Shown one piece after another: positions 1 through 64,000 of a stretch of 64,000 bases of DNA. The position numbers and the translations under genes are program-made. Numbering within the stretch: the first letter of the stretch is position 1; the number at the start of each line of letters is the position of its first letter. This DNA comes from Tomocerus qinae (taxonomy: Eukaryota > Arthropoda > Collembola > Entomobryomorpha > Tomoceridae), in NCBI GenBank assembly GCA_020055645.1, contig CM034546.1, positions 67,332,001-67,396,000 on the forward strand. The letters run 5' to 3'. Under the pieces are notes generated by a model. It was not told where the DNA came from, did no database searches, and worked only from the letters and a program-made list of their open reading frames with translations.

Positions 1-721
1 TCTTTAATCTTTACACGTCAAATATAATTACCATTTTCTTATAATCATAATTTAACTGCAACCGTGACACAAATGTTTAGGAAACTTCATTACAAACGTT
101 TCAAATGTTCATGATACATTTCAGCTTCAATATAAAATATGATTACTTCAAGAAATATGTAGTATTATGATACCTCCCTACAGGGTGTAAGTATCTATTC
201 ATGCTCCCTGTACCGAAAAACCATAAAGTAGTACAGCAAAACTATTATTACCAATGGAAAGGGGATGTAGAGTTGCACTAATGAGGATACTTTTATAAAT
301 TTCACCTGCCGTCAGGGGATTCAAAAAAATTACGGGAAACGGAAAACGTTTGGAAATTAGGAAACGGAGGATTGTATTTTTTAAATTATTTTTTACTTTA
401 TATTTTTGGTGTTTTTGTTTGGATTCCTTAAGAGTAAGTGATATTTATCAAAGTCCCCTGATTAGTGTAACTTTCCATGACCTTTCCAATGATATCAATA
501 GTTTTGCTATACTACTTCCAGTTCTTCGAGTACAACAGGGAGGGCTGAATACACATTTTACACCCTGTAGATAATTGGACTGAAAAAATCTATCTTTAGG
601 GTATGTAACCTCAAGTAAAAAATAGCTATTCATGAGTCCGCGGTGTAAATGAATTTGGCCACTTTTATATAAGACTTAATACATTGATAATGGACAAAAA
701 AGTCAAAATATATCTGACTAA
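1..721. other. intergenic, no gene seen
   Basis: AT-rich sequence downstream (3') of the minus-strand GTPase gene. The short open frames here overlap on both strands and resemble no protein family I recognise. It probably holds the 3' UTR of the GTPase gene at its right edge, but I could not identify a poly(A) signal with confidence. Confidence 0.5.
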
Positions 722-3700
722 TTAAATATGTACCTGAAAATAGTCCGGCTCCATTTTTCTCAAGAGATATAGTTCGTGATTTTTCTGATTCCATTCTTCT
801 TGCCAATCAATCATATGCAGTACGTACACTTGAAAAGAATAGCATGTGGAACTTTCTTTAAACGCACCTTGAAGTTGGAATGGATTATAAGTTTTTTGGA
901 AACTATCAAAAATTTCAGTAACGCTTTTTCTGTACAAATGTACATTATTTGGTAAAAACAGTTTATTTTGTTGTTTTAAGATTTCCACATTTGATTTTGC
1001 CGCTCCCTTAATTCGGTCGATTAAAAATTGATGTTCATTTTCAGTCAGTGCTATGTCGCGTTTTGCTGTATAGTAAAATTTCACCTTTTTCTTGGCATTG
1101 TGCAGGGGAAGGGAGGGGTTTTTATCTGCTCCATCCAGTATCCCTTTCAGTTTTCCAATTGACTTGAAATCTTTGCATTCTTGAAGTATTTTTTCAACAA
1201 CTTCGTTAAGTATGCATTTAAGGGGATGCTGATATTCAATCCTTCTATTGAGTTCTTGCCATATGTCGTCTGCAGATTTTCCTGTAGGGGATAAATCTTG
1301 CTCGGCTATAATCTCATTTAATGTTTCGTCAAATTGAAGAGGGGTCTCCAATTGGTGCTTTAACGATAGATACAATTTATACATCTTCGCAACGGAAGCT
1401 TCTTTAGAATGGTTAAAAAAAGAATTTATACTTTCTTTGGTATCGTTTAGAGTAGCTGTGGGATTTTGGCTAACAAATTCCAGAAGTTCTGCTTGTGAAT
1501 ATTTTGTAACACAGCATGGCACACACGGCTCATTTCCTGGTTGTTTGTTGGGTGCGTATTTTCCACAGTCGTCAGGCAAGTGCTGCAACTGAGCATAGAT
1601 ACTTTTTCGAACTTTGTTATCATCTTTTCCTAATTTACTTTTTGACGAATCTCGAATATCTTCCAAAATATATTCTTTAATTACCTCTTGGTGACTTAGT
1701 AATACTTCGGAAAATGCTGATTTAACAGAGGCCATTCTTGTCGTTACTTCGATAAAATCTTGGACTTGTTTAATGCTTTTAAATTTAGAAAATTCTTTCT
1801 CCTTTACGGCCAACCAGTATCGTTTAAGCAGCTTGTGCCAGCTACAGAAGTATTTGTTTGCTGTAGTACGACTATAGTATTCAGTTAATATTCGAGTTCT
1901 AAGATGAACAACATCATTGTGATATTCCTCTGTTGGCGGGGCTTGAGGGGAAGCTCCTTTCTTAAACGGACTTAGCTGGCAAAGGATTTCTTTTTTCATA
2001 ATCCGTTCTTTGAGAATTGTAAGATTGTTTTCCGCCGTGACGCCAAGAACCATTCCCTGTGTCTTAATTATAGTGACTGCTTCATTCAGTGCGTCACAGA
2101 ACTTATCTACGCCCTCTGAAAGTTTGTTTCCCTGCCCAATGTCGGTTATTTGCTGCACCAATAATATATCAGGACAAATATCAGACTCATCCATTCCTGC
2201 TATTATTATTATTACTATCTGCAATATATCTACTATATTTTGATATACTTCTCCAGATACGTTTATTAGGGTGAGATCACTTATCGACATTGCAAAAGTA
2301 GCCATTTCCCTGTCCTTTGATTGAGAATTGGGGTCTAGCATTGTTTGGGGGGAACCTAAACCTTCTGTATCAATTATTAGTAGGGCGTCAAACTTTAGTG
2401 ATTGTCTATATTTTTCTTGAAGAGGAATTAATCGCATGTAAAGCCCTCTTGTGCATTTACCGACAGACGTAGCAAATTTACAACCAAACATTGCATTTAA
2501 GAGTGTTGACTTTCCAGTAGATTGAAGTCCTAAAATACTGACGACAAAAATTTTCATATCTGGCATCTTACTGCAAATAGAATGACAAACAGCATCAAGC
2601 CAAATATCAGGAACTGATTCCTTATCTCCATTGAATATTTCTAGTGGCATTCCTTCGATAAGCATATCGGCATACCTTTCCGGCAATCTTGCGTATAGTG
2701 ATGTATGAAATTTAACTTGAAACCACATCATAGTTTCGTAAATCATGCTTAATTCACGGAGAAAGTCTTCAATTGTTAATGACTGTGCCATTCTTTTATA
2801 GATACTAGTAATTTTAGAGTTAATTGTATCCAATTCAATGGTAGACTTGTTGGAACATGCTGTTATGTTTTTACGTTCTTCCATTAGTTTGGGTAAATCT
2901 ATTGCAGCTTCATTAGCTTTTTTGTTCGAGAAAATGGACAATTCTCTTTCAATATGAGCCAATGCTGGTCGTCTTTCATTCAATGGAAGTGTAAATATTT
3001 TCACAAATTTTTCCATTAAATCTTGAATGGCATGGGATTTCTTCCATTCTTCAAAATAACTACCAACGTTACCGCCGGAAATTTTTTGCAATTTCAATAA
3101 ATTGTCATAATTAGTTCCAGAGGACAAAGCAAAAACATTGTTAATGAATTCTTCTGATTTCTTGGTTTTTATTTCTTCCATACATTTAACAGAAATTGTA
3201 GAAAACAGGTTGGGTTTATTTTTTGTTTTGCTTTTGTTAATAGCCTGCTTAAGCAAACTTTTTAGTATTCTTAATGTTTTGTTATCATCCATGATATCCA
3301 TGGAATTCAAAGATTTTTTTTGAATTGGTTGTGTGCGATCAATGTACAAAGTAAGAATATTTTCTGTACCACATATACTTGTTATTTCTTTTGGATTTAA
3401 AGTGTGATCGCCCATAACAAAAGCTATAAATGTCGATGTCATTGGACTTAAAGACTGTACTACCTCACGGTAATCTAGTGCATTTCCATGGAGATTAGCA
3501 AGTAGCACTAGTTCTCCTTCTTTACAATCTTTCATTTCAACCTGAATTGCATCCCATATGGTTTCTCTGCATGTGTCTTTTGTCAGCCATATGAATTCTA
3601 CACTGCCTTCAAGGGATTTTGCTTTACCTCTGTCACCTCCAGGCTGTCCCTTACATTGAAAAACATGAAATGTGCTAAAAAGTTGATTCAGAAATGTGCT

Positions 3701-4498
3701 TTTTCCAATGCCGTTTGATGACGCATTTCCTAATCGTATGGCAGTAATCATCTTGTATGGCGTTTTAAACAAAAGATTTTCCGAAACCTGTTTTTCCTCT
3801 TTCTCCCATTTGATCAGGCAATTTTGAAATAAAGAAGCTAGCAGAATCCAATTTTGTTTATTAGCAGTGACATCAGGAAGTACGAGAGGCAGAGCAATGG
3901 GAAATTTTGACAAAATTCTAAATATTTCTGACAAAACAACAGGATCTGTAGACGCGACCAGGCATGAAAATATGTCAAGTTTATTCAAAACTTGAAGACA
4001 TTCAGCGTCGTTAATAAACTGGAAATCATCATTATCATCGTATGGTAACATGTCATTCAGTTTTTGCGCAGTAAGTATATTACAACCCCACATCTTTATC
4101 TTTTGTAGAACATACGGTATTATTTGAAAAATTATTCGGTTTTCGTTATTAGAAAACTGTTGTTTTTCAAAAATGCTTTCTAACTGGTTGTACTTGGAAG
4201 GATTTATGTAGACTAAAAAATCTCCTGCCAAATCTTTCCACTTTTGAGCTACGGGAACTTCTTTTTCCAATTCCAAATGTAAGTCATTTATAGAAGATTG
4301 ACGCCTGGGCCTTTCGATAATTCTCTTTTGATAAAAGTTGATGTTTTTCTCTTGACTAAAATGTTTTCGAAAGACATCTTTACTAGTTTGTCTGGAAAAG
4401 CCAATGATACCCAAAAGATTGGTTGAGACATTTCGTTTTTGTGGATCATTATTAACATCTTCGGTAGCAGAGCAAGATGATATTAATGGTTCATCCAT
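722..4498 (-). CDS. very large inducible GTPase-like protein (URGCP/GVIN family)
   Basis: A 1258-residue uninterrupted frame. The C-terminal G domain has a P-loop GLQSTGKST (about residues 657-665), followed by a switch region with CTRGLYM and the G3 motif IIDTEGLG (about 708-715). This spacing and wording are typical of the URGCP / interferon-inducible very large GTPase family. An earlier degenerate nucleotide-binding-like segment lies near 252-270 (NGIGKSTFLN), in line with the N-terminal GTPase-like region of VLIG proteins. VLIG proteins are cytosolic or nuclear and are usually encoded by one giant exon, as here. The family is interferon-inducible in vertebrates and patchily distributed in invertebrates; its biochemical role is poorly defined. 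The start at MDEPLISS is the first Met of the frame and is preceded by AT-rich DNA. The absence of stops over 3.8 kb argues for a live gene. The exact subfamily is uncertain. Confidence 0.85.
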   Translation of the reverse strand: MDEPLISSCSATEDVNNDPQKRNVSTNLLGIIGFSRQTSKDVFRKHFSQEKNINFYQKRIIERPRRQSSINDLHLELEKEVPVAQKWKDLAGDFLVYINPSKYNQLESIFEKQQFSNNENRIIFQIIPYVLQKIKMWGCNILTAQKLNDMLPYDDNDDFQFINDAECLQVLNKLDIFSCLVASTDPVVLSEIFRILSKFPIALPLVLPDVTANKQNWILLASLFQNCLIKWEKEEKQVSENLLFKTPYKMITAIRLGNASSNGIGKSTFLNQLFSTFHVFQCKGQPGGDRGKAKSLEGSVEFIWLTKDTCRETIWDAIQVEMKDCKEGELVLLANLHGNALDYREVVQSLSPMTSTFIAFVMGDHTLNPKEITSICGTENILTLYIDRTQPIQKKSLNSMDIMDDNKTLRILKSLLKQAINKSKTKNKPNLFSTISVKCMEEIKTKKSEEFINNVFALSSGTNYDNLLKLQKISGGNVGSYFEEWKKSHAIQDLMEKFVKIFTLPLNERRPALAHIERELSIFSNKKANEAAIDLPKLMEERKNITACSNKSTIELDTINSKITSIYKRMAQSLTIEDFLRELSMIYETMMWFQVKFHTSLYARLPERYADMLIEGMPLEIFNGDKESVPDIWLDAVCHSICSKMPDMKIFVVSILGLQSTGKSTLLNAMFGCKFATSVGKCTRGLYMRLIPLQEKYRQSLKFDALLIIDTEGLGSPQTMLDPNSQSKDREMATFAMSISDLTLINVSGEVYQNIVDILQIVIIIIAGMDESDICPDILLVQQITDIGQGNKLSEGVDKFCDALNEAVTIIKTQGMVLGVTAENNLTILKERIMKKEILCQLSPFKKGASPQAPPTEEYHNDVVHLRTRILTEYYSRTTANKYFCSWHKLLKRYWLAVKEKEFSKFKSIKQVQDFIEVTTRMASVKSAFSEVLLSHQEVIKEYILEDIRDSSKSKLGKDDNKVRKSIYAQLQHLPDDCGKYAPNKQPGNEPCVPCCVTKYSQAELLEFVSQNPTATLNDTKESINSFFNHSKEASVAKMYKLYLSLKHQLETPLQFDETLNEIIAEQDLSPTGKSADDIWQELNRRIEYQHPLKCILNEVVEKILQECKDFKSIGKLKGILDGADKNPSLPLHNAKKKVKFYYTAKRDIALTENEHQFLIDRIKGAAKSNVEILKQQNKLFLPNNVHLYRKSVTEIFDSFQKTYNPFQLQGAFKESSTCYSFQVYVLHMIDWQEEWNQKNHELYLLRKMEPDYFQVHI

Positions 4499-5260
4499 CT
4501 AAAATTTTAAATTTATTTCTACAGTTTATGAGCCTGTATACCAGTAAGCTAATATGCTAATGACATAAGGCAAATATCTCTAAACGTACTGTCAATTTGC
4601 ATTGTAATAAAAATTCTTAAAAAATGGTAAATGATTTCACATATTATAATTTGTTGGGCTCCCTGGAAATATTTTCATGGCTGCGACTCTGGCTCTCACA
4701 TAGCCTTCATTTCTTACACACATTCATTCCTATCTATTAAACTACACCACCACATCACATACGACTAATGAGAGTAATTAAACGACCGGAACAGTGTGAG
4801 GGAACATTTTATAGATTTTACTCATTTTGTGTAATGGGTACCATGGAATCCACAGAACTATATTTTTTAAAGTATCAACCGATTATATAAACTATTGCTG
4901 TGAACTAATGGATTTAGATTGCAAAACTTTTTTATACAATCGCAATGTTACTTTAAAGCTCGCAATGAATGTAAACTTTTGGACTTATATCGTGATTTCT
5001 GCAACCTGATTTAGAGTGTTATTTTTCCTGAAACAAATAGATAAGCTCATATTCTTCTGTAAAAATTCTGTTATATAGCGTTATCCTCGTTTTTAGAATA
5101 GCGGAGTGTTAAAGTGTTAAAATCACATGACATTTAAACACATTGAAATTGCAAAATGACATTGCAGTAATTGTTTCTACATACACAGATATATCGATAG
5201 TTTGGTTCTAAGTCAATATGCAAAAGCCATTTCGGCAAAAAAATATTGTTTTCAGTTTGG
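4499..5260. other. intergenic, 5' side of GTPase gene
   Basis: Likely contains the promoter and 5' UTR of the minus-strand GTPase gene at its left edge. No convincing TATA box, other gene or repeat was recognised. Confidence 0.45.
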
Positions 5261-6015
5261 ATAATTTGACAAAACAGTAGATAATGGGGCTAAACAGTAG
5301 ATAATCTAGCAAAACAGTAGATAATCTGGCAAAACAGTAGATAATCTGGCAAAACAGTAGACAATCTGGCAAAACAGTAGATAATCTGGCAAAACAGTAG
5401 ACAATCTGGCAAAACAGTAGATAATCTGGCAAAACAGTAGATAATCTGGCAAAGCAGTATATAATTTGGTAAAACATTAGATAATCTGGCAAAACAGTAG
5501 ATAATCTGGTAATACATTGGATAATCTGGCAAAACAGTAGATAATGTGGGAAAACATTAGATAATCTGGAAAAACAATAGATAATCTGGAAAAACAATAG
5601 ATAATCTAGCAAAACAGTAGATAATCTGGCAAAACAGTAGACAATCTGGCAAAATAGTAGATAATCTTGCAAAACAGTATATAATTTGGTAAAACATTAG
5701 ATAATCTGGCAAAACAGTAGATAATCTGGTAATGCATTAGATAATCTGGTAAAACATTAGATAATCTGGCAAAACATTAGATAATCTGGGAAAACATTAG
5801 ATAATCTGGAAAAACAATAGATAATCTGGGAAAACAATAGATAATCTGGCAAAACAGTAGATAATCTGGAAAAACAGTAAATAATCTTGCAAAACAGTAA
5901 ATAATCTTGCAAAACAGTAGATAATCTGGCAAAACAGTAGATAATCTGGCAAAACGGTAGATAATCTGGCAAAACAGTAGATAATCTGGCAGAACTGTAG
6001 ATAATTTGGCAAAGT
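5261..6015. repeat. 20-bp minisatellite, about 38 units
   Basis: Tandem units of ataatctggcaaaacagtag with scattered substitutions (ggc/ggt/gga/ttgc, cagtag/cattag/caatag). The period is exactly 20. Variant units recur at a distance of 220 bp (compare 5451 onward with 5671 onward), which indicates a higher-order duplication of 11 units. The minus strand lacks stops in all three frames, so long open frames arise as an artefact. Confidence 0.97.
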
Positions 6016-7782
6016 GTATTACTAACGTTTAGGTTATATTTCGCTATTGTAATCCTCGGGAATAAATACTAAAGTTCAGCATTCCTGGAATGCAAGAAGA
6101 AAGGTAGTAAGAAACAAACGCAAGCTTGGAATTTGATGTAATGATAGCACAAATGTTCCTACAGGCTATACTTAACATATATGCAAGTAACATTGAATGT
6201 AAAAATAACAATATGCAAAAACCCCATAAAATTGGCAAGTGCGGAAAGGTAACACAATAAAAACTCTTTTGGAATTCTAAGCAGTATAATTTATTATTTT
6301 AGCATTTATTTTTCAAAAAGAGCATCAATTAATATTAAATTCCACTGAGCAACAGGGATAGACTGATAATGAAAGTTTTTTAATTTTACAAAATTTGCCA
6401 ATGGTGAATTGTAAACACGTCGAATTTTTTGTGCTAACAGTGCTAACATCGGTGACACAGCATAATGATTGTAGTATGTCTTTGCTATTATCATTTTGAT
6501 AGTGGTTGGGAGAAACTAAGATAATTATTCGGAATGGCATCAACAGCACTCGATTAAGATTCTAAATTATCGTCATAGAAGAGATCATGAAAAATACAGC
6601 ATTTTAACCCATTTCAGTTAAACTCTAACGGCACGGATTTTCCTATGTTAAACCTGGTAGTTAACTGTTTTTCAAACGGGAGCAATACTGCAAAGTTCTC
6701 AAAATAAAATTCCTTTGCATTTTTATATCCAATAGTGAACCCAGCTTAGAGGCTAACCTTGCACTCAAGAGAATCTTAGCAGGCACCCATCAAAGTAGTG
6801 AAGTTACTATGTTAAATCAGTACTATTACTTAATTCTATAAATGGCTTGAAAACCGGCACAAAGAAATCGACGAGGCAGTAAAAAGTAAGAACAGCTATA
6901 CTTTAAAAAATGCTATAAATAACTTGGTCGATATTAGCTTAAAAAACAATTTGTATGTATTAGATATTGAAATGTTAATTAATACGTACATTACAACTAT
7001 GACCATTAAAAAATGTCCCCCTTCACTTATTATTTCGATTCAATCACCAATAATCAATTTATGTAAACTATTGTTGAATATTTTGATGTTATAATAATTT
7101 AGAACCCATTTCAGTGGTTAAGAGGTAGTGAGCATGCATGTTTGGCTTTTAAGGAGCCTGCATATATTACGTGTGCAGTTCCTGTGTGGAGGAGGCAACA
7201 TAAGGGTTTTACAGTCGGTCGAGTCGATACTTGCGTTACACATTGGGGAGGAGGGGGTTTGTCGTTACATAATGCATAATATGCAAGTTTCCTAGGCTCT
7301 CCTACCAGACATAAAATAGAGACATAGATAGGTTGGCAAATTTATTTGGCACTTTTGTGTTTATAATTTAGAGAATAGCTTTGCAGGTCAATATATAGCG
7401 TTATCATTACTTAGTCATAAATTATGATACCGTGGATAAATAGGCATAAGTAATGAATACCGTTGTATCAAAATAGTTGTAGGGTATCATTAACAGGTCA
7501 CCGTTGATATTATGGTAACATTGTTTCAAGTTCAATTTATGGCAGAGCAATATTTATAAATAGTAAAAATGAAAATCTCTTATTTCCGTATTTTTAAGTC
7601 TATATTATACTGTTTATTTTAGCATACATTAACCTCATTCGTATTGGAAAGTGAGATGCCATTTTCAATCCGTATAAAAAATCATTCAAAGAGTATTTTC
7701 CGTTCATTTTTGATAAAATGAATCAAAGTGAATGAATCTCAGCTATATCCACCTTGGTGGTTTTTCATAGCCCATCTTAAAG
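6016..7782. other. intergenic, mostly unassigned
   Basis: No credible coding region. A segment near 7277-7310 resembles 12684-12725 (shared wording around a cctaggctctcctacca-like core), so both are probably copies of an old dispersed repeat. Confidence 0.45.
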
Positions 7783-7961
7783 CAGGCATACAGAAAATGT
7801 TTTGCGGCCCGGTAACTGAGACTTTTCCCGGTAGGCTTTTTAAGACAGGCTAAAAAATATTTGGTAGAAAAAGCTCTGTTAAAACTTGATTATTATAGCT
7901 GTCGACTTGACTTCCCGGTAACGAGAACTTATCACAAAAATACACTTTCTGTGTATGATTG
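7783..7961. mobile_element. short hAT-type element (MITE), family 1
   Basis: Ends CAGGCATACAG and CTGTGTATGATTG form imperfect terminal inverted repeats (CA...TG). They are flanked by tcttaaag on the left (7775-7782) and tcttaaaa on the right (7962-7969), a 7/8 match to an 8-bp target duplication. The element is 179 bp and noncoding. The same ends occur at 41438-41644. Confidence 0.75.
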
Positions 7962-8487
7962 TCTTAAAATGAAAACGATGGTGCCGTTGGTGCCACCCTA
8001 CCATGCTAATTTATTGCGAGCTAATTTATGAGTTACCTTGGTAAGCGTTTTGGAAACGTACTGTTGATTTAGCCATTTGTTACATACTTATTTTGTTTTC
8101 ATTCGATTTTTAAGTCAAAATATTCTATTCTGTGAAAATAGCAACAAAAATCAAAAAAAAAGACTCCAACAGCATCAGCGTATTTAAATCTTTTTTCTAT
8201 GAATTAGTGGATAATTCGGTATATCTACTTTTTGACCCTAAGAAATTAGTGAAATTTTTAACTCATGATCTTGAAGACAAAACGAGTAAGTAGTAATAAA
8301 GTTAAATTATTTAACTCGGGCAACCGACTGCACTAGTGCTGTTGGTTTTGCATTGAGAGATATGTGATCATTGGTGAAATTGATCATGTTTGTACAAAAG
8401 AGGCTAACAAATAAAATGTACAAACTAAAATTATGAGAAATGTTGTAGATTGATTACTAAAATTGTCAAAGTAAAATCTCGGACAAT
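7962..8487. other. intergenic, nothing recognised
   Basis: AT-rich spacer between two hAT-type elements; no gene or repeat structure supported. Confidence 0.4.
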
Positions 8488-9596
8488 CAGAGGCGCCTTT
8501 CCCACTGGGCTGACATGGGCAGTTGCCCAGGGCCTCGACGAGGCCCTGGCCGCCTCGTGCTTTGGGGGCTTTTGCACATAGCTTTGTATAAGAAAAAAAT
8601 GTCAACTTATTTGTGTTGATTTCACTTTATAAATACAGGTTTTGGTTTAAGTTGTATACGTTTTGGTAGACTATATTTACAGATTAAAATTTTACAGCTT
8701 GTCACTGCAGAATGTGTAATATTTCAAAGAAAAGTATACTATTTCTCCACGGTTTATAATATTGTCGAAATGTTAAAGGAGACTTAAAACAGCATCTCTC
8801 AAAAATATTTTATGTGATTTCATTTAACATTTGTTTCATTTTGCGAAACCAAAAGTATATAATTGCAAGATAATTAAACAATTAAGTTTGTAGAAATCGC
8901 TGTTTCTATACGGAATGGAAGTTTCCATAAAAACGAATATAAATATTCAAATGCTAAAATGTCTCAGTATAGCCCTTACTTGTTCTTTTTCTGAGCTATA
9001 GTATCTTAGTTTGAAAGCATTGGTCCTCTTGCTTTTAAAAGGAAATGCAATAACATCATCTAAAATGTAAAAATTCTTCACGCTATTTTTATGACCAAAT
9101 TCAGTTAAAAACTGAAAAAAATTTCTAACGTCGCTCAGAAAAATTCCATAGTTTTGAATATAATATTAATTCATCGAAAAAGGATTGGCAACTGAAGTAC
9201 AGCAAAACAATTTATATTATACTCAAAGATTTTAGCGTAAAGAAGGGTTCAGGTATCCCATTTTTTAAAATCTTTGAGTCGTAATGCATAATAATATGTT
9301 CGATTTTAACTGCATAATATGGTTTTAAAAAGCCAGAAGTAAACCACCTGAATTAGCAGATATACCAAAAATAGTTCTACTTATTAGAATTTCTAAATTC
9401 CATAGCCCTATTTATTTCCTATTTTGGCGATGAAAATAGCCATTCTTGTCATTTTAGCATACCTGGCTTTTATGGCTGGTTACATCGAAGGCTGGCTTTC
9501 CTGCTATTACTTTACTTAGGTATTTAGAAATTGGCAATATTATGTGAGATACCGTCATAAATAAGGCCTCGCTCGAACACCCTAGAGCCGCCACTG
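8488..9596. mobile_element. nonautonomous hAT element, 1.1 kb
   Basis: Starts CAGAGGCGCC and ends GAGCCGCCACTG, which are inverted repeats of classic hAT form. It is flanked by a perfect 8-bp duplication cggacaat (8480-8487 and 9597-9604). There is no transposase frame inside. A short palindrome (gggcctcgacgaggccc) lies close to the left end. Confidence 0.88.
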
Positions 9597-10305
9597 CGGA
9601 CAATCGACGGCACTCTCCCCTTCTACCTTCGTTGTGTTTGTACTGAACTTAATTTTTTATGTCTATTGCGGGCGAAGGTTAGAAAATATTAGAACCCGAA
9701 ACTTTCTTCGTAGTTTGTGTTACACCACACATGAGATAAAGATTTAACACAATTTTTCAGAAAAAATTGGCAGTTAAGTAGTAAATGAGTGATACAACTT
9801 AGAGTGCATTAACATGAACAACCATCACATCTCATTAGTGTCATTAGGTCCTGAAACTAGCATGAAATCTATCTTTTGTCTTCTACAGTGCGTCTTTTTC
9901 GACACGTTTTATCACGATTGGCCAAATTTTCCAGGATGGTCAATTTTTTCAAAATTGACCTACCACTGTTAGTTTACCTTAGTGTGTTTAATCAAGTAAA
10001 ATGGGAATTTTTGAATATATTATAATATATAACTAAAAATATGTAAAATTAGATTTTTTATATAAATATTTGTAAGATCATATAAAATTTAATTTTACGA
10101 AACAAACACAACAAAATAGTGTAAAATGGTTTTCTGGAATAAAACTGGTAAAGTTTAAGAACTATTTTGTCGAAAAACACTTGGCCAAAAATGGTATTTC
10201 TGAATATAATCGTTAAATCAGATATAAAACAAATCAGGTATCAGGCCATTTTCGTACAAAACTTGGTTTTTAGAATAAGCAACTAAATCATTCAAAACTA
10301 GTTAT
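9597..10305. other. intergenic, nothing recognised
   Basis: AT-rich spacer without supported genes. Confidence 0.4.
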
Positions 10306-11008
10306 TAGGGCATCCAAACTCGGACTATATTTTCAAACCCGGATTTCGAGTTAACCCGGGTTGAGACAACCAAAACACGGGTTGAACCAGGGTTCTACAT
10401 CACTATTCTAAAAAATCATTTTCTACTAATAAATCGAAAAAAATACATGACATTAAATTAAGTTGCATAAAAATTCGATTGCAATAATTCATCAACGTAA
10501 GTCGTAATGCGTAAGTATAATATTGTGCATTTCAAAACATTTGTAGATTTAATTAAATGAAATAATGCATAACAGAAACCATAATCTAGAATAAAATCAT
10601 TTAAGTTTGACTAATACACAACCTTTATTCACTTCCCATTTATAGCCCTAGCACAAAAAATACCGAACTGATTTTTATCTTCCTTATTGAATAAATATTC
10701 AATAAAAACTTACTAATTTTGTTCCGCTATTGCCTTTGTTTTCAAAATTAGTAATTTAAACTAAATTTTTAATAGAAACCAAATGTTTGATACCAAAAAA
10801 TCGATAAAAAGATACTAAACTGACACATTTTCGATACAAGAGGTACAATTCGTAATCAATATTCCCTCCGCTTGAATGGAAATATATTAAAAATGAAACA
10901 TTAGAAATGGATTGCTTTATTCGACAAAAAGTATTAACTCGAACTCGAGTTTAACCCGGGGTTTTCACTTTTCAACCCGTCTGGAACCCCGTCCGGCTGG
11001 ATGCCCTA
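10306..11008. mobile_element. TIR element of the TAGGGCATCCA family
   Basis: Terminal inverted repeats TAGGGCATCCA / TGGATGCCCTA. Both subterminal regions are built of acccggg-rich palindromic wording. It shares its ends with the hAT-type element at 41787-42923, but no 8-bp target duplication is visible here. It is about 703 bp and noncoding. Confidence 0.7.
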
Positions 11009-11215
11009 TTCCCCCATGTAGAGAAACAAAATTGGCATTTTGAAAGCCATCGGGCTGACTATTGATGATCATTTCGAAATTACAAAGTAGGGTTATCCAT
11101 GGGCCCATGCCTAGCCAAGCCATGTGAATACTTAATGCATGGAATACAGAAAATAATGGTTCCGACATTGTACATTGAAAGTCTACTTTCTGCTAGCATG
11201 TATTGTTATGTGTTT

Positions 11216-12172
11216 GAACTTTCAAAGATAATATTGAACTGTCAAAGATGGTATTGAACTGTTAAAGATGATATCAAGATGCCTTAATTGGTCCCATGGC
11301 AACGCCTTTCAGGGGCAAGGTGACGACATGCTCCAGAAAACTGGTTTCCTCCAACCAGTTCTTTCCAACTAATTTACCCCCCATTTCGATTCTGAGAACT
11401 GGTTGGGGGAAACCAGTTTTCTGGAGCATGTCGTCACTTTGTCCCTGAGGGCGGAGCCCTGGAAATATTCAAATCGCTTTGGATGATATTAAACTTTCAA
11501 AGATGATATTAAACTTTCAAAGATGATATTAAACTTTCAAAGATGATATTAAACTTTCAAAGATGATATTAAACTTTCAAAGATGATATTAAACTTTCAA
11601 AGATGATATTAAACTTTCAAAGATGATATTAAACTTTCAAAGATGATATTAAACTTTCAAAGATGATATTAAACTTTCAAAGATGATATTAAACTTTCAA
11701 AGATGATATTAAACTTTCAAAGATGATATTAAACTTTCAAAGATGATATTAAACTTTCAAAGATGATATTAAACTTTCAAAGATGATATTAAACTTTCAA
11801 AGATGATATTAAACTTTCAAAGATGATATTAAACTGTCAAAGACGATATTAAACTTTCAAAGATGATATTAAACTTTGAAAGATGATATTAAACTTAAGA
11901 TGATATTAAACTTTCAAAGATGATATAAACATTTCAAAGATGATTTTAAACTTTCAAAGATGATATTAAACTTTCAAAGATGATATTAAACTTTCAAAGA
12001 TAATATTAAACTTTCAAAGATGATATTAAACTTTCAAAGATGATATTAAACTTTCAAAGATGATATTAAACTTTCAAAGATGATATTAAACTTTCAAAGA
12101 TGATATTAAACTTTCAAAGATGATATTAAACTTTCAAAGATGATTTTAAACTTTTAAAGATGATATTGAACT
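11216..12172. repeat. 20-bp minisatellite, interrupted by a foldback
   Basis: Main block 11482-12172 repeats agatgatattaaactttcaa with a 20-bp period. From about 11481 to 11835 the copies are essentially perfect, then they diverge with small deletions. Three degenerate leading units (11216-11272) are separated from the main block by unrelated DNA holding a foldback element. Confidence 0.95.
11310..11448. mobile_element. foldback hairpin element within the minisatellite
   Basis: Two arms of about 53 bp (11310-11361 and 11395-11448) are nearly perfect reverse complements around a ~33-nt loop. Both contain the core gacatgctccagaaaact or its complement. It is noncoding and consistent with a MITE or foldback insertion that split the 20-bp array. 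Confidence 0.8.
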
Positions 12173-12312
12173 AAATCTGTCGAACTGAGTGGGCGATGAC
12201 AGATAAATCACGTATCAAGAAGCCCATCCTTAATCTTTAGTATAAATTTCGTCTAAGTAGATTAGAAATCATAATTGTTTTCGCGTTTTGTCTTTTTTCA
12301 CGAAATATCTTC

Positions 12313-12470
12313 GTTTAGCTTGCCTGGCTAACGAGCTTATAAAACCGCACTCTCCGTCCGTCAACCAAAATTGTAACTTTTTAAGCTGACCAAACTTGGA
12401 AAAAACAACGACTATGGACAAGGGACGAACCCTATTCATTTTGGTTCAAATCGGAGGTTTTTATCGATAT
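12313..12470. repeat. dispersed repeat related to 48396-48913
   Basis: Wording such as gagcttataaaaccgcac, then a ccgtccgtc run, then gaccaaacttgg and ttggttcaaatcgg, is shared in order with the repeat in the receptor intron at 48396-48580. Diverged and noncoding. Confidence 0.6.
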
Positions 12471-13047
12471 GTGGTGGTGTTCTAATTTGCTTGATTTATA
12501 AAATACTCATTTTTAGAAATTTGCACCTCCTAGATCCAATTTCTAGGTTAGGTCTTGACGAAATGTCTCCTTTTAGCTATAATCATTCCAATCAATCAGC
12601 AATGATCATTAATCATCTTATATAAATTTGTAATTTTGTTTGGATGTTATAATAATATGAAACAAATAGGAAGTGGGTTTTACGTTACGTAATATATGCA
12701 GGTTCCCTAAGCTCTCCTACCAAACAAAGGCTGGTAAATTTTTACGATTATATTATAGAATAGTGAACTATGCTATTAATATTATCATCATTTGGTATCT
12801 GACCAACAACGTATTTGGTATTACCAATTTAAAATTGATATCAATGTGCCAATTTAATTGCAATAAGTTGCTAATAAAAGCGATTAGTGTCCTACTCCTA
12901 CTGGTTGACTTGTATGTATGTATATTTGATAACCACTTATCAATTTGCATAAACAATCATCAACCGCTAAGCTATTTCACACTTTGGCACCAAGTTTTAT
13001 GAATACTTCTACACGAAATTTAAATGAAACTATATTTTTAACTTTTA
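12471..13047. other. intergenic with an old repeat remnant
   Basis: Contains the 12684-12725 segment resembling 7277-7310. The 109-codon frame at 12673-13002 overlaps repeat sequence, has no family resemblance and is not called as a gene. Confidence 0.4.
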
Positions 13048-13133
13048 TGCCATTTACCACTACTTTTTAAGTGGTGGTATTTAACGTTAACTTTCTTTAA
13101 AAACGACTTACAACTGTTAAGTGGTAAATGGCA
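13048..13133. repeat. small inverted repeat (MITE-like)
   Basis: Arms tgccatttaccac (13048-13060) and gtggtaaatggca (13121-13133) are perfect reverse complements around an AT-rich centre. Confidence 0.7.
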
Positions 13134-14379
13134 TTTGGAACACATTGTTTTGAAAGGATGGAACTAACTAACTCTTTCCGTTGGAAATAGTTGGCATACG
13201 AATGACGATTAATATTGGTTGACCCGAAATCCAAAAAATTTTTCTCAATATCAAAATCGCGCGATTTTATGTGATTTTTGGGCTAATTTTGACTTATTTT
13301 AGACAAAAGAAGCCAAAATTTTTTGCGCTGCGCTCGATTATGCCTGGGGGTAGGTAGGGGTAGCTAGGTACTGATTGAAGTGATGCTAAACTTCTGTTGA
13401 ATTGACCTAGTTTGCTGTTCCAAGTCAAATTGTACCTATCGGCTACCTCTTGTGAATTTTATTAGGATATTTTGTGAATCATTCTCAGTTTCGTTGCTAA
13501 CCTAAAAGGACATTGAAATTGGCATGGTAGATGTTTGCAATACAATCCAAAATATTTTCGTAAACTAGTTCTTCCACCACTAGCATCAATTAGTTGAAAA
13601 TGGGTTATTTTAGTTAAAAATCCAGAGCTACTCCAAAAACAAATTTATTATACGATTCGGCCATATGCGTTTGCATTGGTGGGACAATGGGTGACTATAG
13701 GGCTGTCCGACAGTCTATGATTCCATATATATATGTAACCCCCATAAAAGTCGAATAAGTATTTGAGTATTAGTATAAAGAAGACAAACTTAAAAGCAAA
13801 CTTATTTTAGACCCAAAGTTACAAATCCCAATAAGATACCACCAATAAAATAAGGCGAGGAAATAATACGGGATGAGAGAGAAATGGCTAACATTTTCTC
13901 AGAATGCTAACATTTTTTTCAAATTTTGTGTTACTGAAAGACAGCTAGCGTTCCCTTGCCCTGTATTTCAACTATAATGTTTTCCAACGAAGAAGTAAAA
14001 AGAGAAATACTTTCCGACTACAATAAACAAACCTCCTGGAATTGAAGGACTACCAACAAAATTTTGTACCAGACAAGTGCGAATTTTGCAAATACGCTCT
14101 CTGCGTACCAAACGTTCGGCAATCTCGAAAAGGTTATTCGACACTCACCGCTATTGCTCGGCTGACCAACGACTTTTTCAAAGGAAGAGATGATAAAAAG
14201 TACACATGGCCATCTTCAGGCTTGCATTCCCCGTTAATTCAAAACGTTTACTCAAAACTCTTGAATGTGATAATAAAGAGGAAAGTCAATAAATGACTTT
14301 TGTCTTACCTAAGAGACCGAAAAATAAGACTTAAGGTATAGAAAATACACTTTCTGATGATCCACGGAATTTCTAAAAC
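13134..14379. other. intergenic with repeat fragments
   Basis: 13205-13345 carries wording (gcgcgatttt, gacttattttagacaaaa) that resembles, in inverted orientation, the interior of the hAT-type element at 53693-53941. The frame at 14042-14296 has no recognisable domain. Confidence 0.4.
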
Positions 14380-14500
14380 GGACGAGGCGATTGGACGAAG
14401 AGAATCAGTTAGCTTAGAATTTAATCCAGATAAGACTGAACTTATGATATTTCCTCCGCGTAATATGAAAAAACCAGAAAACGTGAGCACCACTATTGAA
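14380..14500 (+). pseudogene. LINE reverse transcriptase scrap
   Basis: A short frame reads LEFNPDKTELMIF, the palm-distal motif of Jockey/R1-type LINE reverse transcriptases (usually L.NP.KTE...F). No YADD box or other RT motifs are found nearby. A decayed fragment. Confidence 0.5.
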
Positions 14501-15176
14501 AAGTGTTTAGTTGCACAACTTATGTATTTAAGTAATTACGAGTACAATTAGAAGAACATTTAACACCCATGCTGACTTTGTTTTAACATGAATGCAAGAT
14601 TTAAGCTTATTTATAGATGTAAGCAATTTTCCCCTAAAAATTAATAATGTTGTATTTAAATCAGTGATAATGTTATATACCAATTAGAAGTACAAACTCT
14701 AAATTATCTAGCTTACTAGACGAAGCAAACATGATGACAATGAATGAAAGATATGATCTTTACTGTTTAAATCGGTAGCACATATGTTGTGCATGGAAAA
14801 ATTTAAAGGAGGTTTTATACTAAAATAAGTAAACAGAAATTCTAAGTACGATGAGCACTTTTAAGTTTTTGTAGCGGCAAATATCCTACTCTATCCTTGC
14901 GAACGATAAAAAGTGGCAAGCTTTCAGATGGTTATATTTATACATAGATAATGTCTTTATCCTACATTCAGGAGCCCGATTTATATTATTATGGGTAGAT
15001 AGTGGCAAACGATATACATACATATAAATAGCTTTATTATTAGAGATATCCTACGGTGGTTATTATGTTTAGCTATATAATATTATGATGTATTATGTGA
15101 TTTGTTTTGAATATTCATTACAAAACTTCAATGTCAATCTGAAGTATTATATTATTAAGGCTATAAACATTAATAA

Positions 15177-15564
15177 TTAAAAATGAAGTACCTTATTATA
15201 CAAGTATTTTACCAGATGACCATTTTTTGTTTGATTAAGAACGTCTACAATTTTTGTCCAATTCGACTCTAAATCTTTCTTAAGTAGGTGTAAAAAGAGT
15301 TCCCTGTTCTGTTCCACAGAAGTCTTTTCCTTTTCCTGAAAATAAACATTCACAAAATATAATACTTTTGTCTGACCTACAATGTTAAGGTTTTTAATAT
15401 TAATTAAAACATTTACTATTACAATTGCTTTAAAAACTTACAATGCTTTCACATTCATTTTTCGACAATACTTTGCTGTTGAAGTGTAACAAGACAGTTG
15501 ATATGTCACTTAAATTTTCACATAAATAAACTAAATTATCAGTAATTTTTGCTTTAATATCCAT
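15177..15564 (-). CDS. two-exon CARD-only-like protein, 93 aa
   Basis: Exon 1 runs 15564-15442 (41 codons, ATG start, donor gtaagt) and exon 2 runs 15335-15177 (52 codons plus TAA, acceptor ttttcag). Both junctions are phase 0. The joined 93-residue product is all-helical in pattern. Its central and C-terminal part (SIEKEKTSVEQNRELF, then a W..IV.VL..T..GHLV segment) matches the helix 3-6 wording of CARD domains (EKT...R..L...L...G...F..FL.AL..TGQ.HL). CARDs are death-fold adaptors that bind other CARDs in apoptosome, inflammasome or NOD-type signalling. A CARD without any partner domain usually acts as a decoy or small adaptor. A gt after the HL codons could be an alternative donor leading to further exons, but reading through gives a natural last helix and a stop. 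The call rests on eye-level similarity only. Confidence 0.6.
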
Positions 15565-17500
15565 GACCGTAGTTACAGCCAAATGGTACTTTTTGCACCA
15601 AAATAAAAATTAAGCAACCAATGTCTACGTGATTGTTTATATACAGTAGGCACTTCAAAAAAATTGTTATCAACACTCTTGAGTGACAGCTTTCAAAGAT
15701 TATGCTACGATCATAACAAAGCACTTACTAAAATAACAATATAAATAAATACGTTAAGGCTAGATTAGCAACTTTTACAATGAAGCTGCGTAAAGCTTTG
15801 AATATATTCATCTTGGCATGTTGCATTTGAAAGTTTATTTTTTTCGAGCAATTTTTTTAAGTCGTATACTAAAATAAATTATGGCAGCTTTAAATCAACT
15901 TTAAGTATAATTTTCTTCTGTCTCAAATGTTAAACATTATTTTATTTTGCCCTATTTCAAAATTAGTAATAATCTATTGACGAAATTGGACTAAAATCAT
16001 TACGGTTCGTAACAAGTCACCTGGTCCAAGTTTTTGACAAATTATAAAACCTAGCAGTTTGATTTCTGCACTATGTATATATTAATGCTGCTTAATTTTT
16101 GTGTTGTTTCTCGCACAAATTAAATTTGTGTAAAATTTTTTTTTCTAAAATACTTTGTATTCTTCTCAATTTTGCACAGATTATGTAACCTAGTTTAAAA
16201 CATAAAAAATCAAATGTAGTTTTTATTTTAGGTCTTAGGTAGGTCTAAAAATACAAACTGTGTTCATTCAGTTGCGTTTCCTATAAATTGTCATAATAAA
16301 AGTATTAAATATTTCACTTCCACCAAATGTAAAATTTTATAATGAAGCAAATAAAACTGGCGAGTAACTATTAGAGAAACGAAATAAATTGCATTTATAT
16401 TTAATTTTTACTCAAAATTACATTGTTCGAATTGTTAACAATTTTGACAATAAATATTAATCCATTTGATTTTCTTTTGATTTTGTTAGTCAAAGTTGCT
16501 CTATTTTGTTTTTTTAATTTATCTTTTTATTATTTCATTTTGATTTTGACTTTTGTGCTTTGATTTTATTCAAATCAAATCAGCTTTATTGCCAACCAAC
16601 AAACTGCAGCCACAGCCATCAGACATTTCTCCAACAACAGCCATCAAGTTGTTTAAGCTGAAGATGTAAACATTAAATAATTCCTTTCAGCAAGCCCCTA
16701 ACAATAAACGAATCTTTTGCAATAAAATAACTACAATTTGAAAGTTTTAAATCATAATTATGTCTAGCAATCTTTGTGGAAATTACAATAATAAGGACAT
16801 TCATATTAATAGTCAATATTTACAAATTTTGAAATTCTTTGTATTGATAATTAATAATAATGTAATTCGAATTTCAATTAAGTCAGATAGGCACATTTAA
16901 TACATTTCTTTTACCAAAGATGTGTAGAAGATAACTTAGGCGAGCTTTTGTTACGCCTTGCAGTCAGTCTTTCTATTCCTTTAGTGATAAAGTTAAACCA
17001 AGTATTAATATTGATTTTACTCAACAAATACTTTACTGATGTAAACAAACGCAATCCAATTTAAGTTTTGTACGTAAACAGAAACCTATTAACCTGTTTG
17101 TAAGTAATCCAGTTTACAGTTTGATGTGAATAAAAGTAACCCAAATATTCTAAATGTTTGCGTAAATATTGATAAGCGTAATCCAATGAAATAGTGGCGC
17201 CTCATTTAGTGTAACAATTACACACTTTACTAATCTATCCACAAATTCCAAGGACTGCCAATCTACGTAATTGGAAGCAACGCATCCAATCTAAATAGGG
17301 CAAAATTTAAGGACGCCAATGCGGTGTAAGAATTTATTACAGTTTAGGTTTTTTGCTAACCAGTGCACTTTGATGGTATAAATTATTTTTATGGTAAAAA
17401 GAGTTTTATTTACATCTCGTAGTCTCTGGAAATATGGGAACTATGAACTAAATAAGAAGGCGATTCATGCCCAGAGAAGGCAGTGACAAGAAAACATTAT
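15565..17500. other. intergenic, repeat-bearing
   Basis: 16260-16400 resembles 48655-48800 (gcgtttcctataaattgt, then taactattagag), and 16895-16965 resembles 48870-48913 (aggcgagctt, then tgttacg). These are copies of one dispersed element. No gene is supported. Confidence 0.45.
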
Positions 17501-17504
17501 GTTG

Positions 17505-18130
17505 CATGGTGATCTTCTGATCTAACGATTCTGAGGAAAAAGTACTAGGGCTTACAAATAAAGTTTGACCAGGGCCTTTTGGACTCAAGGGAAGAGGTCA
17601 ACATTACAAGTATTGTATTTTAAAAAGCACTGAGGTCTGCAGAGCGAGACTCTTGGAAATCTTAGAAAAACCGCTTAAAGTGTCAATAAAATCCTCCTAA
17701 AAGACAACAGGACCACTAGAGCTGGAGTATGGGACTCTAACAGAGTCAATGGATGAGTCATTGCTGTTGTTGCTGAGGAAATGATTTTGGAACCATCAGA
17801 AAAGCTTGCAATATGCTACACTGACGGGTCTAGAATCAATGAACACGCAGGATCAGCAGCTGTTCTGTTTCTACCAGAGGGGATGCAAAAAAATTACGCA
17901 CCCACTGGGAAGCAATAATTTATAGCGATTCAAGGAGTGCCATTCAGGCACTAGGAGTACTGCGTGATACAAACTAATACTCTGTCTGAGATGCTAAGGT
18001 TCTATATCATGGCTAGTCGAAAGGATGGTTAACCCTACAGTAACCTGTACCGAGGAGTTGACAATAGGCCCGTTTTTGCGGCCTGCGTTCTGGACAGCAT
18101 ATCTTATCTATAGTATGTCGTCCACCTCTT
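17505..18130 (+). pseudogene. decayed R1/Jockey-type LINE ORF2 3' end
   Basis: Broken frames read DLTILRKK (end of the RT connection region), LRSAERDSWK, GTLTESMDESLLLLL, and an RNase H domain with CYTDGSRINEHAGSAAVLF (near 17812-17868) and YSDSRSAIQAL (near 17921). The order is that of Jockey/R1 LINE ORF2 C-termini. Several stops and frameshifts mark it as dead. Its tail wording gacaataggcccg is shared with 61850-61885. Confidence 0.75.
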
Positions 18131-18416
18131 ATAACAGAAGAACAGAACAGAGGAAGCGGTTACTAATAAATTACAAATAAAATGTTCGGCTTAGTGTTTG
18201 TTCATCAACTTGAACAAAATATTTAGTGAAAGAAATCTCTATTTACCATTTAACCAATTAAATGTAATAAACTTTTGCAAACAATAACAATAAAAAAAGC
18301 TTCTGAAATTAATAGTATTTTTGTAATAAATCCTTACAAATTTTGAATTTCAATTAAAAATTTTAACTTTGTTAAAGCAAAATCAATATTACAATTAAAT
18401 TCTTTAAAACTTGCAA

Positions 18417-18511
18417 TTAATGTTTTAAATAATGTACCCCAAAGCCTACCTTCATGTACTAAATTTAGCACACGAAGGTATGCGTTGGTGTACATTATTG
18501 AAAACATTAAT
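18417..18511. repeat. foldback repeat, ~40-bp arms
   Basis: The arms begin ttaatgttttaaataatgta and its near-complement tacattattgaaaacattaa, and continue through a ctaccttc / gaaggta core. A compact palindromic MITE-like unit. Confidence 0.75.
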
Positions 18512-18671
18512 ACTGAACTAAAAAACTTTGGAGGAAGGTCTTAGTAAGAAAAGATGATTTGTGTAGAACTAAAATCAACTCTAACTCTATACACTTGAAA
18601 TTGTATTTAATTTTGATTTATTTCAATAAATCAGAAATACGTTAGTTGTGTTGTCTTATTGGCTATTGATA

Positions 18672-18770
18672 ACTTTGCTGAGCCGGAGCCAAAGACTCGG
18701 CTGAGAATAAGGGACCCGGGGGTGGTAAAAGTTAATAGTTAAGACCCCATACACTATTATTAATAAGAGG
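18672..18770. repeat. dispersed repeat shared with 59489-59600
   Basis: Both copies read tttgctgagccggagccaa, then ctcggctgagaataag, then gacccggtgg-like wording and a gtaaaa tract. Noncoding. Confidence 0.7.
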
Positions 18771-18979
18771 TTCGCTCTTATTATTGCGAGTAGTTCGTGT
18801 TTCTGTCTGTTTGTCTGTGTACTCTAGGCTGTATGGTCAATAACTTTTGACAGAAGTAAAATTTTTAAATTCTGTCTTCGGATCCTGAAACAAGACATAT
18901 GATTTAAGATTGAGTTCGTTAATGAGCCACATCGGTCACACTCACAGGTCATGGGGAGTGACTGAATTTCGATGACCGT

Positions 18980-19600
18980 TACATTCCATTCCAGTTTCAA
19001 TATGATACAATATGATGCGACATTCCAGTTTCCCGCATACCCGCCACATGTTTTACATGTTCCTTTCATTCCACTGTGACTCCCTGTCAAGCGTCACTTT
19101 ACAATTCGCACTTCAATTTTCGCGTATTTTACATTTCGTTATGTTTTACATTTCGTTCCACCTATTTAACGTTGATTTCGTCATTACATTTACCTTCACA
19201 ATTCAACAGTTATCTCAATCATCGCGAAATTATTTGTTCTATTTCGTTTGTTACACGTATCACACGTCACAATTTTTACATTACATTTCCTTCACACATA
19301 TTTTACCTCAATTTCATTACATTTTACCTCCACATTTTAACAGTTCTCGCCTCTCCGTTTATTTCATCACTCATCGAAGGTACATCCCTTTGGGTACTTC
19401 ATTTTGACTAAACTAAACCATTGAAGTAATCACGAGCTACCATTTATGACGAATTCGTTTCACACGTAAGAATTACCCCTAATTTTATTTTACTTTTCGC
19501 ATATTTTACATTTCGTTCCTCCCATTGACGTTGACTGTTTTACTCAGTGGTTCCTCAATCATTTTACTTCAGTTGCTTTTCCATCACTCATCATCATACT
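18980..19600. repeat. pyrimidine-rich low-complexity region
   Basis: The plus strand is rich in ttttacatttcgttcc-like words, recurring near 19125-19165 and 19497-19525. The open frames here reflect this composition and are not called as genes. Confidence 0.6.
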
Positions 19601-19660
19601 CTACCTTGACTCACTGACAATAATTATCAAAATAAATTTTACTTTTGAATGCAGATCATG

Positions 19661-20100
19661 CCCAAATTAAAAAAGAAGAGTGTACAACAAAACCTGCAAG
19701 AAGACAGAGAGAAAAAGAAACATGCCAAAACAAAAGAAGGATAGTGATTGTTTAAAGTTTCAATTACTGGAGGAAGATGCATTAAACGAAAAGCCTATAG
19801 ATCGGCGTGATGATCACCGAAAAAATAATTCTGATTTATGAAGAAATGTAGAGAGAATCGGGTAATGCGTACACCAGAACAGCAGAGGGATGCAAAAGCT
19901 CATTAAAAAGAAAAACAGGATCTAGTAATACGTACATCAGAAAAGCAATGGGGTGCAATAGCTCATCAAAAAGCAAAACAGGATCCAGTAATACGTACAC
20001 CACAAAAGCAGAGGGATGCAATAGCTCATAAAATAGCAAGACTGGATCCCACAGTGCGTACACCGGAGAATCGCATAGGGAAGCCGTTGCCTCCTTGAAT
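19661..20100 (+). pseudogene. decayed coding repeat of 63 bp (21 residues)
   Basis: Four degenerate units start near 19862, 19925, 19988 and 20051 with a 63-bp period. In one plus frame they read VIRTPEKQRDAIAHQKAKQ with variations and a single TAA in the first unit. Upstream (19661 onward) is a short basic frame MPKLKKKSVQQN. Period divisibility by three and frame-keeping substitutions imply former coding DNA. Similar R-T-P-E-Q repeats occur upstream of helicase-like domains in Helitron-type proteins, but nothing downstream confirms that here. Confidence 0.45.
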
Positions 20101-20997
20101 TGGGTTTGAGTTTCCAAAAAACATCAATGCAGCACCTGCCAAAACACAATAAATCGAAAACGTGTGAAGGTTGACATTACGGAAATTTGATAATGGATAT
20201 TTTGGGGCTGGAGTGCATGTTGACATTGACATTCAAATTCGCTAGTCATCGAAAAATTAGTTCGTATTTATATTTCAAATATTATTAACTGCTAATGGTC
20301 CCCTTTCGAAATACGGGCTCTGACGGCTTCCCTCGTTTCAACATCTTTGCATATACCTAGCAAGTTGTAATTCTCAGTACTCAAAGTAGACTTTGTCATG
20401 TATTTATTAAACCAATTTCAGCCATGCCACCTTGCTACAACCGGAGATTTTGAGTGTGCAACACAAGCATGTTTAACATACATTTAGATAGGCTTTGTTC
20501 TAACCATATCAATAAATTATGGTTTGCATTAACTCACTAAGGTAAAATTCGAAACGTACGATATTTGAACGGTATTACACCTTATTTTTCAATTTCAACT
20601 ATGCCACCACTCTAGTTCACATACAATTCGACCTCAAAAATAAAATTCTGAAACTTTTTCAGTTTGAAGGGGGTAGCAATGATCCAAAATGTCGACTGAG
20701 CACAAAAATGTGGTATCTATGTGTCTTTAATTATTATTAGCAACCATTTTCAGTAGAATAAACAGTCAAAACATGACAATCGACACATTCAATGAAATCT
20801 AATGTTAATGTTTACTACATTGTCCGACACTAAAAAATCATTTCTACCGATGTAACTCAAACTCCCGAAGAATTTAGATCCGCCTATATTGGTAAGCTTT
20901 GTGCTTTTATCTTTGTACCAATATATTTACGCAACATATTAATGTAACACAATACAAAATAGCTATAATAAGGAATTCTCCGCTTTCAGCCTGAAAA
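20101..20997. other. intergenic, 5' side of transposase
   Basis: No gene recognised. It should contain the left terminus of the DDE element, but I could not find a convincing terminal inverted repeat by eye. Confidence 0.4.
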
Positions 20998-23196
20998 ATG
21001 GGTCACGGAAAATGTGGTGTCTGTCAACGGCGTATTCCTAGCAATCGGGCAAAGCGATACTTGGGGACAAAATCTCTGTGGAAAAAAGTGTGTCAGTACG
21101 AAGTAGCCATTGGGAAAGTGTTTGATCCTGAAGATTTAATCTGCAAAAAATGCCATGCGTGTATTTGGTTTAGAAAAACGAATGGAATCCGCCAAATTCG
21201 CAAATCAAGGCAGAAACAAAATAATACCAATAATGATTTTCTGTCACAAGACTCGGAAATAAATATTAGTAATCATTCTCAAACACAAACTTCAGTCTCT
21301 AGTAACTCGTATGAAGATGTAAGTACGCAAAATACGTTTTCTCAATGTTCTGTGGCATCTGTTCAATCAGAACACTTAAATGCATCTACAGTGGCTGCTT
21401 CACATAATTCAAGAATTAAGTTGAACCTAAATGCTTGCTCTGGAACTCAAAGATACTTTATCTGCAGACAAACTGGAGCAGGGGAAAGATTTCGCATTCC
21501 GGAATCTGAAATTGTTGATTTATGGGTTTCTAAGCCAATGATAGTACCCTTCAAAAATCGCTGTTGTAAAGAGATATCTAAACAAGGAAAATTCGACGAT
21601 GCTACCAAAGTGAGAATAGTATCTAATAAGAAAGAAATCAGTCGTGCGGAAAGCACTGCATGTGAAAATTCTATCTACTCCCCACTGGTCGATTTTGACA
21701 CTTCGTCGAGTTTAACCTCTAGCGACTACCAAAAATTAACTGCATTAAGTAGAGAAGATTTTGATGATTTGTTCCAGTATTGTAAACCTCACTTAAAAGA
21801 TAGTGTTAACCGAAGCAGCAGGAATGGTCTGGGTATGTTTCTCTTGAAGCTACGTTTATATATCTCACAAGAAGTCTTAGGGATATTGTTCAAGGTCAAG
21901 GATCAGTCAAAAGTGAGCTTAACCCTTGAATCTGTTAGAAATGGTTTGGAGAACACTTTTACTGGTAAATATCTCGGCTATAACCATTTATCAAGAGAAG
22001 CAGCCAGAACTCATCAATCTAGATTTCCACACACACTCCTTGGAGCTCCTGATGACTCAATGTTCGTCGTTATTGACGGAACGTACCTGTATGTGCAAAA
22101 GCCATCAGACTTTGAGTTGCAGAAAAAAACGTTTAGCTTACACAAAAACCGTAATCTGCTGAAGCCCATGATGGTGGTTTTCCCAGACGAGTATATACTA
22201 GAAGCGAAAGGTCTATTCTTTGCCGATAATCAGAATAATGACGCCAAAATATTCAGTTTCATGCTCAATAGACTTGATGGACTTTGCTCATTCTTTGAAT
22301 CTGGGGATTATGTTTTTGTCGACCGTGGTTTTCGTGATGTAATATCAAAAACAGAAGAGAAAGGATTTAAAATGTTAATGTCTCATCTTCTGGATAGAAA
22401 GGAGAAACAGTTCTCAACTGAGAAAGCCAATCAGAGTCGTATAGTAACAATGATTAGATTCATCGTCGAAAGTGCCAATGGGAGGGTGAAAAATATGTTT
22501 CACATGTTACGTGCTGTAATTCCTCCTAGTAGTATCCCTAAACTTGGCTCTTATTTCCGTATAGCACTGATTAATACCTACTCGCGTCCCCTTTTCACCG
22601 AAACTGATCAGCATATTCAATTAGCTCAGAGGGCATTGCTTAAAATGGATAACGAAAATCTACTAAGGAAGGAAATTGAAGACACTGATTTGATTCGTAA
22701 AACCGCCTGCTGGAAAAGAGCTAACAAAAATGACTTTCCAGATTTCCCTATATTGACAGAAAATGATTTAGAACTTGTCACTTTAGAAAGTATCATATAG
22801 GAATGGCGTTACTGTATACATCAAGCCACTTGCAGGAGGATTCAAGCTATTCAATTTATGTTCATAAGGATAAAGATTGTCTTAATCGTGCTAAAATGTC
22901 GATACGGATCAAAAGGAAAGTCGCATCAACTTTGGTTGAAATACAAACCAGAAGAAAACAATGCAGAGGGGATACTAGCGTACTACTGTCTCTGTTAAGT
23001 TGGATCAAGAGAAATCAGTACTTGTTCTCACGTGACTTCTGTAATATGGTTTTTAGGTTTTGCCCGTTAAAATGAAAAACTTCTAAAACAACGTAAAAAT
23101 CTTGGGGACAATATTATCAATGCAGTTGATCAGCTATGTGATATTTACGGGGATGATGAACATGAAGAAAATCAGCACAGCGAAAATGCTTTGTAG
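20998..23196 (+). pseudogene. ISL2EU/Harbinger-type DDE transposase with SWIM-like tail, three in-frame stops
   Basis: Residues 1-600 (20998-22797) are open. Two CxxC pairs (CGVC, CKKC) near the N-terminus form a likely zinc ribbon. The DDE_Tnp_4-like core has IDGTYLY with FSLHKNRNLLKP, then FVDRGFRD, then VESANGRVKN, giving the three catalytic acids D, D, E in the spacing of ISL2EU elements. A TAG at 22798 ends the open frame, but the same frame continues to 23196. It encodes LWLKYKPEE and then CLC*VGSREISTCSHVTSVIW, a SWIM-type CxC...CxH finger known downstream of this transposase family. Further TAA codons lie at 22996 and 23068. No frameshift interrupts the tail, so decay is recent and by substitution. 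The catalytic part alone could still be translated. Confidence 0.8.
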
Positions 23197-25814
23197 AGTT
23201 GCGTTATTATTATTAGAGAGTCATCAGTATTTGTTCTGCTTATTTCTATTTGAATTTAACGTTGTATACTTTATATTTGCTATCTAGTATTCTAAATGAT
23301 TATTTTACAAATAATTGTGTGTTAGTGGAACTGGAAAGTATTTAGTACGAAATTACATGTCTATGTTAGTTAAAGCTTATAGCTTATTTAAATAAGAACA
23401 AAGTTTTCTGTTGTGATTTTGTATTTCACTAACTCTTTTACTAACTTACTCTGATTCATCAATGTTTTAGTAATACCCTTTTGCCCAATACTGTTAAATA
23501 GGTACGTGGAACATCAAAGACATTTATATGTAGATATTTATTATTTTAGGGTTGGAATGGAATATAATTTGAAATGAAACATCGGAAAATTGGCATTATG
23601 GAATGTCTGTAGGAGCATTGATTAATTTTCATTTTCATCATCCATTTCATCATCTAATACTAGTTTAGCTTAGTTCTTTAATACTAGTTTAGCTTAGTTC
23701 TTTAGGTAGTTTAAGTACATGACTTTAAGTAAGTTCGATTGCAGTTACAGTACCAAAGACTCCCACAATCAAAAATTTGTCTGCTGCAATTCATGTTTGA
23801 CAGTCTCGACCATATTCAAAAAGTCTTGTAAGTTTGGTGGAGGGAAAGATGAGGAATCTCAAACCTCTGAACAGATTTTCTTGACAATCTACTCCTTTAT
23901 CCTCACAATTTTAATATTTAGTTAATACCATTAACGCCCAGATGATGACCTCAAACGCAATCAAAACCATCAGAAAGATCATCCTCGGTAATTATTTACA
24001 TTTAATATTCATTCATAATTCATACAATTCATAATTAGATGAACTTTAATTAAATGCAATATCTAGGTGAGGTTTTAAGTCAAATTCCGACGATTTCTCA
24101 GTAGAACTTTTTCCCGCCCCTTCTGACCAATACCACCGTCATCACCGACAACACTTGTGACTTGGTAGAGATGGCAAATTCTCTCCGAGGGTAAACCAGA
24201 AGTCAAATAGACGAAACCGAAGATCGTAAAAAAGCCACCAAAATGGATATCAAAAAGGGTAGCACCAGCGGAGGTAAATAGCACTGATGTATCACTAATT
24301 GATTCACTAATTAATTAATTAATTTAATTTTACTGATGATTTGGAAGTAGATGGGAGACCAAAGAACGAAATGGCTGCCAGATATCGAAAACGAAGAGTC
24401 GACTACAAACAATTCTTAATTACAATCAAAGATAAACGGGTGCGTTTTAAGTCGTATGACACACACCTTAATTCTGTATGGCGGAATTATTGACATTTAG
24501 TCTTACCTGGTATGGTGTTCAAAAGAGCTGAGCGTTTGGATGTGTATGGAAGTATGAATATGTATGGTAGACATACATAAATAATATATAATAAGACCCA
24601 AGTAGAAGCTGTACTAGCCAGGAGGAATACATAGTTATGCAGAGAAGTGAAGGGAAGTCATTGCTCTAGGTTCTGACGTTATCTCGTAATTAGCATGTTA
24701 TCTGTGATTCTTGTCTGCTGTATTTGTGTTTCATGTATTTCATTACAAGTTGCCTTCCAGTGAACACAAGTACCATGGCCGGGGCAAGTAAGTTTGTTAG
24801 CTTGCAATACAAAACGGATAGTGACTGTGACACTGACGGTGACGATAGTGACAAAGGAAATGAAAAAAAAGAAGGCAAGGGTTCCACAGATTTGGACATA
24901 GATATAGATTTATATAGAGACTGAAACATTATAACTAATTAATATTGAGATTTCTAATTAATAACATTTAACTACATTGGCAACAACAAAAAACTATACC
25001 ATACCTATTCAGTTTTGCCATACTTATTCAAAAATTCCATACAAAGTTAGATAAACTATTTTTCAAAATCTCATACAAAATTAAGATGTGTGCCATACGA
25101 ATTCCATTTTTCCCAAAGATAAACATAGTTAAATATTAAATATTCAGATAACCTAAATATTTGAATAATTAATTGTAGGAGACGGACGCGTTGGAGCAGA
25201 AGAAGCGGAGGAGTCTTCAGGAGGAGATAACGAATGTGCAGACACAACGGGAAGGGGGTTGAAGTAGGGGTGTAGGAAGTGGATTGTGTTGGCTACAAAA
25301 GACTGAAATTAATTTTGCAATTACACTTTTTCGCAATTATAAATTACTAGTTGTAGTTGCAACCAACCACAATGATAAAAATGTAATGTAGAAATCATTA
25401 ATTAAGAAAGATATAATCGACATATAAACGGGCATGCTGGGATTTGCCGAATTGAGTAGGTCAGTTAGGCATTTGATTAGTTGTGTTGCCATTAACTAGA
25501 TAATATATACATCCAACATACGAAATTTTTCACTGCGCATGTCCGAACAACGTGATTATACTATATAGTAGTGATTTTGTAAGTGAAAAAATGTAGCCGC
25601 CAAAAATAATTTTAGACATAAAAATTGTTGCAGTGAAAATGAAAAATATTTTCTAAGTGTGACAAAGTGGAGCCGCCATTAATGTTGCCGTCAAAAATAA
25701 TTTTGTAACCTTGTGTAGCATCTTTTGTAGCCGCCACGACCAAAGAGCTTCTAATAATACACAGGGAAATAGAGCAAAAGTGGAGAATATTTTTTTTATA
25801 ACATTGATGAATAG
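23197..25814. other. intergenic; small tandem repeat and weak exon-like pieces
   Basis: A 25-bp unit (tactagtttagcttagttct core) is duplicated at 23658-23705. An acidic frame from ATG 24775 to 24924 (MAGASKFVSLQYKTD, then a D/S/G/K-rich tail) and a short charged frame after a ttgtag acceptor-like site near 25180 could be exons of an unknown gene, but nothing ties them together. 25565-25735 repeats wording around ccgccaaaaataatttt. Confidence 0.35.
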
Positions 25815-25913
25815 CTCCGCCGTTAAACGGCGCGAAAATTTACCGATACCTACTAATACATCCGACAACTTCCGCCGTAAAACGGCGCGAAATTTTTACC
25901 ATACCTACTGATG
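25815..25913. repeat. two ~55-bp tandem units beside the insertion point
   Basis: Units carry ccgccgttaaacggcgcgaa / ccgccgtaaaacggcgcgaa, each followed by an atacctact word. The left end of the 925-bp target duplication falls in the second atacctact. Confidence 0.75.
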
Positions 25914-26827
25914 CATAATCGAAGACAATAGGGATTGATTTTTGTACCATTGAAAGGCATTACGGTTTTGACTCTACTTTACAACCTGCGTTGCCAACTC
26001 TCTGGCCACGACCCATTTCTTATACATTCCGTTAACGCTTGCTTCTTATTTATCGTGCTGTGTTTAAGTCATAAAAACAAAATCTGTAGAAATCCGGAAA
26101 AATGGTTTTTGTGCTCTATTCATCCAAAAAAATGCTAATGTCTTGCAGCAGCTACTAAATTCCCGCAGCCATAGTCAGTAATACAGTTATCCTTTAGAGT
26201 AAAGTTATCTACTTCTGTGAATAATACTTACAAAAATGTTTTACTGCTTATCTGAAAAAAGTCATTTCATAGTAAAATATTCAGTCACAACCAACTTATA
26301 CATACTACATTCATACTGCATTTCAGTTAACTTTTTTATAACATATTTCAGTAAACTAATCTCGAATTATTAAGCGCAGAAAATCTTTTCAGTAAGACGG
26401 TTTCCAAATGAATCTATCCAACTAGCTGCGCTTCGGTAGTAAATGCTTTCTTGACAAAGACAATCTTGTTTTTCGCTCGAAATTCGAACAAGCTTGGCTT
26501 TAACATGTAGCCAAGAATAGAATGTATATATATTGTATCCTTGGTCGTCTGCTATACCTATAGTCACATTTTTAGTCTTTTTTTAGCAATGGCACTCTTC
26601 GATTACATAACTTTTTATAGGTCCAACTATATCATAACCATACATATTCTATCCGATTCAATTGTCAAAAGTTATGTAATTGAGAAGTACGTTGCTATAA
26701 CGGTGGCACAAATTTTAAAATGATTTAAAAAAATTAAATCTACGAACTTTTCAAAATTGGTTTATAAGCTAAAATAGTGGCTTATACACCTAAAAATTTT
26801 ATTAAGTAATAAAAACATGAATTTTCT
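25903..26827. repeat. 925-bp direct duplication, left copy
   Basis: Matches 33834-34758 at a constant offset of 7931 bp with only a few substitutions (for example near 26736-26745). It immediately abuts the 3' end of Penelope-like copy A. The left neighbour sequence (ttttaccat) and the right neighbour of the other copy (taagcag) are unique, so the arrangement is L-X-element-X-R. It does not have TG...CA ends and is not an LTR. Confidence 0.9.
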
Positions 26828-26830
26828 CCA

Positions 26831-26869
26831 AATCTCAAGTAATTAATCAATAATGAAAAACTTGAGATT
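26831..26869 (-). other. terminal hairpin at element 3' end
   Basis: Arms aatctcaag (26831-26839) and cttgagatt (26861-26869) are perfect reverse complements with a 21-nt loop, a few bases inside the element 3' terminus. Copy B has the same at 30845-30883. Possibly an RNA structure used in template recognition. Confidence 0.7.
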
Positions 26870-26922
26870 AAACAAAACTCGAACACCGTATACGAATTAA
26901 AAATTTTTGATTTTATTTCAAT

Positions 26923-26968
26923 TATTTGCAGCGACCGGTTTCGAAAATTCTTCGTCAGGCTGAAATAT
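26923..26968 (-). ncRNA. type I hammerhead ribozyme motif, copy A
   Basis: The minus strand reads CAGC-CTGACGA-(short helix II)-GAAA-CCGGTC-GCTG. The CUGANGA box is at 26958-26952, GAAA at 26942-26939, and cleavage would follow GUC (26935-26933). Helix I pairs CAGC (26962-26959) with GCTG (26932-26929) and continues after a bulged C with five A/U pairs. Helix III is only a few bases and is self-complementary (ACCGGT), the form proposed to act as a dimer in Penelope-like elements. Confidence 0.75.
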
Positions 26969-27396
26969 ACAATGTTATAGTTAGATACAACAGTCATTTT
27001 AGATCAAGTCAGATATTATATATATTATTTAAAAAATTATTATTATTATTTAGTTACATTTTGTCAGTATGAAATTTAATTTCTAAATATGAGATTAAAT
27101 TTAAAGTATTATTTAAATTCAGTAAATATTAATAATTACTTATATAGTAAAGCCATTGGAGATTTACCTGTAAATTAAATTTATGTAGTATAACAACTTC
27201 AGATTAATATTTAATATAAAATTTTTGTACTTCCAATTTTTATAATTTAGTTGTGTTATACATGCGGATCAGATTTTAAATATTTCCGCTAAATTGGCCA
27301 AAAATGCATGTTAAGTAGTATTCACATAGTTTAGACTGAAAACTAGACAACATAGTGTAATGCTTACATGTAGGCTATTTAATAATAACGAAAAAT

Positions 27397-29370
27397 CTAT
27401 CTTGAAATGATTTCAGAAATATTTTTCGTTCTATTGTATGCCATTACGATTACAACTTTCATAATACTATGTGTATATTTAACATTCTCACATTTATGTA
27501 ATTCATTATAAATTGTCTCTCTTACTATATTATTTAAACCAGTAATAGATCTGTAAAACGGTACAACACAGAAAGTTTTACTTAGTAGTGGGAATTGAGT
27601 ATCGGTTAAATTTATATCCCCTGAAATGTTATATTTTGATAAAATTTCAGAGTTATTAATCCTAAGATTAGTTAGTAGTAAATTATTCTTAGGTATTAAT
27701 AAATTATTCCTATCGACACACTCAAGTCTTTGCATCGTTGCTTCTAGTATATTTTGTGGATAACAGCGTTTTTCGAAATTGGAAAACATTTCCTGTAAGG
27801 CAATATTTCTGTTATCAGGGTTTGATTCAATACAAATTATTCTTAAACCTTGAGAAAATGGTAGAGAATTTTTAAGATGGGTAGTATGGTTAGAAAAATA
27901 ATGTAGATATTGTTGTTTACTCATAGATTTTTTAAATAATTTGGTGCTTATTGTATTGTGTTCATTTAATGTAATTTCGACATCTAAAAAGTTTATTGAC
28001 TTCTGGCTGTATGAATTCGTAAATTCGAGAAAAGGATGTCTTAACTTATCATTTAGCCAAATGTCAATATTTGTGATATTTGTGGTATTAATTATTAATA
28101 TTATATCATCTAGGAATCGTTTGTTAAATTCAATTTCCGATACATCTGTAAATAAATGTTTAATTTCTTCATAAACCGAGATATTAGCTATGGAACAAGA
28201 TGCAGCTCCTCCCATCTGTATTCCCTTTGCTTGGGTAAAAATATTATTATCAAATTCAATATAATTAGTGTCTAAACATAAATCCAATAAAATCTTGAAA
28301 CTTCTTTCATCTATATCTATTGGTTGTTTTATTAGACTTTTGTATTTTGTAAAATAATTAATACAATGTTCCTTGCATTTAGATACCTGTAGATTTGTGT
28401 ACAGAGCAACGATGTCTACAGTTACTAAAGTATACTGACAATTTGGATTTAATTTAATATTTTCTAATAATATTAGTAAATGTTTGGTATCCAGTAACAA
28501 GTCTGGTATAAACAGACTAAAAGGCTGAAGGTATAGATCTAGTAATTTACTAATTGGTCTGTTGTGAGTCTTTAGTGTACTACAGATTGGTCTTATTGTT
28601 GGAAAAATTGAATATGGTTTGTGTAATTTTAGTAGACCGTAAAAATTAGCTGGTTGAGGTTCTTTAGGTAATGTATTACTAATTTCGTTTGTCTTACCAA
28701 TTGATTTCTCAAAACATTTTAATTTGTCTGTAAATTCTTCTAACGACCTATCAAAATGTACTTTTGTAGAGGGGTGGTATATGTTCAAATCATTTAAATG
28801 ATTAAAAACTTGTTCTTTATATTGACTTGCATAAAATAATACTGTACCTGCATTTTTATCGGCAGTACTAATTAATATGTCGTTATCATTGAGAAAAGAT
28901 TTTAAAGATTCAATCAAAGATTTAGGGAAAAATTCTTTATACTTGATATTGCGTTTTATAGCACTTTGAAATTCTTCTATTATATTTTCGTTGGGAAATA
29001 ATTCAGTTTCTATGTTAGAATGTTGTAGTTGTACTGGACTTATATTTCGTGAATGTTTTTTATTACTTATTTTCCATTTCTCAAATGAAGAAAATTCCGT
29101 ATTTAATTTGCCTTGAGTTTCTAAGTCAACTTTCCAAGCAATTTTTCTCATAGTTTCAGAAAAGGCATAACTAAGGCAATTTAAATCAGGAAATGTTGGT
29201 ATACAGAATTTTAAACCTAAAGATAATACACTTTTAAATTCATATGGAATGTCTGAATCTGTTAGATTATGAATTATATCTGGTGTTCTCTTTACACTAT
29301 TATAAAGCTTATATAATTTATTATTATGTGGCTTGCTAATTTTACTTTTGAAATTAAAACACTTATTCAT
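27397..29370 (-). CDS. Penelope-like reverse transcriptase, 657 aa
   Basis: Motifs in order: STADKNAGTVL (about 168-178), YGLLKLHKP (244-252), RPICSTL, VTVDIVALYTNL (316-327), GIQMGGAASCSIANI (383-397), the catalytic RFLDDIILI (418-426), INFLDVEI (459-466) and YLHYFSNHTTHLK (488-500). The YLH..S.H...K block and the DIVALYTN wording are hallmarks of Penelope-like RTs, which are related to telomerase. The protein ends soon after the RT thumb, and no GIY-YIG endonuclease (CxxC, GIY, YIG) is visible. It therefore looks like an endonuclease-deficient type that would depend on existing breaks or ends. The frame is intact and the catalytic DD is present, so it may be active. Confidence 0.85.
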   Translation of the reverse strand: MNKCFNFKSKISKPHNNKLYKLYNSVKRTPDIIHNLTDSDIPYEFKSVLSLGLKFCIPTFPDLNCLSYAFSETMRKIAWKVDLETQGKLNTEFSSFEKWKISNKKHSRNISPVQLQHSNIETELFPNENIIEEFQSAIKRNIKYKEFFPKSLIESLKSFLNDNDILISTADKNAGTVLFYASQYKEQVFNHLNDLNIYHPSTKVHFDRSLEEFTDKLKCFEKSIGKTNEISNTLPKEPQPANFYGLLKLHKPYSIFPTIRPICSTLKTHNRPISKLLDLYLQPFSLFIPDLLLDTKHLLILLENIKLNPNCQYTLVTVDIVALYTNLQVSKCKEHCINYFTKYKSLIKQPIDIDERSFKILLDLCLDTNYIEFDNNIFTQAKGIQMGGAASCSIANISVYEEIKHLFTDVSEIEFNKRFLDDIILIINTTNITNIDIWLNDKLRHPFLEFTNSYSQKSINFLDVEITLNEHNTISTKLFKKSMSKQQYLHYFSNHTTHLKNSLPFSQGLRIICIESNPDNRNIALQEMFSNFEKRCYPQNILEATMQRLECVDRNNLLIPKNNLLLTNLRINNSEILSKYNISGDINLTDTQFPLLSKTFCVVPFYRSITGLNNIVRETIYNELHKCENVKYTHSIMKVVIVMAYNRTKNISEIISR

Positions 29371-29436
29371 GTTTCTAAATCTCCTGTTTTTAGTTGTTTT
29401 ATTTATATTTACCCGTTTATCTCCAATGGCAATTTC

Positions 29437-30786
29437 CTAGTCGAGTTTTGATAGCTTTCTAGTCAACGGTTCGATTTTTTGATTACTGTTCGTGTCTGCA
29501 TCAGATTGCACTTTTATGGACTTGCTGGCTGTTCCGACGGCTGATTGTGATGACGTGTTTTTGATTGTAAAGTTTCTTTTTGGGCGAGATAAAGTAGAAT
29601 TCCTATCATCTGATTGAGTTGATTCGGGATGTGTATTTTCATTTCTGTATCTTTTCCAGTGGAATGTCCTTTTTACAGCGTCTTGATTGTAATATTCAAC
29701 AGGTTTAAATGAGCTTGTTTCTTTCCTCTGAAAATATCTAGGTTTCGATTTTCTTATTGGCGTATTGTGTCCTGAATTAAATAGTTGTTTAAAGGGGTTA
29801 TTTATATCATCATGACGACGTTTTACATTTGCCAAACTTTCTTCTCCTTTCTCCAAGAAACTGTTATAGTTTGATAGTACTGACTTGCTGTCAAACTTTT
29901 CATTTCCCAACTCGATCCTTTTTGTAATATTTTGAGCGTAAAAATTAAAAGCTTTTGTTGGTGGTTCAGCATTTTCGGCTCTCCATTTCGGTTCTATGTG
30001 TTTAATTTTTGATGCTCGGTTTTCCCAGTCAATGTCTTTTATATTAAATTGTTGGCTGAACTCCTGTTTTGCTTTGAAGTAATGTACTGCGAAGAATGTC
30101 TCGATGAGGTTTGTTCCAGTAACATTCTTTGTAATGTCAACTTGGTCCATTATGAGCTTGAATGTTCTCAAAATCAGAAGCTCGGAAGTAAACATAGAAC
30201 TATGAACAGCTGTTTCTTCGATTTGGAAAGCAAAACTTTCTTTCTGGTTAGTAAATCTGATTAGGGATTTTTCTGGGAGTAACTGGTAACAAGGGATAGA
30301 CATTTTCACCATTGGGTTGAATATGTGTTTTTTGTGTATCATTGATTCGGTGACATTATGCTGAAAATAACGGGTTTGGAACAGAGACATCATATTCTTA
30401 ATTATGTCAATACTTGCAGTAGTATTTAATTCAAATGTAGATTCTTGTTTTAGCCAAACTTCTAAAACATCCTGTGTTGGAACTTTAGGTAGTCTCTTCA
30501 AAATGCAAAAATTATCGATATATTCCTTCACTAAAACATCATTATCATAATCGTCCTTGTATAAATGAATAGCGAGTTGATTTGTCGGATCCAAGTTATG
30601 CAATAGTGTTTGAAATTCAGTTGGTAAATTACTTAATTTTGATTTTTTGGTCTTTTCCTCTGGCGATTCACTTATTTTACGTTTTTTCTTTGAATCAGTA
30701 TTAGTGGCATTATCTTCATCTTCATCTGACGTAACATTGAATATTTTTTGTAGGGTAGAATTTTTAGGGTTTGATAAGTCATCCAT
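29437..30786 (-). CDS. Penelope-like element ORF1, 449 aa
   Basis: An uninterrupted frame upstream of and co-oriented with the RT, separated by 66 bp. The N-terminus is acidic then strongly basic (DSKKKRKISESPEEKTKKSK), which looks like a nuclear localisation signal. The centre is helical. The C-terminus is rich in R, K, S, T and N, as expected for a nucleic-acid-binding protein. I recognise no catalytic motif and no zinc knuckle. By position it is an ORF1-type accessory or coat protein. It could be translated by reinitiation or from the same transcript. Copy B keeps only its C-terminal third. Confidence 0.7.
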   Translation of the reverse strand: MDDLSNPKNSTLQKIFNVTSDEDEDNATNTDSKKKRKISESPEEKTKKSKLSNLPTEFQTLLHNLDPTNQLAIHLYKDDYDNDVLVKEYIDNFCILKRLPKVPTQDVLEVWLKQESTFELNTTASIDIIKNMMSLFQTRYFQHNVTESMIHKKHIFNPMVKMSIPCYQLLPEKSLIRFTNQKESFAFQIEETAVHSSMFTSELLILRTFKLIMDQVDITKNVTGTNLIETFFAVHYFKAKQEFSQQFNIKDIDWENRASKIKHIEPKWRAENAEPPTKAFNFYAQNITKRIELGNEKFDSKSVLSNYNSFLEKGEESLANVKRRHDDINNPFKQLFNSGHNTPIRKSKPRYFQRKETSSFKPVEYYNQDAVKRTFHWKRYRNENTHPESTQSDDRNSTLSRPKRNFTIKNTSSQSAVGTASKSIKVQSDADTNSNQKIEPLTRKLSKLD

Positions 30787-30936
30787 TTCGTATTAGGTGG
30801 ATCCTATGGGATGCTTTTTAGGTTTTGTGAAATATATATCTCCAAATCTCAAGTAATTAATCAATAATGAAAAACTTGAGATTAAACAAAACTCGAACAC
30901 CGTATACGAATTAAAAATTTTTGATTTTATTTCAAT

Positions 30937-30982
30937 TATTTGCAGCGACCGGTTTCGAAAATTCTTCGTCAGGCTGAAATAT
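30937..30982 (-). ncRNA. type I hammerhead ribozyme motif, copy B
   Basis: Identical in core to the copy A motif, 4014 bp away. In this tandem arrangement it sits between the two RT genes, at the position where it would cut the copy B-copy A cotranscript. Confidence 0.75.
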
Positions 30983-31392
30983 ACAATGTTATAGTTAGAT
31001 ACAACAGTCATTTTAGATCAAGTCAGATATTATATATATTATTTAAAAAATTATTATTATTATTTAGTTACATTTTGTCAGTATGAAATTTAATTTCTAA
31101 ATATGAGATTAAATTTAAAGTATTATTTAAATTCAGTAAATATTAATAATTACTTATATAGTAAAGCCATTGGAGATTTACCTGTAAATTAAATTTATGT
31201 AGTATAACAACTTCAGATTAATATTTAATATAAAATTTTTGTACTTCCAATTTTTATAATTTAGTTGTGTTATACATGCGGATCAGATTTTAAATATTTC
31301 CGCTAAATTGGCCAAAAATGCATGTTAAGTAGTATTCACATAGTTTAGACTGAAAACTAGACAACATAGTGTAATGCTTACATGTAGGCTAT

Positions 31393-33385
31393 TTAATAAT
31401 AACGAAAAAATCTATCTTGAAATGATTTCAGAAATATTTTCGTTCTATTGTATGCCATTACGATTACAACTTTCATAATACTATGTGTATATTTAACATT
31501 CTCACATTTATGTAATTCATTATAAATTGTCTCTCTTACTATATTATTTAAACCAGTAATAGATCTGTAAAACGGTACAACACAGAAAGTTTTACTTAGT
31601 AGTGGGAATTGAGTATCGGTTAAATTTATATCCCCTGAAATGTTATATTTTGATAAAATTTCAGAGTTATTAATCCTAAGATTAGTTAGTAGTAAATTAT
31701 TCTTAGGTATTAATAAATTATTCCTATCGACACACTCAAGTCTTTGCATCGTTGCTTCTAGTATATTTTGTGGATAACAGCGTTTTTCGAAATTGGAAAA
31801 CATTTCCTGTAAGGCAATATTTCTGTTATCAGGGTTTGATTCAATACAAATTATTCTTAAACCTTGAGAAAATGGTAGAGAATTTTTAAGATGGGTAGTA
31901 TGGTTAGAAAAATAATGTAGATATTGTTGTTTACTCATAGATTTTTTAAATAATTTGGTGCTTATTGTATTGTGTTCATTTAATGTAATTTCGACATCTA
32001 AAAAGTTTATTGACTTCTGGCTGTATGAATTCGTAAATTCGAGAAAAGGATGTCTTAACTTATCATTTAGCCAAATGTCAATATTTGTGATATTTGTGGT
32101 ATTAATTATTAATATTATATCATCTAGGAATCGTTTGTTAAATTCAATTTCCGATACATCTGTAAATAAATGTTTAATTTCTTCATAAACCGAGATATTA
32201 GCTATGGAACAAGATGCAGCTCCTCCCATCTGTATTCCCTTTGCTTGGGTAAAAATATTATTATCAAATTCAATATAATTAGTGTCTAAACATAAATCCA
32301 ATAAAATCTTGAAACTTCTTTCATCTATATCTATTGGTTGTTTTATTAGACTTTTGTATTTTGTAAAATAATTAATACAATGTTCCTTGCATTTAGATAC
32401 CTGTAGATTTGTGTACAGAGCAACGATGTCTACAGTTACTAAAGTATACTGACAATTTGGATTTAATTTAATATTTTCTAATAATATTAGTAAATGTTTG
32501 GTATCCAGTAACAAGTCTGGTATAAACAGACTAAAAGGCTGAAGGTATAGATCTAGTAATTTACTAATTGGTCTGTTGTGAGTCTTTAGTGTACTACAGA
32601 TTGGTCTTATTGTTGGAAAAATTGAATATGGTTTGTGTAATTTTAGTAGACCGTAAAAATTAGCTGGTTGAGGTTCTTTAGGTAATGTATTACTAATTTC
32701 GTTTGTCTTACCAATTGATTTCTCAAAACATTTTAATTTGTCTGTAAATTCTTCTAACGACCTATCAAAATGTACTTTTGTAGAGGGGTGGTATATGTTC
32801 AAATCATTTAAATGATTAAAAACTTGTTCTTTATATTGACTTGCATAAAATAATACTGTACCTGCATTTTTATCGGCAGTACTAATTAATATGTCGTTAT
32901 CATTGAGAAAAGATTTTAAAGATTCAATCAAAGATTTAGGGAAAAATTCTTTATACTTGATATTGCGTTTTATAGCACTTTGAAATTCTTCTATTATATT
33001 TTCGTTGGGAAATAATTCAGTTTCTATGTTAGAATGTTGTAGTTGTACTGGACTTATATTTCGTGAATGTTTTTTATTACTTATTTTCCATTTCTCCAAA
33101 TGAAGAAAATTCCGTATTTAATTTGCCTTGAGTTTCTAAGTCAACTTTCCAAGCAATTTTTCTCATAGTTTCAGAAAAGGCATAACTAAGGCAATTTAAA
33201 TCAGGAAATGTTGGTATACAGAATTTTAAACCTAAAGATAATACACTTTTAAATTCATATGGAATGTCTGAATCTGTTAGATTATGAATTATATCTGGTG
33301 TTCTCTTTACACTATTATAAAGCTTATATAATTTATTATTATGTGGCTTGCTAATTTTACTTTTGAAATTAAAACACTTATTCAT
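31393..33385 (-). pseudogene. Penelope-like RT of copy B, frameshifted
   Basis: Same RT as in copy A, but an extra C near 33096 (tctccaaa instead of tctcaaa) splits it into an N-terminal piece (33385-33077) and the rest (33099-31393). Another indel pair near the end replaces the last residues with a different tail. The RT catalytic motifs are retained in the larger piece. Confidence 0.88.
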
Positions 33386-33452
33386 GTTTCTAAATCTCCT
33401 GTTTTTTAGTTGTTTTATTTATATTTACCCGTTTATCTCCAATGGCAATTTC

Positions 33453-33835
33453 CTAGTCGAGTTTTGATAGCTTTCTAGTCAACGGTTCGATTTTTTGATT
33501 ACTGTTCGTGTCTGCATCAGATTGCACTTTTATGGACTTGCTGGCTGTTCCGACGGCTGATTGTGATGACGTGTTTTTGATTGTAAAGTTTCTTTTTGGG
33601 CGAGATAAAGTAGAATTCCTATCATCTGATTGAGTTGATTCGGGATGTGTATTTTCATTTCTGTATCTTTTCCAGTGGAATGTCCTTTTTACAGCGTCTT
33701 GATTGTAATATTCAACAGGTTTAAATGAGCTTGTTTCTTTCCTCTGAAAATATCTAGGTTTCGATTTTCTTATTGGCGTATTGTGTCCTGAATTAAATAG
33801 TTGTTTAAAGGGGTTATTTATATCATCATGACGAC
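33453..33835 (-). pseudogene. ORF1 C-terminal fragment of copy B
   Basis: Keeps the R/K/S/T-rich C-terminal part of ORF1. The open frame continues rightward into target DNA, which gives a chimeric N-terminus of no meaning. Confidence 0.85.
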
Positions 33836-34758
33836 CTACTGATGCATAATCGAAGACAATAGGGATTGATTTTTGTACCATTGAAAGGCATTACGGTTTT
33901 GACTCTACTTTACAACCTGCGTTGCCAACTCTCTGGCCACGACCCATTTCTTATACATTCCGTTAACGCTTGCTTCTTATTTATCGTGCTGTGTTTAAGT
34001 CATAAAAACAAAATCTGTAGAAATCCGGAAAAATGGTTTTTGTGCTCTATTCATCCAAAAAAATGCTAATGTCTTGCAGCAGCTACTAAATTCCCGCAGC
34101 CATAGTCAGTAATACAGTTATCCTTTAGAGTAAAGTTATCTACTTCTGTGAATAATACTTACAAAAATGTTTTACTGCTTATCTGAAAAAAGTCATTTCA
34201 TAGTAAAATATTCAGTCACAACCAACTTATACATACTACATTCATACTGCATTTCAGTTAACTTTTTTATAACATATTTCAGTAAACTAATCTCGAATTA
34301 TTAAGCGCAGAAAATCTTTTCAGTAAGACGGTTTCCAAATGAATCTATCCAACTAGCTGCGCTTCGGTAGTAAATGCTTTCTTGACAAAGACAATCTTGT
34401 TTTTCGCTCGAAATTCGAACAAGCTTGGCTTTAACATGTAGCCAAGAATAGAATGTATATATATTGTATCCTTGGTCGTCTGCTATACCTATAGTCACAT
34501 TTTTAGTCTTTTTTTAGCAATGGCACTCTTCGATTACATAACTTTTTATAGGTCCAACTATATCATAACCATACATATTCTATCCGATTCAATTGTCAAA
34601 AGTTATGTAATTGAGAAGTACGTTGCTATAACGGTGGCACAAATTTTAAAATGATTTAAAAAAATTAAAACTACGAATTTTTCAAAATTGGTTTATAAGC
34701 TAAAATAGTGGCTTATACACCTAAAAATTTTATTAAGTAATAAAAACATGAATTTTCT
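33834..34758. repeat. 925-bp direct duplication, right copy
   Basis: Counterpart of 25903-26827. Its right end (gaattttct) passes directly into unique flank taagcag, while the left copy passes into the element. This fixes the duplicated segment to within about 3 bp at each end. Confidence 0.9.
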
Positions 34759-34969
34759 TAAGCAGTTATTTTATAATTAAAAAAATCCGAATTTCTTTTA
34801 GGCGGGTTTTCCATTGTCTGAGTGCTTTCAAAACTAAAATACTTTGTCAATGTAACTAGCTATATAGTAGCAGTAAATACCGTAATTTTTAAATATGTCT
34901 GTGACATGTGACAGTTCGCCCCGTCCCCGTTAGCGGTGGATCTAGTCTTAAACTAATTTTAAATATCTA

Positions 34970-35275
34970 CGCGCACAAAATCATTTCAGTAAATTATTCA
35001 GTCTCAACGAATGCCTACACAATTACATATTTCAGTAAACTATTTACTATTCATTTCAGTAATCCAATAATTTCAAGTAGTTATGTTATGCGCATTTCTT
35101 TAAGCTATTTACTCAAATACTCACGCACACAAATATATATTTCAGTAAACTAATCACATAGGTACTTATGCGCACAAAATCATTTCAGTAAACTAATCAA
35201 ATAGATACTTATGCGCACAAAATCACTTCAGTAAACTAATTACTCAAATACCTAATAGTGCGCTCAAATGCTACT
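34970..35275. repeat. degenerate ~50-bp tandem repeat
   Basis: Repeated words gcgcacaaaatcatttcagt, atttcagtaaactaat and caaatac recur every ~45-55 bp. The atttcagtaaactaat word also occurs inside the 925-bp duplicated segment (near 26348 and 34279), so the duplicated target belongs to the same repetitive neighbourhood. Confidence 0.65.
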
Positions 35276-37436
35276 GCTTAGTCGAAATGAAAACCCTACT
35301 TACTTCACGCATTTTGAGCACACAAATGCAATTTATTAGAGATTCGCATGCTTTTACAGACCTAAATATCTTTCCTAACATTACATTTAAATGCATTTAA
35401 GAAAGCATTTGCTGTTATTACTCGCACATCTAAAGCATAAGGACATAAAACCAATCATTTACATATTTAAAGGAATACAACCGTATTTCAAAAAATGGGC
35501 ATTTAAATGCATTTCCGAACACATCATAAACCTATTATGAAAAAATAAAACATACCGTCCGTAATTGTATGCTAACATTACCCATTTAGTGTACATGTTA
35601 TGTTATATTTAATTGTGGCTGGAATACTTGCACAATTGGCTCTTATGGCTAAACAGTTTAAATCATTTATACCATGATTGTCCTAACTTCAGCCGTATTC
35701 ATTGTGTCGAACAATTAAAAAGACAATAGAATGTGTGTGGTGTGGTATTTTGCAACGAACCAGTGCAAATGTTCTTGGGATGAAGTTAGAGCATTCGTGG
35801 TTATACCAGTGAGTGGAGTTGTCTATAGATTAAATAATAGTAATAATATTAACTCTTTTGCATTACACATTGAGTTATCCTTAAATTATTTGATGATTGA
35901 TAACAAGAAGTGGATATCTAGAAATTCGGACAGTATCACTTATGTTTCTTTAATTAAATGGCCGTCTGTGCCAAATAACTGCTATTTGTGTGCAGAAAAT
36001 GGTTGATATGCAGCACCACAGTTTACCACACTCAGCAAAACTATTTTTAATAGTAATGCAAGTCCATTTAGAGATGATTGCATTGAATTTCGCGGCCCAG
36101 ACAATTTATTAAAAATGTTAATGCATCTAAATGCAATTTCAAGTAAGGGAGGGCCTTGGCGCCGCACCGGTTACGAAAGGTTTAACGGTTTCGTATCGTA
36201 AAATTATTTTCGTGAATGGTGTAAAAATCAGCTGTCCACTCATTTAACATTTCCTACTTTACCATAAGAAAGTCACCAAACCCTACGGCGGGAGTAACTA
36301 TGACTCTTTTATGGGTCCCATTGTCCCTGTCTATACTATCTACCGAAACCACAGTCAAAGGGATTGATGTGGGCGGTGGGGAATCCAATGAAATGAATTT
36401 TTGGTTGAATTCCAATGAAAGTTTGGCATTATGAGGAAGGGGTAGAAAAAGTGGAACATCTCGGTCAACTTTGAAATATTACTACTCCCGTCGTTTTCGT
36501 CACTCACTCAGTGAGGTGGAATACGGCTAAATTTCCTTCGGGTCTTTTATTTCTTTCTGTGCGTCTCTTTTGAAAATTCAATTGGTTTTTTACATCATAT
36601 AAAGTCGTGTAATAGTTCTTCCGAAAAAAACTTCTTAAACAACTTTTAAAAATCCAGATAACAAATACCTTAATCCCCCGTCTGGGGAAATGGGTAACTT
36701 TCATTCTGTACACTTCTTTTGACACGTGAAAACTTATCATGTTACTGAATGCATTCAAAATACATTTAAGGGCCAGTATGTCGCGAGGGCTCAATGGGCA
36801 GCCGCCGGGGGCTGCACAATGTTTAGCACAATATTTTACGGTTGTTGTTAACCTTTGACCTTTTCTGAACCTCTTATTGCCTACACCTGTGTGTAACACA
36901 GTTTATTGATCTACCGAAGACCTAATCTTATTATTTACTCGGATTCGAGTACCTTCGAATAAATTCGTCAAAATAGACAGGGTGCTGCTATGTTATCTTT
37001 ATTAATTATCATCGCATCTACATTCAAAATAAGCTAGATTCGTTCGTGTGAATTTATTCACATTGTTGTTACATTTCAGGGTTTATGAGCGGGTTCGTAA
37101 TATTTACAGTAGAAAATATTTTCTTTACAATGGATGTGTTATTAATTATTACAAATTTCCTCGTTATTAATTTATTTATTGCAGAATTTTATGTATGGCC
37201 GTAGTCGTATGGTATTATTGGCAATAATTTAATAATATTAATTGTATACTAATACTTAATGTTTAAAAGTAAGCGGGGTTTAATATTAATTAGTTACAAA
37301 AATTATAATTTTCAAATGCTTAATTTTTATTCCAAGTACTAAAATAACCACGTTAAAAATCAGTTAAAATGAACACAATTATTTTGTTGGCATACAATAA
37401 AATTTGCTTCTCGTTCCCCAAACATCACAAAATGTC
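35276..37436. other. intergenic, nothing recognised
   Basis: Frames at 35731-36003 (91 codons) and 36504-36899 (131 codons, minus) show no family resemblance and no splice context. No repeats of note. Confidence 0.4.
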
Positions 37437-38600
37437 TTAATTTTTGGATTGGCAAGGTTGGAACGAAATAGACGTGTTCTTTTGTTTCAAAATCAAATTG
37501 TCCGATACAATTTCAACGGAATCCGGAAATTTTAGGTCGTCAAGCATCAATTGCTCCTGTTTCTGAAATAGTTCTTCAGTACTATTTCGGATCGACGATG
37601 GAAAACGGTCCAAATCTGAGAGTAGACTAGCTAGCATATAATCAGTATAAGCTGGTTGGGTTCTATCTAAAATTGTGGATCGGCTATTACTTCTCCAAAA
37701 TCCGTCATACGTTTTTATAGTAAACCAAATATCCTGAACAACTTCAGAAATTGCATCGTAAATACCGATTGAATTAGACCTAATTACAAGCGTTGCTACA
37801 TTTTTGTGTTCTAAAGGTCCGAAAGTTTCTCTAAAATGTTCATTTAAAGTCACTCCCTTAATTTTTATATTTTCAGGATAAGCAGTCCAGCAGCCTTCTA
37901 TTCCTGGGATATTTTTCAACTGCAAGCGACTTGCCTCAGAAGGTATTTCAGTTTCTTTCGTAATTTTTATATTGCCTGGACCTTTGAAGGAAATCATGGG
38001 ATAAATGTCCTTGTAGAATGTTGTGTTCAACGTGAAAATTTCTCTCAGGGGTTCATTGTTGTAGCTGAAATATCCTTTCATTTCCCCATTAGAAAAAGAT
38101 GCCAAAATTCCAGCTGTATCTCCAGGCTCCACCGATTGATTCCGACTCTCGCCATATCCAAAATTTCTTTCAAAAATTATCTTATTTCCAAGTTGTAAGT
38201 CGTATAGCCTTCCGCCACCTTCAAAATCAACTTTCCAGTAATGTTCTCCAGAATTCACTCCGTCGCCGTCTTGCCACAATGCATAGCAGAACTCATCATC
38301 GCGACAATTGAGAACATTATCACAATGCTCAAGTTTATTTTTACTGTAAGACGGAGCTATCCACGATCGATTTGTGTCTATTAAAGCATTTCATTAGTTT
38401 TTGCATAAAATTAAGGTTATAATAGCTAATCAATTAGTGAATTAAAACTTATTTGTAAATAGTTATAGACAACGTTTCAGTTATTATAGTATTCGTTTAA
38501 GAAATAATTAAAATGTTTTTATACCTTCACCCGAGGTGGCTGTGGTAGCTTCAAATAGTATAAGTTCCGCAACGAAAAATATGAAGAAAACTGGAATCAT
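37437..38600 (-). CDS. two-exon secreted SPRY-like protein, ~338 aa
   Basis: Exon 1 (38600-38525) starts in an AGCCATG context and encodes a signal peptide MIPVFFIFFVAELILFEATT. The intron begins gtataa and ends with a taatag acceptor; the junction is phase 1. Exon 2 (38377-37437) carries the rest. Residues ~59-165 read like a SPRY/B30.2 fold: NSGEHYWKVDFEGG at the first strands, then GDTAGILASFSNGEMKGYF, NNEPLREIF and IYPMISF near the end. SPRY domains bind peptides or proteins and are normally cytosolic (TRIM, SPSB, RyR). A secreted one is unusual. The C-terminal ~170 residues have no domain I recognise. Several Cys and N-x-S/T sites suit secretion. It lies 2 kb downstream of the receptor kinase on the same strand. 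Confidence 0.68.
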
Positions 38601-40652
38601 GGCTACTTTTTTTAGATTGTAGTGTAATTAAAATTTGGTTTTATTACAGATAATCGCAAAACTATTGTTTGGTTTTTAATACGACTTTTTAAAACTGGAG
38701 TCAGATTCAGATTGTGCTGTATTCGTCTCTTGCCTCATCTACTTTTTAATGGCATGTTTTTAAAATGTTCTCAGGTTATTTATGTAGAATTTCGCTAACC
38801 CAATTCTTGTTTAAGTAATTTTGTGTATCAATTGACTTACACGTATAATATTTGTTATTATGACTAAACCAGCAATAAGTAAAATGCATTAGTAAAGTCT
38901 ACAAATAATTATTTTGCCTTAGTGTGGGTTAACGACTACTAGGAAATACTTAGAACCCTTTCTAGAGTAATGGTTATCTAAAACATCCAACTTCCTTCTT
39001 TCAGGAGAATTCTTTCACGGAAAGTCCTGAAACTTCTTAAGGCTTAGTGAACTGTATCAAAGGTAAATAATACGTATCAGTACGTATGAGATTATTATTC
39101 CCGTATTTATTTACCTTCATATACCTACTTTTTGTGGCAGAATTAATATGTCGACAGCTTAGAAATTTCCAGGAAATAGAGTTTTGTGTTTGATGGAGAA
39201 TTCCTTAGGTAGGTCTTAAAAATATTAGTTTCATGATAAATATGTATTTATACTATTGTCTATTAGTTAGCTAAAACATAAACCTTTGAGTATAGGTAGA
39301 TCAAAGGAAAAGTATTTAGCACAAGTAATTAATATTTTGGAGAATAAGAGGATTATCTTATATTGCTTCAACAGAATTGGGCTGTTGGCTTCCATTTCTA
39401 AAGTAAGCTTATTGAAATTAGTCATTTAAACAACTACTTTTTATCATACCATGTTTTATCATGTCTACTGAAGTCTACTATAAGCCATTTGCATTTTTAC
39501 TTTGTACTTTTAACATTAATGATGTGATTGTGATGAGTATGCTTAGTTGTATCTATAATAAGAAGTTACAGACATTAAAGTGATTATAGCCACTATAAAC
39601 CAACATAATATTATGTAAATAGTTAGTGTGCTTAAATTCTTGATTTTAAGAAGCACTGACGTAATTGTATAGCATCTTAATTCGTGTCCTTAATGACTAT
39701 AATGACTTTGTCGTTCTATAGTAGTGACTAATGTCTTACCAAATTTAATCTAGACTGTTTTCTTCACAGAGGTAAACTGGTATGTTAATCTTAATCGGTC
39801 ATAGTAAACAAACATAATCGGGTCATATAGCTATATCAATACCCCTATCGTCCCTCGTTATCTCCAACAGTTTCTTATAAATTGTCAGTTGCAATTTACG
39901 TTTCAGAATTAGGTACACGCAATTTTGAGAAAAAAATGACTACGTTACATCAAAACTAAAATCCCACTTTTAATGTTTCCAAACATTTTTTACCGGAATG
40001 AATTGCTTTTCTGATATACAAAGTATAGCCATTAATAATTATCAACTCTTGTTTTTTATTTTTTATTAATTAAAAGTGGGAAATTTGATTTGCATGCTGT
40101 TTTGAAAGGATTAAATTTAATTATTTGCATACTACGTAATCCCAACGTTAAAAAGGTTAGTCTTACGTCATTTTAGAAAAAGGTTAGGCTTTCTCTATAT
40201 CTCTTTAACATGATAATGATAATTAAAAATCACATAGTCGCGTTTGTCGCGTATCAATATGATTTAAAAGTTACTTAACTCACTATAATTTGCAGATATT
40301 TATTCATAAAACTGTGTATTGCACATTTTAGTTTTCTATTACCTACAGATAACCTATTTATATAATCGTATATGGTAAAGATTATTAATATTGAAACCTA
40401 TGGTAAAATCAGCAAGGTAAAAGCAAGGATTATTGACGTTAGTTGTCATGGCAAAGCGTCATTGGAACAGGAGGGTTAAGTATGATTAGAGATTTGAGAA
40501 AATCTATAAGTTTTACGGCACAGAGTCCAGTTGGCAGTTGGTTAATTGTATATAATATGTCTACATTTGTGTTGTTATAATATAAACAATTAAGCTGGTG
40601 AATAATAATTAAAATGCTAGATGAACAATCGCAATGATTACAAAATTCTTAA
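38601..40652. other. intergenic between SPRY-like gene and receptor kinase
   Basis: AT-rich. It should hold the SPRY-gene promoter (near 38600) and the receptor 3' UTR (below 40653). No other feature recognised. Confidence 0.45.
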
Positions 40653-43600
40653 TTACAATGAAGTCTCAGCAATATTTTTCGGTGCCACTTCTTCATTTTT
40701 TTCATAGACATCCTATAAACATGCATCAAAAATTAAACAGTTAAAAACCTCTACTAGAAAAACTAATGATGTAATAGAAAAACCTACTTTCAAATGATTT
40801 TGCATAAGTGAGTATAGTGATTCCACAACCATTTCTGGATTGGGTCGCTCGGCTGGATTGATGTTCCAACACTCTACCAAAACATTGTATCTAAAATACA
40901 AATACACTTTTATTATGAGGTAATATTTGTCCTCAGAGGCATAAACTTCTTTGGGCTGCCACTACTGACTCTCATTATTGGCCACCGTATTAACATTTTA
41001 TAGAAAAGTCAATAGAAGTAACAGTAATATTTACAGAGATTGTGGTGCATATTTTGGCTTTGGTAATCTCATGTTTTGTTCTAGAGCTTCAACGAAATCG
41101 GAATTGAAAGTCAATGCTGGATATGGAGTTGCTCCAAAAGAAAATAATTCCCAAATTGTGATACCAAAAGACCAAACATCTGATTGAATCGAAAATTTCA
41201 TATCATGGAGTGATTCGATAGCCATCCAACGCCAAGGGATGCGTTTCTGCAATAAGTATTTGCTTCAAATAATATATTAATTTCCTCTTAAAACCCTTCA
41301 GCCAAAATACGAATAGAGAGCTTGGGAAAAGTCACAATCACAATTAATGGTTTTAATTATAATAACAATATATTATTATGTTTTATGTTCCTGGAAAATA
41401 AAGAAAATCAAAATTTTGTAATTTAGTAAGAAGAATGCAAGCATACAGAAAATGTCAGTGCGTCCGCAAGTCCACATTTGTTAATATAAAATCTGTTAAA
41501 GCGGGCAGCGCTTCGTGCTGCCTGTCCGTTTTTATAAAATTACGACGCGCTGAGCGGGCAGCGCTTAGCGCTGCCTGCCCTGTAACTGATTTTTTTCCTG
41601 CCTAGTAACGAGGTTACCGTAAAATTACATTTTCTGTATGCCTGGGTGAATGAGTAATAAACCATTGCAAAACGGATATAACACAGAAAAGTTTATATTT
41701 TTGACGTAAGGGGTATTAGTAACCTATTTAGCAGTGTCCCAGAACCCTTTTGCTGTCTAACAAGCTATTGCATGACTTTGTGCGATTAGGGCATCCAGTC
41801 TCGGGTAGTTTTGGCCAGTCCCGGGAAATGAGACTTCCCGGGAATTTCCCGGGAAATTCCCGAGACTGAAGAAATCCTACATTTAGCTCTAAAAATTTCC
41901 AAGTTTTTATTTAAAAATAGTGAATATTTTATTTATTTTAATGCCGTCAACAAAACTTGGATTAAAATTTTTATTGCAATAATGTGACTAGCCTTTAATG
42001 CAATAAATTTCAATTTATACCTATGAATTTATTCCAGAGACGAAAAAAGAAGTCTCACTTATCCAGCTGGTTCTGTTGGCGTGTTGTACACTTTAAATGA
42101 CATTTCAGAACCACGACTAGGCACATCCTAAATACACTACGGCTACCAACGACGGCACACTATCTAATACTAATCGTATTAGATAGTATTGTATTTGTTA
42201 GATTATTAATCATTAGATAAAAATTATTATGTCGTGTGGGTAGATTACTGATAGAAATGCCATTGGAAGTTATAATGTTTCTGCTCCTCTTGGATTAAAT
42301 ATCAAACTAATATTTAAATTAATAGCTAACATATGAGACTTTGATCATTATCAAGAGGTTTTAGAAATTCTTTTTTATGCCATTTTTATCGATGTCAAAT
42401 AAGATTTCATTGGCAGGGTTTGTCTACGTGATGCAGTCAGTATTTTCTCGGATTCAAAGATATATTCAAAGGTAGGATATTAGGGGGTCCTTTTCAAATT
42501 TTCACTCTGCTTTTGAGTCATTTAAATTTGCTAAAAATTAAATGGCTTTCAATATTTGTAATTGACTGGCAAGGTAAACCTACAATTTGATGGAACGGAC
42601 TAGCTCTCTAGTTTAGTAAGTAAACCCTAAATGGAAAATTGTGTTATAAGACATAATTAACTATTTCAATAAAGGTTTGACAAACAATAAATGAAAATAA
42701 TATTGCTAGAGTAGAAACATAAGTTACTAATAATATCTTTCACACCCACATGCTAATAGTCTGTAGCGTAAAAATTTTCAAAACCAATTTTTATAAAAAA
42801 TGTTGTTCTCTAAAATGTTTTAATTTTCGAGAATTTCTCGAGACTGTCTGTTTCAGTCTCGGGAAATAAGTCTCGAGACTCTCGGGAATTCCCGAGACTG
42901 ATTTCCCGGGACTGGATGCTCTATGTGCGATGAATAGAACTGAAGTTACATCGATTTTCAATTATTTTTAAGTTTTCACGCACACCCTATCAAGGGAAGG
43001 TTTTAACCTTTTAAGTAGTGTCAGCGGACCTGTTAGCTTTCAATCAAGCTATTGCACGACTTTGTTTGATGAATAGAGTAAAACGGAAGTTACATTGATT
43101 TTTAGCAATTTTTAAACTTTAAACCTCTCCCCCGGTGAGGGGGTCTGACCGTTTTTGCTCATTTTTGAACTTGGCCTTCCTATTTAGCAATATAGATTGT
43201 ACCCTGAAAATTGAAAACAATCTATCTCAAACCGTTCGAAAATTATCGTGCACTGGGATATCCAGACAGACAGAAACAGTATTCGCATACAGAGAAGATA
43301 AAATTTTCTGAATAATTGCTCAATTACACTAAAACGTGTACCTACACTACATTTTTATACTCTACAAATTATTGATTTGGGTTACCTCATTCTTCTCCGC
43401 ATATATTTTATCATAGAGTTTTATGGAAAATCCAAAATCAGATATTTTTACTGTGTCCATATCATAAAGTAAAACATTTCGGGCAGCTAAATCTCCGTGA
43501 ACTAACTGAAAAATAAAAAAGTTGGCTTAGTATACATTATACTATATAGCACAATTATGGGTGATAATTAAAAGTGCACATATTATTATTATTCCTTTTG

Positions 43601-46600
43601 GTTCTCAACGATTAAAATTTTAATTTCTAAAATTCTATTTTGCCAGAAGAAGAAATCGAGTTTAATTATGTAATATAGACTGCCCAAAAACTTCCTAATG
43701 TTTTGAAATCTTCTCAAATACAATATTGTTCCGTATAACTTCCTTTCACCTTAGATTTCGGTTTTGACTGAAATAGTGATTATATGTACTTCGTTGAAGT
43801 GACCTGTTTGCCGTTACGAGTCAAATATCGTCAAATGGCTACTTCCGAAACTTCATTAGGTTATTTTGTAAATCAATTAATTTTCGTTGACAACAAAAAT
43901 TTTGTATGTGTACGTTTAGTTCTTGCCATTTAGTTAAATTGTTATCATACATTGCAGTATCTACTTACCTTTTTAGAACTTAAATGACATAAACCTACTG
44001 CAATTTGATGTGACCAATTAAAAAGGTAAGCCAAAGGCACTGCGCCTCCAGTAGTAGCTCTATTTAGTATGAAATCCAAAAAATTAACCCTTATAAATAA
44101 AATAAATTACGACGACTCATGGAAAGGCAAAAATACATGTACACTTAATACAGCATGTATGTACCATAACATCATGGTTGTATGCACATAGAAGGTACAG
44201 GAATTGACAACATCATAGGGTTGGATGAGGTCATGAGAAACATGTTGCAAAATTAACACAGTAAACGACACAAACATCAAACAAATTCAAATAGTAAAGC
44301 CTAATTTATATTACGCGTAATCACCAAATCATTATCACTTAAAAATATTTCATATATATTTAAGGCTAAGCTTATTTGTTTAAAAGCACTTCCACAAAAT
44401 ATAAAGCACCAAATTCGTAAAGTACAGTAGGTTTTAATTGACAGGCTTATTCATTAAATTTGCCTGTGAATTTTTATTAAGTCGACCATCACTCAACAGT
44501 AGATAATTACTCTGGTTTTGAAGTTTTTTCAAACCTTTCATCTCCGCTATTAGATAATTCTTCTTTAGATTTCTTCAAAAAGTCTTTTAGATTTCCTAAT
44601 GGACATAATTCGACAAAGACGTACACAATGCCTGTAAAATATAACACATCTGCCTGTAAATCGCAGCTTAAAAAGTATTTACATCTTAAAATATAAATTT
44701 TGGTTTAATGAGTTAACAAATTCAGGTTAGTAATAATTACCTTTTTTCAGTTCAGCAGTGGCAGCCCCAACTAGATTTACAATATTGGGATGTTTACCAA
44801 TATAAATTAGAATCTTCAATTCTGAAAGTAAGGATTTCAAATATTGTTTATCAGCTCCAAGCTTTGTCGTCTTAACAGCCACATCCACCTCGTTGACTCT
44901 TCCACCGTAAACCATACCAAATTCACCATAGCCAAGTATATTTGTTTTATCTATAACGAATAATAAGAAATAATATTCATTACCGATATATAGCATTTAA
45001 TTAGCCACTTACAGGTGTATCCGATTTATTGTACTATGAACCCCTGAACTAATGTAAAAATTTTGAATATCTCAAGGTGCAACTAATGTAATCTGAAAAA
45101 ATTAAGCTAAATTAAGGCAGGTTAATAGCTTAGCCAAAATGCAAAAAGCGCATCTTTCTTTTCGACATTGTTTGTTGTCAAGATTAGTTAAAAACATTTC
45201 TCAGAATTTTTAAAGCTATTTGGTCAACATAGGATATTTCCGACACAAGTTGTCTTTTCCTTACCGATTTTGTATTCGTCAGTGGAAAGTTCGTAGGATT
45301 CATCGTAAGGTTCGTTAACTGGGTCTATGTCTTCAGAATCCTTCTCCGTGTTTGGCTTTCCCATCTTGAATTCATTATGTTCAATTTTGTTTAACCCAAC
45401 CTGTGATTAATTATTTCATCAACTTATGGTATAATTGTTAAATGCTCACGACATTCTTAATTTCAAATGAATTATATATTTTCCATTCACATGGAGGGCA
45501 TCAAAACAAAAAAAAATGTGAAACTGAACTGTGACATTTCACAAATCAATGCTAGAAAAGTTATATGGTAGAATTTAAAATGACATTGACTTGTTGACAT
45601 TTAGATATAATTTTTTCCATAATATTGCGTATGATTTAATTTTAACGGTATGCTATCGTTTCAAATATACAAAAGTAATAACTTATATAAAAATAATTGT
45701 ATTTGTTACGTGCATTTTTCTTCCTTCGGATCAGTATAATAGAAAATACGAAAGAATTTAATATTATTATGGCTAGTATTATAATAAAAATAATCCAAGC
45801 AGTAGACATTTGGGCTTCAATCACTGGAAACATTAAAAAAATAATTACAGTAATTTTTACGAATATTAAGACAAAATAGTGAAAATAAAGATAATTACTA
45901 ACTTTGAATTTTGAATGCTTTCTCCTCAGTTGCGGATTCGTTAAAGTTAGATACCCGACAGGCAAAATTTTCACTAGAAGTAACAGGGTTGATTTTTAAT
46001 GTTGAAATTAGCAATTGTGTATTGCAATGAGTTAGTATTTCAACAGTCGATATCTTCACACTATCCCCATCATTAAGTTGAACATTTCCCTGAGACGTCA
46101 AAATAAATTGATATTATGCTCCATAAAAAATAAAATAATTAATTACATGGAAAAAATTTCCTTCCGGAAAAAGACCGTACCTTCATCCAAGTCAATTCAA
46201 GCGGACCAATTCCTTCAACTGTGCAATTTATTTCTGCTGATTCGCCTTCGGCGACTTTTAATGAGGTTGAACTGAGTAATAATACCGGTTTGTATTTTCT
46301 ACTCAATTCATCTCCAACGTCGCTTACAAATGGAATGCAATATTTAGAACGCCATTTAGTTTTGGCTTTAGTAAGTAAATAATTGATTGTTCTCAGTATA
46401 GGATATGTAAAATTTGAACAGCCGCCGGAGAAATCATCAAAATTAAGTGAATATGCCGCAATTCCTCTCAGATTTAGTTGGTTAACTAATATGATTTTCT
46501 CTCGTATACTTCTCTCATTTTCAAAGCTGTGCCAAATGTTGCGTTTAAGAAATGGTACATTTGCAACTACATGCCAATACATTTTCCACTCATTTTTCGT

Positions 46601-49600
46601 TTGAAGAATATCGGAACAAACCTGTGGTTGGTACAATTAATATACGCATTATTATTTAATTATTATAGAAAAGACCTGCCAAGAGAAACCAACTACCATG
46701 AAAATATTGAACTACTAGGAACTGTAATTTTAAGACCGTCGGCTTCCCTTATTAGGACAACGGCCATGTAAATAATAATATTATTGAGACGGGTTTGCCG
46801 TGTCGTTTCAGTGATACATTCCATCTCTAATATTGAGATACGGAGTGTTTTATATTATCTCACAAAGGAAGAAGTCTCTGGACCAATTTCATTGATATAA
46901 TATCCGATATGGGTCGAAATTGACTCTTACCCAAGGAACAAAAAAGCAATGCCTTTTTTAAGGGGGCCAGGGCCCCCCCCCCAAATAAATCGAAGAAAAG
47001 AAAAGAATTTTTGCCTTAAAACCAAAAAGTTTTGCAAAAATAGTATATATTTTCACTATAATTTGTCGGGCCCCCCCGAAAATTTTTTTCTGGCTGCGGC
47101 CTATACGTATATCTTGTACATTGTTGTTAATCAAACGTCAGTAGTTGTTTAAATACGGTGTTAATCAAATTATTCACTGGTAAATTATTATTTGAACGGG
47201 TCCGACATATATTATGTTGGTAGCTCTTTTAACTTTTCAACAAATACTAATAAATTAAAAACATATTTCACTATGTAATTAATTCCTACCTTATTATAAC
47301 CCATGCAACCTAGCCCTCGCCATGAGTTTTCAACTACCTTGGAATTAGTTTTATGATTGTAAGTAGACAAAAATACTTCAGTGTTTGCACCACCGTGAAG
47401 TATAAAGTTTGGGTCACAGAGAGACATCGATAAGACAAGATTTTGTGGGCTTATTTGATATTCAGTGAACAAAATCTCAAAATTGCCGTAAATACTGTCA
47501 TCATTGCTCTCTTTTGAAGTCATCGAACCATTATATTGACCAAATGGCATTAATCTTTCAGGATGTGTAAGTTCCCATGTCTTGACAAAAAATAAATCAA
47601 AAATTCTACTGATTTCTGCAATATTTGAATATAACCCTAGGCTTCTTTTCGAGTATATTGATATTTCTGCACCAGTCAATAGTCCTTCCTTTTTGAACTC
47701 GTCTTTTAGTTCCTAAAAACAAATTATTTATTACTACTTAAAGCAAGCACGTATTTAGTAGGGGGGCGGGGGGGGCGCAGCGCCCCCCCTAAGTCTAAGA
47801 AAAAGATAATTTTTTTCTCAAAAATGGCCTAAAATTGCAAAATTTTTTCGCGCTTCGCGCGAATATGTCTTATTTTTGGTATTATTTTTGCTTCCGCCCC
47901 CCCTTGAACAAATTTCTAGATACGTGCCTGACTTAAAGTATTACGGTCATAATAGTTTCCATCTGAATATAATAATGTAAATACACAATTTATTAACTAG
48001 GTTGGGATTCACTGGATTTTAAATAAGTAATTTTGCCAGTAAATACGGATTGGACTGCACCAATTGGTGGGCAAAAGTTAAAGACCTATGAGTATTCAAT
48101 AATAGAAAAGATTGTGGAAAGTCTTTTATCCCAAAACTAACAAAAAATGAGGTTAAAAATTTCCCAAAATTCATTGGCGTAGCTATCATGAACAAATTCC
48201 AAAAATTCAACGTAGACAAAAATTATTTGATGTAGGAAAATGAAAAAAATTGGCCTTCAATGGGTATTTTTACTTACATTTATCTGTGTATACTTTAATC
48301 TTTTAACATTCCAACTTTTACAAACATGACCTTTGACCTCCTTATAGGGTCCTTGGCTGCAAAAATAAGTAGATATTTGGCCTTTATCACTTTTTAGCTC
48401 GCCTGAATGAGGCAGCTTATAGAACCGCACAGTCTATGTGCGTCTGTCCGTACGTGCGTCTGTCCGTACGTCCGTTAACACGATAACTTTTGAGCACAAT
48501 GACGGAAGTTGACCAAACTTGGCAAAAACAATGCCTATGGACGATGACGAACACTATTGATTTTGGTTAAAATCGGTCAATAGGTTGCTGAGATACCGCG
48601 CGCTCACTGTCTTCATTTTGATAGTCAAATGGAAAATTTGGCATACAATGGACATTAAAAAGTTCAACTGCGTTTCCTATAAATTGTTAAGTTGATAGTA
48701 TAGAATATTTCACTCCGCTTCTACCAAATTTAATACTTTATAATACCGTAAATAAAACCGAAAAATAACTATTAGAGGACGGAAATAGATCTATTTTGGA
48801 TTTTTATTCAAATTTATAGTCTTTAGTGATCAAAATTAATCTACTTCTTTATTATTCTATCAAAAATGTGCACACGGTCCCCTTTACTCAGGCGAGCTTC
48901 TGTTACGGCTTGTTGTAGGTTTTAGCTTGAGAATGATACCCCACATCGACATTTTTTGACGTAAAATAAAATTTGACCTCTGACATCTCGTAGAGGTCAG
49001 CAATTTTGAAACATATTTTTGTCCTATAAACCATAACTTTTTAAGGGTTTTATTTTTAATTGGGCAGAACTTTGACGAAACGATTCTTTATACGAAAAAC
49101 TGTCTATTTTGAAATTTGTCATAATTTTGAAAAGGAAGAAATTCAAATATTTCACAAATTCAAAAAACACCCCACGAGTTTACTTTTGTTTTAAATTTCA
49201 TCCAAATCGTCCCCGTAGTTTCGGAGTTTGTTTTTTTTTGGTATCATTTCACAGCCACATCACAACTGAAATACTGAAAAATGAATTTTTTTGACCAAAG
49301 ATGTTAGTTTATAAGATTAAAGTACACCGATAAATGTAAGTAGAAATGTCCACCGAAGACCAATTTTTTTTCATTTTCCTATATCAAGTAATTTCTGTCC
49401 GTAATGATCACTACTATTAGATAAACGGCAAAAGTCAGTCACGTGACAATTCCGTTTGTATGTTTGTACTTCCGTGTGTTGATTTGCCGTAATTCTAAAC
49501 CGCAGCCAAGCACATAATAACGCACATAATGAGGCAAATTCCAACACGTCCAAAGCAGAACAATTGGTGGCACTACACAATTATGCACTGCGCGGTCTAT

Positions 49601-52600
49601 AGTCTCCTATATACGACTTACAAGGCACAAAAAATTTCATAACAGGAACAATGCATGCATTCTGTATAAAAAAATTTCCAGCTTTCAGTGCGCTCAGGGT
49701 TTCTATTACTTCATGTGCGGGAAAATTCAATTTGGCCATTTGCATTGATGTTTGGAATTTTGAATTGGTTTATTAAAAGTTAGATTCCCAAAAAAAGTCA
49801 GTTTTCGATTCCGTAAAGCAAATTTTGCATAAGGCAGTGATGCAGATTTCAAGACTGTTTTTGCCACAAATAGGAACGCTGCTAGGTAACCAGCAAAAAT
49901 TGTCATAGAGGGTAAATGGGAATCGCGAAAATTCGTACTTTTTTGGGAAAGTCCTAAAGGATCTGAGATTATGGTCCTACACCCATGTAGTAAATGTCAA
50001 ATGTAAAAAAGATTCTTCAAAACTTATTCTAGAGGTTATACTTGAAAACTTCACATTTTTGTCTCTGGCTTGAAGATATCATCGTTTGAACTTGAAATTG
50101 ATACTTATTAGGATCGAAGCTTTGCTTAGTATCCTTATGAATTTGTCGCCGTCACTCTGTCCGATCGTCCGATCGTCCGATCGTCCGATCGTCCACTATT
50201 GGTATAAGTGCGTATATCTTTGTAACGACATAACTTATTTCAAATCTGTTTTTTGCACATGGTAGCATATATATTCAGGAGCAACCAGTTATCATTAAAA
50301 TTCAAATTCGATGCATCCCCTGGTTTGTGGAAATTAAAACATGCAGCAAGTGAGGCAGACAGTAATAGTACGGCAGGGGAGACAGACAGCGTAGTAGCAT
50401 AGAGGACTGTGAATGAGCTGAGCTATCTAAGAGACTACACACCGCGCTGGTATTAACATGCTCTGAAACTGCGGGAGACAAATGTAATATAAAATAGCTT
50501 CTCTTTAGTGCAACGATTAGTTGAATACAATTTTCGTTTCATTGCAACAATATTGTCACTGCATTGTAACCCAAAACTGAAAATTGGCTAAAGAAGAGGA
50601 TTTTTGTCCATTGTGATTAGTGTTTCATTGCAACAATATTGTCACTGCATTGTAATCCAAAAGTGAAAATTGGCTAAAGAAGATTTTTGTCCATTGTGAT
50701 TAGTTAAATACAGTTTGAAACATTTTATCGTAAAAATTGTCAAAATATAAGAGTTTGAAACATTTTAACGTAAAAATTGTCAAAATATAATGGAAATGGT
50801 TGTCCATCTTCACTTCATTATGAATACATGTGTGGGATTCATCATTGGTGAGTGCAGTTAACTACAATTATCTCAAATCACTATTTAGTATTGTTTAAAT
50901 CACAATACTACATTCAATTTGTATTGGAATCCAAAAAATTATTAATCGGGTATAATCCCAATCGTGATACTCGATTCTTTCCAGCTTTACAGTCACTTGG
51001 TGCGGAATTGATTGAGTTCTGCATGTTGACTCCAAACTTATATGAATACTCTAATACCAATACCATCAACTCCCGCTCAGACTGTTGGACCAAAGACTCT
51101 CCAACTATAACCCTAGATTTTAAACATTTTATCGTGGAATCTACAAAATCGACAAGATATCACTATTTAGCTTGGTGTTAATTGACTCCTGAAGGGTGGA
51201 TATTCATGACTACCAGCAGTTTGATCTGGGACAGGAATGGGATTCCGGAATGGGACTAATTCAAAAGAAAGTCCCATATAAAATTTCAAACTATTTTATA
51301 GGACTTTCTCTACAGAACCCAGCTGATACGGGCAGGGGAAGGAGGGAGGAAGAGGCGGGAATCTGTCTATTTGCCTTGATTCTAATGATAACTGATTGTG
51401 GCTGAATACATGTGCTACCATATGCAAAAAGCAGATTTAAAAAAAGTTAGGTCGTTCCAAAATATGCGTGCATTTTATTATCGAAGGACAACCAGACCAT
51501 CAGAATTTTTTTTAAATCTCCCGCTTCGATCCTGCGTATACGCCTGTTGCCAACAGTTTATTTCTGACTATTTCTGTATTTGGATTTTGTGATCCGTGTG
51601 TCTTCCAATCAAAGACAAAATTGTGAAATTTTTAAAATATAACCTCTAGAATAAGTTCCGATGAATCTTTATTGAATTTACTTTATGGGTGTTGGATCAG
51701 TAATCTCGGATCCTTTAGCACTTTCCCAAAAAAAGTTAATGAGGAATATGACAGTCAAGAGATCATTTACGTTTGTATGCACCAGGACTTTAAGCTCCCG
51801 GTACCTCAGATTTGGAAATCTCTGATGATCATCAAAATATATGTAAAAATTGATTTACAACTCTTGGAATTCTGTCTAAAGTTCTTACCCGATTTTCTTG
51901 TGAGGTCAATTTTTGGAATCCTGAATGTAATTTCGACCATCACAATGTATAAAACATACGATATATATACATTAATGGTATAATAGTATCTCAATGAGTT
52001 ACTCCAATAGTCAAAAAATATTCAAAAATTTCATCTTACTACTACCTAGGGTCAATAGACATCGAAAAAATTTTAAATTCCAGTGTTACAGGCCCCGCCC
52101 ACTGGCTAATTTCAACACTTTAGCTCCGCCAATTAGCCACGCCCCCGAATGGATCGTGACATTCTATTGGCTGAGAACACTTAAACTCCTCCTACTTTGG
52201 GGGCGGGGCGGGAGCCAATTTCCACAGCAACCATGCAGATTTCAATAAGTTGCAAGAGATTTTCGGTTCCTGAGTCAATATGGTTGTATTAAAATAGCAT
52301 AATATTACTATCGGTAACATACCCTGGCCAGTGGCCACCCACTAGAGTCACATTTTTAACCTGGGGTATAAGGTAACGTTACTTTGAGAGGGGCGCTGCA
52401 CCCCCTCCCCCCCACTGGACACGTCCAAGCACGCACTCACGTTCAAATTTTCTCTTTTCGAGTACAGGAGTAGAGAACAAAACCCACAGCAAGCTATAAC
52501 AGAAGCTCGCCTAACTAAAGGCGACCATGTGCACATTTTTGGTAGATTGATAGTAGAAATAGAATTGATTACCAAGCACGTATCCAGTAGGGGGTGGAGG

Positions 52601-55600
52601 GGGGGCGCAGGGCCGCAGCCAGAAAAAAATTTCGGGAGGGGCACCGAGAAAAAAATATACTAATTTTTGCGCGAAGCGCGAAAATTTTTGCGATTTTAGA
52701 CAAAAATTCGGGGGGGAGCACGTGCCACGGTGCCCCCCCCCCTCACTGCGGCCCTAGGGGGCGCAGCGCCCCCTAAATCTGAGAAAAAGAGGATTTTTTC
52801 CAAAAATTGAAAAAATTTTCGCGAAAATATGTCTTATTTTTTAACATCATTTTTGGTTGCGCCCCCCTCCCTTGACCAAATTTCTAGATACGTATCTGTT
52901 GATTACTAAATTCTACAGTAATTCAAATTAGATCAATATTGATCATAAATCATAATTGACTATCAAAATCAATAAGTTTTAAAATAAGTTGTATTTGACT
53001 ATTCGAGCTAAAATTACAATATAAAACACTCCATTTCCTAATTAATCGCTTGACGCTACATTGCTAATTAAGGCTAACTCGGCCTTAAAATGGTTCATTG
53101 TCCAGTGATGGCAGAATGTATAATGGCGATTAAAAGTAACCGAGTCAAAAATGTGGTGGGTAACCGGAGTAATTTTCCAATAGCCAAATTCTCTTTCTAA
53201 ACAAAAGGTTGACCCTAGGCCGTAGGCCCTGGCCCACATAATGAGAAGGCATGAAAAGGTCAATTGGAATTAAGACAAAATCTATGTATCTGAAATACAT
53301 TCTACCGATCATTTTTGTACGATGGCCATCGTACAAAAAATATACAGGAATACACACTAGCTTTATTTATAACGGGTCCTGTGACTGGTACATTATATTA
53401 GTGATGAACCCAATTGAATGCCGGTGTAATTGGCCTACTAGAAACCATAATTCTTACAAAATTGTTTGTAGATGCACTAGCCCCATATACTACAGGACCT
53501 GGGTCCTGTGACCGCCTTATTAGTGATGAACCCAATTGAATGCCGGTGTAATTGGCCTACTACTAGGAACAAAAAAGCAATGCCTTTTTTACTAAAAAGG
53601 TAAAAAGTTACCTTTTTTTAAAAAAAGGTACCATTTTACCTTTTTTGCTTTTTGCTTTTTCACCTATTCATAAAGATGCAGCCAGTCTAAAACAGTACTG
53701 TATTTAGAAATCGATTTCGGTGGGGGCTATGATATCATAGGACAATATCTATTAGGCATAATCGCGCGAAGCGCGAAAATTTTTGGCTTATTTTGTCTAA
53801 AATGAGTCAAAAATAGCCTAAAAATCACATAAAATCGCGCGAAGCGCGAAATTTTTTGGTATTTTGAAAAAAACTTTCCTTTTTTCTTGGATTTCGGGGG
53901 GGGCTTTAGCCCCCAAAGCCCACCCCCTCAATACAGCCTTGGTCTAAAACTACTACGCAAACTAATCAAATATAAAACATTTATAGCGTAATATTTTAAA
54001 TCAATAGAACACTAATCTAGAAATATCGGACTACAAAATAAGGCACTTCATTTATTTTTTATTGCAACTTTTAACAACGTAAAAAAGCAAAAAGGTAACC
54101 TTTTTTACAATTTTGCACTTACCTTTTTTACACAAAGGCAAAACAAAGGAAAAAGCAATAAAAGGTCTTTTTTTTTGTTCCTTGGCCTACTAGAAACCAT
54201 AATTCTTGCAAAATTGTTTGTAGATACACTAGCCCCATGTACTACAGGACCTGGGTCCTGTGACCGCCTAGTAAACAATAAATACCGACCGCAATAAAAC
54301 GCAAAGCATGAAGACTAGTACCTAATACAATCTTAAGCCCTAGTAAAACCATACACTATGAAATTATTTTTGAATAAAGATTTTTCAGCTTTAAATTAGT
54401 TTAGAATTAAATAAATTCATTTTTGCGTTACATACAGAAACTATTCATACTTTACTACTGCCTTTTTTACTTTCCATTATACTCACGCCTAAAAGGTTTT
54501 ATTTTCACTGGTACAATTACTTCTCTAAAACCCAATAATATATAACCATTAGCCATTTATCAAATAAGTTTTAATTTTTACTTGTGCTAAAGTAGTAAAT
54601 GTTCGAGGAGATAAAATATATATTCGATCGTCGAGAATTATTCCGTCCAAATGTAACTGTCTATATCCCCCATAATATAATTAAAATATTCAAATTTAGT
54701 GACATTAATTATTAATGTAATTTGGGAAAAGAAGATACTACCTTATTGTGCTCTTTAATTGAAACACAAATTTTTGACGCATTTCGCTAGAAAATATTAA
54801 GTCCTCAAGCAGTGGCGGTACTTTTTTCAGATTCGTTTCCATTTTAAGGCTAGCCAAAATTATTAAATGTGGATACATTCTCTTAATCAAACTGAATTTT
54901 TTAATTTCATCTGCACATAAAGAAAGAAAATTAAAGTGCATCGCATATCTTACACAAATACGTCCAATGAAAGTGTAGTAAACCTTTCATTTCATTATAC
55001 TACTATTTATTTAATATTTAAAGTTCTAGAATTATAAATTTGACTTTTACTGAAATTGTCGTTTTCAATGATCCTGAATGTGGCTGACAGTTCAATAGAA
55101 GCTAATACAAGATGGGTACAAAGATTTCCGTCGAAATTAAATGTCGTATTGGGCGCATCAAATTTATATTTATTACCGATTTGTGAGAAAGGCAAATGGA
55201 TGTAACAAGTAACAATATAATTGTGCTCTTTGGAAGCTAAAAGAAAATTAATTGATTAAATAACAATATTTTGTTGCAAACTGAACTGTAAACATAAAAT
55301 TATTAGCTTTGAAGGTTAAATTTGCTGTTTGTACAGAAATTAGTTTTGCCACAATACAGTCTGTATGCGTCTTTATTAATACATCTTACTTGAAAATTTA
55401 GCTTTTTTTGGGGCTTCAATCTCCAAAGGAACTTCTTGAACCAATTCTGCTTCTAAATAAAGTCAATGGGTTAAAACTTATAAAACTTATGCTAAAAATA
55501 TAAATAAGGTCATAATATAATTGAATGTCGTATAATTTGTTGATCTGTGGACTGTAGAGGGATTGATGAATCAAGATGGATATTGATGAGTATTCTATTA

Positions 55601-58600
55601 TGAAGTATGCATAAACCAAATACTGTTTACATCGAAAGGAATATATAGAACTCAGATTTTATATCAAAATTGTGAACAAAAATTAACGAGCCATGGGCAC
55701 AAAGTTTTGCCATTTTTGTCAAAAATCAAATCTAGCTTGGCATTCACAATTCTAACAAACTCGACACGAAAATTGAATAAAAAGTTATTTCTGAGAAATA
55801 TAAGTATTACGAATGGTACAGTATATATATGCTTTTTAAAAGGGATTTTCAGCAATTCAGCACCACCTAATGGTTATTTCAACAGAGCTCATGGGTTCAA
55901 AGTAATACGTCATTGCAAGCAAGTATAGTTTTGGACCATATTGTTTCATGATCAAAAATTGGGCATTTTACAAAGAAATTATGAAAGAAAACATGACATT
56001 TTAAAATCTTCCGGAGTCTGTAAAATGAGGACAAAGTGGAATATCGTAAAAAACTACTTCACTTTTCAGTTGATCTCATGCAGAGTACATTTTATCTTTT
56101 TTTGCAATTTTTTAAATTGACGAATTAATTTAAAGGACTCAAGGAATTATAAAAGTCACAATTTTTATGTAAATGTCAAAACTTTAAATTTTTTCGCGCA
56201 TGAAAATATGATCTTTTCAAGGTACCCGATGAAGACCGGACTGTTTAAAATGCAAATCAATATAGAACTTAACATGGTGGTCCCTTTTGCATGTATGTTC
56301 CCACACAATTGTTTTGTGAATAACTCACTTAATTTGGGATCAATTTGGACATAATAATGTGGGCAGTGTTCCATTTTATCCGACAAAAAATTATTTTGAC
56401 CAGCCAGCCGGTTAAAGTGGTTGAAATGGCTAGTGGCCAAAATGGCCAGAAATCATGGTTTTTTAAATTTCCCGCCAATTCAACGATGATTTCTCAGTTC
56501 ATATAGCTCCATTTGACTATTTGTGATCACTTCAGCCATTTTAGCCACTGGCTAACAAAGAATTTAACCAGCCGGCCATTATAGCCAACCATTTTAATCA
56601 ACCGAACACTGCATATATTGCATTATTATGAAGATATGCTAACCAGTTCGGACATGTCATGGTATATTTTACAATTTTGGAAATTTACAATTTTACAAAA
56701 GGAATTTGTAATTTGAATTTGCAAAATTTGTCAGGTAGCTGGTAGCGGCAAGGAGCGGGACAGAAAGAAAATGCCCAAGAAAACTACAAATCAGTAAAAT
56801 GTAAAAACTGTTTTGGCGAAGCTTAATATGCCCCCTCAGTTCAGCCAAAATTTTTACATTTTGTGTTGTCCTGGCTCCGATTGATAAATTATAGTATGGT
56901 CCTTTAATTAAGGGATAAAATAACTACCTTAAGCTAAATATTTACTTACCTTCGATGTTGAAATCTATCTCCATAGTTTCATTTAAGTATGATATCTGAC
57001 AGCAAAAAATGTTACCATTGCTTAATGTAGCATTTTTGAGCTTTAATGTTGATATAAGGAATTGTATTCCACAGTGAGTTGGTAGTTCAACGTTCCTTAT
57101 ATCTACATTTTCTCCTTTTGCAATTGGTATTTTTTTCCTCCCATATTTCTAAAACAAAATAATTTTTTGCATCTCTGAAAGCTCGGAATTTATTTTATTT
57201 TAACCTAGGCATCAATACCCATATGAATTAGGCATTAGGTATTGGTTAATTTAGCCGAAATTGGGCCTTACCCTTAACCAAGTCAATTCAAATGGGCCAA
57301 ATCCTTCAACTGTACAATTTATCTCTGCTGACTTTCCTTTGGCGAATTTTAAAGAGTTGGAACTGAGTAACAGTATTGGTTTGTATTTTCTACGCAAGTC
57401 GTCCCTTTTGTCATCGATGAAAGGTATACAGTGTTTAGAGCTCGTGGACTTAGTAGTATTACTTAGTACGTTATTGACTGTTTTGAGAAGAGGATATGAC
57501 AAATTTGAACAGCCACCAGTAAAATCGTCAGCATTCATTGCAAATACAGCAATTCCTCTAAGGCCTAATTGGTTTACTAAAGAAGTCTTCTCCCGCACAC
57601 TCTTCTCATTTTCAAAAGCAATAGCGAAGGTGTCAAATTTTAGAAATGCTACTTTGGCCACATCGTCCCAAACCATTTTCCATGCATTTTTATTAGGGAG
57701 GTATTTTGAGCAAATCTAATTTTTAAAATAAAGAATTGATATTTGTGTTTTGTTTGATGAACCATAGCACCAGTATATGTGGTGGTAATTTGGAAATCGT
57801 TTTTAAATAAATAAATTGTTTCGAATTCTTACAATTATGGATGTGATATGCACATGCAGTGAATACCATTTATCAAATCCATATTTGTACTATTATGTAA
57901 TTTTTTGAATTTTTGTTAAAGCAGCAATATTATATTGAAGGCTTTATCAGCTTATAAATACACATTTCATACATTTTATAAATGGAGTTTAGCAAAATCT
58001 AATATTAATTATCATTGTGAAACAGATAATTATAAAGAAAAGCGTATATTCTGGGAGGATTTGCATTTTCGAATGCAACCGTTGTAAACCCTAAATGTAA
58101 ATTTTAAAATGTAGTTAATTGTTTACCTCGTTTTAACCCAAGCGAGCTAACCAATATGCTTGAATCGTTAGTTGATCAGTTTCTTCTTTGAAACCCAACG
58201 GTAACTCGGTTGTGTTTGCTTGGTTCAATTGAAAACCTTGACCAAAGATAGAAACTGACAGGACTAGATTGCGTGGGTTAATTTGGTATTTAGTGAACAA
58301 AATCTCAAGATTTCCGTAAATACTCTGAATATTTGTTTCGTTAGAATATATAGGAGCATTATATCGACCAAAGGCAATGTTGTCTTGGTCATAATTAAAC
58401 TGCCACGTTCTTACGAAAATTAAATCGAAAATCCTGCTAACTTCTCTAATATAGGGATATTCGCCTAGTTCAAAGTGGTTAGATAATGATATTTCTGCGC
58501 CAATGAGCAATCCCTCTTTTTGAAACTCTTCTTTTAGTTCCTATTAAAAATATCAATATAATCCCACGATAAGCCTCATAACTATAGATATCCACCTCTG

Positions 58601-61110
58601 AATTCTAATACTGCGGAGAATTAACATTAAAATAATGAACAAGGCTTACTAGTGCAAATATGGGAAATTTGTTGGGAGAAAAATAATATATTTCTTCGTC
58701 AAGAACAATTCCATCCATACGTAATTGCCTATCCCACACAAATAAATAGTATTTTAAATTCTCCAATTTAATGGTAATTACGTGGTTTGGAATAGTATGT
58801 ATTTATGGCATATTTTACCTTACAGTGGTCTTCAAATCTTTTATGAATTTTTGCTGATTTTCGTTGGACATTATTAATTTTGAAAGCAATAATCTTTTAT
58901 TGGGCTGTGGTTTTGCCAATTCCAAGTCAACCAAAATTATTAAATGCGGATACAGCTTCTTAATCAAACTGAATTTTTCAATTTCATCTGCATAGAAAAC
59001 AAAGTTAAAATCATTTCTGAGCACGAGTATTTCGACTCGAATAACATAGTGTGCTGTTATGTTAATAATATGTAATTCCATTGTTTTAACATTTTTTATC
59101 ACGACTACTACGACTAAATGTAAAGTTGGAAGTTGAAACTAAACATCCGAAATAATTGGAACCAAGTAAATTGTAACTAAAAGCTTTCTCGCCACAGACA
59201 TTCAAATCACCAAATAGAACCAAAAATGTTACAGATAGATTTTATTTGATACGCCTTATAGGTAAATGATTTTCCATCACAAAATTCCGAGATACCACTA
59301 TTTTAATCGTTCTCGTTATTTCTATCTATTTTCTGCCTACCCTGTTTCATTAAATTAGCCAATCCTATGTCAAATCAAGTCAGTCAGGTCCTCGAATTTA
59401 TTCGAAGGTCCTTGAATTTATTCGACGGTCCTCGAATTTATTCAAAGGTACTCAAAGTATTAAAAACTGTACATTACTAAGTACATTGACTTTGCTGAGC
59501 CGGAGCCAAGATCTCGGCTGAGAATAAGCTGAACCTATAAGCCAATTGGAACTGGCTGTTGGACCCGGTGGAGGTAAAACTTAAGACTCGACATACAATT
59601 ATTGCACTACCGACGACCTAATCTTATTTAAAGGGAAGTGGATACACTATACCAATTACCAATTGTTTTCTTTCCAATCTTCAAAAAAATTCAAAAAAAT
59701 GTGGATTTTTGTCTTTAAAAAATTTCTACCACAGATTTTAATGGAGAGTTTTTGCACATTGATAAGGTTTTAACCGTGCGGCTAGTATTTCTTTGCTTTT
59801 GGGCATTGTCATTTTTTAATTACAAATAATAAAATGAAATAATACCGAAAAGGTTGTTCATTATCTCGAAATCTGCAGAGAATTGAATGGCACCCAATAT
59901 GAGATGAGTACAAATATTTCCGTCGAATTGATATTTTGCTTCAGTCGCATCAAATGGCCCTTCGTCATAGATATTCGCTCCTGGTAATAGGATGTAACAG
60001 GCAACAATGTGATCATGAACTTTGGAATCTAAAAAGCCAGATTAACAATTGATTCGAATGATAAACATTTGATAGATAAAAGTTGCTAAAAATCACCAAC
60101 TGTTATATTTGCACCCGAGGCATTATTTACTCCGTGTCAGTTTTTAATCAGCCTTTGTCGGATTTTCGCATTTAGTTATAGACATGCTTCACAATTATCA
60201 ATTCTTTTATACTTATTTATCTGTTCCTAAATGCATTGCAAGTCTTGCAAGTTACATGAAGATGCTAGCTTTTTAAAAATTAAAGTTGGAAAAAAAGCAT
60301 TACCATTCAAGGGTTTTGGGGCGTCTATCACTGAAAACAAAATTTATAAATTGTTATTTGTAACATTCATTTGCATAGTCCCGTACAGAAGCCAAAGTTA
60401 TATATTTGTCAATCACTTTGAATTTTAAAATCCCTGGTAATGGATTTAGTTTTGTTCAAGTAAGATAGGCGACAGGAATACTGGCCATTTGAAGAAACAT
60501 GTGTTATTTTCAATGTTGACATTAGCAATTGTGTGGCACAGTGAGTTGGTATTTCAACCATCGATATCTCCACATTTTCCCTATTATTCATGGTTAAACT
60601 TCCGTTTCCAAATGCCTGAAACAAAAATAAATCACTTCTCTTGAAAATGATTATTGAGTTTGCTGAAGATACCATTTCAGATTAAGTAGAATACTTACAG
60701 CAGGCCTCGACGAATCATTTAAATTATGTTTAACTTGGCATCAAATAATCTCAGATTTTTAAATTTTACCTGCAACCAAGTTAGTTCAAATGGACCGAAT
60801 CCTTCAACAGTACAACTTATCTCTGCTAATTCCTTTTAGATGATCTTTAGGGAGGATGAGCTTTTCAACAGTATTGGTTTGTAGTCTCTACGTAAATCAG
60901 CACTTATGTCATCGGTAAAAGGAATGCAATAGAGTTCCATTTGGAGTTGTTGGTATTGCTTAATGCTTTTTTAATTGTTTTGAGAAGATGAAATTTCAAA
61001 GCAATATATCCGGAATTACGGGTAATTTTCGGCCTTTTAAAAAATTGTGACTGCAAACGAATATAGTGCTGAAATTTTTTGTGCTTGATGCTTACATATT
61101 TAAGCCTCAT
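40653..61110 (-). CDS. receptor tyrosine kinase locus with tandem GH18-like + Ig ectodomain modules
   Basis: A multi-exon minus-strand gene read from splice sites and homology. In transcript order: remnant module A (to 60417); linker 60330-60256; module B exons 60028-59846, 58987-58819, 58728-58650, 58540-58127, 57715-57272, 57148-56950; linker 55452-55390; module C exons 55236-55051, 54910-54742, 54660-54582, 47712-47290, 46621-46181, 46089-45903; transmembrane exon 45823-45710; juxtamembrane 45400-45265; kinase 44950-44741, 44631-44535, 44089-43969, 43505-43386, 41246-41035, 40890-40788, 40712-40653 (TAA). Junction phases agree everywhere except between the transmembrane and juxtamembrane exons, so a small exon may be missing. 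Stops in A and B show that at least part of the N-terminus is dead, and no signal-peptide exon was found. The function inferred is a chitin- or glycan-binding-type receptor kinase. Confidence 0.75.
41438..41644. mobile_element. short hAT-type element (MITE), family 1, intronic
   Basis: Ends CAAGCATACAGAAAATG and CATTTTCTGTATGCCTG; flanks gaagaatg / ggtgaatg (6/8 match). The interior has two GC-rich hairpins built on gggcagcgc. Same family as 7783-7961. It lies in a receptor kinase intron. Confidence 0.7.
41700..43130. repeat. tandem ~146-bp repeat split by the hAT element
   Basis: caagctattgc(a/g)tgactttg followed by gatgaatagar occurs once around the hAT insertion (41761-41786 continuing at 42924) and again at 43050-43085. 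Removing the element and one target copy leaves a spacing of about 146 bp. Confidence 0.6.
41787..42923. mobile_element. hAT-type element of the TAGGGCATCCAG family, intronic
   Basis: Ends TAGGGCATCCAG / CTGGATGCTCTA with cccggga/gtctcgg-rich subterminal repeats. Perfect 8-bp duplication tgtgcgat at 41779-41786 and 42924-42931. It is 1137 bp and noncoding, inside the intron between the DFG exon and the next kinase exon. Confidence 0.88.
45710..45823 (-). other. transmembrane exon
   Basis: After a tttccag acceptor the phase 1 frame reads MSTAW followed by about 24 hydrophobic residues (I/L/F/V-rich) and then the stop-transfer RRKKNAR. It directly follows the last Ig half-exon, which fixes the ectodomain/kinase order. 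Its gtaaca donor is phase 1 whereas the next exon needs phase 0. Confidence 0.85.
46932..47102. mobile_element. composite of two hAT-type element fragments
   Basis: Begins caaggaacaaaaaagc, the terminus of the element at 53563-54184, and passes into a poly-G/C block ending ctggctgcggcct. That ending is the inverted terminus of the element at 52609-52756. The other ends of both are missing or altered. Confidence 0.55.
47744..47930. mobile_element. short hAT-type element (MITE), family 2
   Basis: Ends CAAGCACGTATTTAG / CTAGATACGTGCCTG with a perfect 8-bp duplication acttaaag (47736-47743 and 47931-47938). The interior has gggggcgcagcgcccccc and cgcgcttcgcgcg palindromes. It lies just upstream of receptor exon 47712-47290. 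Confidence 0.9.
48396..48913. repeat. dispersed TIR-like repeat
   Basis: agctcgcctga (48396-48406) and tcaggcgagct (48888-48898) are perfect inverted repeats. The interior has gtccgtacg runs and gaccaaacttgg wording shared with 12313-12470 and 16260-16960. An inverted partial copy lies at 52490-52560. No clear target duplication. Confidence 0.65.
50155..50194. repeat. 8-bp tandem repeat
   Basis: Unit gatcgtcc repeated four times in a row. Confidence 0.85.
50537..50792. repeat. two adjacent tandem duplications (~84 bp and ~39 bp)
   Basis: An ~84-bp unit beginning gtttcattgcaacaatattg occurs at about 50537 and 50623. A 39-bp unit beginning gtttgaaacatttta occurs at about 50715 and 50754. Each pair differs by a few bases. 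Confidence 0.85.
52573..52898. mobile_element. hAT-type element, family 2, with nested insertion
   Basis: Ends CAAGCACGTATCCAG / CTAGATACGTATCTG with a perfect 8-bp duplication ttgattac (52565-52572 and 52899-52906). Same family as 47744-47930. Its GC-rich core is split by a second element at 52609-52756. Confidence 0.9.
52609..52756. mobile_element. nested short element, family 3
   Basis: Near-terminal inverted repeats AGGGCCGCAG / CTGCGGCCCT. Flanking gggggcgc occurs on both sides (52601-52608 and 52757-52764), an 8-bp duplication, although the G-run makes the boundary ambiguous by a base. Contains a gcgcgaagcgcg palindrome. Confidence 0.75.
53563..54184. mobile_element. hAT-type element, family 4
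   Basis: Ends CTAGGAACAAAAAAGC / ttttttttgttccttg with a perfect 8-bp duplication gcctacta (53555-53562 and 54185-54192). The interior is built of aaaaaggtaaa / tttacctttt palindromes. It carries a second element at 53693-53941. Confidence 0.88.
53693..53941. mobile_element. nested hAT-type element, family 5
   Basis: Ends CAGTACTGTATTTAG / CTCAATACAGCCTTG with a perfect 8-bp duplication gtctaaaa (53685-53692 and 53942-53949). The interior carries two copies of gcgcgaagcgcga and a gggggctttagcccccaaag palindrome. Confidence 0.9.
56390..56610. repeat. imperfect palindromic repeat in an intron
   Basis: Left wording ggctagtggccaaaatggcc and right wording cagccattttagccactggc are approximate reverse complements, with ccagccgg words at both edges. 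Probably a MITE. It lies in the intron between module B and the linker of module C. Confidence 0.5.
59389..59450. repeat. 20-bp repeat, three units
   Basis: Unit ggtcctcgaatttattcgaa three times with 1-2 changes each; a third short array with a 20-bp period in this window. Confidence 0.85.
59489..59600. repeat. dispersed repeat shared with 18672-18770
   Basis: Same core as the copy at 18672 (tttgctgagccggagccaa and ctcggctgagaataag) with an extra ~35 bp before the gacccggtgg word. Confidence 0.7.
60417..61110 (-). pseudogene. module A remnant (GH18 end + Ig), decayed
   Basis: The Ig second half (60615-60417) is open and well conserved (THCATQLLMSTLKI, YSCRLS). The preceding exon (about 61110-60770) still shows HLLKTIKKALSN, DLRRDYKPILL and ISCTVEGFGPFELTWL, but a frameshift separates the first two and a TAA interrupts just before ELAEISC. 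No beta1-beta7 exons are found upstream, where a mobile element begins at 61540. Confidence 0.75.
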
Positions 61111-61660
61111 ATATGTAGAAATCAGCGAGTTCCTATCTCTGAAACTTGATTTATTAATTTTTTAAGAAGACAACTTTACTGTGTATTAAGATAGGCAAAT
61201 AAAAATTCCGAAACAATTAATTAAAAAAAACACATACTGCAAGCTCCGAATCACATGAAATTTGGATCAGTCAGAGATTGCATACTGATGAAGAACATAC
61301 GTAAGTTTTACGAAGTTCCTATCTCTAGTTTCGGAAATATTGCAGTCGAAACTAATTTTTAGTTAAGCTTTTATACATTTTATATGCACATACAGGCACA
61401 AAGGCGAATTGAGTGTGCCAATCAGATAATGACGTCATGAACCGTCGTACTGATTTTCAGTTACCATAGTCATTTACCAAATAAAACTCAAATGTATCTA
61501 TTCTAATCTCTTGACTCACAGCAACAAAAGGTGAACATACAGGGGCTGTATACGACAAGTTCTCTCCATATTAAGGGGGCTGTTCCTGAATTATAAGTGT
61601 TCCTGAAAGTTTGAAATATTTCGAAATTCAAACAAAATATGCTTTTAATGTTAGCCAAAA

Positions 61661-61935
61661 CCCACCCAGCCACGTTGGTTTGGTAGCGTACTCAGTCGTC
61701 TAATTAATCAATGCGTGTTTCCGAGTAGCTTGGATAACTTGTCTTTGTTGGGCTAGTGGACTTCCGATAACAGTCCTACAACAGTGACTCGTAAATAACA
61801 GCCTTTGGCTTCTCGGGTATTAACTAACAAACAATACCAGTGTTGAGGGAGTTGGCAATAGGCCCGTAATGAGGTCTGCGCCCAGTACTATCACTGTGTA
61901 TTGAGGCGAGTACACCCCATATAACATTCATACAT
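61661..61935 (+). pseudogene. LINE 3' fragment inserted in a TIR arm
   Basis: Carries gttggcaataggcccg and ggtctgcgcc wording shared with the LINE remnant tail near 18057-18090. It interrupts the otherwise continuous left arm of the 61540-63952 element. No coding capacity. Confidence 0.55.
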
Positions 61936-62011
61936 AGCTGAAACCCATAGCCCTAACAACCGACAAGCTACCTGTATCAAGCACGTATACAGAACTGAGT
62001 TTTGGAGGGGG

Positions 62012-62730
62012 CAGGGCATGAAAAAAACAAAAAGCTACCTTTTCGCCTTTTTGCTTGCCTTTTGCCTAGCAAAATCAGCAAAAAGCTACCTTTTTGCCTT
62101 TTTGCTATTAAATGGGGTAATTAGCAATAGACATGTTGACAACCAAGGATGTGAACAAGAAATGCGATTTTAAAAAACAGCAATTCTTAATTATCTTAAT
62201 CTTCAATCGGTCATTCATTAGACAATAAAACAATCGAAAACAACAAACTAACATTGTAAGCAATTTTAAAAAACATGAGGAAAAAACAAGAACCTGCACT
62301 GTGAAGCACAGAAGAAGCACAGAAGAAGCTGTGCTAAGTGCTAACCAGTACCAGTCAAATACTGGATATTTTGGTTGATATATCTCATATAATATTGTAC
62401 ACAATACGCAGATGTTCAACCTGGCTCATTTGTTATTATACGGTTTGTCAGTTGTCACGAATACATTATAGTTCATTTTGAATTGTGCAGTATTAGTAAT
62501 AAATAGTTTAATAATCAAAAAATCTAACTAGCATCTGCAATTTATCTGAATATTTGAATATGTAGGACGGGACAGTCTACAAAAGTTAGCTTTAATGAAG
62601 TATCACAGGTGGCGGTGACTACTCCAAAAGACAAAAAGCACAAAAAGGCAAAAAAGGTAGCAAAAAGGCAAAAAAGGTGGCTTTTTGCCTTTTTTACTAG
62701 CAAAAAAAGGCAACCTTTTTTCATGCCTTG
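62012..62730. mobile_element. hAT-like element related to family 4, nested
   Basis: Ends CAGGGCATGAAAA / TTTTTTCATGCCTTG. The interior is made of aaaaagctacctttt and its complement near both ends. It lies next to a CAAGCACGTAT word (family 2 left end, 61979), so it probably inserted into a family 2-like element. The target duplication is blurred by a G-run. Confidence 0.65.
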
Positions 62731-63227
62731 AGGGGGATAAGATTTCCAATAGGTATTTTAATTATACAAAACTTTTTGGAATTTTTTGATGGAAATAAGT
62801 CAAAAAAGGCCTAAAAAAGGCAAATAATCGCTCGGAGCGCGAAATTTTTTACTAGTTTGAGAAAAAATTCCCCTTTTCTTGGAACTCAAAATAACATGTT
62901 TACATTTGGTTTACATCTATGTTCTTAAATGATTTGGCGTCAGCAATGATGGAACACTTGTCCAAATTTTGTCAAGATTTCAACAGTTTAAAATATAAAA
63001 TGTATATTTATAAACTGGGAGGAATATCGATTATTTTCTCCGATGCAGCCTAGCCAATCCGTTTGCCATTCCGACCATGTACTACACTAGAAAATCGGGC
63101 CAGGACTTTTGCCAATTTTGAAGCAAATGTCAAGAAGGTTTCATGAAAAAGTTTAAAATGTTAACTGTCTTATACTTGACCGGATTTTTAGGCAATATAT
63201 GAATATCCGAAAAATTGAAGGGACCTA

Positions 63228-63302
63228 CCGCAGACCCGAAAGCCGTAGACCCGAAAACCGAATACCGTAGACCCAAACCGAATCACCCAGACCCGAAAAC
63301 CG
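63228..63302. repeat. degenerate ~20-bp tandem repeat
   Basis: Four imperfect units of ccgtagacccgaaaacc-like wording. Confidence 0.75.
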
Positions 63303-64000
63303 ATTTTCGCGCGGTTTTTTTAATGGCACGAAAATGTCGGTGCCGATTTCTCGGTCACAAGGCCACATTTTGAAAATGTAAGAGCCTTGGTTGGGTCCGA
63401 GGTCTAGATCCGTACTTTAAATTTCCATTTAACACACTTTTCACCACCATTCAACCGTACTCGAGATTTTTGTACAACAGGCATTTCAATGTATTAGCCT
63501 CCAACTTATCTTAACCTTTTAACTTTTAGCTGGGAGAAGCCCGTCGTCATGGATACATCCACCGATCCCCTCGGTTTTATCCTATTCAAACTGGCTGCAG
63601 AAGGAAAGCAAAACAAAACTCATTCTTTTGGTATCACCAAAAGTGGTAGGCTACATTCATGAACATTCTGCAGATTGCTGTTGGTATTGGCTCCCATTAT
63701 TAAATAGATACACATCCCATTCAAAATTAGGAACTCGGGTGTAAATATTTTGTTATTTTGAGTATTGCACTACTGTCGAGTGTTTGCATTTTGCATATCT
63801 CCGTATACAGTTAGCTTGTCGGTTGGTAGGGCTATGGGTTTCGACTAACATTAAATGCATATTTTTGTTTGAATTTCGAAATATTTCAAACTTTCGAATT
63901 AATTCAGGAACAGCCCCCTTAACAGGGCGAGGGTGGGTAGTATACAGCCCTGTGTTGGCTTCAGAATACAATACTTCTGTTTATCATCAAAAAGTGGTTA

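What the first reader, a model, noticed from the sequence alone, without database searches (positions are those of the whole stretch)
40653..55452. Receptor tyrosine kinase with a chitinase-like (GH18) plus Ig ectodomain
Splice-phase-compatible exons link a GH18-like barrel (CTHL..A, ALDLDDF.G-type beta8 wording) and an Ig domain, through a transmembrane exon, to a kinase with DLAARN, DFG and SDVWSFG. Plants have chitinase-like receptor kinases (tobacco CHRK1, Ser/Thr type). I know of no established animal tyrosine kinase receptor with a GH18-type ectodomain. It could couple chitin or glycan sensing to tyrosine signalling.
Basis: partly seen in the sequence, partly recalled or inferred. Interest (0 to 1): 0.92.

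Follow-up and report, generated by a model that had tools for sequence, protein, structure and literature searches.

The report
Chitinase-like receptor tyrosine kinase gene
An arthropod-type genome carries a gene in which chitinase-shaped modules, the last of which lacks the key catalytic residue, sit outside a growth-factor-receptor kinase, a combination for which no animal precedent was found in the searches made here, although parts of this gene copy look damaged and nothing shows yet that it is expressed.

Summary
On the minus strand 16 exons (55452-40653) spell GH18 (Pfam E=1.1e-22), one Ig domain (2.6e-8), a transmembrane segment and a tyrosine kinase (1.7e-74). One uncut frame (46621-46181) holds the GH18 end and the Ig start, so that link needs no splicing. 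The kinase falls among pancrustacean PVR (PDGF/VEGF-type) receptors, on a long branch. Between modules dN/dS is 0.37 (0.28-0.48).

Against: the TM-to-juxtamembrane junction is out of phase; module 1 has a nonsense codon; the remnant has a stop and an apparent frameshift. Two 3-kb repeats in this window differ by no substitution but four one-base indels, so assembly error could explain the phase break, not the nonsense codon. Module 2 has Arg for the catalytic Glu; chitin sensing is not shown. No GH18+kinase relative was found in three protein searches. Best reading: a PVR-derived receptor whose outer Ig domains were replaced by chitinase-fold modules; living or recently decayed.

The parts
60770..60931 (-). 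remnant of module 0: first half of an Ig domain (61% identical to module 2 over 54 residues), with an in-frame stop and, just upstream, an apparent frameshift (read by eye)
   Evidence: tblastn; sequence
60417..60615 (-). module 0 Ig second-half exon, open, AG/GT borders, ends phase 1
60304..60330 (-). module 1 linker exon (27 nt, phase 1-1), MIDAPKPLN
59846..60028 (-). module 1 GH18 exon A (50% identical to module 2)
58819..58987 (-). module 1 GH18 exon B
58650..58728 (-). module 1 GH18 exon C; DGIVLDEE keeps the catalytic-position Glu
58127..58540 (-). module 1 GH18 exon D; one in-frame TAA followed by two more codons before the donor
57272..57715 (-). module 1 exon E: GH18 end + Ig first half (60% identical to module 2)
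56950..57148 (-). module 1 Ig second-half exon F, ends phase 1
55390..55452 (-). module 2 linker exon (63 nt, phase 1-1)
55051..55236 (-). module 2 GH18 exon A (CTHLVLA strand)
54742..54910 (-). module 2 GH18 exon B
54582..54660 (-). module 2 GH18 exon C: LDGIILDDR in place of FDGLDVDWE of OfChtIV (catalytic Glu to Arg)
47290..47712 (-). module 2 GH18 exon D
46181..46621 (-). module 2 exon E: GH18 C-terminal part and Ig first half in one uncut frame
45903..46089 (-). module 2 Ig second-half exon F
45710..45823 (-). transmembrane exon (IIFIIILAIIILNSFVFSII, then RRKK), ends phase 1
45265..45400 (-). juxtamembrane exon with PVR-type PYD motif; starts phase 0 (does not fit the TM exon), ends phase 1
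44741..44950 (-). kinase exon: GYGEFG loop, VAVK, SELKIL
44511..44631 (-). kinase exon (hinge, start of a short kinase insert)
43969..44089 (-). kinase exon (end of insert, following helix)
43386..43505 (-). kinase exon: HGDLAARN, DFG, activation-loop Tyr
41035..41246 (-). kinase exon: SDVWSFG
40788..40890 (-). kinase exon: C-lobe end
40653..40712 (-). last exon, short C-tail, TAA stop

Best explanation
A gene of a pancrustacean animal (inferred from the kinase tree) encodes a receptor tyrosine kinase of PVR (PDGF/VEGF receptor) descent. Its membrane-proximal Ig domain, TM, juxtamembrane region and kinase are kept, but the outer Ig domains have been replaced by chitinase-fold (GH18) domains; the GH18-Ig unit, a phase 1-1 exon cassette, was then duplicated, giving [GH18-Ig]n-TM-kinase with at least two, probably three units. 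Shown: domains, order, strand, open frames, constraint between modules, Arg for the catalytic Glu in module 2. Inferred: one transcript; that the GH18 barrels act as a non-enzymatic ligand-binding scaffold (for a glycan or a protein) in place of the ligand-binding Ig domains; that ligand clusters the receptor and the kinase phosphorylates its activation-loop and juxtamembrane tyrosines to drive PVR-type signalling, with few docking sites because C-tail and kinase insert are short. This copy may be intact apart from assembly errors and splice choice, or recently damaged.
For: GH18, Ig and kinase profiles above cut-off; GH18 aligns over its length with OfChtIV (E 4.7e-22); GH18 end and Ig in one uncut frame 46621-46181; 14 of 15 junctions phase-compatible; 0 internal stops in 16 exons versus 64 and 89 in the other frames; second module with GH18 91.1 bits, in phase with module 2; dN/dS 0.37, 95% CI 0.28-0.48 over 485 codons, 0 of 2000 bootstraps at 1 or more; kinase inside the VEGFR/PDGFR/PVR set (100/99), sister to an Armadillidium-labelled PVR (96/89), then Manduca PVR (98/94); HGD instead of HRD shared with these two and with none of the other 8 receptors checked; juxtamembrane sequence aligns with PVRs directly after the TM; Ig scores best against the membrane-proximal Ig in 6 of 8 receptors with printed tables, weakly.
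Against: TM exon ends phase 1 but the juxtamembrane exon needs phase 0. Module 1 has an in-frame TAA, module 0 a stop and an apparent frameshift. The Ig domain of module 1 stays below the Ig_3 cut-off (20.9 versus 30 bits). No signal-peptide exon found between modules 1 and 2, and three poor candidates further upstream. No relative with GH18 + kinase found, within the limits of the tool. The kinase branch is very long (2.08), which can mean relaxed constraint and makes its place unsure. The flanking 925-bp repeat pair shows 2 substitutions and no indel, so the error gauge rests on one 3-kb pair. No RNA evidence; the rest of the genome was not seen.
Confidence: 0.6

Rival explanations
1. Pseudogene: such a fused receptor existed in this lineage, but this copy no longer makes a working protein; the upstream modules are decaying and the TM/juxtamembrane frame is broken.
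For: Nonsense codon in module 1; stop and apparent frameshift in module 0; out-of-phase TM/juxtamembrane junction; long kinase branch.
Against: About 913 codons of module 2 + kinase without internal stop, splice borders all AG/GT; kinase signature residues kept (VAVK, SELK, HGDLAARN, DFG, DVWSFG); two 3-kb repeat copies differ by 0 substitutions and 4 one-base gaps, three in A/T runs, and a run of five A (45719-45715) lies at the end of the TM exon, so an assembly error is possible there; frame-keeping alternatives exist (exon skip; 38- or 44-nt microexons).
Confidence: 0.25
2. Two neighbouring genes: a membrane-anchored GH18-Ig protein (or array) and a separate, ectodomain-poor PVR-like kinase.
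For: Phase break exactly between the TM exon and the kinase exons.
Against: Same strand, 309 bases between the TM exon and the juxtamembrane exon; the TM exon ends with a stop-transfer RRKK and the next exon aligns with the PVR juxtamembrane region directly after the TM; Ig most like the membrane-proximal Ig of VEGFR/PVR (weak). I did not scan specifically for a start exon of a separate kinase gene.
Confidence: 0.1
3. Sub-case of the best explanation (its odds overlap with it): module 2 alone, with its own start, is the working receptor, and modules 0 and 1 are dead copies upstream.
For: Damage is confined to modules 0 and 1 apart from the TM/juxtamembrane phase.
Against: No start exon with a signal peptide and phase-1 donor found between 56949 and 55453 even at relaxed limits of a simple script; the linker exon before module 2 is in phase with the Ig exon of module 1.
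Confidence: 0.2

Closest known systems
Arthropod PVR (PDGF/VEGF receptor-related), e.g. Manduca P0003 and Armadillidium-labelled P0001
   Same: Kinase clade, HGDLAARN and PYD juxtamembrane motif, membrane-proximal Ig (weak), single TM
   Different: Drosophila Pvr has seven Ig repeats and a split kinase (PMC6982143, passages); here GH18 modules stand outside the last Ig; kinase insert 27 residues against 157 and 90
Tobacco CHRK1
   Same: Chitinase-like ectodomain lacking the catalytic Glu, linked to a kinase (PMC10573068, passages)
   Different: Plant receptor-like kinase of Ser/Thr type (type recalled); class V chitinase type; no Ig (recalled); independent origin (inferred)
Imaginal disc growth factors and chitolectins (CHI3L1 type)
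   Same: GH18 fold with the catalytic Glu replaced (PMC1945033, passages)
   Different: Secreted, without Ig, TM or kinase (recalled); module 2 is closer in sequence to OfChtIV (81 bits) than to IDGF-2 (48 bits)

Membership tests
GH18 fold | Pfam Glyco_hydro_18 above curated cut-off | tested here: met
   81.5 bits (module 2), 91.1 bits (module 1, stop as X); cut-off 29.6
Active GH18 chitinase | DxxDxDxE with catalytic Glu | tested here: not met
   Module 2 DGIILDDR: Glu is Arg, middle Asp is Ile. Module 1 DGIVLDEE keeps Glu but lacks the middle Asp
Active GH18 chitinase | Other groove residues of OfChtIV: GGW (strand 3), MTYD (strand 6), LWS (strand 8) | tested here: not met
   Aligned letters: module 2 KME, KTWE, AYS; module 1 ELA, RTWQ, VFA. 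Tyr to Trp on strand 6 and Trp to Tyr or Phe on strand 8 keep an aromatic, so sugar binding is not excluded. Strand numbers recalled
PVR/VEGFR-PDGFR receptor kinase | Kinase domain inside the clade | tested here: met
   Tree of 33 rows (32 of 121 fetched proteins, chosen by me, + query): set of 10 at 100/99, pair with P0001 at 96/89; query branch long
PVR/VEGFR-PDGFR receptor kinase | Seven (or five) Ig repeats as ectodomain | tested here: not met
   One Ig per GH18 module; tblastn with the module's Ig exons found no further Ig exon in the window; no separate Ig profile scan of the whole window was made, and the 5' end is outside
PVR/VEGFR-PDGFR receptor kinase | Long split-kinase insert | tested here: not met
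   27 residues versus 157 (P0001), 90 (P0003), 62 (P0006)
CHRK1-type receptor-like kinase | Ser/Thr receptor-like kinase domain | tested here: not met
   Groups with receptor tyrosine kinases of the VEGFR/PDGFR/PVR kind
Working receptor tyrosine kinase | Catalytic residues kept | tested here: met
   VAVK, SELKIL, HGDLAARN, DFG, DVWSFG present
Working receptor tyrosine kinase | Single transcript, expression, kinase activity | not testable with these tools
   No RNA data; TM/juxtamembrane phase break unresolved

The most novel reading that the evidence does not exclude
A living animal receptor tyrosine kinase whose ligand-binding ectodomain is a tandem array of chitinase-fold (GH18)-Ig modules, made by swapping the outer Ig array of a PVR/VEGF-type receptor; an independently arisen animal counterpart of tobacco CHRK1, with the GH18 fold re-used as a ligand sensor.
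Probability: 0.45. Interest if true: 0.88.

Novelty: new variant of a known kind. Interest (0 to 1): 0.72.

Why it matters
Receptors of the PDGF/VEGF kind are known as Ig-array receptors for cystine-knot growth factors. A member with chitinase barrels outside would show that the ligand-binding part can be exchanged wholesale, and would give a concrete test of the idea that chitinase-like proteins (IDGF, CHI3L1 type) act through kinase signalling: here scaffold and kinase would be one molecule. It would also be a second, independent GH18-kinase fusion besides the plant CHRK1.

Tried and rejected
Microexon bridging TM and juxtamembrane exons: four frame-fitting candidates among lengths under 100 nt; the 11-nt one leaves a 28-base intron, the 5-nt one has a weak acceptor and donor; the 38- and 44-nt ones are possible but unsupported. 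A direct TM-to-kinase splice (skipping the juxtamembrane exon) is in frame, but drops a stretch conserved in PVRs.

Signal-peptide/start exon for module 2 or further upstream: none at strict limits; at relaxed limits none in 56949-55453 and three poor ones in 64000-60332. The script is a simple hydropathy and donor filter.

Relatives: one search gave 147 proteins, of which 120 were listed; none of these 120 has PF00704 in its Pfam list (27 not seen). One search gave 1 hit among 7111 candidates, a Cimex chitinase-like protein; one search gave none among 220 candidates at E up to 10. Of the 121 proteins so fetched only the Cimex one matches the GH18 part by BLASTP (E up to 1). These searches use at most 100 words and a length filter (about 500-1600 aa), so distant or longer relatives, and short secreted ones, can be missed. 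IMG/VR and GTDB contigs: none.

Chance explanation (random frames): rejected by profile E-values, frame control and dN/dS. The idea that HGD marks kinase decay: rejected, the Manduca and Armadillidium-labelled PVRs have it.

Full report
What is there. On the minus strand of the window, 16 exons between 55452 and 40653 with AG/GT borders give open reading frames. hmmscan of the spliced peptides finds Glyco_hydro_18 (residues 53-368, E=1.1e-22), Ig_3 and I-set (both E=2.6e-8) and PK_Tyr_Ser-Thr (E=1.7e-74), above the curated cut-offs; Ig_2 stays below its own. A 20-residue segment IIFIIILAIIILNSFVFSII (mean hydropathy 3.09) followed by RRKK is the TM. By sequence the nearest solved GH18 structures are those of OfChtIV (E 4e-22), and well behind IDGF-2 and chitotriosidase; the nearest solved kinases, leaving aside a double-length EGFR construct at the top of the list, are VEGFR2, PDGFRA, KIT and their kin.

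How solid the coding claim is. In the chosen frame there is no internal stop in any of the 16 exons, while the same exons read in the other two frames hold 64 and 89 stops. Fourteen of fifteen junctions are phase-compatible; I picked the borders by eye to fit frames, so this is weaker than it sounds. The GH18 end (RGIAAYSLNFDDFSGGCSN) and the start of the Ig domain lie in one uncut frame (46621-46181), so that fusion needs no splice model.

tblastn of the exon peptides against the window shows a second GH18-Ig module upstream (exons 60028-56950, 52% identical over 485 codons), with the same six-exon layout and its own Pfam GH18 hit of 91.1 bits; its Ig domain reaches only 20.9 bits, below the cut-off of 30. 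A remnant of a third lies at 60931-60417. Linker exons of 27 and 63 nt, both phase 1-1, join Ig to the next GH18, and module 1 reads into module 2 in phase. So the array is [GH18-Ig]n followed by TM and kinase. The first exon was not found and may lie outside the window. dN/dS between modules 1 and 2 is 0.37 (bootstrap 95% 0.28-0.48, 0 of 2000 at or above 1): the copies spent their separate history mostly under protein constraint.

Problems. (1) The TM exon ends in phase 1; the juxtamembrane exon is open only in phase 0. Alignment to PVRs puts the juxtamembrane exon directly after the TM, so a slip of one base is the simplest reading. (2) Module 1 carries one in-frame TAA near the end of its exon D; the module 0 remnant has a stop and, read by eye, a frameshift. 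(3) The assembly may make indels: two 3-kb repeat copies (26825-29819 and 30839-33835) differ by 0 substitutions and 4 one-base gaps, three in A/T runs of four to six and one C against CC, and a run of five A lies at the end of the TM exon. The neighbouring 925-bp pair shows 2 substitutions and no gap, so this gauge is small. It can explain problem 1 and perhaps the frameshift of module 0, not the nonsense codons. I therefore hold a living gene and a recent relic both open.

Descent. In a tree of 33 kinases (32 of 121 fetched proteins, chosen to span receptor families, plus the query) the window kinase sits inside the VEGFR/PDGFR/PVR set (100/99), sister to P0001 (labelled Armadillidium vulgare, and UNVERIFIED_CONTAM, by its source) at 96/89, then Manduca PVR at 98/94; its branch is long (2.08), so the exact place is unsure. 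It shares HGD in place of HRD with these two and with none of the other eight receptors checked. The Ig domain scores best against the Ig nearest the membrane in P0001, P0002, P0003, P0004, P0006 and P0009, not in P0007 and P0019 (the table of P0011 was cut off); best scores in the six are weak, 1.3 to 13.7 bits. Simplest history (inferred): a PVR paralogue lost its outer Ig domains and gained a GH18 domain by exon shuffling, and the GH18-Ig cassette was duplicated. That the genome is pancrustacean is inferred from this kinase alone.

How it may work. The kinase keeps VAVK, SELK, HGDLAARN, DFG, DVWSFG and activation-loop tyrosines, so activity is plausible. The GH18 barrel keeps cysteines in strand 1, CTHL, VCSD/ICSK and GGCS in both modules; their pairing as in chitinases is recalled. 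Module 2 has Arg for the catalytic Glu, Ile for the middle Asp and KME for GGW; module 1 keeps the Glu but has Val and ELA at the other two. On strands 6 and 8 Tyr has become Trp, and Trp has become Tyr or Phe, so aromatic character is kept and sugar binding is not excluded. Glu, an Asp and a Tyr form the catalytic set of a plant GH18 protein (PMC12355970, passages). So the barrel of module 2 is most likely a binding scaffold, for a glycan or a protein, not an enzyme. The kinase insert (27 residues versus 157, 90 and 62) and the C-tail are short, which suggests few docking sites or work as a partner of a full-length PVR (inference).

Comparison with what is known. Drosophila Pvr has seven Ig repeats and a split kinase (PMC6982143, passages). 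Tobacco CHRK1 is a chitinase-like receptor kinase without the catalytic Glu (PMC10573068, passages); a legume survey lists Glyco_hydro_18 among additional domains of RLK/RLP proteins (PMC7333395, one passage). IDGF and CHI3L1 lack the Glu (PMC1945033, passages); that they are free secreted proteins is recalled. Full-text searches of open-access papers for an animal GH18 receptor tyrosine kinase gave: one paper, whose passages describe none, no paper, four papers, of which I opened one and saw the others in the listing only. Subscription papers are not held. No GH18 + kinase protein was found in three protein searches, whose limits are told under Tried and rejected.

Verdict. The domain combination is real at DNA level up to the TM, and very likely up to the kinase; it is a new ectodomain on a known kind of receptor kinase; function and integrity of this copy are open.

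Noticed in passing
window 725-4498 (-): 1258-codon single frame with URGCP-like GTPase domains (PF25683 E=1.2e-65).
   Followed up: partly
window 25903-34758: Two near-identical direct copies of a 3-kb element with a weak reverse transcriptase match (RVT_1 E=0.0012, below cut-off), differing by no substitution but four one-base indels; a 925-bp block with 2 substitutions lies at the outer side of each copy. Used as a gauge of assembly error.
   Followed up: partly
window 20995-22797 (+): DDE_Tnp_4 transposase-like frame of 601 codons.
   Followed up: no
window 5260-6013 and 11482-12172: Two arrays of different 20-bp repeats with about 38 and 35 copies.
   Followed up: no
window 58728-58650 versus 54660-54582: The catalytic-position Glu is kept in module 1 (DGIVLDEE) but is Arg in module 2 (DGIILDDR), so the modules may have differed in function.
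   Followed up: partly
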